The notes under the pieces are model-generated. The model ran no database searches and was not told the DNA's origin. It saw only the letters and a list, made by a program, of their open reading frames with translations. From assembly GCA_022414725.1 (NCBI GenBank), contig CM039463.1, forward strand, positions 90,120,585-90,184,584: DNA of 64,000 bases. Reading direction: 5' to 3'. This stretch comes from Microglena sp. YARC (Eukaryota; Chlorophyta; Chlorophyceae; Chlamydomonadales; Chlamydomonadaceae). The translations under genes and the position numbers were made by a program. Positions 1-64,000 of the stretch are shown here, one piece after another; position 1 is the stretch's first letter, and each line of letters begins with the position of its first letter.

Positions 1-444
1 TCAGAATCTTGTTTTATTATTATCAGTTTTTTAACATGATTATCAGATTTTGTTTATATTCTTCAAGGGGGGGGCAACTTCGAACCAGAATGACCCATCA
101 TCAAACTTTGTAGATATCATAGAGAGGATGAAGAATCCGGTTTTATTTCTTAATTTGGCCCAGTAGAAAAAAAAGTAATGGTCCTCCAAAGTTTGGGCCG
201 CGGAAGGGTGTGTGTGTGGGGGGGGGGGGGGGGGAAATCTGACATTTCAAAACATTAGGTACTTCTCAGGCACTTTTTTCTAGCCCTCAGAATGACATGG
301 GAGTGGAACTAGGGTGTTCCTCTACTAAATACCAGTCCATATATGCTATCGGGGAGAGATACACCACATATTATGCCCAGGCAGAGGGGGAGGGGGGGGG
401 GGGTCCAAGGTCCAGGGTTCAGGGTCTCTCTCTCTCTCTCTCTG

Positions 445-502
<58 letters not shown>

Positions 503-1297
503 TCCACACACACACAACGCTGTAACCAACATGAGTACAACGAAGTACAGAGTGAGACCTCGTGGTAGTTCACTGCTTCTTCTTTTTTGACTGACTTTGT
601 TTTTACTGACTGACTGATCACCAAGCCCCACCGAACAATGTGACATCGATGATGATGATTTTCTATGTTTCAAACATTCCCAACGGTCTCGAGACCAACC
701 TCAATGGATAGGCCTGTGAAAACCCTGTAGAATAAGCATAATTAGACACCATAACACTAAGTGGTGGCTGAGATAGTGGCTGTACAGTGGGTTCCAGAGC
801 CGGGGGGGGGGGGGGGGGTATGCAGATGGTTGCCTTCACACTTGTTTTTGATGGGGTCATTCACTTTTTTTTGCTCCCCCCCTGATATTCTTATCAGTTT
901 TTTGTTTTTTGATTTTTAAACTATTATGATCAGAAATTTGCTGCAGCCAAGCTTCAAACGCGCTTGGGGTTCCCCCCCCCCCACCCACCCCACCCCCTAA
1001 CCCCTAACCACCTCCCAACGCCCCCTGTAATGTAATGTCTTGCGTTGTAATGCAATGTAATGTAATGTATGGGGGCGCTTGCACACTTTAGGCACATAAG
1101 ACTACATTCATAAGTTCATATTCATACACACCTTCCCAGCTTGAGACGACTCCTTTGCATTCTTGTGCACCTCTTTTTTGCCCAGGACGCCAAGCTCATG
1201 CTCATAGTTTTTCTTGAAGTACAATCATCGTTTTTCTTGCAGTACAACCATAGTTTTCCTTGCAGTACAACCATAGTTTTTCTTGCAGTACTAACGC
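1..1297. other. non-coding, simple-repeat-rich left edge
   Basis: No gene is supported here. The stretch holds several long G or C runs, a (CT)n microsatellite at about 424-499, and a diverged copy of the end of the HBS1-like P-loop exon near 1141-1200. Apparent ORFs over the CT tract are pure repeat translation. This is probably intron or intergenic DNA of the HBS1-like gene, whose remaining exons should lie left of the window. Confidence 0.6.
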
Positions 1298-1492
1298 ATT
1301 TTTTCTTTTCAGCTACAAGCAGCAGCTTCTAGGCAGCTCCCTGGGCCAGCCACTGGGTTAAGCCCCAAGATTTCAACAGTTTTGGACAGCGGATTCTGCC
1401 AGCTTCCAGACACACTAGGTTGCATTAGCTTTGGCTGAATAGCCAGTCAGGGGAGCTGCCTACAAGCTGCTGCTTATTGCTGAAAAGAAAAC
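1298..1492. mobile_element. MITE, CACTG-ended family, copy A
   Basis: The left end reads AGCAGCAGCTTCTAGGCAGC and the right end carries its inverted complement (GAGCTGCCTACAAGCTGCTG), flanked by a T/C-rich and an A/G-rich arm. The interior (GGGTTAAGCCCCAAGATTTC and GGTTGCATTAGCTTTGGCTG) recurs at 15113-15314 and, more diverged, at six other places in the window. There is no coding capacity. The target duplication is not clear for this copy. Confidence 0.7.
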
Positions 1493-1674
1493 ACTGCCCA
1501 TGCAGCAGGTGTTGCATGGGGATGCCCTTATGCCCATGGAGCTATCTCTGTTCCTCCCCCCACCCCTGCCTCAGTACCTCCACCGCCACCCCTACACTCT
1601 CACGAACCCACCCCTGTCCCTGCCCCCGCCCCTGCCCCCACCCCTGTGCCTGCCCCCATCCACACCTTCCCAGC

Positions 1675-1995
1675 TTGAGCCGACTCCTTAGAATTATTGT
1701 GCGCCTCCTAGTTGCCCAACACGCCAAGATCGTGCAGCAGGAGTCCCATGAGTGTGACCTTACCTGCACCCACCCCGAGCCCTGCCCCCGCCCCTGTGCC
1801 CGCCCCCATCCACACCTTCCCAGCTTGAGCCGACTCCTTAGCATTTTTGTGCGCCTCCTTCTTGCCCAACACGCCAAGATCAGGCAGCAGGCATCCTATG
1901 AGGGAGCTCTTATCCGCACCCATCCCTGGCCCCACACCCACCTCTGGCCCTGCCCCCGCCCCTGGCCCTGCCCTCGCCCCTGCCTTCATCCCCAC
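1675..1995 (-). repeat. decayed tandem copies of the HBS1-like P-loop exon
   Basis: At least two degenerate copies of the last part of the 1996-2179 exon lie directly downstream of it in the transcript direction (about 1795-1890 and 1675-1740). They still translate to pieces such as LGVLGKKEAHKNAKESAQAG, but the P-loop is damaged: the GHVDAGKS of the parent becomes GMGADKS or VGAGKV. Each copy carries its own AAG-GTGNGG donor-like edge. They look like intronic debris from tandem duplication and not functional exons. Confidence 0.65.
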
Positions 1996-4773
1996 CTTCC
2001 CAGCTTGAGCTGATTCCTTTGCATTCTTGTGCGCCTCCTTCTTGCCCAACACGCCAAGATCGTGCAGCAGGCGTCCCATGAGTGTGCTCTTGCCCGCATC
2101 CACATGACCCAAAACGATGAGATGCAAACCTTGACGAGAGTCAACATCCGAGTGGCCATGTTCCAAGACATGCACAGCCCTGGGTGCAGAGCATTTGTTT
2201 TTGAAGGTGCTATACAATACCACTATGGGTGCAGGGCAGGGTTTTATTTAGGTACTACATATAGCACCACATACATACACATATATATAGCACCACAGCT
2301 CTGGGTGCAGGGCAGGGTTTTCTTTACGTGCTACATATAGCACCACATACATACACATATATATAGCACCACAGCTCTGGGTGCAGGGCAGGGTTTTCTT
2401 TACGTGCTACATATAGCACCACTTACATACACATATATATAGCACCACAGCTCTGGGTGCAGGGCAGGTTTTTCTTTACGTACTACATATAGCACCACAT
2501 ACATACACATATATATAGCACCACAGCTACGGGTGTGGTGAGGTGAGGTGTGGTGGGGTAGGGTGAGGTGGGGTAGGGTGTGGTGGGGTGTGGTGGGGTG
2601 CTGTGGAGTGCGGTGCGGTGAGGTGAGGTGGGGTGGGTGGGATGGGGGGGTGGGGTTGGGGTAAAGCTACCTCGAGTACCATGGCGGTTCGTTAAGACAC
2701 TGGTTCCTTTTCAAAAAACTTCACAAAATACCCTGGTCATGGGTGAGTAGCCAAAGGTTCCAGCTTCGCACTTGCATGTTGTGTTGCTAGTATGTTAGAT
2801 TACTATAAGGGAAAGGCTGAGTGATTTAGTATTAGTGAATGCATGATATTAGAGAATGTTACTTAATATGAGACGGATGAGCCGTCCTACCAGAATTTGA
2901 ATATATTTGAAATAACCCGGAAAAACTTATATTATTGTGACATTGTAATAATATTAGTTAATATTAGCTTTTCAAACAATAATATTAGTAGCCGTTCCCT
3001 AGTCCAAAAGTAATGAGAACGCCTGGTGGGGCGTTGTATTAAGGGAGCCGTGTCTTACGGCAGTAGATAACGGGCAGCTACTTTACCTGAACAAAGCTAC
3101 CATGGGGGTTGACAGTGACCGCGAACACTAAAGCCCACCGTACGAATTCAAACCCCGCACCTTCTTGTTTCAAAGAGCTCTACCATTGCGCCATTTGTCG
3201 GAACAGGATCCCTTAATACCCCACCCCACCAGGCGTTATCATTACCGTGAGTTTTGCTTCCGCAGACCACTCCTGAGCCTAAGCTTGGACTACCGCAAGA
3301 AAGCAATGATAGTTGAGATGCCTTTCTTGATATACCCTACCAATTACCCTCGGGATGGCTCTATCATAGAGCGATCACGGATCGAACGGAAGCAGGTGCG
3401 GGGTCTTATCAGGTCGCTGGTTCGAACCCCATCGAGGTCACCTGGGCCCACCCGGAGGGTCGTCGACCGGCATGGTAACTGGACTCTAGGTGTGATGTAA
3501 GCCTGTCCATCGCATACTTACGAGCCGGTTCCTTTAACCCCACGTCGTTAGAAGTGTCATTGTATCTTGGAAATAAAAGATTTTAAGATTTCAAGATTTT
3601 ATTTTTATTTTTTTATGTACCAATTACCCTGTGTGCATATGATGTCCACCTTCCCCTGCACCCCATTCCACCCTACCGACCAACATATATCCCACCCCAT
3701 TCCGCCCTGTCAACCCCCCCCACACACACCATCCACCCCACACACACAACCATCCCTCTCTGTCATATGATGTCCACCTTCCCCTGCACCCCATTCCACC
3801 CTACCGACCAACATATATCCCACCCCATTCCGCCCTGTCACCCCCCCCACACACACACCATCCACCCCCACCCACCCACCCATCCTTTCCTGTCATATGA
3901 TGTCCACCTTACCTAGAGAGATCAGGCTCCATGACATACTTCCCAATACGGCGCCGTGATGACAGCGGCTGCTCAGATGCTGACTGACCCCCCTTGCCTG
4001 ATGGTGATGCCTGTTCGGTAGTGATAGGGAAGTGGGAGGGGAGTGAAAAGGTAGTGGGAGGGAGGGGTAGTGGGAGGGAGGGGTAGTGGGAGGGTAGTGG
4101 GAGGGTAGTGGGAGGGGTAGAGGAGGGGGAGGGGTAGTGGGAGGGGTAGTGGAGGGGTAGTGGGAGGGTAGTGGGAGGGGGAGCGGGGACGGGGTGGGGG
4201 TGGGGGTGGGGTGGGGGTGGGGGTGGGGTGGGGGGGAGGAGGAGGGAAGTGGAAGCATAGTTTTTTATTTTCTGCTATGAGCAGCATCTTACAGGCAGCT
4301 CTTGTACTCGTCCTTGCCTGATGTTGATGCCTGTACGGGCTGTGAAAGGGATGGGGGGGGGAGGGTAGTGGGAGTGGGAGTAGGAGTGAAGTGGGAGTGG
4401 AGTGGGAGTGGGAGTTGGGAGTGGGAGTGGGAGTGGGAGTGGAGTGGGAGTGAGAGTGGAGTCAGAGGGGTAAACAAGGAAAGCAGAGTGTGGAGCTAAG
4501 AACTCACCTTTTTGTGTGTTTAGCGGCTCTCAGGGCCCTAGTTGCCATCAGCCATACCTGGGAAAAGCGGCTTGAGCCATTAAGTCACCCCTTTTGTATG
4601 TTTAGCGGCTCTCAGGGCCCTAGTTGCCATCAGCCATACCTGGGAAAAGCGGCTTGAGCTATTAAGTCACCCCTTTGTGTGTTTAGCGGCTCTCAGGGCC
4701 CTAGTTGCCATCAGCCATACCCAAGGTAGCTCCATCGCCCTGGCTACTGCTTCTTCTGCTGCTGCAGGTGTGT

Positions 4774-4806
<33 letters not shown>

Positions 4807-7800
4807 GGGGGGGTGGGGGGTGGGGGTGGGGGGTGGGTGGGGGGGGGGGGTACACCACCATGGGGCTATGCAGAGGCGTACAAAGTACATCTGTCCATGC
4901 GACTGCTGCAGGTGGGTGGGTCTGTGTGCCTTTTTGTGTGCGTGTGTGTTTGTGTGTGAGGGGGATACACGGCCATAAACTCACCCTCTATGTGTTGAGC
5001 AACTCTCGGAAGCTAAGTTTAGATCAGCCATACTGGAGGCAGCTCATCGCTCTGAATGCTGCTGCTGCTGTAGGTGGGTTTATCTGTGTGCCATTGTGTG
5101 AGTGTGACATTGGGGGGGATGGGTGGGGGGTGGGGGGGGGGGGGTATAATCCATGTACTCACCCCTTCATGTGTTGAGCAACTCTCGGAAGCTAAGTTGA
5201 GATGAGACATATTGGAGGCAGCTTCATCGGCCTGACTCTGTTGACGCCGCTGTCCAGGATTGGGATTGGCCAGAAACTTGCTCTGGGGTAAGCTGATTCC
5301 AATGTTGCCACTCTTTCGCTTCCCCTCGGTTATGGGGGGCTTAGTGCCCTCTGAGCATGGAGAAGGGATGCATGGGTGGGTGGGTGTCTGTGGGTGGTTG
5401 GCGGTAGGTGGGTGGGTGGGGGTGCATGTTTTGTGTGGGGGGGGGAGGGGACGAGGGGTCTGCGTGTGTGTGGGGGGGTCTGTTCTCATTCTGTACTCAG
5501 AATGCAATCACGTAGGTATAGAATCAAAGGAAACCAGCGAGAATAGCCACCTTATTTTTTTGGCTGTGTGTAGACCTTCTCAGCAGCGCCTTCTCAGCTC
5601 CTTCCCCCCGTTCTTGGGCCAAGCCTGAAGCTAGCTGGTGCGTCTGAAAGCTGACATGACGGACACTCCAATGCAACTGACAGCTGTGGGCTGGACCCAG
5701 TGACTGGCTACTGGAGCTTCTTGGAAGCTGCTATGCGTAGCCCAAATAAGTCGTAGGCACCATCACAAGCGACGCGGAAAATTGGCGGAGAGTATTATCG
5801 AAGCGACATGTGGCAACAGAATCGAGCAGACCGAAGCTAGTGTCGATCGCACAAACAGACAACGAGGTGACCCTGGGGGATCCTGTCCCCCAGAAGGGAG
5901 GGCTCCGCCCAAACATGAAACAGTGTTCATGACGATGGAAGTTGGTTCTCTCAGCAACTCAGCATTGTCTCGCTTTGACAAGAAACATGTTTCCCACAAT
6001 AAAAACACCATCGCCATACGCAAGCCAAAAAATGAAAAATAGTATGAGCTGCCACAGGACGTGAGATTGAGGGAACCCTCCCATTTGCATGCATGCCGAA
6101 TGTTACAAGTAGTCCTTCACGCTCCCCCCCTCTCCCCCCACCCACCACCACCACCACCACCACCACCCAATCCACCACCACTGGTACCACCTCTGTACAT
6201 TCCCCCACCCTCAGCATTGTCTTCCCGCCCCAGCCTCGTAGCTATTTTGTAGCTATTTGTAGCTATTTGGCCCAACCTGAGCTCGTTTTCGTGAATAACG
6301 CTGCTCATATGAGCTCTCGCGAGAATCTGCCTCGCGTAAATAAGTCTTGTAATTATTATATGGTATAGAATGTGCCGTGTTTATGACTTTACTTGAAACC
6401 TGAAATGTTAGTTTATAACCCACACACAGACAAACACTTTTGATAGGCTCATCCCTCAATCAAAAATCTTCTGACATTATTCATTCTGGTAAAAAGGTAG
6501 GCTCAAGCTTAGACGTCTGTGGCCCTCACCCCACACCACTGCATTCCCCTCACCACTCCACTCCTCACCTCGCACTCCCCATACCACCCCACTCCCCACA
6601 CCGCTCTACTCCCCACACCACCCCCTATCGCCACTCCCACCCACCCACGTGCAACCTCTACTTAAAACAGCGCCCCATGCTCACCAACAGGTTTTCCTTC
6701 CTGAGCTGCCAACACGATATCATCGGGTGAAGGTGTATTGAAGCCAAAGGGGTGGGCAGCTTGAACATCGTCACCTGCAGCTGCTACGGCATCTGGGGGG
6801 GTGGGCGGCACCACCGGGTATCTACTCTGCTGCTTGGCTGCTGCTGATGGTTCCCTCTTGGCTAATGCATAGAAGGGGCAGGAGGGGGTAGATGGGTGGA
6901 AAGGAGGGTGGGGTGGGGTGGGTGGGTTGTGTGGTGGTGGTGGTGGTGGTGTGGCGGCACCACGGGGTATCTTCTCTGCTGCTTGGCTGCTGCTGGTCGT
7001 TCCCTCTTGGCTAACACATAGAAGGGGCAGGAGGGGGTTGAAGGGGGGAAATGAGGGGTGGGGTGGTTGGGTGGGGTTGATGGTGGTGGTGTGTGGGCGG
7101 CACCACGGGTATCTTCTCTGCTGCTTGGCTGCTGCTGGTGGTTCCCTCTTGGCTAACACATAGAAGGGGCAGGAGGGGGTTGAAGGGGGGAAATGAGGGT
7201 GGGGTGGTGTGGATTGTGTGGTGGTGGTGGTGGCGGTGTGGGCGGCATCACCGGGTATCTACTCTGCTGCTTGGCTGCTGCTGATGGTTCCCTCTTGGCT
7301 GACGCATGGAAGGGGCAGCAAGGGGTAGATGGGTGGAAATGACGGTCGTAGAGGGAGGGTGGGGTGGTTGTGTGGTGTGGTGGTGGTGGTGGTGGTGTGG
7401 GAGGCACCACCGGGTATCTACTCTGCTGCTTGGCTGCTGCTGATGGTTCCCTCTTGTCTAACACATAGAAGGGGCAGGAGGGGGTAGATGGGTGGAAAAG
7501 GAGGGGTGTGGAGGGAGGGTGGAGTGGGGTGGGGCGGGCAGTGGTGGTGGTGGGTGGCACCACCGGGTATCTACTCTGCTGCTTGGCTGCTGCTGATGGT
7601 TCCCTCTTGTCTAACACATAGAAGGGGCAGGAGGGGGTAGATGGGTGGAAAGGAGGGGTGTGGAGGAGGGGTGGAGTGGGGTGGGGCGGCAGTGGTGGTG
7701 GTGGGTGGGCACCACCGGGTATCTACTCTGCTGCTTGGCTGCTGCTGATGGTCCCCTCTTGCTAACGCATGGAGCGGGCAGGAGGGGGTAGATGGGTGGA

Positions 7801-8006
7801 AAGGAGGGGTGTGAAGGGAGGGGTGGGGAGGAGGGGTGGGGTGGTGTGGTGGTGGTGGGGTGGGTGGCACCACTGGGTAAAACACTGCTGCTTAGCTGCT
7901 GCTGCTGATGGCTCCCCCCTTGGCTAACGCATGAAAGGGACAGGAGGGGGTAGATGGGTGGAAAGGAGGGTGGGGGGGTGGGGGGGGGGGGGGGAGCAGG
8001 AGCAGG

Positions 8007-8041
<35 letters not shown>

Positions 8042-9325
8042 GAGCAGGAGCAGGAGCAGAGCAGGAGCAGGAGCAGGAGCAGGAGCAAGATCATCAGTTG
8101 TTCATTGATCAACAAATAGAAGGAAGACTCCCACCTCCCTTCTGTTGCTTATCAACAGGAGGGTGGGGTGGGGTGGGGAGCAGGATAGGGGCAGGGGCAG
8201 GGGCAGGGGCAGGAGCAGGGGCAGGGCAGGGCAGTAAGTTGGGAGGGGGGGGCTCACCTCCCTTCTGCGGCTTTCCAACAGGACGCAAGGGAGTTGGGCC
8301 ACACAACCCCTGGGCCATCTTTGAGGCTCCTGCGGTTCTGGCTGCGGCTGGTAGACTTCCTCCCTTGGAACCTAATACTGAGCTCTGGTCAGGAAACACA
8401 CAGCATGGGGAAGAGTGGTAAGGATGTGTTTTTTGGCGGAGCCCCCCCTCCTGGGGGGCGGGAGCCCCCAAAGTCACCCCGTTGTCCGGCATGGGGAAGA
8501 GTGGTAAGGATGTGTTTTTTGGCGGAGCCCCCCCTCCTGGGGGGCGGGAGCCCCCAAAGTCACCCCGTTGTCCGGCATGGGGAAGAGTGGTAAGGATGTG
8601 TTTTTTGGCGGAGCCCCCCCTCCTGGGGGGCGGGAGCCCCCAAAGTCACCCCGTTGTCCGGCATGGGGAAGAGTGGTAAGGATGTGTTTTTTGTATTTGA
8701 ACATAACTCTCTGGGGCAGAAGACAAAAGTAATCAAACAACAGGAAGGGAGTAAAAGGGGTGGTGGTTGACAAGGCAGTGGTCCAAAGCCTTTTCTGCCT
8801 GAATGGGCAAAGCTATGCTAGCACCAACATGACCAGGGGGCGGGTTGTCTACAAGTTGGGCCCAGAGAGTGATGCTTTGGCCATAGAGTGACTTTTTGGG
8901 GATAGGGTAATGCTTTGGCCATAGAGTGATACTTCGGTGATAGGGTGATGCTTTGGCAGTAGAGCAAGGCTGTGGCCACGTCTCTACATAATGTTCAAGT
9001 GGATGGTCTGACATGTCGTCTTCATTGTCCAAATACAATAACAACTGCAATCATTTTGATTCACTTTATTCACCACCAGCGCCGTGTAAGCTCATATGTC
9101 ATCAAACTATCGTCACAGAATCATCACAGTATCATCACAGTATCATCACAGCATCATCACAATTTCATCATACTATCATCACACTATCATCACACTATCA
9201 CCAAACTATCATCACACTATCATCTCACTATCAGTAGCTACTTCTACCTTTGTTTGTCCGTGAGTACCATAGATCTCATTGTCGTCATAAAAGTCGTCCT
9301 CATCTTCAACATCATAGAAGTCATC
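1996..9325 (-). CDS. HBS1: HBS1-like translational GTPase (partial, 6 exons)
   Basis: This is an HBS1/eRF3-family GTPase, which with Pelota/Dom34 rescues stalled ribosomes in the cytosol. Exons in transcript order are 9325-9248, 8384-8258, 6774-6685, 5350-5163, 4010-3913 and 2179-1996. All have AG/GT borders and every junction keeps phase. The first exon is the acidic DDFYDVEDEDDFYDDNEIYG, typical of HBS1 N-termini. The third carries FGFNTPSPDDIVLAAQ, matching the conserved PSPDD motif of the family. The last holds G1, GHVDAGKSTLMGRLL, followed by KESAQAGK. The start codon exon was not found upstream of 9325. G2-G5 and domains II and III must lie left of the window or be lost. Introns are swollen by tandem copies of exon edges. 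An eRF3 or eEF1A assignment is less likely because of the N-terminal motifs. Exons between those listed cannot be excluded. Confidence 0.68.
2215..2529. repeat. 76-bp tandem repeat built on a splice acceptor
   Basis: Four units of exactly 76 bp start at 2291, 2367, 2443 and 2519, with a diverged one before them. On the minus strand each carries CTGCACCCAG followed by AGCTGTGG. This resembles the acceptor and first exon bases at 2179-2190 (CTGCACCCAG/GGCTGTG). The array therefore appears to be a tandem duplication of the 3' splice site of the HBS1-like P-loop exon. It is followed at 2530-2660 by (GGGGTGTGGT)-like low-complexity DNA. Confidence 0.7.
2822..3001. repeat. interspersed AT-rich repeat, copy 1
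   Basis: About 180 bp is shared with 14116-14283, including GAGACGGATGAGCCG, CCAGAATTT and GTTAATATTA blocks. Its right end reads as CTAGGGAACGGCT on the minus strand, close to the TAGGGANCGGCA terminus of the hAT-like MITEs here. It could be a diverged non-autonomous hAT relative, but I could not find a convincing target duplication. Confidence 0.5.
3135..3205 (-). repeat. tRNA-like sequence (Pol III A and B box)
   Basis: On the minus strand TGGCGCAATGG fits an A box. GGTTTGAATTC about 35 bases later fits a degenerate B box. No clean cloverleaf with a full acceptor stem can be folded by eye, so this is read as a tRNA-derived repeat head and not a tRNA gene. Confidence 0.35.
3350..3600 (+). 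repeat. tRNA-derived SINE-like element
   Basis: GATGGCTCTATCATAGAGCG looks like a D arm and GCTGGTTCGAACCCCATC carries a perfect B box (GGTTCGAACCC). A body of about 120 bases and an AAGATTTTAAGATTTCAAG tail follow. Together this is the layout of a tRNA-headed SINE. No second full copy is in the window, so the family status is inferred. Confidence 0.45.
3602..4500. repeat. low-complexity and tandem repeats inside HBS1-like introns
   Basis: A unit of about 128 bp starting CATATGATGTCCACCTTCCC occurs at about 3636 and 3764, and its beginning again at 3894, beside the donor of the 4010-3913 exon. Around 4303-4335 a copy of that exon's acceptor edge is present (minus strand TACAG/GCATCAACATCAGGCAAGG). 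The rest is G-rich (GGGAGTGGGAGT)n-type sequence. A partial CACTG-family MITE end sits at 4262-4300. Confidence 0.6.
4505..5060 (-). repeat. tandem exon-edge copies, HBS1-like intron
   Basis: Three near-identical blocks (about 4508-4575, 4592-4655, 4680-4770) read on the minus strand as acceptor, GTATGGCTGATGGCAACTAG and a GTGAGT- or GTGACT-like edge. A further block at 4985-5050 repeats the 3' edge of the 5350-5163 exon (CTTAGCTTCCGAGAGTTGCT) with its donor. (GT)n and G runs separate them. They could be alternative or dead exons. Phases of the first three do not fit the flanking exons. Confidence 0.5.
5545..5750. mobile_element. MITE, CACTG-ended family, copy C (diverged)
   Basis: The interior GAAGCTAGCTGGTGCGTCTGAAAGCTGACATGAC-type block and GCTGGACCCAGTGACTGGCT match copy F at 19616-19818. 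The ends (CAGCAGCGCCTTCTCAGCTC and GCTTCTTGGAAGCTGCTATG) are inverted relatives of each other. There is no ORF, and the borders are approximate. Confidence 0.55.
5751..6684. other. non-coding stretch within an HBS1-like intron
   Basis: This is presumed intron between the 6774-6685 and 5350-5163 exons. It includes a GC-rich hairpin-like block near 5868-5910 (CCTGGGGGATCCTGTCCCCC), resembling the 86-bp repeat at 8404, then (CCA)n and C-rich simple repeats. No independent gene is supported. Confidence 0.5.
6790..7930 (-). repeat. about 150-bp tandem array (8 units) in an HBS1-like intron
   Basis: Eight units have core CTCTGCTGCTTGGCTGCTGC starting near 6824, 6974, 7116, 7262, 7421, 7573, 7727 and 7884. 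On the minus strand each encodes a short peptide like AKREPSAAAKQQSRYPV, bounded by TTAG on one side and GTGGTG on the other, then G/T-rich spacer. These may be repeated micro-exons or duplicated exon-edge debris. The direct junction of the 8258 and 6774 exons already keeps phase without them. Confidence 0.6.
7980..8235. repeat. (GAGCAG)n/(GGGGCAG)n tracts plus duplicated donor edge
   Basis: (AGGAGC)n at 7990-8085 and (GGGGCA)n at 8178-8228 flank a copy of the 3' edge of the 8384-8258 exon. On the minus strand GATAAGCAACAGAAGGGAG/GTGGGAG at about 8133-8160 parallels GAAAGCCGCAGAAGGGAG/GTGAGC at 8258-8275. Confidence 0.6.
8404..8690. repeat. 86-bp tandem repeat, 3.3 units
   Basis: Units begin CATGGGGAAGAGTGGTAAGG at 8404, 8490, 8576 and 8662, nearly identical. 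Each contains the fold-back GGCGGAGCCCCCCC...GGGGGGCGGGAGCCCCC. ORFs on both strands across the array are repeat translation. It lies in the intron upstream of the 8384-8258 exon. Confidence 0.85.
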
Positions 9326-9330
9326 CTGGA

Positions 9331-11570
9331 GGGTCGAGGGACGAGATGAGATGAGATGGGATGGGATGGGATGGGATGGGATGGGATGGGATGGATGGAT
9401 GGGATGGATGGATGGATGGGATGGGATAGGATGGGATGGGATAGGTAAGAGCCTTGGGGTAGGGGCCAAGGCAGGATGACAGGGTGCGTGGGTGGGTGGG
9501 TGGGAGACCGGGTGGGTGACCGGGTGGATGGGTACCTATGTCTTACTTGCTTGGTTTTCGTGTACACACAACTGTCAGCATGATATTTGTACACAACCCT
9601 CAAATTGCTTTCAACATATGTTCAGACAGCGAGGTACATGAGCAAATGCACTTTCAAGCGAGAAGCAGTGTAGTAGAGCGGTGACAGAGTAAGGGGTGCC
9701 TGGGTGTACTCAAGGGTCTTTCATCTGTTATATGAATGTTGTGGTGTGGGATTGTCTTGGGGTTAAAACTGGCCTGCTTTTGATAAATTCAACGGATACC
9801 AGATGTGTGCATGGAAATTGGTGAAATATTGCTGAAGGATCCTAGTCAGGTATTACCTCATGGTACAAAGTCTTGACAGGGGACATTCCGGGTGTGCTCT
9901 AGAGTGGGATCGAGAACCTAGTAGTTACGTGAAGGAGACATGGTGAGGCGAGCATGCAGAGGCGAAGAGTCAGACTGCTGACAGCTGCATGTTCTCGACG
10001 ACTTGAGAACAAAGGGATTGGTAGAGGGATCGGTCGCGTAGCTGTTCGGACGCATCTTATTGAACGAGTTCAGATCCCTCGCCTTTGTATCCAGAGTGAC
10101 GAGGCTAAGTCGGGCTAAGTCGGATGCAGTTGGCAGTTGGCACCCCGCAACCCGATCGAGGTTCCCGCGGGTTCCCGGTCAATAATCGGAACTCCCCGGG
10201 CCGGAACTCCCCCGAACTTCCCTGCCACCCGCTCCCACCCGATTTCACCCGATTTCACGGTGAGAACCGCTGGTGAGAACGGGCTAGGATCTTCTCTCGC
10301 CAAAATGTGTATGAAGTTTTGCTGGTGCCATTTTTCTATATCGAAAGGATTTACACGTACTTGTACATGGTTTGGGGCTTATGGCTCTGTCCGCTCATCA
10401 TTTTCTAGGTTAAAACTGTAAATCACGTTTTAGTCTTGGGGGGAAGGGCATGAAAAGGACATGAGTATTTTACTGCCCAAGACGGCGAGCATTCAAGTTG
10501 CTGGCTGGAGCTATGTAACACAGTTCAAGTCTTGGGGGGCAGAGGATGAGAAGGTCTTCTAGAGTTACAGTCAAAATGCATGGTACTGACCCTCTGGTAT
10601 AATTACCTTCCATACCCTTTTCATCAAAATCAAATCAATAAGTCCGTGCCAATTTCCGTCCTGTGTTCTTTCGCCCAACTCCGTTACTCTGTGTTGTGCA
10701 CTGTACACCTTTGTTGGGCCAGTTGGTGCAGCTTAGTAAAATTAATTCAGCGCAAGCAGAATGTGAAAAAACAAACTCCCTGGAGCACCGGAATACACTG
10801 ACTACATGTTCCCTTTTTTAGTGTGAAAAGTATTTTGGTCCCAGGAGTGGGTCTCCCAAACACAAACCAGCGACACGATGATTAATTCGAATGCTTGCCA
10901 CTCCTACAACATGGTAGCGTGTGCACTTCGGGCGCGGAAGATACCGTCCCTCGACCAAATGAACATTCACCCTGATTCCCTACCCCACGCATCCATGCTG
11001 GTAGGCAGTACGCCGGAAATAACAGATAACTGGGTCCTTCAGGCTATGGGCAAGCAGCAGCACACATTGAGCTATGATGCTGTCTTGCTTCTACAATGGA
11101 CGGAGATTCCTTGCATGTCATGGCTTTACATCACATTACACTACATTTCATTGTCATCGGCAGGCCATTGTTGGCCAAAAGACAAAGCCCGCCCCTAAAC
11201 AACATCCAAGGGGTCATTAACCGAATTCTCAGAAAAAAGAGACAATATTGCAGCAAGCTAGCAAGATTGCAGCAAGCAACGAGGCAAAGAGTCATGTGTA
11301 CAAGCCCCGATGGCACGCTCACAGTCCTTGTACAAGTAGCACTGCATTAGCTGATTAGGACCAACACATTTTGCCAGTGCCAGAGGATTTTAGAAAATGC
11401 ATACGCCTTGCCACGGGAGTGAGATTGAAGGAACCTTCTCTTTCGCTTACACTGGGGGAACGGCTTAAGTAAATAGTAGGCCTGCTCACGACGGTGTCAG
11501 GTTGAGAAGAGACAGCCCGTTTTGCTTACACTGGGGGCCAACCACCTAAGGAATGTTACTATGAAATGGT
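9331..11570. other. intergenic or intronic DNA, no supported gene
   Basis: (GGGAT)n-type minisatellite at 9348-9440, (ATCATCACA)n at 9118-9225 just before it, then unique sequence with only short unconvincing ORFs. The first exon of the HBS1-like gene might lie here, but I could not identify an ATG exon ending in a usable donor. Confidence 0.5.
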
Positions 11571-11572
11571 GT

Positions 11573-11661
11573 CAGCGTATACTACTAGGACACGAGTGCC
11601 TGATGGCATCTGATTCAGATGCCAATCAGGCACTCGTGTTATCCTAGTAGTATACACGCTG
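11573..11661. repeat. 89-bp near-perfect hairpin
   Basis: Arms of about 42 bases (GCGTATACTACTAGGACACG... and ...GTATCCTAGTAGTATACACG-like complement) fold back around ATCTGATTCAGAT. Few mismatches separate the arms. This is probably a fold-back MITE remnant or a recent palindrome. Confidence 0.75.
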
Positions 11662-12185
11662 CCAATAATGCATGTTTCGCAGACCACCACCGCGCCTGAG
11701 TTTGGACTACCACGCGACAGCGACAGAACGTAGGGAATTTCTCTACCTCTTTCAAGGCGGCAAGTCTCAAAATTGGGGAACCTGGCAAGGGCTCAAACCG
11801 CAGACCTGTCAGGTTGGTGGATCCTACCTAGTACCGGAGTGCTAGAGTGTGCTAGCCAGTACCATAGTTAGCCAGGAGTCCCCGGACAGAGCACCAGAGT
11901 GTGTTGGTTTAAACCCAAGACAATGATTAGGATCAAGTAGAACCAGCATCCCTGCCACAGGCAAGAAGAACGCTTACAATGATTACAAGGTTACCATGAT
12001 ACAAGCAGCACAACAGTATTCTCAAACATATATTTTATAATTACCTACATAAAAGTCCCGATCACAGTCATACGGCCTAAAAGGACGCCCAGCTCAGGGA
12101 GAGGAAAACATCGGGAACTTGCTGCTCGTGCCCATGGGCAGTCCACCCATTCAAACCCCGACTTGTGTAACCTTGTGCTACTAGT

Positions 12186-12249
12186 AGGGACCGGCATACC
12201 ATATGATGTAGACCAAAGACGATAATGGTATCATATTGCCGTTCTCTAG
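12186..12249. mobile_element. hAT-like MITE, 64 bp, with 8-bp TSD
   Basis: The element starts TAGGGACCGGCATACC and ends GCCGTTCTCTA. It is flanked by the perfect direct repeat GCTACTAG at 12178-12185 and 12250-12257. An 8-bp duplication and TAGGG-type ends fit non-autonomous hAT elements. Two longer relatives are at 17941-18118 and 18345-18504. Confidence 0.8.
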
Positions 12250-12257
12250 CTACTAGC

Positions 12258-12980
12258 CTCTGGGCATCGACACACCCCTTGGTTATACTCCTCCTCATCA
12301 ATGTAACTTGATCACAAGCGAGCAATTTAGATAGGGACTGGCCTGCCCCCCTCTTCCTGCTCCTCTTCTCCCTAATGACAACTCAACCACGGCTGCTGTC
12401 AACCACCTCCACAACGGCCCTGATGACCCCAACCACCTCAACCACGGCTGCTTTCAAGATACTTCAAGATATAAGGAGCACTGTTTTCCTTTTGTGCGAC
12501 GCGCCGCCATTCCGTCGCTGCATAGCGACGCATGTGTCCGGCTAAAGTAGTCAAAAATGCCCCCCCCCACCCACCCACCCACCCACGTACACCCCGGGCT
12601 TCTTGCTTTGCGGGGATCGGGGGGCAGCACGTTGCACAGGGGTCGCATCGAGTTGCTCAATTTGCGAAGCGTCGCATGAAAACAAAAACAAGATATAAGG
12701 AGCTGCCAAGGCTAGTGTGTGTGTGTGGGGGGGGGGGAGGAGGCGTGGGAGGTGTGGTGTGGGCCTAACCAAGATCCACACTATACGATCAAGGCCAAGA
12801 CACACCAAGGTAGATGTTTCTTGGCCATGGTATAGGCCTAACCAGCACCAAGTTGGCCTTGGTGTTGGTTAAACCTTAACCAACAGGTTGGTGTTTCTTG
12901 GCCTTGGTGTTTCTTGGCCTTGTCGTATGGAGCCTTTCTAGGGTTTGGGCCCATCCCATTTGGCAGTGCAGTGCAGCCTG
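12258..12980. other. intergenic, no supported gene
   Basis: Downstream of the coatomer zeta gene. It contains a C-rich tract (12561-12585), a (GT)nGn tract (12716-12740), and a block (GCGACGCGCCGCC...ACGACGCATG-like) that has a diverged partner near 44905-44980. ORFs are short and unconvincing. Confidence 0.5.
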
Positions 12981-12984
12981 TTAG

Positions 12985-13495
12985 ATAGCGCCTACATGAG
13001 CAGCGACCTTGCCAAGAAGTTCTTCGTCCTAGGAGCTCAACCATTTTGGGTTGCTTCAAAAGCGCAACTGCCTCCTTTGCAGTTGAGCCTACTTGAGCAG
13101 CGACCATGCCAAGTGCTCCTTTGCTGAGGCAAAAGCGCTGGAGAAGGTCTAGGCCCCTCCCATAGAGGCCCTTGGCCCTTTGCCCCTCGCATGGCCACGC
13201 GAGATGAAAGCAATTGCGCCTACTTAACCAGCGACCTTGCCAAGTGTTCCTTTGCTGATGCAAAAGCGCTGGAGAAGGTCTGGGCCCCTCCCATAGAAGC
13301 ACTTGGTCCTTCGCCCTCTGCCCCTCGCATGGCCACGCGAGATGAAAGTAGCTGCGCCTACTTGAGCAGCGACCTTGCCAAGTGTTCCTTTGCGGAGGCA
13401 AAAGCGCTGGAGAACGTCTGGGCCCCTCCCATAGAGGCACTTGGTCCTTCGCCCTCTGCCCCTCGCATGGCCACGCGAGATGAAAGTAGCTGCGC
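12985..13495 (-). repeat. tandem copies of the coatomer zeta terminal exon
   Basis: The stop codon of the true terminal exon (13496-13498) has counterparts at 13358, 13220, 13089 and 12992, giving periods of 138, 138, 131 and 97 bp. Most copies repeat the C-terminal codons ([10 protein letters not shown], then TAG) and the flanking sequence. They lie in the 3' UTR or beyond. Long ORFs on either strand here are translations of this array. Confidence 0.8.
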
Positions 13496-16400
13496 CTACT
13501 TGAGCAGCGACCTTGCCAAGTGTTCCTTTGCGGAAGCAAAAGCGCTGGAGAACGTCTGGGCCCCTCCCATAGAGGCACTTGGCCCTTCGCCCTCTGCCCC
13601 TCGCATGGTCACGCGAGATGATACTAACTGGGGATCCGTCTCCAAAATGATTCTATGAAAAAGGACATAATGTTCTGTTAGCTGGTGGCGCCGGTGGAAG
13701 TGGTTGTGGTGATGGTTGAAGTAGTTGAGCCAGGAGATAGAGAGGGTTTGTATGTTATGTGTTGGGGTGAGTTCAACTGCTGGATGTATAACAGGGTACT
13801 ACATTTGGTCATTTTGGGTTGCTTCAAAAGCACAACCCCAAAGCAGGCGCAACTGCCTCCTTTTGGGTTACGCTTATGATTCAACTGAAAACAAAAATCT
13901 GCGTGCTGCGCCCAGAGTGGGTTAAAAAATTGCTTCAATCACGCAGTCGGGCTCCAAAACCTTGTGCTAGCGTCATGTAATACCCTGATCTATTGTATCT
14001 GTAGTCAAAGCGAATCCCTGTTCACAACAAGAGAAGGAGGCCACAGTGCAAAACTATATTTCTTGGTCTAACGGCTACAATGCCGTGAACCATGTGTATG
14101 GAAAGGCGTAGATCGTTAATATTAGTGACTGAATGATACAAGTGAATGTTAGTTAAAATTAGACGGACGAGCCGACTTCCCAGAATTTTAAATTTATTTG
14201 AAAAACTAACATTGTTGTGACACTATAATCATATTAGTTAATATTACTTTTTTGAACACTTACATTAGTTGCCGCTCCCTAACCATTTGTGCAATCATAG
14301 GGTGGGTCTTATAGGGAAGGTGCAGGAAGACAGTTCTAGTGCTTGCTAGGTTAGCTGGAGGTTCAACTGTGAGCTGAATGTGGAAGTCCATGCAGCTGTT
14401 TTAAGGAAAGGAGCCAGTGTCTTTATGAGACAACAAAGCAATGCCCACAGGCTCTAATGTGGCAAGAGTGGTTGGCCCCAGTGAAAGCAAACGACCTGGC
14501 CCCCCCAACCTCAAGCCTCGTAAAAGGCGTACTATTTATTTATTTATGTAATGTGGCAATCCCAAAACACACAGGTACACATTTTACCATTTAGCACTTT
14601 GCACAAGTAGCACCTTAAATACAAACCTGAGTCCATGGGGTATGCAACAAGTGAGTTACTAGCTTCCAAGTTACAGGAATTCTGTGTTTTGCTTTACAGT
14701 GCTGTACTTCAGTTAGCTGGCTGGCTACACTATACAAGCTTGCACAGGTATAACTCAACCTCCATCACACCCACCCACCCACAGGCACAGATAGACCCCC
14801 CCCCCCCCACCACCACCACCACACCCTCAGGAACAGACAAACACTCAGACACACACACTCACCCTCCATCCAGGATCTCGTCAATAGCCAGCAGCACAAG
14901 GTCCAAGTTTTCTAGCACAGTCTTCTTCTCAATTTGCTGCCTGTAGAAGGTAAAACAAAACACCAGTCAGCAGCAAGAATAGAGCCAAATCAACAAGATA
15001 ATAATTGTAGAAGTAAAGGGGATGGCCAAATCAACAAGAGAAGAATTGTAAAAGTAAAGGGGATGGCCAGCAAGCATCAGTGGCAGGCCCAGACTTCTTA
15101 TCATAGTACAACCATAGTTCTTCTTTTCTGCTACGAGCAGCAGCTTCTAGGCAGCTCCCCAAGCCAGCTACTGGGCTAAGCCCCAAGATTTCAACAGTTC
15201 TGGACAGCGATTCAGTCAGATTCCAGACACGCTAGGTTGCATCAGCTTTGGCTGAATAGCCAGTCAGGGGGGCTGCCTAGACGCTGCTGCTTTTATCTGA
15301 AAATAAAAACATTGATTACAACCTCCAGTGACATGGATTGAATCGCGTGAAGGGTTGAGACGGAATATTCCTCCTTTCAAACAGTACACAGGATGAGTAT
15401 TGCAGATTTGCTTGGAAGGGCCATGAGAGACAGTGGGATGAATGCTGGATAGGTGTATATACATGTTAGCTGTTTGCATAACCCATGCATGTTAGGCGGA
15501 GGTGAGGTATGTCGGTCTGAGTGGATTTGGTTAGGCGCCGGTGAAAGGAAGGTATGTATGTTACAGTCCAGGGAAAGGAAATGTTGGCAAATGAACCTTC
15601 CTGCCTGGGTCTGGTTCATCTGCTATGTTTTTCTGCTTTTGTTTTTGACCCCAACATATTGAAATTGCTGTCTGATGTGTGTTGTACTGGCATGATGTGG
15701 TGTGGAGTGATACATACGTGAGCTGCCCCCCCCCCCCCCCCCCCCCCCCTCCCCCCCCTCAGCTCTCCCCTCTAACCCAACACATTCTTACATACTATCA
15801 AAATCTAAACCGCTTCACAGTTCACACAGAAATTTGCATAATGTATGGGTCCTCCCGGGTCGCAAACAAAACTGCACACTCCTGCTAGTCATACTGAGAG
15901 AATGTGGCTGATGCTTGAATAGAGCATATACAACAAAAGCATGAGGGCGAGATGCACGCACACCCCTTGTACAACTTTCTTTTGCACGGTCTTCTTAAGT
16001 CACAAGCAATCAAAATGGGCTTCGAGTCACAACCAATACCATCGCCATAATCAAACGAGTACAAATTGTCTGAAGGTAGAGTAACTTGGTAGGTGTCCCC
16101 CATGTCAAATTGGTGTGGGGGTTCCATCTCCAGTGTACATTGGCACCATGATACATGAATCTGTGATACACACCTGAGCAACCCAGATACAGCCTCATAG
16201 AAGCATTGCAGGACTGAGTACAGGATGAGCTCATTCTCATCTTGAGAGCCAGTCACGTAGAACATGAGATCTCCGACGTACTTGTAGACCGCAATATAAT
16301 CATCGAACATGACGATTTCAGCTGCAGCAGACCAATGGGCAAGTCCAATCGGATGAGTGATAATATGGGACAGGGCATGCGCGAGGAGAAAGACACCTAT

Positions 16401-16692
16401 TCATTTCCGAGTGCTTTCGAAATGAAGCAGTGATCACCTTCTTGCCGAGCATTTGTCCCCTTGGTTTTGTTCCACAAGGACTTCTCGAAGTTGCTCTGAG
16501 AAGATACAGTGGTCCTACACATAATTCGAATCGAAACATGTTGGTTGCCGCGCTAGATCGATCTGAGGCTACCTTTCATTCCAAGGCTCACCAGTCCTGC
16601 GAGTAATACTTCACAGCTATGCGTTTGCCCTCGGAATCGAGGAGCAGGATGCACTTCACCACGGGACATGTGGGATCTTGAATATTGGTCAT
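13496..16692 (-). CDS. COPZ: coatomer subunit zeta (COPI), 5 exons
   Basis: Zeta is the small longin-fold subunit of the COPI coat, pairing with gamma-COP on Golgi-to-ER vesicles. Exons are 16692-16592 (ATG at 16692), 16493-16438, 16321-16174, 14940-14863 and 13652-13496 (TAG). All junctions keep phase, giving 540 nt and about 179 aa, the usual length. Diagnostic motifs in order are [38 protein letters not shown] followed by [34 protein letters not shown] and the C-terminal ARSLLK. About ten residues usually present between KYY and FEK are missing, so a micro-exon between exons 1 and 2 may be overlooked. The intron between exons 3 and 4 contains MITE copy D. The terminal exon is tandemly duplicated downstream. 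Confidence 0.92.
13653..14862. other. coatomer zeta intron 4
   Basis: Intron between the fourth and fifth exons. It includes a second copy (14116-14283) of the AT-rich interspersed repeat seen at 2822-3001, and a C10 plus (CCA)n tract at 14797-14825. No exon-like segment is needed for phase. Confidence 0.7.
15113..15314. mobile_element. MITE, CACTG-ended family, copy D, with 8-bp TSD
   Basis: 202 bp, starting CATAGTTCTTCTTTTCTGCT and ending with its inverted complement. It is flanked by AGTACAAC (15105-15112) and ATTACAAC (15315-15322), an 8-bp target duplication with one mismatch. It sits in an intron of the coatomer zeta gene. Confidence 0.75.
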
Positions 16693-17932
16693 AATCAAGG
16701 ATGAGGGTAATCAGCGAGTGGGGAATCTAGCGCTGCTGCTCTGAGAATTGTCTAGTCGGGTGCCGAGCTGCCGTTTTTCAACCAGGTACCAAGAAGCAAG
16801 AACCAAGCCAAGCCAAGCCAAACCATTCTTGACCTCGACCAGCTGGCAAGGGCCTGCCTCCTGGGCCTGCCTTCAGGATGCCACCGACCATCAAAATTGT
16901 CAGCCAAATTACAGCTTGTGACCAATTCTTGCTGGGCACCTGAACTGAAGCTGCATGACAATTTAGTAGCGAGCATACATCGTGTGGCAGACATATGCAA
17001 TTCCGTCTCCGGAAGCAGCAAACACCTCCTTGGCGCAACCTGGTGCACGCGTAAGGTACATAAATGCTGCGCTTTATCAACCCACACGGCCACTCCGGAC
17101 TGTCTGCTTACTTGTACTTAATTACCGCTATACATTCGTCTCAAGAGTCGACCTCGCGACGTAAGCCAATTAAACGCGGGCCAATACAGTTGACGCCAAC
17201 CTAGTCACTTGCCCACATGTTCCACGTGGTTCAGGCTTGTGAAAGCTGCAACAGGACTGCCACACGAAGTTGCTTGTAAACATCGACTGTACTTGAACAT
17301 GATCTGTTCTTCAGTTGGTACGAAGTTGCTTGTACACCGGCACCAGCTTGTCCACGATCACTGCTAAGAAAACACTCCAGAAATAACATGCACGGAAATA
17401 AGTTGATATACTGCCTTCCTACATTCCTTTTGTCCGGCTGGTAGGAGGTATCCTACAACAACTAGGTATCCTTGTACACAATCTGCCACCACATTACCCT
17501 ATCCCCATGCTTTGATGCACATGCCAACCACTTCTCATCAATGCCTGTGATGCTCAGCTACAATTCCCCCCTCTAGTAGTCTAGTGCTTGCACCCTTCCA
17601 GCATTCGTTTATTGCGTCGTTTATAGAGTCGTTTATCTATACCACTGCTGCCTTATAGACACGGCCGTCTTTGCGTGTTAACATTTTTTTTAGCTATTGG
17701 ACTCATGGAACCGTCTTCTCATCTCATTACAACTCCAATCAACAGGGTCTCAAACCTATATAATTTCTGCCTTATCAACGACATAATCATTTTGCCAAGC
17801 AGTCAGCCATGAATTTTAGTTTCAGACAAAAAATAAACTTCTCAATGCATTATAACAGCTACGAGGTGATGCCTCTATGAATCCTATGACCAACCACATC
17901 CGTGTGATTACACTCTGTACTCGTGAAAGTGG
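16693..17932. other. intergenic DNA upstream of coatomer zeta
   Basis: Presumed 5' region of the coatomer zeta gene. Short ORFs on both strands (for example 16897-17121) have no recognisable domain. No repeats of note. Confidence 0.5.
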
Positions 17933-17940
17933 TGTATTTG

Positions 17941-18118
17941 TAGGGAACGGCATTATGATATCAAATGATATCATGTCATCATATGATATCATATGATGCC
18001 GGCAGACTGACTAGGCCAAAGTTACCATTCATATACAATGTCATATGATGCAATTTGTATGATATCATATGATATCATGCTCGCCTTTGGTCAACATCAT
18101 ATGATTTGCCGGTCCCTA
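17941..18118. mobile_element. hAT-like MITE, 178 bp, with 8-bp TSD
   Basis: Starts TAGGGAACGGCATTATGATA and ends TTTGCCGGTCCCTA. It is flanked by TGTATTTG at 17933-17940 and again at 18119-18126, a perfect 8-bp duplication. The interior is full of ATCATATGAT palindromes and has no ORF. Confidence 0.85.
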
Positions 18119-18238
18119 TGTATTTGTGTTCATACCTCCCATGTTTACTCCGCCCGCAGATGGTGGGCAGCCTGAATGCTGATAGACCATGTCATCAAAC
18201 CAACCGATATTAAAACCAGATTTCTGAGTATCCGACTT

Positions 18239-18609
18239 CACTGTTTCTTGTTTAGGCTACTTATGGCAGCTTCCAGCCAGATCCATTAGCCAGCCACTGG
18301 GTCAAGCCCAAAGCTTTCAGCTGCGTTGAACTGCCTGTCATATCTAGGGATCGGCAACATGTCATCATATGATATCATGTGATGCCGGCAGTCTGACTAG
18401 GCTTAAGTTACCATTTATATACAGTATGATATGATGCAATTTGTATGATATCATATGATATCATACTCACCTTTGGTCAACATCATATGATATGCCAGTC
18501 CCTAGTCATATCAGCTTTCAGGCGCACTAGCTAGCTCCAGGTTCTACTAAAGGACAGGGAAAGGGAGCTGCCTAGAAACTGCTACGCGTGGTCCAAAAAA
18601 GAAACAGTG
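18239..18609. mobile_element. MITE, CACTG-ended family, copy E, interrupted
   Basis: Begins CACTGTTTCTTG and ends AAGAAACAGTG, flanked by TCCGACTT (18231-18238) and TCTGACTT (18610-18617). Removing the nested hAT-like MITE and one copy of its target duplication leaves 203 bp, exactly the length of copy F. It ends only 28 bp upstream of the first visible GST-like exon. Confidence 0.85.
18345..18504. mobile_element. hAT-like MITE, 160 bp, nested
   Basis: Starts TAGGGATCGGCA and ends TGCCAGTCCCTA. Perfect 8-bp direct repeats GTCATATC flank it at 18337-18344 and 18505-18512. It was inserted into the CACTG-family MITE at 18239-18609, so it is the younger of the two. Confidence 0.87.
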
Positions 18610-18637
18610 TCTGACTTGTCTTCTGTGACGTATCCAG

Positions 18638-20683
18638 GATCTGTACCGCATCATGGGCTTACCTGTACTGCACACCATCGTCTTCAGACACTTCTGTGAA
18701 TCTGCTAGGTGGGGTCTGCAACTCTCCCATCGACAGTTCATTGAGCGAGGGCACCTGCCTGCTATGAACATGGTGACCGCACCTAAGAAGACAATCAAGG
18801 GCACCAGCACACCGTTCCTCTTGAAGGGGGCAGACCAGATTGGGCCAATAGAGGATGAGATGGACAGTTGGGCTGTACTGTCTACTTGTCATGGACCTCC
18901 CATTCCCGAGGATTTGAAAGAGATACTGAACAAGACTCTGGGACCGGCTGTGAGAACCATCGTGTACGACAAGATGCTATACACGCCAGATATTGGAAAG
19001 CTTATTGCTGGCGCAAATCCTGAGGTGCTTCCAATCTGGCATGTGAGTTTACCAATCTGGCACGTGAGTTTATCAATCTGGCATGTGCGTTTCCCAATCT
19101 GGCATGTGCGTTTACTTCAACTTGGTGGTGTTGCTTGTTCCCATCTTCACACCGTGAATAACATGATGCCATTTAACCATGTCATAACCATGTCATAACC
19201 ATTTAACCATGTCATAACCATGTAACCATGTCATAACCATGTCATAACCATTTAACCATGTCATAACCATGTAACCATGTCATAACCATTTAACCATGTC
19301 ATAACCATGTAACCATGTCATAACCATGTCATAACCATTTAACCATGTCATAACCATGTAACATGTCATAACCATGTCATAACCATGTCATAACCATTTA
19401 ACCATGTCATTACCATGTAACTATGTCATAACCATGTCATTACCATTTAACCATGTCATAACCATGTCATAACCATGTCATAACCATGTCATAACCATGT
19501 AACCATGATTTTGTCAATTACTGTAACCCCAGCTCCTCCCTTCTTCTTCAGCTTCTCTGCATCCTCATCCGCATCTGCTGCCAATGTCACTCTCCGCAGC
19601 CAAAAGCAACCTATGCACTGTTAATTTTGGGGGGCTACAGGTAGCAGCTTCTAGGCAGCTTCCTTTCCCTGCCCTTGGATCAAACCTGAAGCTAGCTAGT
19701 GTGTCTGAAAGCTGACGTGACCAGTATTACGATGCAGCTGCAAACTTGGGCTTTGACCCAGTGGCTGGCTATTGGAGCTGGTGGGAAGCTGCCAGGAGTA
19801 GCCCAAAACAAAACAGTGAACCTACGAAGCCAGCTTATTGACTTCAAAACCACCACACACCAACACACCAGCACCAACACACCATCAACACACCAACACA
19901 CACCAACGCACCAGCACCAACGCACCATCAACACACCAAGACACACCAACACACCAGCACCAACGCACCATCAACACACCAACAAACACCAACACACCAG
20001 CACCAACGCACCATCAACAAACCACCACCAAAACAAAAAAGAGTGAACCTACGAAACCAGCTTGACTGACTTCAAAACCACCACACACCAACGGCACCAC
20101 ACCACCACACCAACACCACATCACCACCAAAACAAAAGCAGTATACTTACGCAGCCAGATTCATTGACTTCCACTGAAATCCACCTTTGCCAAATTGTAT
20201 TCCACCCTCACTCAACTGAGCTGCCCCACCTCCTGCCCCATATCCCCTTATTGACCTCTCCAGAGGTGGCTGTGGTCCTGTGGGATGGGCTACCTATGCC
20301 AGGTAGCAATCCAAAAGCTCCTAGTGAAAGACCCAGAGCACGTTAGACGTTCACAAGTCCGTCTTGACGAAGCTGTGGCAAAGGTCGAGGCTAAGCTTGC
20401 TGAGGGCAAGAGTTCGCCATTTGTGGCCTTGCCTGATGGGAGCCCATGCATGGCCACTGTAGCCGTGTGTGCGCTGTTTGCACCTATCGTCAGCCCTCCG
20501 TTGTATGGGTATGGAGCAATGACTGCACCACCTGTGGAGGCCATGCAACCAAGCGTCCAGGAATTCACAGCCAAGTACCGTGGTACTGAGCTTGGGAAGT
20601 TTGTGTTGAAAACATACGAAGAATGGCGTGTGCCAAAGGAAGCAAAAATCCAGACGCCAGAGATGCTTAAAAGTAACATGTAG
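18638..20683 (+). CDS. glutathione S-transferase-like protein (2 exons seen)
   Basis: Exon 18638-19042 (CCAG/GATCTG ... CTGGCAT/GTGAGT) joins exon 20264-20683 (TCTCCAG/AGGTGG, stop TAG) in phase 0, giving about 274 aa. The first part resembles an N-terminal thioredoxin-like GST domain (LHTIVFRHFCESARWGLQL, later TSTPFLLKG). The second resembles the helical C-terminal domain of bacterial-type GST-like proteins, ending VSPPLYG and ELGKFVLKTYEEWR. GSTs conjugate glutathione to electrophiles, but substrate and catalytic residue are not evident here. An ATG exists at 18653, yet the exon has a good acceptor just before 18638, so an upstream exon is likely. The donor is repeated four times in the following intron. 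Confidence 0.6.
19031..19122 (+). repeat. 21-22-bp tandem repeat of the GST-like splice donor
   Basis: CCAATCTGGCATGTGAGTTT occurs four times in a row with small changes (CCAATCTGGCACGTGAG, TCAATCTGGCATGTGCG, CCAATCTGGCATGTGCG). The first is the exon end and donor at 19042/19043. The rest are intronic copies that could act as decoy donors. Confidence 0.8.
19158..19510. repeat. CATGTCATAAC/CATTTAAC minisatellite
   Basis: About 350 bp of mixed short units (ACCATGTCATA, ACCATTTA, ACCATGTA) in higher-order runs, inside the GST-like intron. Non-coding. Confidence 0.85.
19616..19818. mobile_element. MITE, CACTG-ended family, copy F, with 8-bp TSD
   Basis: 203 bp, begins CACTGTTAATTTTGG and ends CAAAACAAAACAGTG. 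It is flanked by AACCTATG (19608-19615) and AACCTACG (19819-19826). Inverted AGCAGCTTCTAGGCAGC-type arms are internal to the ends. The best-defined copy of the family. Confidence 0.85.
19855..20140. repeat. (CACCAACA)n minisatellite in the GST-like intron
   Basis: Irregular repeats of CACACCAACACACCAGCACC and CGCACCATCAACA. A larger duplicated block (GTGAACCTACGA-CCAGCTT, then TGACTTCAAAACCACC) occurs at 19817-19855 and 20043-20085. ORFs here are Thr/His/Pro-rich repeat translation. Confidence 0.75.
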
Positions 20684-22566
20684 CAAACACTGGCAGAAGA
20701 TCAAAATGCATGAGTCATGTAGACGATTGCTACCAGCCACCTGCCTTTCAATGTGTGAGGAGAGATCTGTCTCCTATGCGGTAGCTGGGGAAGATACAGT
20801 GATGAAGTGGTTATTGCTCATTCGTAAGTCATGACGCAAGCACACAGGTTTTCTTGAACACACACACACACACGCACACACACGTACACACACAAGGTAG
20901 CTGGGAAAGATAAAGTGATGACGTGGATTTTGCTCATTTGTAAGTCAAGATGCAAGAACACAGGTTCTCTTGAACACATACACACACACGTTAGCTGGGG
21001 AAGATAAAGTGATGCAGTGGTTATTACTCATTCGTAAGTCAAGACACAAGCACACAGCTTCTCTTGAACACACACACAAAAACGTTGAGCGCTTTGCGAC
21101 GCATTCTCCAACCCACTGACGAAAAGCACCAGAAATGTTAAATTTGAGTATTTGCAACCTGATGGTTCTCGTCGTCCTATGTGCCGATAGCTTTTGCACT
21201 CTTTCCTTCTGTATATACGGTCAAACAGGGAGCGCTAAAAACAATATAATTATATCAGATTTCTGAGTATAGTGCAACTGCCTAATCCATTCGTTCGCCC
21301 TTTTTTGCTTGTGTTCTCGTTGCTGAAGTGGAGTAAACTTGTTGTATGAATTATGATGACACTATTTGGCACCTAATTTGATCATTTGCGGTAGCATATA
21401 ACAGTATCATTCCGTTGACACCATTATGCTAATTTGCTTAGTCCTTAGTGTGCACGTTTAGAGTCCTAACACGGCCATTTCATTTGGTGGTGGTGGTGGG
21501 GGGGGGGTGGGGGGGGGGGGGTCAGCCCTTAGGCTTTTTGCTATCATTTTTTATTCAGACCTCCAAATGGCACCATTGAGATTGTGTTGACAAGGGCAGT
21601 TCATTGGACCACTTAAGACCCGGCGGGGGGGGGGGGGGGAGGGGGGATAAGTATTTTGTCTATCACACAACCCCTGTTTGGTCATTCTGAGGATGCCATA
21701 CTGTAAATACCCAGAGTCCATATGTTATTTAAAGTCATGCCTCTTATTTATATTGAAGGGTGGGGGGCTCTCTATCCCTCCAATCTCGCGAGCACTACAC
21801 AAATGGAACTTAGTGATCTGTCATATGTATCCTCATGCTGCCTCATGTGTAAAATGTATTCAAATTTATAACCAGCTCCAACTTCGTCTCCATTTATTCA
21901 CTGCATGCCCTGGCTGGTTATTTTCAACATGTAACAAGCAAATGTAACGAGCAAAAAGACCCTTTGCCAAATGGCCACATCCTTCATCACATGGGGTTTA
22001 AATATGTATAATTAAACGTTGGTAGCGAGCATTACGTGTGTTTCACCCCGCACTAGACGGAACGCGATGCATCGAGCATCAGCAATGGCGATGTCCATAA
22101 ATTAGTAAGCGATATGCGATGCATCGAAATTCGCAGTTTACGCATCAGCAATAACCCAAGAATAAGTCAGCGACAGTGATGTATATGTTACCGCACGCTG
22201 TGTTTTGGCCTGAGCGGGGATACGAGGTAGCTCCTCCGTCCTGTAACATTGCTCGAGTATCTATACTTATATACTTCTCTCCACTCAAAGAGTGTCATTC
22301 TCTCACACATAAGCACATGTACCGGTATTTGCATACCCATGAAGAGCGTAATTGCATTTGCAAGTCTGCTTACATTAACCAAATTTAAATCCACACCTAA
22401 CACAAGGCCACATTAACAATTTATCATGTCAAGTTTTTAAGTATTTCGTAGACAAGCTTAATTAAAAACCGCTTTATAGGGCGGATTAATAAGATCACAG
22501 TTTTTGCAAACCTACATGTATTAGCATTAGCAGGCATGCGCTCTTTTGGATAAATTAAGCAGCAGT
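20684..22566. other. intergenic DNA, no supported gene
   Basis: Downstream of the GST-like gene. A block with (CA)n and GTAGCTGGGAAAGATA/AAGTGATG is repeated about three times at 20780-21080. Two long G tracts occur at 21499-21522 and 21626-21650. Only short ORFs without recognisable domains. Confidence 0.5.
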
Positions 22567-22741
22567 TATAGCAATTCAGGGGATGAATTGGATGCCAAGG
22601 TCAGACTTAGTACTTGTTCTCATGCCGAATCTCCCAGAAGTCTCTCATCATTCACAGATGTCACATTTCAGGCCAAATTTGAGATACGAAGTGCGATGTC
22701 CGCCATTTTCCAACTCCTAAATCATCCCCTGAATTGCTATA
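22567..22741. mobile_element. 175-bp MITE with 20-bp perfect inverted ends
   Basis: TATAGCAATTCAGGGGATGA at 22567-22586 is perfectly inverted at 22722-22741. The interior has no coding signal. Flanking duplication is not obvious beyond TA. The superfamily is not assigned. Confidence 0.8.
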
Positions 22742-23849
22742 AAAGGCGACCACTGGACCAAACTGCTGGGTAGTCAGACGCAAGGCTGTTTTGCTGTTAG
22801 CCGTCTGCATACTTCTAAATGTGCTCCTGTAAAGAGAACATCCCTTGCTCGTTTTGGGGCTTTGTACAAGATTAACTCCTACATAATTGGTTGGTTGGTC
22901 GGTTAGTTCAGTGCACAGTACAATACACCTTACACAATACAGTACACATCACAGTCCTGGTACAGTACACACTACACAGTAAAAAGTACTCAGCACAGTC
23001 CTGGTACAATACACAGGACACAGTACAAACCTGGTGCACAGTACAGCACGCAGTACACAACACATTACACCGCTTAGTCCTGGTACACAGCACTACACCG
23101 CACAGTACACAGCACAGCACTACTCTGTACAGCACCACACAGTCAATTATAGTACCGGTACAGCACAGTGAAGTACAGCGCAGTACAGCACAGCCCGACA
23201 GTCACACACACAGACAGACTCACTGACATGAGACTGCCCCATACAGACATACACACTCACTGACACGAGACTGCCCCCCTCCCCTCCCCACACACCCTCA
23301 CTGACATGAGACTACCACACACACACAAACACACCACACTGCATGTGCATGATAGGTGCTGCTCCCTCCCACCACACGCACACATAATCACCACACTACA
23401 TGTGCATGATAGGTGCTCCTCCCTCCCACCACATGCACACATAATCACTCCATAACCCCCCCACCACCACCACAAACACACATACACTCCCTGACCCCCC
23501 CCCCCCCCCCCTGTAGTGGAGAGACCAAGGTCGTCAACGCTCCACGGAGAACTTACGAAAAACACTGCTTGCAAAGTTACAATTCGCGAGTCAACTGTTA
23601 CACCAGGTTTCTTTTCAGTTTACCAAGCACTCAAATATATTTTAGCATTTTACCAAGCATTTTACTATTCTAAATGTCTAGCCCAGCAGTTCAAGAATTG
23701 AAGACATACCCGTTTCATGGTTATGCAAGGGTCGACAGCAATAATACTCCCTAAAGAGACAAACACGGTCTGCCTCAGCTTTAGAGACGATCAGTCCCCG
23801 TGCTCGATATTAATTGGTCTTTGATCGGGACACGTATGAATATATATAC
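22742..23849. other. intergenic DNA with CA/GT-rich tandem blocks
   Basis: 22910-23200 is built from ACAGTACACA-like short repeats. 23220-23510 contains duplicated blocks around ACTGACATGAGACTGCCCC and GCATGTGCATGATAGGTGCT. A C17 run is at 23498-23514. No gene supported. Confidence 0.6.
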
Positions 23850-24055
23850 TTCTCACCCAGTGCCCACGAGCCTTTTTAAGCTACTTGCACCCAGTGCCTA
23901 CCGGCCCTTTTTCAGCTACTTGCACCCAGTGCCTACGAGCCCTTTTTCAGCTACTTGCACCCAGTGCCTACCGGCCCTTTTTCAGCTACTTGCACCCAGT
24001 GCTTACGGAACCTTTTTCAGGTACTTGCACCCAGTGCCTACGGGCCCTTTGAAGC
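23850..24055. repeat. 35-bp tandem repeat overlapping the KatG stop
   Basis: Five units of 35 bp (CTACTTGCACCCAGTGCCTA...) start at 23881, 23916, 23951, 23986 and 24021, with a partial before. The KatG stop codon (24003-24005) and last codons lie inside the 24021 and 23986 units. The array is therefore duplicated from, or has replaced, the end of the last exon. Confidence 0.85.
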
Positions 24056-27000
24056 GGTCTGCATTCATCATCTTGGTCCAAGCCAGGCTGAAGTCATTCA
24101 GAAACTTGGTCTCGTCGGATGCATACATCTGGGCAATAGGCAAGAAGTTATCGTAGTCATACTTCAAGGCAATATCGTTGGGGGTCATGAACAGATCCTG
24201 GCCCACTGCTGCCCACTCATCCACCCCCTGGGCGGACACTTGGGCCACCCAGGTGTTGGACAGCAGCACCTGGAAGTACTCATTGCTCAGGGTGTTAGAG
24301 CTGTTGGTCCATGATCCGCTGTATCCCAAGCGCTTCATCTGCTCAGGGCTGCGCAGCATACCCTGTAGTACCACAGCCTCAGAGTCGGTCAGTCCCTGGA
24401 CGCTAATGGTATGCCTGAAGCTCCAAATGGGATCTTCAATGGCATACTCCGTCATGCTCCAGGGCTCCAAGTCCACTGCCGCCTTGCCATCCTTGTAGTC
24501 GGCACGGCCAGGGCAGAACTTCTGATGGGGGGAGCCAGCATCCTCCACTGCCACGGTGCCAGCCAACACAATGAGATCTGCCCAGCTCAGCTCGTCTCCG
24601 TACTCCTCCTTCACAGGGGACAGCACCTCCAAGGCCATGTCCATGTAAGCGTTTGTGGGCCAGTCCTTCTGGGGGGAGAAGCGGATAGAGGCACCGTTGC
24701 ATCCGCCTCGGTAGTCCGTAGTGCGGAAGGTACTTGAGCACTGCCAAGCCAGCATGGCAAACATGGCCTGGTAGGTGGGCTTCCCGTCCACCATGTCAGG
24801 CTCCAAGGCAGGGCTGCTGCTGCTCATCACCTCTCTCACGGAGTCCTTCACTTGGACCCACTTGGGAAACGTGTTGGACGCGGGGGGCAGAGGGAACTGC
24901 CAATCCTGGGCTGGGGGGACAGGCGAGTCGCTCTTCATGCAACGTGAGAGGGGACCCATATCACGAGTGGCTAGCTTGTACCATGCAGCTGAGAAAGCAC
25001 TGTCGAGAGCCTCTTGGTCAGTGGCAAACAACTCAACAAGGGCCAAGTACTCCGGGTCATAAAGGAAGGCAACATCTGTGGTCAACATCATGATTTCCTC
25101 AATTGCAGGGGTCTCGGTACCCTTGTCCATGGGCATCCACTGGGGATTACCGGCAGGGCTCTCAGTAAGCTTCCAGTCATACTCCAGAAGGTTCTTGAAG
25201 TACTCATTGGTCCAGCGGGTGGGGCGAGTGGTCCAGGGGCCTTCAAAGCCAGACGTCGCTGCGTTCTCACCCTTGCCCATCATCTCCCCAGATCCACAAG
25301 TGCTTGGGTAGGGGTTGTAGGGATCCTCGGCAGGGCTGGGTCCAGGACCTGAGGGACAAGCGCCATGGGCCTTGCCAAAGGCATGTCCACCACCAACCAG
25401 AGCAACAGTCTCAGAATCGTTCATGCCCATGCGACCAAACACGTCGCGGATAGACTGGACGGTGTCCTCTGGAACGGGTCGGCCCATGTAGCCCTGTGCA
25501 AACAAGGAATCAGGTCGGTGGGGTGGAGGGTGGAGTGGAGTGGAGGATGGGGTAGGGTGGGGTGGAGGATGGGGTAGGGTGGAGGGTGGAGTGGAGGGTA
25601 GGTTGGAGTCGAGGGTGGAGGATGGGTGGAGGGTGGAGCGGAGTGGGACGGGTCGGCTCATGTAGCCCTGCGCAAACATGGAATTAGGTCGGTGGGCAGG
25701 ATGACAGAGCATAGGTTTTTGCTTCAGCTACGAGCAACAGCTTCTAGGCAGCTCCCCTGGCTGGCTATCCAGCCAAATCTAAAGCATCCTAGTGCACATG
25801 GAATCTGTCACAACCAGCTGTCTGGCAGTGCTGAAACCTTGGGGCTTAGCCCAGTGGCTAGCTCAAGGAGCTGCCTAGAAGCTGGTAAGAGAACCCCCAA
25901 ACAAAAGCCATGTAACAGGCACATGGAGACAGTTCACTGGGCCAGAACCTAGAAGACTGAGATCACCAAAAACAATCACAGCCAACACTGCAATTTTGAG
26001 GGGCCTTTTTCACTCTTTTATTTTGCTACAAAGGGTGTATTCTGGGTGTACAAGGGTGCCGGAGGGGTGCAGAAAGGGAGTCCCCCCCCCCCCCCAAATT
26101 GTAGTGCAAGCATTAAGTGACATCACCAACAAACCTATGGTGCACATACCGCATGAATGCCAGCCATGATCATGGTCGGTAAAACGATTGTTTGGGGTTC
26201 AGTTTGTCAATGCTATATCTTTCTAAGCCCTTCTTATCACGGTTGGGCAAGTCCCTTTAGCCTATTTGGCCTACCCCTCGACTTTAACATACATAGGCAT
26301 AGTTTTTTGGTTTCCGCTACGAGCAGCAGCCTCTGGGCAGCTCCCTGAGCTCTCTCTTCATCCATACCTTGAGCAACCTAGGCACCTGAAAGCTGATACC
26401 ATTCAGTGCTGCATGAATCTTTGGGTTTGGACCAGTGGCAGTCTCAGGGAGCTGTCTAGAAGCTGATGCTGGTAGCCAAAAAGAAAAACAGAGATCATGT
26501 GCATACATATTCATTCACTATGGACCGGCCAGCAAGCCGGAGGCTTATTTGGAGTCCAGTAGGGCACCAGGAAAAATGTAATCACCATCATCATCATCAT
26601 CAATGTATAGTTATGTGTTGCTATCAATGTATAGCTGTCAATGTATAGTCATGTGTCGCTACCATGAGCACCTGCAAGGAAGGAGCATGAATGCTCAAGC
26701 AGAAAACACTGCTCACTCACCGCGGGATTATAAAGCTGCATGCGCCCCACGCCACCTGTATATTTTGTCACGTCATGTCACCTCACACGTCACGTCACCT
26801 CACACGTGTGTGCACACATCGGTCACGTCACACTCATGGGCAGTCACATCACGCCAAAATCCACATGGGCGGTCAAATCCTGGTTCACTCACCGCGGGAT
26901 TGACGTAGATGAGACCAACAACGTGGGCTCCAAGAGGATACTGGCAGTTTCCTTTTTCAGTGCAGTTGGCGGTATTCTCCTGAAAGGCAGAAGGGCCCAG

Positions 27001-27180
27001 TGGCAGGCTGGCATGACCCTCTGCATCATCTAATCGACCGGCACAGAAGCCAAGCTTGGGCCCTCCCATACTTTCAATGGCAACATTGCCAGTAAACATG
27101 ATGAGGTCACCCCAGGACAGGCCAGGGCCGTACTTGACCTTGATGGGCTGCAAGAGATCCTTGGTCTTGTCAAGGTTGAC
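24003..27180 (-). CDS. katG: catalase-peroxidase KatG (5'-incomplete, 2 exons)
   Basis: KatG is a bifunctional haem catalase and peroxidase that removes hydrogen peroxide. Exon 27180-26893 (TACAG/GTCAACC ... CCCGCG/GTGAGT) joins exon 25493-24003 in phase 0, giving 592 aa of the usual 720-750. Visible are KYGPGLSWGDLI and GLIYVNPA, which carries the Tyr of the Met-Tyr-Trp adduct. RMGMND carries the Met, and VALVGGGHAFGKAHG the proximal haem His. The complete C-terminal domain follows (LSWADLIVLAGTVAVEDAG, LTDSEAVVL). The first about 150 residues, with the distal Trp-His pair, are not found up to the right edge. The C-terminal GPVGTGCKYLKKVP tail derives from the 35-bp repeat. Frames are intact, so either distant 5' exons exist or the 5' end is lost. 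Confidence 0.9.
25711..25912. mobile_element. MITE, CACTG-ended family, copy G
   Basis: CAACAGCTTCTAGGCAGCTC on the left and AGCTGCCTAGAAGCTGG on the right are inverted relatives. The interior (CTTGGGGCTTAGCCCAGTGG) matches other copies. In a KatG intron; borders approximate. Confidence 0.65.
26162..26305 (+). repeat. retroposon-like fragment with CCTATTTGGCCTACCCC end
   Basis: GGTAAAACGATTGTTTGGGG through CCTATTTGGCCTACCCCT-CGACTTTAACATACATA. The same sequence is at 60410-60610 with a (CATA)n tail, and its 3' end is at about 42842-42900 in reverse. A conserved 3' end followed by a simple-repeat tail suggests a SINE or LINE tail. Confidence 0.5.
26304..26488. mobile_element. MITE, CACTG-ended family, copy H
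   Basis: CGAGCAGCAGCCTCTGGGCA and GAGCTGTCTAGAAGCTGATG form inverted ends. The interior GAATCTTTGGGTTTGGACCA is family-like but diverged. In a KatG intron; borders approximate. Confidence 0.6.
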
Positions 27181-27242
27181 CTGTATGTGTGTGTGCATGT
27201 ACGTATGTATTTGCATGTATGTGTGTGTGCATGTACGTATGT

Positions 27243-27381
27243 ATGTGTGTGTGCATGTATGTATGTATGTACTAGTACATTGCCCGTGTGGCCGGAGGCC
27301 ACCCGCCACCCCACCCACCCAGGTCCTGGGTCATGTTCTGGCCTGGGTTACATAACGTGCAACGCCCTTGAACGTACACCC

Positions 27382-27420
<39 letters not shown>

Positions 27421-28141
27421 TTACTCACATGCACACAGTCAAGATATTTCCCCCCTTGCGAAATATCGAACACATGCCCCCTTCCTTTCCCTACTATAAA
27501 TATACCCCCCACCCCCAGCCCCAGGACCAACATGATCCCTGTTTCCCCTAAATCTTCCTGCCCCCCATCCCCACCCCCTTGACACACACTCTGTTTATCC
27601 CCCTTGCACCCCCCTACCCCCCAGTCATCTCCACACCACCCAAATATACCCCCCTACCCCCCAGCCATCTCCATACCACCCAAATGCCCCCCCTTCTCCC
27701 CTCGAACCCCATCTACACCCTTTCTCTTTCTCCCTCCTCCCCTCACCCCAGTCATTTCCACCCATGGTGGGCCACCCTCGATCCTCCCCCCCACCCTCTC
27801 TTTCCCGAACCACCGGCACGCATGCGTTATCCCCTTCTCCCTACCTCATCCCTTCTAGCTGTGGGCCTAGATCATGCAGAAGTACGAAGTGGATAAAGAG
27901 CAGGCTGCGGATCCAACATGCCAATAGCTTCCGAAAGCCGACCCCGCTGAGAATACCGGGCATGCGCAATCACAAAGCGACATACCTGCATATTTTCCTT
28001 TGCGCGGAACATATTTGGGTCTGCAGCTGTTGTTTTGACCAGGAAATATCAGCCAGTCTTACTAAACATGCTAAGCAACCGATGCATCAATGCTTGCAAC
28101 TATGAAATATATATTGGATGAGGGGTGCAAGGGCCATGTCG
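27243..28141 (-). repeat. retroposon-like repeat, inverted partner of 62614-63207
   Basis: Read on the minus strand it ends GGCCACACGGGCAATGTACT, followed by (CATA)n. About 560 bp is shared in inverse orientation with 62614-63207, from GGGTGCAAGGGCCAT to ATTGCCCGTGTGGCC. This copy carries extra sequence at about 27775-28020. Long C runs occur at 27382-27420. Position in the putative upstream KatG intron. Confidence 0.65.
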
Positions 28142-28249
28142 CGTAGGGTAGGTAATGCCAGTGAATGGAGGTTTGAAGAAATTCAAAAATATCTCACAAT
28201 AATTGCCTGCCGACCAGACAATGCGATGACATGACGTTGATGCAGAGGA

Positions 28250-28510
28250 TGATATGTTGCGAATTACACGCGGCAGCCGGCCTCGCAGCATGAGGTTCAA
28301 GTCTTGTCTAATTATTACCTGGCGTTGATTTTCACGACTGGTTGCATGAGCTTCCCGCCTGGCCTGGTTGTAAGTCGCGCGCTGTTGTGGGTTAGCAGCA
28401 TCTGTTCAACGCCGACGCTGGTTTGCATGGCTCCTTTCCTCGTCGGTCTGAACTCTTAAGAGCTCGCCTTGCGCGCTGAGTGCCTGGTTTTTTGTTTCCG
28501 GCATGTTACG
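28250..28510 (-). pseudogene. basic repeat-rich remnant, possibly Helitron-type N-terminus
   Basis: On the minus strand there are pieces such as SHANQRRR and ATYNQARREAHATSRENQRQ, interrupted by stops. Arg/Gln-rich ladders of this kind precede Helitron/PIF1-type proteins in several protist genomes, and a similar ladder occurs on the plus strand at 60780-60960. No helicase or Rep motif is present, so the assignment is tentative. Confidence 0.25.
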
Positions 28511-28784
28511 GAAAGTAGATCACGACAGCAAGACACTTGTGGTACATGAACGTGAAAGGTAAGGCTGTGTGTGAAGGTCTCGGAGAGGCGAAGGGCAAAG
28601 GAGAAGCGAAGCGAAGGGCGCAGAAGGTGAGATTCGAAATTAGCACGAATTCCCCCAGCCATATAGTACAGTACAGCGTGCCCGATGTCCGTCGAGTACT
28701 ACATTTGTCCGTGCCCCTCGCCCCCCTTTGACACGAGGAACGAAAAAATCACGTGAAATCCATGTATGTCTCCGTGTGTCTACA

Positions 28785-28790
28785 TATATA
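28785..28790. repeat. 6-bp target duplication (left) of the Polinton-like element
   Basis: TATATA directly abuts the left terminal inverted repeat. The same hexamer is at 42099-42104 directly after the right one. Six-base duplications are the hallmark of Polinton/Maverick integration. AT-rich low complexity makes the match weaker evidence than a unique hexamer. Confidence 0.7.
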
Positions 28791-28979
28791 AGTAAGTATG
28801 GTACTAGCGGCACGACGGCATCTTTCCCGAGTATATAGAAAATTCCGAAAAATGCAAAAGAAGGGTAGGTAAATTCCGCGACTGTCTAGCGATGGCCCGG
28901 GCTATTTGTTTTTGTGGGCGTTCTGTCGTCTTTTCTCTCAAATGATCATGCAGTACCAACAATTCGCCTAAGATTCGGG
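28791..28979 (+). repeat. left terminal inverted repeat
   Basis: Matches the reverse complement of 41911-42098 over about 189 bp with only a few substitutions and one 1-bp indel. Ends in ATTCGCCTAAGATTCGGG. Just inside (28970-29018) a 30-bp segment GATTCGCCTAAGATTCGGGA... is tandemly duplicated on this side only. Confidence 0.95.
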
Positions 28980-29102
28980 AGCTGACGCGATTCGCCTAAG
29001 ATTCGGGAGCTGACGCGACCATCACTGCGTGACGGGAGGTTACACGAATGGATAAGAAAAAATATGATTAGCCTAACGGCTAATGGATGCGAAGCATCAA
29101 TC

Positions 29103-29179
29103 AAAATACGACAAAATACGACAAAATACGACAAAATACGATTCATTACACTTTGTTACACCTTTCTACTCTCCGCGCA
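29103..29179 (+). repeat. subterminal inverted repeat, left
   Basis: (ACAAAATACG)n followed by ATTCATTACACTTTGTTACA and CTACTCTCCGCGC. The inverse complement is at 40979-41060. A related block is at about 57436-57500 in the second element. It immediately follows the integrase 3' region, so it may be a terminator or part of the replication/packaging ends. Confidence 0.85.
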
Positions 29180-29266
29180 GGGTGCGACTGATATACCGGT
29201 TACCGTTCCGCCCCCGCTACTCGCAGGAGGAGGAATGGAGGACTGTTGGTTAGCGGAACGCCGCTG

Positions 29267-30347
29267 TTACTCAGCAAACCGTTTGGGCTTTCGCACTGTT
29301 CTTTTTGCTTTTGGTTCGTCCTTCTTATCAAGAGCAGTAACAATCTCGTCATAGGAATTAAATGCCTTTGATCTTTGCATCCTTCTGATTTGATTGTCTT
29401 CTTTTTCTGGCTCTAATCTGTCTTTCACATTTGTAACAATGTTCATTTCGCTTGGTCTATATAGACGTTTGACTCCTTTGAGCTTGAATCTGTATCCTAT
29501 ATGTTCTTCAATGGTGTAAATCTCTGTGGAAAACGTGGCTTTCTCCTTTTCAAAGGTCTTCTTCTGTAACATTACACGCACTCTGTCCCCTACTTTCATG
29601 GTCACTTTGTCATTCATCTTTTCATTCTTTTTTGACTGAGCTTCATATAGCTTTTGGCTGTAGTCATAATCATCATACACTTCTTCTGGGGTTGCATCTT
29701 TCAACCCAGAATGGGCTGTATTGTTGTAAAGCTCAACAATATCACCAAGTGCATCTACCCATTTTTTAGTCTTGTTCTCCATTGAGTGTTTCTTTATCAA
29801 ACCTTTCAGAGTCCTGGTAAAGCGGTCAACGATTCCCAGCTTGTTCCCCATCGGAGTAATGTGGTCTTCTTTTGCAACGTCTGTATAAATCCTTATATTT
29901 AGTTCTTTATTGAAAGACTCAAATATTGAAGATGCAAAAAAATTATCTCCTGATACACTGTTGATATCTTCGTCTACATCGCCTATAAATTTCTGATAGG
30001 CGTCTAAGACATCATTCATCTTGCCGCTTTTCAGTGGGTAACAATAAGCCTTTCTAGAAATGATGTCTATGCACATAAGAATTTGGTTTATGTTATTATT
30101 TATCCTCTTGCTCGACAATGGCATAATTGCTACATCGATTTGGAAAGATCTTGGAGGGGGCGTTATTTTGAATTTGAATTTGGTATTTTTGTGGTTTTTG
30201 ATATATTTGTGTGAGTTCTCGTGGATTGAAGTAATCTTCAATATCTCGTTTGGTAATCCCGTCATCTTTTAGCCTTGTAAATAGCTTTGCCTTGGACAGC
30301 AATTTTAGATTCGGATTATTTTTTAAAATATATTCAAGATCCGTCAT
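29267..30347 (-). CDS. retroviral-type integrase (rve), one frameshift
   Basis: Catalyses insertion of the element. ATG at 30347 opens LEYILKNNPNLKLLSKAK. The frame then shifts within the T5 run at 30186-30190 (plus strand) and continues to the TAA at 29267. The copy 2 protein shows the intended junction. The catalytic core has FQIDVAI (first Asp), SVSGDNFF (second Asp) and, 39 residues later, IVDRFTRTLKGLIKK. There the position normally Glu (VERFNRTLK) is Asp. The C-terminal region (VGDRVRVML, FSTEIYTIEEH, YRPSEM) resembles the SH3/chromo-like tail of Polinton integrases. A TATATA motif precedes the ATG. About 360 aa when read through. Confidence 0.88.
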
Positions 30348-30371
30348 CCTATATATATTAGGTCGTTAAAC

Positions 30372-31280
30372 TTATTTTTTCGCGGTATTGCACTTATTGC
30401 ACATTAATCTGCAATTCCACTTGAAGTGTGCAAATGCATTATCTATTCTGTCAACAGAACATTGAATTTTGCTACTCTTCTCCACATTCATTTGTCCTTG
30501 ACATCCAACACATACATTGTTTTTGATGTATTGCTCCTTGCACCATTCCACGTCTACATACTCCTCTAACATGTAGTCATAATCACGTTTCTTTGACCTG
30601 TCTTGTTTTTTGTATCCCTGTATTTTGTCTTTGAAGAACTCGTCTAACCTCAGGTCTGTCAAGTCCATCTGCAGAAAATATACGTCAGATAGCTTGCTGC
30701 ACCTGGAAACAGCTGAGTATACCCATCTCCTGTCCGTGATTGTTAGCATATCTGTTATGACAAACTTCTCTGCAATGCAAGACCCTTGTTCGCTGTGACA
30801 CGTATTACAGTGACTTAGCTCGAACCATTTGCAGATCATGTCGTGCGTTATATCTATTTTGATGTGTTCAGACGAGATGTCCTGTAGTTTGAATTCCTTT
30901 TTGGTCTGCCCGATTATTGTGTACCTCTGATTCGGACGCAACTTGGTTGTTGCTGTTTTCTCTTCCCCATCGTCCTTGTATTTATAACTCCTCGTGATAT
31001 TGGTTTTGCAAACTAGCTCTTGGCCGAAGTGATATGTTTTGCCATCTGCCAGCGTATAGCATTGTGCTGCCTTCCGCTTTTTACTTTTGTCCAGGCGCTC
31101 GTCTATAAAAGTGTTCAAAACCTTTGAGCTGTACACAAGATAGCTGATTGCTCTATTGATTTTTAGCTTACTAACATCTTCTAACGAGGAAAGTATTCTA
31201 TCCTTGAACCATTTTCTGATGGTTTTTTTGTAAATCTTTGGTTTCGTCAAATAGGTCGTCTTGGATGAGGAGCATATCAT
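30372..31280 (-). CDS. SF1 helicase C-terminus fused to HNH-type zinc domain
   Basis: Continuation of the upstream helicase frame after a +1 shift at the T7 run 31223-31229. Helicase motifs V and VI are visible as CHSEQGSC and WVYSAVSRC. The last about 70 residues hold CVGCQGQ, then CSVDRIDNAFAHFKWNCRL and MCNKCN. This Cys-x2-Cys, D-R-x-D-N, H and Cys-x2-Cys pattern fits an HNH nuclease or related zinc domain. There is no good ATG start of its own. The second copy has helicase and HNH parts in the same order, supporting a single protein. Function inferred: DNA unwinding plus nicking during replication or genome-end processing. Confidence 0.75.
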   Translation of the reverse strand: MICSSSKTTYLTKPKIYKKTIRKWFKDRILSSLEDVSKLKINRAISYLVYSSKVLNTFIDERLDKSKKRKAAQCYTLADGKTYHFGQELVCKTNITRSYKYKDDGEEKTATTKLRPNQRYTIIGQTKKEFKLQDISSEHIKIDITHDMICKWFELSHCNTCHSEQGSCIAEKFVITDMLTITDRRWVYSAVSRCSKLSDVYFLQMDLTDLRLDEFFKDKIQGYKKQDRSKKRDYDYMLEEYVDVEWCKEQYIKNNVCVGCQGQMNVEKSSKIQCSVDRIDNAFAHFKWNCRLMCNKCNTAKK

Positions 31281-32223
31281 CTCTGTCTTGTTGTGTTTTC
31301 AGTCTATGGTTGAATGTTAATGTATATTTATTATCGAATATTTTTTGCACATAGTCACATTTCATCTCAATTGTAGCATCATCATCAATCGATTCCAGTT
31401 GGTGTGAATCCCCATTGGCTATGAAACATATATGTGGGTGTTTGTGCATGAACTTGTTCATTTCATTCATATGTCTCCTGGTCATCAACATTACTTCCTC
31501 GAATATGATGGCTTTAATGTCATCTAGTGAAAATGCGTTGTTCTTCCCATACTCTCCTTCGAAATTGAGGCCAATAAGATTGTGAAATGTGCATGCTTGG
31601 ATATCATGTCCGTCTTCCCTGCTTTTCTTTAGCACATTGTTAACCTGGGAGTTATATGGGCATACCACCAATATTTCCTTATCCTCAAGACGTTGTTTCT
31701 TATTTTTCCCCAAAGGTTTATAGACATAGTCTTGAGCAGCATAGTTCTTTCCACAACCGGCAAACCCATCAATGATTGTTTTTGGTAAAACCTTGTCAAC
31801 AATACGAATATCTTGCTCTGGGTATGTTATGATTTGTTTTGTTTTGTATTGTACAATCTCGTTATTGGGAGGCAGAGATCCTTTCAATATCTTGTATTGA
31901 CCGAAATATATGCCAATTCGCTGTTTGATACACATTCCGTCTTTTATTATGGCATATAGGCAGTCGGTTTTTACAGCAAGCACTTGATTGTCGACGCTCA
32001 GCTTTTCATATGCGTCATTGATCTGGAATCTTGCTAGATTCGTGAGGGCATACCTCATTGGTAGAAATCCGTTTATGAGCTCTGTTTTCTGTGTGATGGT
32101 TACAATAAACACGTCGTCTGCCATAGGTATAACATTTCCTTTGTGTTTGTTTGCATATTCTACAGCATCAGATCTGTTCTTGAAGATTTTTGAATGCCTG
32201 CTGGTGTTGTGTTTTTTTTCCAA
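31198..32223 (-). CDS. PolB motif C region joined to SF1 helicase motor
   Basis: Residues about 25-130 (TELINGFLPMRYALTNLARF, then LAVKTDCLYAI) look like the end of a family B polymerase palm. Motif C is KTD instead of DTD. After a linker come SF1 helicase motifs: Walker A GFAGCGKNY (Asn where Ser/Thr is usual), Walker B AIIFEEVMLM, motif III ANGDSHQLESI and motif IV LTFNHR. The frame opens on a TTG beside the T8 run at 32212-32219, so it is most likely the shifted continuation of the upstream palm ORF. The equivalent Walker A in the second element is GLAGCGKSY, the canonical form. Confidence 0.72.
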   Translation of the reverse strand: MEKKHNTSRHSKIFKNRSDAVEYANKHKGNVIPMADDVFIVTITQKTELINGFLPMRYALTNLARFQINDAYEKLSVDNQVLAVKTDCLYAIIKDGMCIKQRIGIYFGQYKILKGSLPPNNEIVQYKTKQIITYPEQDIRIVDKVLPKTIIDGFAGCGKNYAAQDYVYKPLGKNKKQRLEDKEILVVCPYNSQVNNVLKKSREDGHDIQACTFHNLIGLNFEGEYGKNNAFSLDDIKAIIFEEVMLMTRRHMNEMNKFMHKHPHICFIANGDSHQLESIDDDATIEMKCDYVQKIFDNKYTLTFNHRLKTQQDRDDMLLIQDDLFDETKDLQKNHQKMVQG

Positions 32224-32977
32224 AAAGGCCTGATAGTTCGTTAGGGATTCCCTTTAACAAATCTTTTGGGATGTGTTTGTACTTCCCCTCCCCTAAACAC
32301 TGTTTTAATATAGTTTCTAGATACCTACACTTCTTCCACTCAACTCGCAGATATGCCAATATTGTGTATTTGAATTTCAATTGCACAACTTCGTACCCAT
32401 AAATGAGCATTTTATCCTGGTTGTAAATGGGGTGTTCCTCATCTATTCTGACGAGATACAGGTATCCTTTGTTGAACGGTTTCCTTTTAACTATTCCGCC
32501 CTGAGAATCAAGTGTTGTTTGCGTGAAGTTGTTTTGAAACGGGTCATCATATTCCACAACCTTTCGTTTCTTAGTCGTGAATTTTGCTTCATTTAGTGGT
32601 TTATCATCTATGTATGTGTAGAATATATCCCATGAATTTGTAACTGGGAACCCTGGTCCATCAACCAACATCCATATGCAAGTAAAGTAATGCTTATTGA
32701 TATCAAACGCTGTAATCTCGTCAAGATCTATGGTAGACAGATCTTTGTCAACAAGCCTGCCCATTGGTACTCGATCTAAACATGTTTTGAAAACCTCACT
32801 GCCTTCAATGCTCATCTCGGATTTAAATTTATTACTTAGAAACGATCCCTTCACTTCTGAGTCCAGGTTCTTGTAGTCTACAAACGTGTCTACGTCTAGA
32901 ATTGGACATTTTGAAAACCCTTGCACTTGAGATGCATTCTCAACTGAGATGGCTATAGGTTTGTCGTCCTTTGTCAC
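32168..32977 (-). CDS. family B DNA polymerase palm fragment
   Basis: Two polymerase motifs are visible: EITAFDINKHYFTCI (motif A, compare D-x2-S-L-Y-P) and IPNELSGLFGKK (motif B, compare K-x3-N-S-x-Y-G). Motif C follows in the next frame. The ORF begins on GTG inside the preceding ORF, one base out of frame. The shift maps to the GGG at about 32983-32985, where one base fewer would fuse both frames. Protein-primed PolBs of Polintons have this motif order, but the terminal-protein-specific inserts cannot be confirmed by eye. Confidence 0.6.
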   Translation of the reverse strand: MTKDDKPIAISVENASQVQGFSKCPILDVDTFVDYKNLDSEVKGSFLSNKFKSEMSIEGSEVFKTCLDRVPMGRLVDKDLSTIDLDEITAFDINKHYFTCIWMLVDGPGFPVTNSWDIFYTYIDDKPLNEAKFTTKKRKVVEYDDPFQNNFTQTTLDSQGGIVKRKPFNKGYLYLVRIDEEHPIYNQDKMLIYGYEVVQLKFKYTILAYLRVEWKKCRYLETILKQCLGEGKYKHIPKDLLKGIPNELSGLFGKKTQHQQAFKNLQEQI

Positions 32978-34322
32978 GATGTGGGTTCAATTCTAACCGT
33001 GAAATAATATGTCCAGTTTGCATGATCGGCTTGGGGTCGCATCCTTCTTTTTGAACTAAGTTTAACAGAACTTCTTTCATATCTCCGTTGTAGATGATTC
33101 TGATGTCCTTTTTTGATGCTTCTATTCCAGCTTTAATAATTGGGAATATGTCTTCGTATTTGTTTGCCAAGTGATACATGTCTGTTCTAACCTTTTTGAC
33201 TTTTGGCACTACAAAGTTGGATGACGGACGAGAGTACATGTCCTTCTTAGTTGTCTTGGCAAAAGACATCACTTCGTCTATGTTCTGCACATGTTCGTGC
33301 CAATATATGACACGTAGTTTCTGGATACTGTATGTTTTTGTTTGCTCCTCAAGTGGTGGCTCATATTTACATACTACCCTGTTTTCGTTGTCGTATATTT
33401 CTGCTCCAAAACCATTCTTCTTGAACCACTTCAAATAATCCTCGACTGTCATGTCAATGTCAGACACTCCGTGATATTCTTTTTCGAATATATCCCAATA
33501 AATTGATTCAAATGTGAGTGTATGTTTATGATACTTCAATTTCTTGTTGTAGGAGTCGAATGCTGGCTGAAATCCATTCAGAATTGCTTCAATTGCACAT
33601 GCTCCGTTGGGTAAATTCCGATTCCTGGTCCTTTTTATACTTGTTTGTAAGCTATCTCCTTTATTGTCCCACTCAAAACGTATGAACTTACATTCTGTAT
33701 AAACAGTATGTATGTTATCCCTGATAGTCCTGTACAAGAACGGCCTATCAACTGTATTATTCACAGGTTCGTTGGAGGTAATTTTTATTGCCAGGGATTG
33801 TGATATGAGTCTTGTTAACAAAGCTCCCATACTTGGGTCGTCAATGTCAAGTCTGTTCAGTAGTTCTGCATATCCTGTGAAAAAAATGTTTTTCCCAGCT
33901 AAAGTATTAGACACATACTCTCCCTCTTCAGTTTTTTTGGTATATTTGTCTTGGTTAATTTCGGCCAAAACCAACAATGTGTCTGGGCCGAAATTCTTTA
34001 AAGGACGAAAAGCGTTTGTGATAGAAATACATTTATACACATACAAAGTGTTGCTGGCCTGATTGAAAAGCTCGAATTCGACTAACCTTTTGGGAGCGTT
34101 TTTTTGGTAGCGTTCCCTATCATATTGTACCTTCTTTTGCCTCTTAACCCTTTTTGCCTCTTCTTTCATGTAGTTCTTGTACCATTCCACAGCATTATAG
34201 AACTCTTCTACTGATTCGTGACCCTGTTCGATCACATACTTTTTGGTAATCCTGCGTGGAGCTTCTCCTGATGCTACCAAATGCTTTTTGTACCATTTTG
34301 CCAAAGTTGTATTTGATGCCAT
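32940..34322 (-). CDS. N-terminal part of the PolB-helicase protein
   Basis: 460 codons from ATG at 34322, preceded by an AATATATTACAGAATTATA leader. The first 80 residues are basic and helical. A central segment NGACAIEAILNGF, then about 75 residues later FGAEIYDNE and LRVIYWHEHV, has the Cys...His layout of papain/OTU-like domains. Such domains precede PolB in some protist mobile elements, but this is inference only. An exonuclease triad is not obvious. It is the first gene of the leftward cluster and faces the 25-bp repeat array. Downstream it runs, after a one-base shift, into the palm. Confidence 0.6.
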   Translation of the reverse strand: MASNTTLAKWYKKHLVASGEAPRRITKKYVIEQGHESVEEFYNAVEWYKNYMKEEAKRVKRQKKVQYDRERYQKNAPKRLVEFELFNQASNTLYVYKCISITNAFRPLKNFGPDTLLVLAEINQDKYTKKTEEGEYVSNTLAGKNIFFTGYAELLNRLDIDDPSMGALLTRLISQSLAIKITSNEPVNNTVDRPFLYRTIRDNIHTVYTECKFIRFEWDNKGDSLQTSIKRTRNRNLPNGACAIEAILNGFQPAFDSYNKKLKYHKHTLTFESIYWDIFEKEYHGVSDIDMTVEDYLKWFKKNGFGAEIYDNENRVVCKYEPPLEEQTKTYSIQKLRVIYWHEHVQNIDEVMSFAKTTKKDMYSRPSSNFVVPKVKKVRTDMYHLANKYEDIFPIIKAGIEASKKDIRIIYNGDMKEVLLNLVQKEGCDPKPIMQTGHIISRLELNPHRDKGRQTYSHLS

Positions 34323-34420
34323 TATAATTCTGTAATATATTAATATGTGAACAATCTCTTAAGCGTCTTACTTAAAATACTCAAAAAAAAATGTGCATTT
34401 CAATTTTTTAAATGAAACAC

Positions 34421-34965
34421 TTTACTCCGACAGTTTCTGCCACAGTTTACTCCGACAGTTTCTGCCACAGTTTACTCCGACAGTTTCTGCCACAGTTTAC
34501 TCCGACAGTTTCTGCCACAGTTTACTCCGACAGTTTCTGCCACAGTTTACTCCGACAGTTTCTGCCACAGTTTACTCCGACAGTTTCTGCCACAGTTTAC
34601 TCCGACAGTTTCTGCCACAGTTTACTCCGACAGTTTCTGCCACAGTTTACTCCGACAGTTTCTGCCACAGTTTACTCCGACAGTTTCTGCCACAGTTTAC
34701 TCCGACAGTTTCTGCCACAGTTTACTCCGACAGTTTCTGCCACAGTTTACTCCGACAGTTTCTGCCACAGTTTACTCCGACAGTTTCTGCCACAGTTTAC
34801 TCCGACAGTTTCTGCCACAGTTTACTCCGACAGTTTCTGCCACAGTTTACTCCGACAGTTTCTGCCACAGTTTACTCCGACAGTTTCTGCCACAGTTTAC
34901 TCCGACAGTTTCTGCCACAGTTTACTCCGACAGTTTCTGCCACAGTTTACTCCGACAGTTTCTGC
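34421..34965. repeat. 25-bp perfect tandem repeat (about 21.8 copies) between divergent clusters
   Basis: The unit begins TTTACTCCGACAG and ends GCCACAG. Twenty-one full and one partial unit show no visible variation. It separates the leftward replication genes (start 34322) from the rightward capsid genes (start 35072). Because 25 is not a multiple of 3, all frames stay open, creating spurious ORFs of up to 372 codons. Position and iteration suggest an origin or a bidirectional regulatory region. The second element lacks the array. Confidence 0.95.
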
Positions 34966-35071
34966 AAAAACAAAAACAAAAACAAATACAATCAAACAAA
35001 GAGGGGATACTACAAACCAACGAGCAACAACAATTAATGTTAAATTACCTGCTGATAGGACACTCCCTCGA

Positions 35072-35530
35072 ATGATGGGATTCAACCCTTATGCCTATGT
35101 AATAGAGATCCCAAAACAACCCCATCAAAATATGATAGCTCAGGCTGTAAATGGGGTATCTGCTGTAGAACAGCTTGCTAGATCTGCGAGGGCTGCCATG
35201 ACTCAACAAAACACTGCACCACAAAATGTGTTTCAAGGAACTGGGACGTATATAGACCACTTACCTAGACCACCTTCCTCTCGACCATCTCCGTCTAATG
35301 CCAATTATGCAGCACCTAAAAAACGGTATGATTTGAGGCGGTCACTAGATAGATTTGACTTCAGGCACGCATCACCAGATTCAAGTGGCCAATCTAAGAG
35401 GGAGGTGCTTGCAATTGCAACCGAATACCAAGAACGTTCTAATGAGCCTGGATTACAAAGACTACTTGACAAACGGAGAACCAAAAATCATTATATAGAT
35501 ATCTATAATTATCTGAAAAATAAACTTTGA
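35072..35530 (+). CDS. conserved element protein of unknown function (152 aa)
   Basis: ATG at 35072 is chosen because upstream codons run into the 25-bp array; a second ATG follows directly. The protein starts MMGFNPYAYVIEIP, has an Ala/Gln-rich helix (VEQLARSARAAMTQQ), a Pro/Ser-rich linker and a basic C-terminus. A decayed homologue lies at 49690-50240 (minus) in copy 2, at the same place relative to the capsid gene, so it is a genuine element gene. No domain is recognised. It could be a virion or scaffold protein given its position before the capsid gene. Confidence 0.65.
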   Translation: MMGFNPYAYVIEIPKQPHQNMIAQAVNGVSAVEQLARSARAAMTQQNTAPQNVFQGTGTYIDHLPRPPSSRPSPSNANYAAPKKRYDLRRSLDRFDFRHASPDSSGQSKREVLAIATEYQERSNEPGLQRLLDKRRTKNHYIDIYNYLKNKL

Positions 35531-35561
35531 TTATTATCAAAATATAGAGTATATAAGCTAC

Positions 35562-36663
35562 ATGTCTGCATACCCAAAAAAACCTCCAGTACATTACAAA
35601 ACGGATCTCTAACTATAGTCGAGCAACTAAACGGCTGTCCACCCTTAATAGTACTTCTGCTACCAACAATGGTGTGATTACAGTCGACATGCCTTCCAAC
35701 ACTTTGATAGATACTGATAGCCTGATAATGAGTTTCAAAGCAATCACAGATACTGGGGGCATGCCAAGGAACATTGAATCAATCATACAAAGGTGCGACT
35801 TGGAAGTGAATGGGCAAGTGATAGGAGGGTTCTCCAATTATAATCAGCTTTTTAATATTATTGCTGATACATCCTTTGGTGCAGATTGCCACAACAGACG
35901 TAAGATTGTCCAATCGGGAGGTGATGGTTCAGCTATTCCCATCGGTATTCCAAAAGATTATTGCATTTGTAATTGGCTGACTCTCAATAGCTTTCAGCCC
36001 AGCATATTGGATACCAAACTCCTAGGGCAGGTTCGCCTTAGGATACAGCTAGATGGATCCAATTGTCTAATTGGGGGAGGACAATTTATTCTATCAGACA
36101 TTTCATTCAGTGTTGATACTATCTCAATAGATGATGGGCTCTTTGATGCCGCACACAATGCCTTTCTGCAAAATGGAGGTGTGTATGAAATCATGTTCAA
36201 GAACTATTTTTCATTTTCATCAGCTGCATCAAGTTATAGCCAGTCCACCAAATTCAGTGTGTCGTCCCAGTCGGTTAATCGAGCTTGGGGAATGTTTGTA
36301 GATCAATCACCTACTGGAGCATTGGATGCAGTGACCAAAAACTGTAACACGTTCGTCAGGAAAGCGACTGGGATGGAAAGTGCTCAGTTCACTATCAATG
36401 GGACTTATTATCCAGATTTTAGGGCCAATGTTGGACAGTGTTTTTCGTTAACACAAAGTTCTTACAACCAATTGCAGGACACCCTAGGAGGGTCAAGTCC
36501 CCTTTGTGATTCATTTGCAAGCTGGCGTGATAAATTCTTTGTTCTCTCATGCAAGTTCTGCCACAATGATGATGAGTTCATGTCGGGCATTGAAGAGGGA
36601 ACAGTTCGATTGGAGCATTCGAGTCTCAAGCCGTTAGTGGAGCAGCAGGCTCAGCCAACTTGA
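35562..36663 (+). CDS. major capsid-like protein 1 (double jelly-roll type), one frameshift
   Basis: ATG at 35562 lies just after AGTATATAAGCTAC. The frame shifts within the A7 run at 35576-35582, then is open to TGA at 36661-36663 (about 366 aa). It shows the beta-rich, Asn/Ser/Gly-rich composition of Polinton-like virus capsids, with PRNIESIIQRCDLEVNGQVI, a YNQLFNII stretch and FTINGTYYPDF. Copy 2 retains its N-terminal third. The next gene is a distant relative. Assignment rests on position, composition and the paired ATPase and penton-like genes, not on a search. Confidence 0.62.
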
Positions 36664-36770
36664 CTGCAATGGTGTTTATTGAGTGTAGTAGCATGATCCG
36701 TGTGGGAGCGGGGAGGATGCTCGAATTAGTTCTATAAATACAAATAATTATAAATGTAACAATAATATAA

Positions 36771-37873
36771 ATGAATGCACTTCCTCAAAAACATTACTAA
36801 AATCCATAGAATTGAGCCAATAGGAACAAAAACAGGTTTCCCCCAAACACAGACCGTGTTTGAAATGACTGATGGCATTTGGGATTTATCCAGTGTCAAG
36901 CTTTTGTTCACTTTTAATTCGGATGGTGTTGCACCCAGGGGAATAGATTGCTTAATCAGTTCATTATCAGTTTCGTTTGATGACGTTGAGGTCCAGTCCA
37001 TCAACAATTATCATCACCTCACAAGACTAATGGCTGTTCATAACACCCCTGCGACTTCCTCCAATATGTTGGGTAATGCTCAGGCTGTGGATTTAATTTC
37101 CATGTCAGATGATGAGCCATATGTTATTGACCGTTTCCATGGTATCTTAGGTACCAAGGACTGTGTAATCAAAGGCAGGGTTCGAATCTGTATTGTTTGG
37201 GCAGATGCTGCAGTATTGTTGAGAGACAATGATTCAACAAGCTATGAGATTTCCGATCTACACCTTATTGTTCGAAGTGAAATTCAAGACAATGTCACAG
37301 AACGTGTTGAATTTGACAACTTCTCATCCATGTTTCAACTCAATGAAAAACGAAAACCAACAAACTAATATATACATTGCTTCCAGGGATATTGAGTATG
37401 CTATTGCAACGTTCATGACAGAAGATTTTCACTCCAAGACTTCAACCAAGACTATAACGGGACAAGCTACTATTTTTCACAAGGCATTCCAAGTATTATA
37501 ACAAATGAATGCTCCAGTTTATGTTGGTATTAGTGTCAACAATATACCTGTTGCAGACCACCCAATAAACTATTTCAGGGCAAATGAATACTTGGACATG
37601 ATTTTTGACAATGACAACAGATCAATGGAACACATGACTACATTGACAAAGGATGGTACCCTATTAATACGAAGTGCAAGTACTCTAGCAACTCGTCAGT
37701 GGGCCCTGGGTCTACCAATAGATGTAATGGATGAAGACATACCCTATAACATCACATTTCACAGCACTGGTAATATCAACACGAGGAACTATTCACTTTT
37801 ATTCGTCAAGTACAACTCTCTTTTGGAGATAGATACTGGTGAAAACGGCTCGAAATACTTTTTCACAAGGTAA
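36771..37873 (+). CDS. capsid-like protein 2, frameshift and in-frame stop
   Basis: Segments: 36771/36775 to about 37350, +1 shift at the A5 run 37346-37350, on to a TAA at 37499-37501, then ATG at 37505 in the same frame to 37873. Total length (about 366 codons) equals the preceding gene. APRGIDCLISSLSVSFDDVE and INNYHHLTRLM align with MPRNIESIIQRCDLEVNGQ and SNYNQLFNII of protein 1. VGISVNNIPVADHPINYFRA parallels FTINGTYYPDFRA. It may be a second major capsid or a minor capsid paralogue. The 37505 ORF, preceded by TATTATAACAA, might instead be a separate 122-aa gene. Confidence 0.55.
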
Positions 37874-37881
37874 TATATAAA

Positions 37882-38088
37882 ATGGATAAATATTTGCTAC
37901 CTCTCTGTCTAGAAACATGGCCTAATAGAGCCATTAAATATGCCCAACCAGCTACAAACTATGTAGGTAGGAGAATGATCCGACAACCGTTACATGAGAC
38001 TGAGTTGCTGTGGGGTCGTCCTTTACCCAACAAGCCCAAAGCCATACACATCCTGAGGACATCTCCTGTGGTTCCAAAATTCCAGTGA
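37882..38088 (+). CDS. small element protein, unknown (68 aa)
   Basis: Starts 8 bases after the capsid-like gene, behind TAATATATAAA. The protein is basic (pI clearly high), begins MDKYLLPLCLETWPNRAIKY and ends VVPKFQ. No domain is recognised. The promoter-like motif and tight packing argue for a real gene. Small basic proteins in this place could be cement or DNA-condensing virion components, but this is inference. Confidence 0.5.
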   Translation: MDKYLLPLCLETWPNRAIKYAQPATNYVGRRMIRQPLHETELLWGRPLPNKPKAIHILRTSPVVPKFQ

Positions 38089-38142
38089 CCATTTGTAAAT
38101 TCCAGTAATTTTTTTCTATTATTTTCTAACTTGAAATTATAT

Positions 38143-38646
38143 ATGGAGGATATTGAACAACTCAGTAACAATTTGGAGGATATGGAAGTGATTCAACCCA
38201 AAGCAAAGAGGGTCATGTCTCAGAAGCAGAAAGAGGTACTAGCAAGAGCACGGGAAAAAGCTTGGGCCAAGAGAAAAGAATTAGGAGAAATCAGTAGACA
38301 AGAGAAACAGCTCCAGAAACAGGAGAAACAAGTAAAGCAACAAGAAAAGGCTACTGAGATGAAACTTCGTAAGAAGGCAGTCAATAAGAAACTGAAGACA
38401 ACTATTGTTGTTAGTGATGATGACTCTGACGAAGACGAACAGGTGATAACAGATGATTCCCAGCCAGAATCAGAAGAAGTTGAAGTGAAACAGATGTCAA
38501 GACAAATTAAAAAACGCTTGAACGTTACAAAAGTTCCAAAAATAAGCCAGGAGGAAACTGTTGAACTGTTTAGACAGAAAATAATGAATGATGGGAAACG
38601 ACTGGCTTATCAATCACTCTTCCCTGGGTCACAATGCCCTTTTTAG
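38143..38646 (+). CDS. charged coiled-coil protein, unknown (167 aa)
   Basis: ATG at 38143 follows AAATTATAT and opens MEDIEQLSNNLEDME. Residues about 25-90 are a Lys/Glu/Gln-rich coiled coil (RQEKQLQKQEKQVKQQEK), followed by an acidic stretch VSDDDSDEDEQVITDD and a basic end. No enzyme motif. It lies between capsid and ATPase genes, so a scaffolding, core or DNA-associated role is plausible. An in-frame TTG at 38131 is less likely as the start. Confidence 0.6.
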   Translation: MEDIEQLSNNLEDMEVIQPKAKRVMSQKQKEVLARAREKAWAKRKELGEISRQEKQLQKQEKQVKQQEKATEMKLRKKAVNKKLKTTIVVSDDDSDEDEQVITDDSQPESEEVEVKQMSRQIKKRLNVTKVPKISQEETVELFRQKIMNDGKRLAYQSLFPGSQCPF

Positions 38647-38673
38647 TAAAATATTATGTCCTGTAAAAAATAG

Positions 38674-39535
38674 ATGAATATCACAGAAAACGCAGTCAGT
38701 AATTTTATTCATAAAAAACTCGTTTATAAGCCAAACACTTACCCACAATGTTTAAACACGTCCCTGCCACGCAACTATTTTGTAGCCCTTTTCATTGGGA
38801 GCCGAGGGACTGGTAAAACATATTCTGTTTGCCAATTATTGAAACAATATGAGCTTGCGGGTTTTGATAAAAACCAAGCTATGAGAGTTATTGTTTTTAG
38901 CCCCACGCATGATGCAAATCCAGTATTCAATTGTCTGAAGATTGATCCTTCTGATATTGTAAATGATTACAGTGACTCCAAGCTTTTAGAAGTTATAGAA
39001 GACATCAAACAAGAAAAACAAAACACTGCAGAATACAAGAAAGATTTGCAAGTTTGGTCAAAGTTTTTTCAATGGAAAAATAGATGCATTGACATTTGAT
39101 GAGATAGATTTTCTCGAGAGAACTGCATACCAAAAGCCTACTTGTAGATACCCAAACGGTGCAATAAATTATTTTGTATTGGATGATCTGGTGGGTAGTA
39201 GTGCATTCAAAAGTGTGGGTAAATCAGTATTGACAAACTTGGTTTTGAAGAACAGGCATTTGGGTATAAACATCATGATTTGCTCACAGAATTTGAAAGC
39301 TATACCCAAGAGCATCAGAACCAATACTTCATTGTTCGTTTTATTCAAGTTTGCATCAACCAAAATATTGGTAGATCTTCATGATGAAGTCAGCTCTACT
39401 CTCACCTTGAAGAAGTTTGAGAGGCTGTATATACATGCAACACAGGATGAGCATGACTCTCTTGTTATAGATTTCACAGGAGACAAACTAAAAAGGTTCA
39501 AGAAAAACTTTGATATTGTTCTGAACCTGCAATAA
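38674..39535 (+). CDS. FtsK/HerA-type genome-packaging ATPase, one frameshift
   Basis: Packages viral DNA into the capsid. Starts MNITENAVSNFIHKK at 38674. Walker A is LFIGSRGTGKTYS (residue about 45), Walker B is INYFVLDDLVG. Between them the frame shifts at the T6 run 39064-39069; with one T fewer it reads FFNGKIDALTFDEIDF without a stop. After Walker B come NRHLGINIMICSQNL, with the SQ sensor typical of this family, and an arginine-containing IPKSIRTNTS. Total about 286 aa, fitting the A32-like ATPases of Polinton-like viruses. Confidence 0.85.
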
Positions 39536-39567
39536 GACATTTTATTTTTCTAACTGATTGTTAAAGA

Positions 39568-39813
39568 ATGGCCTCTTTGACACAAGAATACAAGCAAACG
39601 AATGAATACAAAAACTTCAGAGCTGCAATTTTAGACATGTCTCCTGGTCTACCTGAATACTTGGTAGATGTAGCTATTTCTGTACATATCAATAAACCAT
39701 TGTTGTATAGGGACAAGAAAGCTATCAGGAAAGACTTGCTGAATAAAATTAAACCTGTTTCTGGTACTGAGGTTTTAGATGGCTTGGTTACAATACAAAA
39801 TGTTACAGTATAA
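39568..39813 (+). CDS. small element protein, unknown (81 aa)
   Basis: Intact ORF between ATPase and penton-like genes, MASLTQEYKQTNEYKNFRAA to the TAA at 39811. Predicted mostly helical at the start and charged (DKKAIRKDLLNKIKP). No domain is recognised. Correct spacing on both sides and no overlap support it as a gene. Confidence 0.55.
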   Translation: MASLTQEYKQTNEYKNFRAAILDMSPGLPEYLVDVAISVHINKPLLYRDKKAIRKDLLNKIKPVSGTEVLDGLVTIQNVTV

Positions 39814-39831
39814 TATATCCCATATTATAAA

Positions 39832-40660
39832 ATGTCTCCACCTGTCTTGAAAACACAATTGTTGTACATATCAAGCACGTTTCGAACAAGTGGAACGCCT
39901 GACAATTTTCACAACATCATTGCCTGCAGGAGTCCTGCAAAATCCCTATGGAGGGAGGACGAAAGTCACAGTTGCAGATGTCATCATCAACAGGTGTTTT
40001 TATTCGATTATAGCAAGTAACAATGACTTTATTGTTAACAACAATGGTACCAAGACATCAATCAGAATTCCAATTGGGAACTATACCCTTGATTCTTGGC
40101 TGACAGAATTGGGTGTGTTGCTTACGGGATGGACACTAACCCATAATGAAACAAACGGGCTTTGTATATTCAACCCTCCTGGGCCAGGGTATTCATTCGA
40201 ATTCAAAGATAAAAGTAGTTATTTGTTTGGGTTTCTGCCTCACGAAACACCTGGTGGTGCTCCCATTATTAGCTCCTTTCCATTGCGTTTAAATCTTGAA
40301 AGTTTCCTGACAATCCATCACAATTTACCCAAGGTAACTAACAGTGCTGTCAACAATTTTCGTCAAAACAATATGCAAGAGAGTGATGTATTGATCCGCC
40401 TACCAGTTAATGTTGAAAGTTTTGCCAATATCATTTATCAGAATACAGCAGACGACTTTTCTTTCTATACAAGCGCCTCACATGTGTCAGAATTGAGTTT
40501 GAGCATTAAAGATGAACATAAAGACTCTATAGGGCCTTTTCCCTACGACTGGAGCATCACTCTCAGAATAGATTATGAATCTGATAATGATCCTATGAAT
40601 TCTATTTTATCAATTTTGAAATCCATAGACCAGAAATTGCTTTTACTTTCCATCAAATAA
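39832..40660 (+). CDS. penton-like minor capsid protein, one frameshift
   Basis: ATG at 39832 follows ATATTATAAA. The N-terminal 27 codons (LLYISSTFRTSGTPDNF) continue after a +1 shift at the T4 run 39906-39909 into TTSLPAGVLQNPYGGRTKV. Later IPIGNYTLDSWLTELGVLLT and KSSYLFGFLPHE follow. This layout, an opening Ser/Thr-rich strand, then a G-x-Y segment and an L-G-F segment, is common in minor capsid or penton proteins of Polintons and relatives. About 275 aa. Assignment is by pattern and neighbourhood; a tail-fibre-like role cannot be excluded. Confidence 0.5.
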
Positions 40661-40677
40661 TATCAAAGAGTATATTA

Positions 40678-40977
40678 ATGGGATTCTTTAATACTCTCAA
40701 ATCTGGCGTTGGTAAGGCTGTAGGCACTTTCGGGAATGTGGTTAGGAAGGTAGCAGATTTCGGTGGAGGTGTAGCTCGGAAGGTGGGACAGCTCTCTATA
40801 CCGGTCTCTAACGCCGCAGCGGGGATAGCGGACATTCTCGGGCAAAGTGCCGTGGCGGATGGGATACGATCAGTAGGAAGTGCGTTACATGGCTTCTCAC
40901 CGGAAGCAGAGAAAATCCTGTCTAAAGCTAGCGGGATAGGGAGAGTAGCACAGGGAATAGGCAAAGTCATGATGTAA
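40678..40977 (+). CDS. adenovirus pVI/pX-like membrane-active peptide (99 aa)
   Basis: MGFFNTLKSGVGKAVGTFGN, then repeated small/basic amphipathic segments (GGGVARKVGQ, IGRVAQGIGKVMM). It is Gly, Ala, Val and Lys rich with no Cys. Polintons, adintoviruses and adenoviruses carry short proteins of this type that act in capsid maturation or membrane lysis. Start behind TATATTA. The stop is directly followed by the subterminal inverted repeat, so it is the last gene of the late cluster. Base composition is more GC-rich than its neighbours. Confidence 0.6.
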   Translation: MGFFNTLKSGVGKAVGTFGNVVRKVADFGGGVARKVGQLSIPVSNAAAGIADILGQSAVADGIRSVGSALHGFSPEAEKILSKASGIGRVAQGIGKVMM

Positions 40978-40978
40978 G

Positions 40979-41060
40979 TGCGCGGAGAGTAGAAAGGTGT
41001 AAACAAAGTGTAATGAATCGTATTTTGTCGTATTTTGTCGTATTTTGTCGTATTTTTGTC
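40979..41060 (-). repeat. subterminal inverted repeat, right
   Basis: Inverse complement of 29103-29179: GCGCGGAGAGTAGAAAGGTG, then (TCGTATTTTG)n. On this side about 850 bp separate it from the terminal repeat, against about 120 bp on the left, because the right arm carries an additional gene-bearing segment. Confidence 0.85.
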
Positions 41061-41097
41061 GTGAAATATCATTCTGTGTCATTCTTTTTTCAATCGA

Positions 41098-41775
41098 ATG
41101 TGGATAAGGTCCCACACAGAGTCCGGAGTCCATTCATTTCTTTCTAGCAACTGCGACATTCTCAAATGGCACCAAGGACCCACAAATGCATCGCATACGA
41201 TCCCTCTACAGAGAGACTTTGCCAGAAAACAAATTGAAGTAGGAAGAAAGGATGCCACATGCGGAAGGCCATCATGCATCGTCACTGCTGCTAAGTATTG
41301 CTGCAGTGACATGACAACCAACTATATCACGCTAGTCTCGGAACACCCATTTGTTGTCACTGCGCAACAGCGCGAGATGAACAAACAACTCATCGACATC
41401 ATGTACAGACGTGATTTGGAGGCTGCGAGCAATGCACAGGTGCTGAGACACCGGGAGCTAATCGAGCAGGAGCTCGCAGAGGAGGCTGCGAATGCGAAGG
41501 ATCTCAGCGAGTCAGATATAGCAGCGATTAAAGCTGCGAACAAGGTAACTAGCATATCGATACCTCTTTCTAGCTTGTTACAGTTTGCCTAACATTGCTT
41601 TGCTCATCGTAATTGCTTGCCATGTTCGCAGAGGAGGAACGACGCGAAGAATGCGTCAGCTAAAAAGCCCAAGCCACAGGACTTGTTCGCATCCCAACCA
41701 GAAGAGGAGGAGGAGGTCAGCTTTGGTGTGTCGACCCCCCATGTGCGACCTCACGCTTGGCGGAAGATTAGATGA
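41098..41775 (+). CDS. intron-containing cargo gene in the right arm, unknown function
   Basis: Exon 1 (ATG at 41098, or a 3' splice site at 41148/41149) ends GCGAACAAG at 41544. A GT-AG intron of 87 bp (41545-41631, GTAACT...TTCGCAG) joins AGGAGGAAC in phase 0, and the frame closes at TGA 41773-41775. The product has a Cys-rich segment (CGRPSCIVTAAKYCCSD), an Ala/Glu-rich helix (LEAASNAQVL, EQELAEEAANAKD), a basic KKPKPQDLFASQ segment, an EEEEE run and a basic C-terminus. No family is recognised. It is more GC-rich than the viral genes, and a spliceosomal intron is foreign to them. A captured host gene or gene fragment is the simplest reading. Confidence 0.5.
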
Positions 41776-41910
41776 GAATGCTATGTTCCAGAGCGCGGCA
41801 GAGAGGAATGCCTAGAAGTTTAACTAGCTTTTGTACCGCTGTTTGATGCGCACTAGCTCTGTAACGCTGATTCGCTCCAGATTTTCCCTGTCCCACATTG
41901 CCCACTGTCC

Positions 41911-42098
41911 CCCGAATCTTAGGCGAATTGTTGGTACTGCATGATCATTTGAGAGAAAGACGACAGAACGCCCACAAAAACAAATAGCCCGGGCCATCGC
42001 TAGACAGTCGCGGAATTTACCTACCCTTCTTTTGCATTTTTTGGAATTTTCTATATACTCGGGAAAGATGCCGTCGTGCCGCTAGTGCCATACTTACT
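41911..42098 (-). repeat. right terminal inverted repeat
   Basis: Reverse complement of 28791-28979, ending ...CCATACTTACT at 42098. Directly inside it, CCCTGTCCCACATTGCCCAC (41887-41906) is shared with the integrase-side end of the second element (57602-57622) but not with the left end of this copy. Confidence 0.95.
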
Positions 42099-42104
42099 TA
42101 TATA
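42099..42104. repeat. 6-bp target duplication (right)
   Basis: TATATA, same as 28785-28790. Confidence 0.7.
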
Positions 42105-42747
42105 TATGAGGCAGATATGGAGTGTGTGTGCTTGTGGGTGCGTGTAGGAGGGTGGGGGGGTGGGGGGTGGGGGTGGGGGTGGGGGTGAGACTGGGGAGAG
42201 GGTGGGGGCTGGTGGGATGGCTGGGGTGGGGCTAGGGATGGAGTCAGGAGATATGTCAGGAGAGTAAGGGAGTATGTCTGTGGGCGGGGTACATGGTTGG
42301 GTGGGTGGGTGGGTGGGTGGTGGGGGGGGGGGGGGGTACTGGTGTGTGTTTGTTTGCTTGTCGGTGCACAAGGGAGACCATCGCAAGGGATAGGCGTCCG
42401 TCAATGTTTTGAGTTGCATGCACTGCAGAGAAAAACCGTTTTGCAAACCCAGCCCAAAACAGGTGTGGCCAACGGGAGGGAAGGGGGGAGGGGCGGATAA
42501 TGGTTTGGTGGTGGTGGTGTGTGATTGTGGGGGCTTCAAGTGAAAAACCATTATGTAACCAGCCCTAAATAGGTGCGCCCAAAGGCCTAACGGGCACTGT
42601 ACTATGATTGGGGGGGGGGGGGGGGGGGGGGGGCTTCGTGAGAGTAGGTGTGGCCCACCGGCCACTCGGGCTACCGTACTAGTATATATAATATATATTA
42701 TATATATATATATATATACTATAATATATATATATAATATATATTAT

Positions 42748-42799
<52 letters not shown>

Positions 42800-45700
42800 G
42801 TATATACATATATACTACTATATATATTACTAGTAGTATGCATGTATGCATGTTGTTGTTACAATCCAGGGGTAGGCTAAATAGGCTTAATGCGAATATA
42901 GCAGCAGGTTTTGTTGGCTTTAACAGTATATCCAGTGAAGGTACAGCCAAATAAGCCCAATAGACTTTCCCAACCTCAATATTGGTAAGGACTGTGATGC
43001 AAAACAAGCATTGGTGGACTGAACCCCAAACAAATCAAAACAACAGAACACTGAAACCCATGAGCAATGGCCATCATCCACAGACGCAGACACACTCAAT
43101 GTCTGTTAACATATGATCAGATGGATTGAAATGCACTTGCTTACATCAATCAGCCCTGTTCATACTTCTGGGGGGGGGGGGGGCTTTCCCAACTATCCTC
43201 TCTTAATCAACAAATAAGCTAGTTACTTACAACACTGCATCATGCTTGCGGATATGAATAGTTTGGAGTATCTTCCTCTGCACCCTTACACACCCCTTAA
43301 CCAATCCAATAAACTTCCCAGCCACCAACCAACACAAATCTCCCACCAACATGTAAGGAACAATTGTTTAAAGTTTTCTTGGAAAGTAGCAAGAAGAATA
43401 GGATGATGTCATCTCAAGTTTTACAGCTGGGCTGGTCCATTCAGCCGCACTAAAGCAGACACGATTAGCAATGGCCCATCATCTGTTATTGCCATTTAGG
43501 GGGCTGATTGATTTTGGATTTGGGTTTTACAAAACACCAAGAAGTTCGAATTCTGTTACCTTGAACTTTTTGAAGAATTCCGCCTACCCGCTCTGGGTTT
43601 AAGATAGGATTTGGCACACATCGTATAATTTGACCCCCAAATGGCACATATTCTTGTGTTATAGGAGTCTCATGCAAGTAGGAAACGCAATACCAAGTTG
43701 CAGAGCACTAGTTTGCACCTCCCAGCAGATTCTACCCAGCTAGTGGATTTTTTGTAGAAGTTGAGAAGGTCACCCATTTGACATACTACAAGCACCATGC
43801 CAGCCATTTCCAGCCCTTACAGGCTGACGTACCGACCCGCAGTCGGAAACGAGAGCAGAATCACGCAGTTTCTGACAATTCAACTTCAGGTACACCGCAA
43901 AATATGATGGATGGGCACAATTGATTGCGATTCTGATCGATTTCCCTGGATCGATCTGTGCTCTGTTGAGAGCATCGGCGGCAGTCACTTTACGTACGAT
44001 CGTGTACCATCGGACTTCCGGGCAGCTTTCGCACAGGCCTCATACCCTAACCACGGTCAGGATGCGAAAATACGATGTTAACTATGGGAATTGCTTTGCG
44101 TTTGACTTTTAGGTCTCGGAGACTTCTCGAAAAAAACTTTCACAAATAACCAGTTCTTGGCCTGGGCAATGTAACAACAGCTTTACGGCGTTATTTTCTT
44201 CTCTTTTCCTGATTCTTAGGGGGCTGCGCGTTATAAGAGCTTTGTTTTCAGGGGAAAAGAGGCCGGCACGATCTGGGGGCGGAGGATGCCCCAATCGTGT
44301 CTGTCTTCGAAGTGTTCGCGCCACGGCACCTCCGCTGGTGCATATATTTCATTACCCCCCCGGACCGGGTGGAACTTGGCTTTAGCCCCAAAGCTAAGAA
44401 GCGAAAACAAGTTTGAATTTGAAAATTCAGGGAAAGTCCAAGTAGCTGTTTTACTCTAATCAGCTTCGGAATTCCGTCCTATCAGGCACTGCTACCACTC
44501 ACCCACGCTTGCCGGATTATGATGTAACAGTCCGTGGTCCGTAGTTGCCGAAATCAGCAGCCAGAACTCCTGGGCCGATGAGCAAGCTTTCGATGTGCGA
44601 CCGCAAGGCGCTCCACAGTCAAAACACTGCCCGGCAAAAGGCTCCCGCATCGAAGCCTCCTGGAATAGAGCCCCCACCAGCGGCACCTGGTACCTTTCTA
44701 GCCCTGGGGGGTGCTGCATGAACGGGCACTTTTGGGCGACTTGCCTTGGAATGGATGCATTCAGAGCTGCCAGTCAGGCAGCCATCAGAACGCATCGAAC
44801 GAGGCATGATGACCTAACTGCGGAATAGGTAGGTAGATATGCATGGTAAGCATGGTAAGAAGATCAGGACCTGATACTTTAAGCATACAAAGTACTGGTA
44901 CTTTTTGTCCTGCGACGCGCTAGCCGGACCCCGCGTCACTGCATGGTTGGAATAACGACGCATGATATGCTCCGGCCTAAAAAATCAAGAAGTTCAGACC
45001 TGAATCGCCTTAAATACCTGGACTTATTTGTGTCTGCACGCCAGTGACCGGGAACCCAATGCGTCACTAAGAGTCACATTGCGGATAATGAATGCTCATC
45101 AAAATAGCAGGAATTGCCCTCAACCAAAGCCAACGTATACTAGAGCGCTGAAATACAGGCAAGGGATTTGGGCGCGCCAGGCTGTGTGCTGAAATCGGGG
45201 GGGCCGGGCGCGATAGGCAATCAGAGCCGCAATATAATGTATGGGGGAGGTGATCGCGCCAGTTGGTGGTGATATCGGCGGCGCCCGCGCACCTAGAAGC
45301 GAGTACATAGAGCGAACGCAGAACATAAGTGGGGCTTGGGGGGGCGGGGGTGGGGCGCGGGTGGGTGTGTGGTGTGTGGTAGGGGGAGGGGGATTCAGCG
45401 AATTCAGTGGTATTCAGTACAATTTCATAATGCGTGTCGCCTGCAAACGCAAAAAAAATGGCGCGAGAGCGATCGCACGGAACGACAGGTGGCAACGGAA
45501 AGGCGAGATAGTTACGAGACCTTTGGCTGACGTGCTCAGGCTTCATCGCGGCCGAAGACGGAATGTGGTCGGTCGGTCGGACGGACAAAGGGTAAACCAA
45601 AGGGGGGCTCCGCCAAAAAAATATCTGTGCGGCGCGATGCTCCACCCCTAACTACCCAAGCATCTGAAATCCGGTAAACATGAAGTAGCAGGCACCACGC

Positions 45701-48144
45701 GATGCTTCAGCCAAGCATCTGACAGACGTAAACACTAATGTACATGCTATGCGCGATGGTCCAACCCAAGCATGCTGAAATCCGGGGCTTATGCAAAAAT
45801 CACTGCCGATCACTGCCAGAGACTGACCTAGCAAGAAAAAAAAAGCCGCGCTTGATTGACGTTCGTAGTAGAAAGATAGAATATCCGTAGAAAAGGGGAT
45901 GGGGGAGCTCCCCTACTAGTCCCCACACTTGGTTGTCACTTGAAATAGCTCTGATTGCAATCCGCTGACGACCGGGATATACGAGCTTGCCGGCGGGGTT
46001 GTGGGGATTCGCCCAACAGGTTGTATCAATGTCAACCAATGTCTGGCCACGGCTCCGGGATTCGCACTTTTTTAGTGCGTTTTTATAGTACGTTTTAAGT
46101 GCCTGCCCGAAAAAGTAAAAGATTGACTGACTGACTGACTTGACTTGACTGACTGACTGACTGACTGAGCTGACTGACTGACTGAGCTGACTGAAACTGA
46201 CTGACTGACTGACTGACTGAACTGACTGACTGGACTGACTGACTGACTGACTGACTGACTGACTGACTGACTGACTGATAAGGTATTAAAAAAAAAGTAA
46301 GTAACTAAGATTTCCTTCCCGGCAGCGAGGCATCGAAGCTGGAGCGAAAGCGAAGGTTGCAGCCGAAGATTCGGGCCATGCGGACTTGCGCGAATTTCGG
46401 CAACAGGAGCGTCAGTTCAGAACAAGTCATGCTTGTACAAAATCAACTGTGCGTGCCTATGTTTTCATCCAGCTTTCATATATCACCTATTAAGAGCTTT
46501 CGCCAATGAACTTTGGCTTGCTATTTTCCCAGCTGGCTTTCAGATATCATCTATTAAGAACTTTGCAAGCTACCGTTCGTCTGGGCCGTTGATGCTGCGC
46601 GCAAGGCTGCGCTAGCGAGCACAGGGCTACGGGTAACCGCTACACACAGTTTCTTGACAACTCTGGAGGTGAGGGCTCGTCATCCGTTGTAGAAGCGCTT
46701 TCGAGCAGCTCGCCTGCTAACCCCCATCTCGCCTGTCTCCATACTTGAGGCACCCTAGCGTGACCAGTAACTGGATCAATCACCAGCACCACCCCCATCA
46801 AGCTCTCTCTCTCTCTTTTGAATCTTAGACCAACATCACAACATCAAGACGAACAGGGCAATGCGCATTGAGTCTTTTGAATATGTGTGCGCAATCGCCT
46901 GAACTGAACTGAATTGCCAAGTCAACGGTGAACGAATTCGAAAGAAGTGCCTCGCTAGCGCGAAGGAATCCAAGAGTGAGGCTCGCTACCGGTCTACTCA
47001 GGCGTTCGATGTGTGCGCGGGACAAGATTCGGTCTGTATCGTACGACGCACCTATGCCCATAGATTAGATCCGAAATATTAGACAGGGCAAAATTACTGA
47101 AAATGTATAGATGAAACGCCAAACACAGTTTCTGATCGAAGTGATGCTATGACACAACGCACCAAACGTCACATATTTACCGCCCTCAATGTAAGGGAGA
47201 GAACTCAACTGCCACACAGGTTATACCGGCATGAGGAGCCTAAACCCTACGTCAGCCGCTGCCACCCTTCTTTCAGATGCCATTACTAAGCAGGTGCCAG
47301 GGTGTTTAACTACCCTGTTAGCATGCTCAAAAAGTCAACACCTACATGCTCAACTAGTAGTTAAACACCCGACCCACGTGTAACAGGAACTCTTATATCT
47401 ATCTCGTGCAGCTCTCCACAACACATTCAGTATATCTTAAGTAAGCGCGATTCATCACGAGCAAAACGATCACGTGCATGCTCGCCGATCAATCTTTACC
47501 GTATATAGAGCATCTCTCTCTTCGACCTCTCTGTATTACAATACAATTACGGCAACGACTGACGTCTAGCACGATCTACAACCTAGATCCTTGAAATTTA
47601 AGTCTACCGCAATATATGCTACAATTGATAGATGACAGGCACCGTGGCGTGTAAATGCAGAGAGGGAGGCTTTGTGATTTCATTTTCCGCACTGCCTTTT
47701 ACAATTTTTCACGAGCACAATGAAGCAGTTCCAATCCTCAACATGGCATGAGCTCAGGAGCTAATGTTTCCGTGGTCAGTAGGAACGCGTACAGCGCTTG
47801 GTGCAATGTTCGTTTGGATCGAGAGCAGCTTTGGCCGGCAAGGCCTGCGGCCGATAAAGGACAATAATAAATAAATGCAACCCACCCACAAAGCCACGAA
47901 CTACGGAAACGCGAACAAGCGCCTGTGAGGGCACATGCACACAAATAAAGGTAGGGCGCCTGCGTAAATACCCTTAGTGCAAACTTCCTCTTTATGAAGT
48001 GGCAACTAACGCTATTTGACAGAACCCTTAGTGCCGCTGGTTTGTGTCGAGAGACTACACTCACACTACTGACGGTTAATTCCTTTCCCAACTTTAAACT
48101 TCTACTTGGGCCGAGAGGCGATCGCTTGCTGCCCAATTGTAANN
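42105..48144. other. non-coding region between element 1 and the gap
   Basis: Contents: G-rich minisatellite (42150-42200), G runs (42325-42336, 42610-42632), a retroposon-like end GGCCACTCGGGCTACCGTACTAG at 42659 followed by (TA)n to 42835, the reversed CCTATTTGGCCTACCCC-type end at 42842-42960, CpG-richer sequence at 44.9-45.7 kb, a (TGAC)n microsatellite at 46122-46280, and an imperfect hairpin at 47303-47371 (GGTGTTTAACTAC ... GTAGTTAAACACC). No ORF has a recognisable domain. KatG 5' exons were looked for here and not found. Confidence 0.55.
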
Positions 48145-49142
48145 NNNNNNNNNNNNNNNNNNNNNNNNNNNNNNNNNNNNNNNNNNNNNNNNNNNNNNNN
48201 NNNNNNNNNNNNNNNNNNNNNNNNNNNNNNNNNNNNNNNNNNNNNNNNNNNNNNNNNNNNNNNNNNNNNNNNNNNNNNNNNNNNNNNNNNNNNNNNNNNN
48301 NNNNNNNNNNNNNNNNNNNNNNNNNNNNNNNNNNNNNNNNNNNNNNNNNNNNNNNNNNNNNNNNNNNNNNNNNNNNNNNNNNNNNNNNNNNNNNNNNNNN
48401 NNNNNNNNNNNNNNNNNNNNNNNNNNNNNNNNNNNNNNNNNNNNNNNNNNNNNNNNNNNNNNNNNNNNNNNNNNNNNNNNNNNNNNNNNNNNNNNNNNNN
48501 NNNNNNNNNNNNNNNNNNNNNNNNNNNNNNNNNNNNNNNNNNNNNNNNNNNNNNNNNNNNNNNNNNNNNNNNNNNNNNNNNNNNNNNNNNNNNNNNNNNN
48601 NNNNNNNNNNNNNNNNNNNNNNNNNNNNNNNNNNNNNNNNNNNNNNNNNNNNNNNNNNNNNNNNNNNNNNNNNNNNNNNNNNNNNNNNNNNNNNNNNNNN
48701 NNNNNNNNNNNNNNNNNNNNNNNNNNNNNNNNNNNNNNNNNNNNNNNNNNNNNNNNNNNNNNNNNNNNNNNNNNNNNNNNNNNNNNNNNNNNNNNNNNNN
48801 NNNNNNNNNNNNNNNNNNNNNNNNNNNNNNNNNNNNNNNNNNNNNNNNNNNNNNNNNNNNNNNNNNNNNNNNNNNNNNNNNNNNNNNNNNNNNNNNNNNN
48901 NNNNNNNNNNNNNNNNNNNNNNNNNNNNNNNNNNNNNNNNNNNNNNNNNNNNNNNNNNNNNNNNNNNNNNNNNNNNNNNNNNNNNNNNNNNNNNNNNNNN
49001 NNNNNNNNNNNNNNNNNNNNNNNNNNNNNNNNNNNNNNNNNNNNNNNNNNNNNNNNNNNNNNNNNNNNNNNNNNNNNNNNNNNNNNNNNNNNNNNNNNNN
49101 NNNNNNNNNNNNNNNNNNNNNNNNNNNNNNNNNNNNNNNNNN
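48145..49142. other. assembly gap (Ns)
   Basis: 998 consecutive N. The left end of the second element is inside or beyond it, so the late genes of that copy may be hidden here or deleted. True size is unknown. Confidence 1.
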
Positions 49143-49670
49143 ACCTAAAATTTTTGCCTGTCGCAAAATTACTTGGCTGAAAGCTATTGAGAGTCATACC
49201 CAATTAACAAAATGCAATAATCTTGCGCAGACCTGGTGGGATAGCTGAAAACCATCACCGCTTGAGTTTGGACCCATCTTACTTCTTGTCTGTGCAAATC
49301 TGCACCAAGGAGTATCAGCAATAATATTAAAAACGCGATTTATATGAGGCGAACCCTCCTATCACTCTGCCCATTTCACTTTAATCCTATCACCGAGTGG
49401 AGTGGATAGAGGAGGTGAGAGTGTGTACTTTCAGTGTTACCTTGGCATGCCCCCAGTATCTGTGATGCTTGAAAACTCATTTATCAGGCTATCAGTTATC
49501 TATCAAAGTGTTGGAAGTCATGTCGACTTGTTTGATCACCACCATTGTTGGTTGCAGAAGTTACTATTAAGGGTTTGGACAGCCGTTTTAAGTCTGCTCG
49601 ACTATAGTTAGAGATCCGTTTTGTAAGTACTGAGAGGTTTTTCTGGCCGTACTGCAGAACATGAGCTTAT
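49143..49670 (-). pseudogene. remnant of major capsid-like protein 1
   Basis: The reverse complement aligns with 35562-36000 of copy 1, for example GTCGACATG, CCAACACTTTGATAGAT, CACAGATACTGGGGGCATGC and CTCTCAATAGCTTTCAGCC. Many indels and stops break it. The rest of the gene is in or beyond the gap. Confidence 0.8.
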
Positions 49671-49689
49671 ATACTCTATATTTTGATAA

Positions 49690-50240
49690 TTAATTCAAAG
49701 TTTATTTTCAGATAATATAGATATCTATATAATGATTTTGGGTTCTCCGTTTGTCAAGTAGTCTTGTAATCCAGGCTCCATTAGAACGTTCTTGGTATTC
49801 GGTTGCAATTGCAAGCACCTCCCTTTCTAGATTGGCCACTTGAATCTGGCGATGCGTGCCTGAAGTCAAATTCTATCTAGTGACGCCTCAAATCATACCT
49901 GTTTTAGGTTGATTACCTGCATAATGGCATTAGACGGGAGAGGTCGAGAGGAAGGTGGTTAGGTAAGTGGTCTATATACGTCCTTAGTTCTTGAAACACA
50001 TTTATATGTGGTGCCAGTGTTTTGTTGGAGTCATAGGCAGCCCATTCGCAGAATCTGCAAGCTGTTCTACAGCAGATACCCCATTTACAGCCTTGAGCTA
50101 TCATATTTTGAGCGGTTTGTTTTGGATCTCTATTACATATGCATTAAGGGTTGAATTCCATAATTCGAGGGAGTGTTCCTATCAGCAGGTAATTTAACAT
50201 TAATTGTCTGTTGCTCTTTGGTTTGTAGGTATTCCTCTTT
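49690..50240 (-). pseudogene. remnant of the 35072-35530 gene
   Basis: The reverse complement matches copy 1 from AATGTTAAATTACCTGCTGA to TATATAGATATCTATA, with frame-breaking indels. Upstream of it CAAAAACAAAAACAAA is conserved, but the 25-bp array that follows in copy 1 is absent. Confidence 0.8.
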
Positions 50241-50708
50241 GTTTGATTGTAATTTGTTTTTGTTTTTGTTTTTGTTTTCCACATTTTTTTCTGGACCTCA
50301 TGGGTTTAATTATGTTATTAAATTTTTTACATGTACAACACCTCTCGTATATATCTTGCTCAGCCCAGAGACACCAAAACAAGATCCACCAACAGTTTTC
50401 AGAGACGTATAACGCCACTATAACAAGCCCACCTTATTTTCAGGGTCTTACAATTGGATCTTACAGGACCAATTGAATGTACAAAAACGCTTTTGTTGCT
50501 ATTGGCCCGGAGTGAAGTGAGTCGTTCTTGAAACTACCCAACGCAGACTTGGAGCCATGGGCCTTGGTTTTGATTTCACTTTTTGCAGACACAGGGCACA
50601 GAGTCGGAGATTAATGGTGGAGCATATCTTTCTTGAGCGATGGGAGGTAGTGAATATTCAATTTCCTCTTCGAATTATGACCAAGCTAGGATTGACCAGA
50701 CGGCGATC

Positions 50709-50922
<214 letters not shown>

Positions 50923-51299
50923 TTACCATTAACCTTTCTGACAAGTTCATATAAAAATCATATTTGAAATACCTCAACCCTGAGGCAGTCATTTGAAGGC
51001 CACTAAAATCTTTGCAGCCCGGCCAAATTAACACGTTCAAGGGAATGCCTAAAAATGCAGTTGGAAATTGGGCTGTAGCCCAAGAAGTGATAGGCGTTTG
51101 TCCAGAAAAGCTGTGAGATTCCTAGACTCAGAGAAAGAGAGATTGTGTCTCAATTACAACTTACCTTGTACCACATCAATTGGTGCAATAAGGGCTTTAT
51201 CAGTCGAGGTTGATGAACCTAAAGAAATTGAATACTTAAGGATTCTAATATATTATACAGTATAAGATTGACTGACCAGCTCAACAACCCAGCCGATTA

Positions 51300-53830
51300 A
51301 CACCGGGTTTTTCAATACCAACTCACTTGATGCACAAAACGGAAAATGGCGGAGGATCCAGAGTATAGAATTCATGTAAAACAATATGCTCGCCATGCAA
51401 TGGTAGAAGATTATCAGATCAGCATGATTGTGTACAGGAAGCGCCAAACAACATTGAAGATAATGAACGGAACATATCAAAGAAATGACCAGAATGACGT
51501 CACAACGACTGGGACGTTCCGCGGATTTATAAATGCAACATTGAGCGAACGGGTAAGCTAATGTTGAAGGCAGAGTCTGACTGCTCACGTGCATTAACAC
51601 AAAATGAAAATACAATTATTATTTTTTTAAGTTCTTTAAGATTGTTGCTTAAAGATAAATTCCATAGATTAATACTTATAAACAAAAACATATAATGGCA
51701 TCACACAAAACTTTTGGTAAAATTTTTACAGAAGCACATTTGGTAACAGGGGAAAGCTGCCGCGTTAGGATTACAGAGAATATGTGATAGCAAAGGGATT
51801 ACGAAATCACTAGCGGAATTCATCATGTGATGTATAGGTAATCGAAAGGACCATCACGAAGCAAAGGAAAATAAGGATTAAGAGGCAAAAGAAGGTACAA
51901 TATGATATTGGGAAACCGCCTATTTGCAGAAAAAGAAAAAAAAAAGGAGAGGGAGTTAGGAGGAGAGTAAGTACGAGATGAAACGTGTTGTACGAATGAT
52001 GTGGTTATATAGCTTTGACAACAGCTTCCAAAAACAACAAAGAAGCCGGCATTAAACACACCTATGTAAATGCCCATGAGAAATTAACGTCATTTTTCAA
52101 AAAAAAAAAAAAAAAAAAAAAAAAATGCTTGGAATCCCGTCAGAGACTTATCCATCAGGCAAATATCTTGCATATTGGCAGCCTCTCGAAGGCTTCATAA
52201 ATTCACACCATATACAAACATAGATTACTTATGAACTGCTCACAAATCTACAAGGACACACACACACATACAAAATGTTTTCCTGATTTTCATGCTTGAC
52301 TTCATTCACCACATCTTCCAGCGCTGACCCAGATGACACAGGAATAACTGCTAGAAAATCTTTTACAATACAAATTGCTATTCAAATTATTTCTCAAAAC
52401 GAATCAAGCGCCCAAGACATCATAATTCCCTTCAAACACAGAATTGTACAGAAACATGCATACAAGCTGGTGTTGTTTGACAACAAATACTTGAAACGGG
52501 TATATTGACGTTGAGGGAAAGACACACTACGAGTTCTATCAGCAATCCCATACTATTAGATCCTCCCTCCCAATAACATGTGCCTTTCAGGTTTATATCA
52601 ACAATCTCTTGAAGAAATCGTATGACAAGGCAATTACACAAACAATCCTAGGTTTGTGATACACCAGAGCCTACACATCAGAAGCTACGAGTCAATCTCT
52701 GTACAGAGCATTTTTTTTTCAACAAAGACTCTACGAAACACACGATGGAAGACGTTTGTTCACGATATAACTATTTTCTCAATAATGGTTTCTGAAAAAA
52801 AACACACATTCTTTGAGCACTCAGCCACAATCGATAAATAACAGACAAACTCGAGACAATTATCTTGGCAGGACTGTATCACCAGGAAAAATTACATCAC
52901 ATGCTATTGAAACCATAACTAAAGCGTTCACTGGAACGGACATCTCTCTCTCATTTGACAAGGAAAAAAGAATGTCAATGCGTCATCGCTATGACACTGT
53001 ATTGAACATCCATCGTCTTGAATTCCAAGTTACCAAATAGAAGGAATAAAAGACAACACCCTATTCAAAGTAGCAACTCTGTGCGAGGAGATATTTCCAT
53101 TAATCAAGGAAACAAATCCTGCTAAAAATAAAAACAATTGAAATCATTTATAATGGCAACTTGGCACTTATCTTGAAACAATTTGTGGTGTATCGAAGGA
53201 GTTACCCAGCATTACCACGCAAGGAGACTCATAAACAAGTCACTGTCGCATATATTGAACACTGAATCTGTAAGATTCGATCAAGCCCGTATATAGATGA
53301 TGTCATTTCTATGTTTGTTTGTATTGATGACATGGATATTCATTAAAAAAATTTATTCATTCTAGAATCAACTGTCGTTGAAATCTAATCTCTCAACAAA
53401 AAGATACCTTCCACGTACCACTCCTCTTAGTGCAAAAGTATTAAACTCGTATCCGAGTCTATCCCTATATGGTAAACTTGTGTGATCTAATATTCTCTCT
53501 CTCGCAGTACTGTGATGAATTACGTAGGAATAATTTTGATATCAAATCACTAGCTCATGCCTATAGCATGTGAAAATCATTTTGGGGTTTTCCAAAATTG
53601 TCCATCCATGGGATACATTCCAAAGCTTTTTTTTGTTATTTTCACTGTAGTTTGTTTTTTTTTTTTTTTTTTGACTGAAAACAGATCCTATCAACCAGTA
53701 AGTTCTTGTATGTTGTGAAAAAACTAAAGACACCAAAATTTACAGCAAAGAACGTATGCCTCATATACGGTGCGATACAGAATTGTTACAACTGGAATCA
53801 CATGAAACGTCGAATATAGCGTATTGCATT
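51300..53830 (+). pseudogene. decayed ORFs of copy 2, unrecognised
   Basis: Open segments 51346-51561, 52296-52508, 52560-52650, 52656-52841 and 52813-53040 follow one another on the plus strand with frame changes, and probably belong to one or two broken genes. Pieces such as DISLSFDKEKRMSMRHRYD and FQVYINNLLKKSYDKAIT do not match copy 1's N-terminal polymerase ORF by eye. AT-rich. T19 and A26 runs at 53653-53671 and 52100-52125. Confidence 0.4.
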
Positions 53831-53845
53831 ATTTAGAATAGTTCT

Positions 53846-54722
53846 TTATGGGTAAAATGCGAAGAATTGGGAGACGTAGTGGCATCGTTTTTGATGAAAA
53901 ATACGAAGAAAATATCCCACTAAAAACTTCGAAAGGGTATACCCAACAAGTTGTCTGGATTGTTGGGAAAGAAATACAATACCAAAAGACACTCGGCTTG
54001 TATTCACAAAAAAAGATGACGCTTGCAATTACTTGCTAAAAAAAAGAAAAAGCGCAACTCATCTCGTGTGATCTCACTATCCGAAGATTTACACATTGTG
54101 AATTTAACGAAAAAAACAGAACTAACAAGCGGATTTTTACCAATGAGAATAGCTATTGTCAATAGGGCAAGATTTCAAGTAAACGAACTGATAGAAACAT
54201 TGGCTAAATCAAACATCGAGGTTAAAGCCGTCAAAACCGATGCTGTATATGTTTTGAAAGAAGGAAACGATTTCAGTTGCATTGAGCACCTTATTGGAGA
54301 CGGACTGTGTCAATTGAAATGGGAGAACAAATCAATGCCACCAAATGATCCTATTGGTTATGATTTTCGCCCCACATAATAACTCAATAAAAGGAGAAGA
54401 AGGAGGAGGACATTCCTAAACCCACACGAAAAAAAGCTGAAAAGAGATTATCCACTATATGGACGGATGCTCTGAATCCATTAGCCTACAGGCGAATCCC
54501 TTAGGGACGAATCAAAGGCTAGACAAACCCACACGAAAAAAAGCTGGAAAAGAGATAACCCAAAAGCTACCCTCAGATCAATCCAAAATAACGGACCATC
54601 TAACACCGAATCCAAAGAATCAAAATACACCACAAATAGACGTTAGTAAACTCAGTACAAAGGAGATCAAACAATACCTTCAAACCAATCTAGACGAATA
54701 TATATATTGCAATCCCGTGTAA
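53846..54722 (+). pseudogene. PolB C-terminal region and linker, copy 2
   Basis: The segment 54023-54379 reads TKKTELTSGFLPMRIAIVNR, ARFQVNELIET and VKAVKTDAVYV. It is collinear with copy 1 and again has KTD at motif C. It is followed by a Lys/Pro-rich linker (54459-54722) in which a block GACGAATC...CACACGAAAAAAAGCTG is duplicated (54421-54440 and 54528-54547). Broken by frameshifts on both sides. Confidence 0.65.
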
Positions 54723-54734
54723 AATCCAGCAAGC

Positions 54735-56197
54735 ACAAAAGAGGTAAAAAATAGAACATTTGTTAACGGTCTAGCTGGTTGTGGAAAGTCTTACTCTACA
54801 ATTGTAGATGCATTAAAGAATTTTGAACCAAACCAGATATTGGTAGTGGCTCCATGGAATTCACAAGTTAGAGAAGCTCTCAGAAAACCACTGGTATCAA
54901 CGCATGCACATTTCACAGCCTCATGGGATTTGATCATAATGGGAATAAAACACTAGGTTGTCATTCGATGGAAGGAATTAAATGTGTCATATTTGAGGAA
55001 ATAATGTTGCTCACAAGACGCAACCTGGTTGACGTGTACAAGTTTATGCAGAACTAAAAAACTATACATACTGGCTAACGGAGACTCTCATCAACTGGAA
55101 TCCATTGGAGATGACGTAAGCACTGATGAAAAGACAGGGTATATCACCAAAATGTTCAAATGGACAATGACGCTAACAAAGAATCATCGATTGGAAACAG
55201 ATGAAGATAAATTGAAAATGATTGAATTTTTCAATGACCTATTTCATTCTGATTTGGGTGTTTATAAAACTATCTTGAAGCATTTCCCAAAAGAGATATT
55301 GAAATCATTGGAAGACCTCAAAGAACTGGGTATTAATAAAGCGATCACACATCGAGATACTAGTTCGAATAGTGTCAACAAATATCTAGACAGTCTGATT
55401 GACAAGAAAAAGATAGAGAAAGCTGATAAACTCAAGACACTGGACAATGGAATCAAATATCACTACAATCAGGAACTGATCTGCAAGACAACAATAAACA
55501 GAGTGGTGAAGGATTCTCCTAAGACCAAGGATTCGCCTAAGATTACTCCCCGCGGGACTCATGCGCAAAGCGCTTCCAAGGGTGCGCCTAAGATCAAGAG
55601 CAAGAAGATAAAAATGCGACCCAACTACAGATACACTATTGTTGGACAAACCAATAAACATTTCACTCTGCAAGATGTTCAAGACAAAGAACTTAGAGTC
55701 GATATCCCCATGACATGATTGTCGAACATTTCAAACTATCACACGCTAACACTTGCCATTCAGAACAAGGTGCTTGTATTGATGAGAAATTTGTCATTTG
55801 CGACATGAGCATTATAACAGACATCCGCTGGGCCTACTGTGCTGTCTCAAGGTTTGTCAGGCTAGATTACGTGTATTTCTTGGACTTTGACTTGAAGGAA
55901 TTGAACTTGATAGAGTTCTTCAACGGGAAGATTTGCGGCTACAAGAAACAAGACAGGAAACGAGACAAGAACTTAGTGCCTTGCAAAAATTACATCACTG
56001 TTGATTGGTGCATAGAGCTTTACAAAAAGGAAAATAATATAATTTGCAGGAAATGCCAACAGTACATGGGAGTAGAAAAACATTCAAAAAACCAATGTAC
56101 TGTAGACAGAGAGGACAACGCCCTGCATCATATCAAATCGAATTGCCATCTGTGTTGCCTGCAATGCAACAGAGCGAACCAAAAAAATACTGATTGA
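54735..56197 (+). pseudogene. SF1 helicase-HNH, copy 2 (frameshifted)
   Basis: Walker A NGLAGCGKSYS at about 54765, then LVVAPWNSQV. A broken stretch is followed by ANGDSHQLESIGDD (55074 on) and LTKNHRLET, open to 55718. A one-base deletion leads into 55715-56197 with CHSEQGAC, WAYCAVSRF and the HNH-type CRKCQQ ... CTVDREDNALHHIKSNCHL ... LQCN. Here helicase and HNH parts are collinear as in copy 1. An insertion at 55510-55600 (KDSPKTKDSPKI) contains ATTCGCCTAAGATT, the motif of the element ends. Confidence 0.75.
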
Positions 56198-56231
56198 TCC
56201 TCCCCCTCCATAAACATTCATAATATATATA

Positions 56232-57312
56232 ATGAATCTTGAATCCATTTTGAAAGCTAATCCAAATCTAAAATTGCTGTCCAAGGCAAAGCTATTTACT
56301 AGATTAAAAGACGACGGGATTACCAAACGAGATATCGAAGATTACTTCAATCCACGAGAGCTAACACAAATTTACCAAAGACCACAAAGCACTAAATTCA
56401 AATTCAAGATCACTGCAAAACCCAGATCATTCCAGATTGATGTGGCAATTATGCCATTGTCGAGCAAGAGGATAAATAACAACATCAATCAAATTCTTAT
56501 GTGTATTGATATCATTTCTCGCAAAGCTTATTGCTACCCACTGAAAAGCGGTAAGATGGATGACGTTTTAGATGCCTATCAGGAATTTATAGGCGATGTA
56601 GACGAAAATATCAACAGTGTATCAGGAGATAATTTTTTTGCATCTTCAATATTTGAGTCTTTCAATAAAGAACTAAATATAAAGGTATATACGGACGTTG
56701 CAAAAGAAGACCACATTACTCCGATGGGGAACAAGCTGGGAATCGTTGACAGATGTACTAGGACACTGAAGGGTCTGATAAAGAAATACTCACTAGAGAA
56801 ACAAGACTAAAAAATGGGTAGACGCACTTGGTGAAATTGTTGAGCTGTATAACGACTCCCCTCATTCTGGGTTGAAAGATGCTTCGCCCAACGAGGTGTA
56901 TGACGATCTCGATTATTCTCAAAAGCTATATGAAGCTCAATTCAAAAAAAAAATCAAAAGATGAACGACAAAGTGACCCTGAAAGTAGGAGACAGAGTGC
57001 GTGTAATGTTACAGAAGAAGACCTTTGAAAAGGAGAAGGCCAGATTTTCTACAGAGATTTACACCATTGAAGAACACATAGCATACAGATTCAAGCTGAG
57101 AGGAGTCAAACGTCTGTATAGACCAAGCGAATTGAACGTTGTTACAAACGTGAAAGATAGACTGGAGCCAGAAAAAGAAGACAATCAAATCAGAAGGATG
57201 CAAAAGGTCAAAGGCATTTAATTCCTATGACGAGATTGTTACTGCTATTGATAAGAAGGACGAACCAAAAGCAAAAAGAACCGTGCGAAAGCCCAAACGG
57301 TTTGCTGAGTAA
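56232..57312 (+). pseudogene. retroviral-type integrase, copy 2 (three breaks)
   Basis: Very close to the copy 1 integrase (LLSKAKLFTRLKDDGITKRD is identical), behind ATAATATATATA. Catalytic positions FQIDVAI, SVSGDNFF and IVDRCTRTLKG again show Asp at the third position. Breaks: surplus A near 56799-56801, two extra bases around the A10 run at 56944-56953, and a surplus A at 57202-57205. Otherwise open to RFAE and TAA at 57310-57312. Confidence 0.88.
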
Positions 57313-57649
57313 TAGCGGCGTTCCGCTAACCAACAGTCATTCGCTTCGCTCATGACTTCCTCTTGACTTCATCCATTCCTCCTCCTGCGAGTAGCGGGGG
57401 CGGAACGGTAACCGGTATATCAGTCGCATCCTGCGCGGAGAGTAGAAAGGTGTAACAAAGTGTAGCGATTCGTATTTTGTCGTATTTTGTCGTATTTTTT
57501 CTTATCTATTCGCGGGACACACGTCAGCTCTCCGAATCTATAAGGCGATTCGTCTTTGGTCTCATACGCAAAGCGCGTGTCGCGTCAGCTCCCAGATTTT
57601 CCCTGTCCCACATTGTCCCACTGTCTCCCGAATCTTAGGCGAATCATCC
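57313..57649. repeat. terminal arm of copy 2
   Basis: TAGCGGCGTTCCGCTAACCA, CGAGTAGCGGGGGCGGAACG and GCGCGGAGAGTAGAAAGGTG followed by (TCGTATTTTG)n match the arm of copy 1 at 29103-29266 in reverse. It continues through AGCTCCC and CCCTGTCCCACATTG to CGAATCTTAGGCGAAT. There is no recognisable outer terminal repeat or target duplication. Confidence 0.75.
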
Positions 57650-58516
57650 ATGGCAAAATCACGGTACTGCCACGGTAGTACCACGGTATTGCACGGGAAA
57701 ATCTATCGGACATCCCCCGAGATATAATTCGTGCGGAGGGACTATCGAAAAGACCCCTACTGGTTTTTTGGGGTAAAATGAAGTTATCAGAAAAGACCCG
57801 AAGACCGGCATGCTCCATAGGTAGGTCATGCACGAGCTGTGTCAAGAGGGCGGAGAACCAGAATGACTGGCTGAGAGAGAAAGGGCAGTAACTCCATGCA
57901 AATATCGCAATGTGGGGTACGTCGCGAACATTCCATGTCTTACTTGGTCATCTGGCCTGCCACTGACAATGCCATTTATGAACGGATGTGAAGGTCGGAA
58001 ATGGAGGATGAGTACATAGAGAAATCAACAGAATGGCCTTACAGTGTAAAAACTCAACATATTGCATGTTGCTTACATGCTAAAACATGACCATGCACAA
58101 AATATAGAAATGAGCCGAACAACAAGGAGGCCTAAGAGGCCATGGTGATAAGCAATAACATTGTGATCATGCCAAATGGGCAGCCAAACACAGTGTCCGG
58201 TAGCTTCATTAGTAAACTTCTGTTATGCAAGGGCGCGGCAAAATGGACAGCAAAATAACGTAGATTGTCCGGTAGCTTCATCAGTCAACTTGTGTCATGT
58301 AAGGGCGCTGCAAAATGGACAGCAGAGTAGATTGTCTGGTTAGTTCATCAGCCAACTTCTGTCATGCAAGGGGGCTGCAAAATGGACAGTAGAATAGATT
58401 GTCCGGTTGGTTCATCAGAAAAATTCTCTCATGGAAGGGGCCTGCCATTGTTGCACACAACCCAGATCAACTAACTATCCAACAGTTTTCTAACATCTGT
58501 GTGATTTGTCACTCTA
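57650..58516. other. intergenic DNA right of copy 2
   Basis: Short repeats (CACGGTACTGC/CACGGTAGTAC/CACGGTATTGC) at 57661-57700. At 58190-58450 a block (GTCCGGTAGCTTCATCAG ... TGCAAGGGCGCTGCAAAATG) is repeated about four times at roughly 60-70 bp spacing. No gene supported. Confidence 0.6.
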
Positions 58517-59605
58517 TTAGCGGCTGAAGCCAGCCAGGGTGATCACAACGCCGTTGGCAACAGATGTACAAAGTGAGTCCCTCTTCTCAGCGTAGTACTT
58601 CTGGAAGGTGTCCTTATCACAATCGCCCCCTCCACTCTGGTAGTACTGGCATTGTCCGCTTCCACCCTGGAGTGTGAGAGAATGATCCATTAGTGAACTG
58701 GCATCTGCTTCTTTGCCAGATTGTAGTATGAACATGTAAGGTGGTGCAAGACAGCAATGTGGCCTTGTATACATAAGACCAAGCACACTTGATGCATGTT
58801 AACTACTTTGCTGTCAACTAACTGAGAAGCTACTTAATTTGAAACTCAAAATTCCACCTGACATAGTGACATCTGATTGCTTTGATTCTGGAAGGGAGGA
58901 GCAAAGGCTGTAAAGGGATCTCCATACCTAAGGCACGTACATGCAGAAACTGCAGGTAAGTCTAGTTTGTTCATTTCAATCTTTTACTTCTTTCTTCGCC
59001 TAAGCAAATGCAGAATTATATCTGTTAATTCACAAGAGCAACAATTAATTTCCTTCATTTTGTTAATTTATGCATTTAAATATGTTTATATTTGTGTATT
59101 TATTTGCTTACCTTTGCGAATGTGTCTGCGTGAACGACGCAAATGTTTTTCGCGGCTATGTAGCACAGAGCAGGAGGGACAGCGCCACCTCCGGCTCCAA
59201 TCGCAAATGCTAGAGGCTCCTACACGCAAACATAATATCAGCGGGTAGACTTAGATGTTATGGAGTGACTGCATAGTCAAGATGCTCATCTTCTGTGGTC
59301 GGAGTAGTAAACGTGTGAACATGTGCTGCATAAACACGAAAGCACGACTCTCCCGAGTACAGAGAGCATTCACAAGGGTGTAAACAGCTGTGATAAGACA
59401 GCATTCCCCATCATCATCCCCATCATCACCCTTTGACTCCGTCAAGCCGAGGGTACATTTGGAGTCCAGTAGAGCACCAAGAAGAATGTAATCATCATCA
59501 TCACCATCACCATCACCATCACCATCACACCCACCATCATCATCACACCCACCACCATCACCCACCCACCCACCACCACCACCACCATCATCATCACCAC
59601 CCACC

Positions 59606-59639
<34 letters not shown>

Positions 59640-60236
59640 TCATCACCACCATCACCACCCACCACCACCACCACTACCACCACCACGATCATCATCATAT
59701 TTCCAGACTTGCTGGCATTCAACAGAATGGCCCTTGCCCCCAAGCTTGCATTTAAGCTATTTTGTGTGTGTATTTGCATTTGCAGCCAGAATGCTCGTAA
59801 CAAGCACTTTGGACTACATTGAAGCAGCCGCACCACATATATTGAACCACCTACACTATGTCCTGCAAGTGTACCGTGTGTGTGTGCACTCGCAGGGTGG
59901 TGGTGTGAGTGGAGTATTTCAATGCACCCAAATACGTACAGTCTGATCTACACCTCAAAAGTGCGGGTGCACAAGAAGCATCTGCCAACAATGATACAAT
60001 GTATTCAAGCCTAACGAAGCATACCGAAGCATGTAATGCATATCTTTCAGGCTGTAAAGCTGGAGTGTGGATTTCTTACCATTATGTTGCATCGGCTGAC
60101 GGCATCCTTGCAAGCAAGTGATCCAACCTGGTCTGCAACACTCTGTGTAAATTCTGTACATGTGTTGGAGTCAATGCAGTCTTTCTTGCAGTTGTTGAGG
60201 CAAGTCAAGACCTTTGCGTCATCAGTCTGTTTTTCA
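58517..60236 (-). CDS. cysteine-rich protein, unknown function (3 exons seen)
   Basis: Exons are 60236-60080 (TTGCAG/T ... ATAATG/GTAAGA), 59219-59112 (TGTAG/GAG ... AAAG/GTAAGC) and 58666-58517 (CTCCAG/GGT ... TAA). All joins after the first are phase 0, giving about 137 residues. Features: CLNNCKKDCIDSNTC, an Ala/Gly-rich central part (FAIGAGGGAVPPALCYIAAK), CQYYQSGGGDCDKDTF, and the end VVITLAGFSR. The spaced cysteines suggest a secreted or lumenal disulfide protein, but the 5' exons and any signal peptide are not identified. No family is recognised. Confidence 0.6.
59453..59700. repeat. (CAT/CAC)n tract with retroposon-like 3' end
   Basis: TTTGGAGTCCAGTAGAGCAC and AAGAATGTAATCATCATCA, also present at 26550-26600 with (ATC)n, precede a 220-bp CAT/CAC/CCA microsatellite. 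His- or Asp/Val-rich ORFs over it are repeat translation. It lies in the intron between exons at 60080 and 59219. Confidence 0.7.
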
Positions 60237-62613
60237 CTGCAAGAAATTCAGGAATAGGATGGATGTCATTAACGGTTCTAGCTGTTCTACTCACAAGCTA
60301 GGGGGGAACCGTTACGAGCGCAAAAAGGATTTCAGGTCATGGAACCCCCGTGCCGTATGAGATGATGATTTAATTATATTGTAGAATTAAATTATCACTG
60401 TAGCATGAGCTCAGGGCCCCCGTCGGTAAAGCGATTGCTTGGGGTTCAGTTGATCAATGTTTTTTGTTTAGCCCTTCCTGTCACAATTGGGCAAGTCCCA
60501 ATAGCCTATTTGGCCTACCCCTGGACTGTAACATACACGTATACATACATACATACATACATACATACATGCATACATACATACATACATACATACATAC
60601 ATACATACACGGATTTCTGAGAAAAGTTCGCGAACTTTTCATGCCGACGCTAGCTGGCTTTGGCTTAATTACCGAGATACTGATAGCGAGTCACCCACCC
60701 ACCCGATCTGAGCGTCAAAACCAAGAATGGCGCTCAGACTAATTGTCTGTAATCTTCTGCTCCTCGATGCAATGAATGCGCACAATCAACAAGATGTAGG
60801 CAGACGGGCGACGAATACAGCCAGCCAGCGAGCTCTTCACAGCGAAAGGCGAGCTGTACATGCCGAAGAGCATAGGAGCGATGCAAATCAGAGACGGCGT
60901 TTGGCAAATGCTGTAGGTCAGCCTGGACGTCCTGGGAATGGAAATGGATACTCGCAACTTTCTCGCAACCCCGGAACTTCAAATCTCTTTCCCCAATCAT
61001 GCGCAATTCTTTCTCACCAGCCATCTTTGAGCCTACGCATCCATACCTCCCTCCCCTGTTCCTCACCCAGACTCTCGCATGAAGAGCCAGGGGCATTCGA
61101 ATTCTCAAAATACATTCTGAGTACCCGAATGAAAAAAATCTCCAGATTTTTTGAAGAGGGATTAGCCCCATTAAAATGTCCGTCCGTTAGTTAGTCCGTG
61201 TGTCACAAACCAAATTTTCAGGTTTCATGAAAAACATCAAAAAAGTTGAACATTCTATATTTTTGATGAATTATAAGACTTATTTATACCGGACATATTC
61301 TCACCAGAGCACATATGAGCATCGCAATTCACGAAAAGGAGCTCAGGTTGGGCCAAAAAGCTGCAATTAACGGTTAACAATTTGATTTCAGGGTGTTTTA
61401 AGCTAACATTTCAAATTTGAACCACTTAAACATGTGCGTATACATAGGTTTGGGAGCAGAATTGTCGTCAAAAATTGGAGGCGAAACATGTAAGCGTCAC
61501 AATGGACGAAACATTCCCCTGGGGCACTCGAACTATAATTAGCCCTCGGACCCCACCTCAGGGCCGTGCCTGGGGCAGGGGCGGGGGCCACCGGGCGGGG
61601 TCGGGGTCGGGGGCAGGGGCAGGGGCAGGGGCAGGGGCGGGGCGGGGGCGGGGGCCACCGGGCGGGGGCAGGGGCAAGCCACGCCACCTGCCGCTGTCCA
61701 AAAACCCGTTCAGGAGGACGGGACATACCGTTCACGGGGGCAGGGGCAAGCCACGCCACCTGCCGCTGTCCAAAAACCCGTTCAGGAGGACGGGACATAC
61801 TGTTAACGTCTGGGCTGGGCCGAAACGTGCAATATCTTGTACGAATCCCGTAAAATCAACCATACACCTGATTGGCCTCATTTTTCTTGCATCAAATTCT
61901 TTAAAAAAGAGCCAATCTACATTCATGCATTTCATTACTTTGCAGAAACGTTCAGTACTGCTTACAAATCAACAACCCTTCAAAAACTCTCTTTTTCGTC
62001 ACTTTACAGTTAACAATGCTAAATCATCAATCGATTCATTGGGATTCAATTAATTTAATGCCTCCAGGCGCCCTTCAAATTTAATCCTATTCGAATTGAT
62101 AAAAATTAAAGCGATTACATGCATTCAAATCACGTACATTAAATTAAATGGAAAGGAATAAATCGAATTAAAATTGTAACATTAAATACAATTCAATTTA
62201 ATTAATATATTACATTAAATTAAGGATTCGAATAATTTCATTCGGGACGCGCCTCCAGGCGCCCTTAATTCTCATTGGGCGCCCATTCGATCCTCAGCGT
62301 CAAAATACGTTCTGAGTTCTCGTCAGGCGCCCATTCGATCCTCGGCGCTCTTCCGCCTGCGAGCGTTGCCACCATTCACTTCACGCATGCGCACTTTCAC
62401 CATGCCTGTGCATCAATTGTGTCACGGTTGGCAGCCAGTGGATGCGAGCAGCCATTTCCTTCCCATTTCTCACACTTGGACCGCTCCTATCTATGCAATC
62501 CTATCTATGCAATCTATTTTCATTGTATTGATGATTGTTAAGCACGGCGCTGCGATTTTTGATTCAGCAGGTGTTGATCGGACGGGCGTCGAAGATTTCT
62601 ACCATATAATCGC
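60237..62613. other. intergenic or upstream region with repeats
   Basis: Second copy of the CCTATTTGGCCTACCCC repeat with (CATA)n tail (60410-60610). Plus-strand Arg/Gln-rich ORF at 60727-61194 with a possible Helitron-type ladder at 60780-60960, resembling 28250-28510. (GGGGCAG)n at 61560-61680. A 63-bp tandem duplication at about 61677-61805 (CCACGCCACCTGCCGCTGTC...). AT-rich DNA at 62000-62230. I see no confident gene. Confidence 0.5.
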
Positions 62614-63207
62614 GATATGGCCCTTGCACCCCTCATCCAATCTCTATTCATTGTTTCAAGCATTGATACATCGGTTGCTTAGCATATTGCGATAGAAGAC
62701 TGCCTGGAACTTCCTGGTCAAAGCAACAGCTGCAGGTTGACCCACCATGGGTGGGGATGCTTGGGGCGAGGGGAGGGGAAAGAAAGAGAAAGTGTGTACA
62801 TGGGGTGGGGTGAGGGGCAAGGAGGGATTCAGAAATGTGTGGAGGCTGTGGGTCTGGCTTGGGTTGAGTTGGAATGGTTTGTGTGTGATACATTTGGGTA
62901 GGGGGGGTACATACAATGACGTAACCCGATATGTTACCCATGTCCTGGGGGCTGGGGTGTGTGGTGGGGGGGGGTATATTTTTAGTAAGGAAAGGAAGTG
63001 GGCATGTGTTAGATATTTTGCAAAGGGGGACATATCTTGACTGTGTGCATGTGAGTAAGGGGGGGGCGGAGGGTGTACGTTCCAAGGGCGATGCACGTTA
63101 TGTTACCCAGGCCAGAACAGGACCCAAGACCTGGGTGGGTGGTGTGGCGGGTGGCCTCGGCCACACGGGCAATGTACTAGTACATACATACATACATACA
63201 TACATTC
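62614..63207 (+). repeat. retroposon-like repeat with (CATA)n tail
   Basis: Inverse partner of 27243-28141. Begins ATGGCCCTTGCACCCCTCAT and ends GGCCACACGGGCAATGTACT followed by (ACATACAT)n. A conserved 3' end next to a microsatellite tail, seen also at 42659, suggests target-primed retroposition. No coding capacity is evident. Confidence 0.6.
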
Positions 63208-64000
63208 ATGCCCTACCATATATGCGCAGTCTAAAACGAGTGGGTCTCAATTTAAATGACTGCCAAACGAATGTTAGACTAGGACTAATCTTTGAAGGTC
63301 GTTTAAAGAAGAAAATTGTATATAGTGTGTTATGAAGTCGTTTATGGCTAAATTAGTAGCTTGAACTAGCTAAATGGACTCAAATCTAAAACTAATCAAG
63401 GCTTCAGAAGAAGAGTTAAGCTGTACTATCTGTCTATCTTGGCTTTGGGGCTTTTCCGCCAAAGAACCCGTGAGGTGCCCATTGTACTTGTTTGAACTGA
63501 GTGCGGGGGAGAATGGATTACCGAATACCCAACGCTGGACCCAAATGCAATGCTTGTCCCTAGTTTATGTGACTGGCCATCACAAACACACAAGCCTAGA
63601 ACTGCACTTTTCAACCCTAAACCCAAAACCCTAGGGAAGAACGCAAGTCACCCTAATGCCTGGAACACCTGCTGGGAAAACAGTGGGACGTCGTGATAGA
63701 ATAACCTACAAGTCTGCCTTTTAGACAGTGTTGTTGTTGCTGCTGGTGCAGCTGCTGCTGGTTGTTGTTGATGTTGTTGTGGAACGCTAGGTGTGGCTAC
63801 AGTTTGAGCGGTCATTTAATGGCCGGGAACAGAATAGCCAAGAACCTGCACCATATACTACATGGTAGGAGTTGTTGCACACTAGTCAGCGAGCAGAAAG
63901 CAGCAGCAGCCGTCGACGCTCTAGCCACACCGAAGCATTGTTGCTGTTATTGTTGTTGTTGTTGTTGTTGTTGCTGTTGCTATTGCTGCTTTTGTTGTTG
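63208..64000. other. right edge, no supported gene
   Basis: ORF 63374-63634 has no recognisable domain. From 63720 to the end there are (GTT/GCT)n trinucleotide tracts on both sides of unique sequence, possibly poly-Gln-type coding on the minus strand but interrupted. Confidence 0.5.

Follow-up and report, generated by a model that had tools for sequence, protein, structure and literature searches.

A mosaic family of Polinton-like viruses in Microglena sp. YARC, with an integrated member probably of the Tlr1 kind

The window analysed here, a 64-kb stretch of contig CM039463.1 from Microglena sp. YARC, contains a 13,308 bp integrated element (E1) at 28791–42098. It is very probably an endogenous Polinton-like virus (PLV) of the Tlr1 kind, that is, a linear dsDNA virus placed by rve-type integrase insertion with a 6-bp target duplication. 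It belongs to a family represented in the 568-Mb genome by no fewer than 105 loci for the capsid and 121 for the integrase; among 11 typed copies, capsid arms and replicase types occur in all four combinations. An earlier note on this DNA had described a complete integrated PLV. Its boundaries are exact to the base, and integration is borne out by both inverted ends, the hexamer duplication and a predicted double jelly-roll capsid; completeness is not, since E1 lacks two genes, one for a fibre and one for a 100-aa protein, and seven genes are frameshifted. The features are as follows.

28785–28790, no strand: left target-site duplication TATATA (sequence read)
28791–28979, plus: left terminal inverted repeat, AGTAAG... 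(end alignment)
29129–29157, minus: 29-nt subterminal motif, exact second copy at 41002–41030
29267–30365, minus: rve-type integrase in two frames, 30096–30365 and 29267–30268 (rve PF00665, sub-threshold)
30372–34322, minus: Tlr1-like replicase, (N-terminal region)-vOTU-like-PolB palm-SF1 helicase-HNH (profiles and motif reading)
34417–34965, no strand: array of 22 tandem 25-bp units replacing the fibre gene and 100-aa gene (comparison with relatives)
34967–35530, plus: 198-aa-type protein, no known domain (98% to the L036 protein)
35578–36734, plus: major capsid protein, predicted double jelly-roll (structure model of relative P0001)
36775–37873, plus: second capsid paralogue, frameshifted (hhalign to capsid family)
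38143–38646, plus: charged 167-aa protein, no known domain (frame comparison and Pfam scan)
38674–39535, plus: frameshifted packaging-type ATPase; its L031 counterpart has 286 aa (Pox_A32, sub-threshold)
39568–39813, plus: 81-aa ORF (no Pfam match)
39814–40660, plus: 281-aa candidate penton (minor capsid) protein, frameshifted (position and manual reading only)
40678–40977, plus: small Gly/Ala-rich protein, putative "pVI/pX-like" (no profile support)
41148–41592, plus: 147-aa-type protein, frameshifted (frame comparison with copies)
41911–42098, minus: right terminal inverted repeat, ...CTTACT (end alignment)
42099–42104, no strand: right target-site duplication TATATA (sequence read)
~49143–57644, no strand: second PLV (E2), inverted and decayed, cut by an N run at 48143–49142; capsid piece 49251–49645, integrase 56229–57309, end remnant to 57644

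The termini of E1 read AGTAAG first and CTTACT last, confirming the AG...CT type assigned to them earlier, and the two terminal inverted repeats (TIRs) align over ~189 columns with two substitutions and one 1-nt indel (98%). GC content is 40% within E1 and 49% in the flanks. In copy A, the 29-nt subterminal motif lies within a 388-bp TIR. The target of E1 is a TA run, so that judging by E1 alone a duplication shorter than 6 bp is possible; the length is taken as 6 bp because other copies carry differing exact 6-bp sequences. When the expected ends of 10 other copies were fetched, TIRs were present in five, an exact 6-bp duplication in four (GGCGAG, ACTGCG, CCCCTC, and GGCGGG), and one with 5 of 6 bases matching in one; for the other five, the fetched stretches around the expected ends yielded no pair of inverted repeats. 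The ends thus bound the element at other genomic loci as well, exactly in these four of ten. Copies measured from end to end, five in all, are 13.2–14.4 kb long, and 13–14 kb is the usual size for this PLV family. E1 had been thought to hold one of the smaller gene sets, which is not supported: the four other two-ended copies span the same size range of 13.2–14.4 kb, and a 1,164-bp deletion accounts for part of the small size of E1.

The integrase matches rve PF00665 below the cut-off (E 0.0019, 18.9 bits against 32.6), and is a single frame of 359 aa in L003. A programmed frameshift was considered for it and rejected, as E1 and L002 have single extra bases at different places with no shared signal. 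The replicase occupies four frames in E1 (32940–34358, 32168–32986, 31198–32253, and 30372–31298), while the polymerase region and helicase share one frame in relatives L036 and L038, the L038 helicase matching AAA_30 at 38.4 bits, above the cut-off of 27. The C-terminal 112 aa match PHROG endonuclease VII (E 1.5e-7), pointing to an HNH domain; Pfam gives no HNH match for this piece, and a comparison with solved structures returned two weak, unrelated rows only. The PolB palm and vOTU-like region were assigned from motifs, the vOTU-like Cys and His being conserved at what appear to be fitting positions in replicase types alpha and beta. There was no Pfam match to the polymerase at E up to 1 (L036) and no match of the replicase alignment (A3) to solved structures at E up to 5, and a wider homologue search with the replicase found only two proteins. 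The earlier note had considered the grouping of PolB, SF1 helicase, and HNH unusual. Most likely they are one gene split by frameshifts, matching a published Tlr1-like pPolB-helicase for which a C-terminal HNH is already described (PMC11071308); the grouping as an unusual one is not supported. From the motifs and the published architecture, replication would be protein-primed.

On the right arm, the capsid assignment is the best supported. Its fold was modelled on P0001, 92% identical to the E1 capsid over 339 residues, and is a predicted double jelly-roll, so that the possibility of capsid-like ORFs without one, raised earlier, does not hold. The E1 frame has no start codon and is shifted at ~36594; the capsid length is 392 aa. 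Searching solved structures with the capsid alignment gave no hit with E up to 1. The next gene, which the earlier note did not recognise as a capsid paralogue, aligns with the capsid family at an hhalign probability of 96.4 (E 1.3e-9, 333 columns). It is 366 aa in L037 and divergent from the first capsid; its structure model was unusable (pLDDT 39), and a wider homologue search found two proteins only. The ATPase matches Pox_A32 just under the cut-off (E 1.4e-4, 21.8 bits against 22.8), and neither the 198-aa-type protein nor the 281-aa candidate penton has a useful Pfam match. The 147-aa-type gene occurs in copy 8 and is absent from the other fetched copies covering that place. No penton, TP, or protease was confirmed. 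The earlier gene calls therefore fared unevenly: that of the capsid stands, those of the helicase and HNH are backed by profile matches, either in relatives or to the isolated domain, matches for the integrase and ATPase are sub-threshold, the polymerase is read from motifs, and the "penton-like" and "pVI/pX-like" calls have no profile support. In a promoter search upstream of 12 genes there was no evidence for a motif; the best 8-mers with one mismatch were in 9 of 12 sequences, compared to 6–8 in ten shuffles, and three other settings were at or within the shuffles.

Taken as a virus, E1 would have a left operon with the integrase gene and one fused gene for a protein-primed PolB-SF1 helicase-HNH replicase, and a right operon encoding the 198-aa protein, the double jelly-roll capsid and its paralogue, the ATPase, and small and candidate penton proteins. 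The rve-type integrase would insert the linear dsDNA, making the 6-bp duplication. E1 has lost its fibre gene. In relatives, the 100-aa gene ends with one copy of the 25-bp unit that forms the array in E1. Compared to copy A over ~12.3 kb (four partly overlapping comparisons), E1 has 27 substitutions and 28 indels. Of these indels, 24 involve a single base, and 15 of the single-base ones fall within runs of at least 3; copy 4 has 180 substitutions and 18 indels, and copy 8 is also indel-rich (25 and 15). PMC10120064 reports that frame breaks of this sort are frequently artefactual when assemblies are made from long reads, and many E1 frameshifts are perhaps due to assembly indels. The idea that they prove the copy dead was rejected given the indel excess and the reported artefacts, though real decay may contribute. 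The frameshifted genes, the lost fibre gene, and the inverted E2 had all been missed before. Weak protein matches had suggested a third replicase type for E2; this was dropped, its DNA being 79–94% identical to the M2a beta type.

Two other identities were weighed. A bona fide Polinton/Maverick, with a full protein-primed PolB including an exonuclease, an Ulp1/adenain-type protease, and an rve integrase, would share the integrase type, 6-bp duplication, AG...CT ends, and capsid fold found here. It is nonetheless highly improbable: the polymerase region and helicase form one frame in L036 and L038 rather than a polymerase free of helicase, sequence profiles matched neither DNA_pol_B_2 nor any protease family among the proteins scanned, and the capsid is only 392 aa. 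The high copy number in one genome, together with the missing fibre gene and broken frames of E1, would also suit a transposon with passenger capsid genes that no longer makes particles. This is unlikely, since 90 of the 105 capsid matches are free of stops, database capsid proteins derived from other samples reach 91% identity, and dN/dS is low in both capsid groups, for a sample of 20 of the 105 capsid rows whose stop-free choice favours low values and whose 8-copy group contains an outlier, L067, of the ~70% identity class. The sampled capsid genes are under purifying selection, and because the capsid is conserved, the family probably spread as a packaged virus. Scans of viral contigs confirmed no relatives.

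Capsid arm (1 or 2) and replicase (alpha or beta) were typed in 11 copies, and all four combinations were seen. Capsid type 1 is found with alpha in five copies and with beta in four; each combination with type 2 is a single locus. Co-resident lineages thus appear to have exchanged shell and replication genes, probably by recombination in or near the segment that joins the 100-aa gene to the initial ~70 codons of the replicase, with integrase and ends in common. Assembly chimeras could give the same picture, as long-read repeats are error-prone, E1 has an excess of indels, and the type 2 combinations have one locus each. They are an unlikely source, however, of type 1 copies in such numbers, with a common arm 88–100% identical and replicases unalignable as DNA; in addition, the database replicase P0034, of beta type, carries an alpha-like N-terminus. 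As to how exchange might occur, an unlikely suggestion is a homing cassette made up of the replicase core and the HNH nuclease at its C-terminus, in which the nuclease would cut a co-resident relative and repair via the conserved flanks (the 100-aa gene and ~70 replicase codons on one side, the integrase on the other) would swap the replicase type. Inside a single host nucleus, any capsid lineage could then be paired with any replicase lineage.

Protist genomes often carry PLVs, some of which act against giant viruses. Tlr1-type PLVs (Tlr1 of Tetrahymena and others; PMC11071308) have, like the predicted replicase here, one large protein with vOTU-like Cys/His, an SF1 helicase, a PolB palm motif C without the first Asp, and a C-terminal endonuclease, described as a homing-type GIY-YIG or HNH; the family here has the HNH kind, and no domain was made out at its N-terminal TP position. 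Tlr1 also has an rve integrase. Cryptophyte PLVs (PMC12220804) likewise reach hundreds of copies in 200–600 Mb genomes, with rve integrases and 6-bp duplications, S74 fibre proteins, and HNH adjoining the helicase. Those of Storeatula, R. nottbecki, and G. theta have two adjacent capsid genes, although the two here are strongly divergent, and R. lacustris PLVs average 22.2 kb, compared to 13.2–14.4 kb for the five copies measured here. OmPLV of Oxyrrhis (PMC12721341) has a PolB-fused SF1 helicase, fragmented in many copies, but this is N-terminal, the exonuclease is kept, and there is a tyrosine recombinase. The EMALEs of Cafeteria burkhardae (PMC8547959) also recombine when co-resident, EMALE01/02 having exchanged a morphogenesis module; they are virophages with one exchange described, in contrast to four combinations here.

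New here are the numbers of capsid and integrase loci, the purifying selection on sampled capsids, and the four capsid/replicase combinations. The family adds a compact PLV of 13–14 kb that carries two divergent capsid genes; its main interest is what appears to be a clear, recent exchange of shell versus replication genes between co-resident lineages. Because PLV groups take their names mostly from capsid trees, such exchange would limit what a capsid tree tells about replication, and the common crossover segment makes the exchange mechanism testable.

The element at 28791-42098 (E1; 13,308 bp) is a real, well-delimited endogenous Polinton-like virus (PLV) of an already known kind. Its inverted repeats are ~189 bp long and differ by two substitutions and one 1-nt indel; the earlier note located them correctly, as it did the AG...CT termini and both TATATA copies. 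GC content is 40% within E1 and 49% in the flanks. The expected ends were also fetched for 10 other copies from the same genome. A terminal inverted repeat (TIR) pair was present in five, so that the ends do bound the element in other genomic copies, a point the earlier note had wanted checked; no pair was found in the other five within the stretches fetched.

Copies with a TIR pair (lengths calculated from coordinates)
Copy A: TIR of 388 bp, both ends identical; GGCGAG on each side; 13,217 bp
Copy 4: ACTGCG duplication; 13,786 bp
Copy 10: CCCCTC duplication; 14,027 bp
Copy 5: different repeat family, TIR of 233 bp, AGTTAG; GGCGGG duplication; 14,388 bp
Copy 8: duplication matching at 5 of 6 bases

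From these pairs and duplications, the element is bounded by its ends, the target duplication is 6 bp, and the usual size is 13-14 kb among the measured copies. E1 also contains a 55-nt exact inverted repeat (29103-29157 and 41002-41056). Because copy A carries this motif inside its 388-bp TIR, the repeat probably represents the inner stretch of a longer TIR, one interrupted at the right end of the element by the region of the 147-aa gene in E1 and copy 8.

Features in and around E1
24003-27330 (-), host gene pieces, peroxidase family PF00141
36775-37873, gene read as a second capsid paralogue
41148-41592, 147-aa gene
48143-49142, N run cutting E2
49143-57644, E2, a second, decayed PLV, inverted relative to E1
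50710-50922, run of 213 C within the E2 fibre gene

Among the host genes flanking E1 are one of the peroxidase family, probably a catalase-peroxidase with introns, one for a clathrin adaptor chain and one for a GTPase. They mark the host as eukaryotic; gene content and the known distribution of such viruses suggest that it may be an alga or protist. The flanks (1-28700 and 58194-61808) are rich in mini- and microsatellites, with 59 tandem-repeat rows across the whole window.

Among 798 candidates, 32 are homologous to the capsid protein at E <= 1e-3. Database protein P0001 (392 aa) is 92% identical to it over 339 residues. Double jelly-roll capsids, that of PBCV-1 among them, are matched by the structure model of P0001 (pLDDT 84.5), giving the jelly-roll prediction that the earlier note had asked for in the capsid-like ORFs. 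The gene at 36775-37873, labelled differently in the earlier note, aligns with the capsid family over 333 profile columns (probability 96.4, E 1.3e-9) and on that basis is read as a second capsid paralogue. Adjacent capsid gene pairs are already published for cryptophyte PLVs (PMC12220804), and the fibre-type gene with Peptidase_S74 that relatives have is likewise known from those PLVs. The ATPase matches Pox_A32 slightly under the cut-off, and the integrase matches rve far under it.

The replicase is best read as one gene, pieced together from frames that each show part of it. Single frames of 991 aa (L036) and 1,207 aa (L038) open at the replicase start, take in the polymerase region with the helicase and continue to the limit of the fetched DNA; the HNH and helicase end share one 328-aa frame in L003, and database protein P0033 (583 aa) extends from polymerase motif C as far as the end of the HNH. 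Such an uninterrupted frame up to the limit of the fetched DNA occurs in two of nine copies; the other seven have one break or more or are cut off. The helicase of L038 exceeds the AAA_30 cut-off (38.4 bits), and the HNH matches PHROG endonuclease VII (E 1.5e-7). Profile searches gave no support for the polymerase. Alignment of the two replicase types, alpha and beta, conserves D.NKHY, KGIPN..SG..GKK and AVKTD, which we take to be three polymerase motifs, and a Cys and a His compatible with a vOTU domain. The order of PolB, SF1 helicase and HNH, earlier called unusual, is ordinary: PMC11071308 describes such a layout for PLVs, namely TP-vOTU-palm-SF1 helicase, motif C without its first Asp, and a C-terminal GIY-YIG or HNH.

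E1 is not the complete element it was taken for. Comparison with relatives shows frameshifts in seven genes: those for the integrase, the capsid, the second capsid paralogue, the ATPase and the candidate penton, the 147-aa gene, and the replicase, which has three breaks or more. Against copy A, indels in E1 are about as numerous as substitutions, which is not so for copy 4, so many of these breaks may be assembly errors. The missing fibre and 100-aa genes, a loss of 1,164 bp, are a real structural change. An array of 22 x 25 bp occupies that place, and relatives have its unit once, where the 100-aa gene ends; capsid-to-integrase spacing is 5,310 in E1, below the usual ~6.0-6.1 kb.

Searches of the 568-Mb assembly (2,390 contigs; window G000:C2:90120585-90184584) gave at least 121 integrase and at least 105 capsid loci. 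Among the listed capsid matches, 90 of 105 are stop-free; 84 of 121 listed integrase matches are, 73 of them with at least 300 residues.

Listed capsid matches by identity to P0001, with those having a divergently oriented integrase within 12 kb
Type 1: 72 of 105; 83-92%; 38 of 72
Type 2: 30 of 105; 74-77%; 8 of 30
Other: 3 of 105; 70-71%; 2 of 3

Taken as a ratio of medians, capsid dN/dS is 0.13 across 12 type-1 copies; eight others give 0.11. A capsid tree places the two host groups alongside environmental proteins, with P0001 as the sister of type 1. A type-2 capsid gene (L017; C4:28269720-28270886) begins ~0.4 kb past the end of copy 4, indicating two elements side by side. In copy 3 (L039, ~850-3260) the second capsid gene is split by an insertion that looks like a retrotransposon polyprotein.

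Eleven copies (nine fetched, E1 and E2) were typed by DNA. The capsid arm is type 1 in nine and type 2 in two, with no DNA-level alignment between types. The replicase core is alpha in six (E1, A, 4, 8, 10, M2b) and beta in five (2, 3, 5, E2, M2a), again without DNA-level alignment except for 5% of the E1 core at 69%. All four combinations occur: 1-alpha in five, 1-beta in four (E2 has a beta replicase with a type-1 arm), 2-alpha in one and 2-beta in one. Copies 4 and 5 are 98.2% identical up to replicase codon ~70, with no similarity further on; starting at the 100-aa gene, copy 5 and M2a are 96.8% identical, and A and M2b 96.4%. The beta core of copy 5 is preceded by an alpha-like N-terminus (91%), which differs in copies 2 and 3 (57% and 56% protein identity, first 70 residues). 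Judged from sequence comparison, the mosaic of arms reflects recent recombination, although each type-2 combination is known from a single locus. What is notable is a compact family with paired divergent capsid genes and a four-way exchange of arms.
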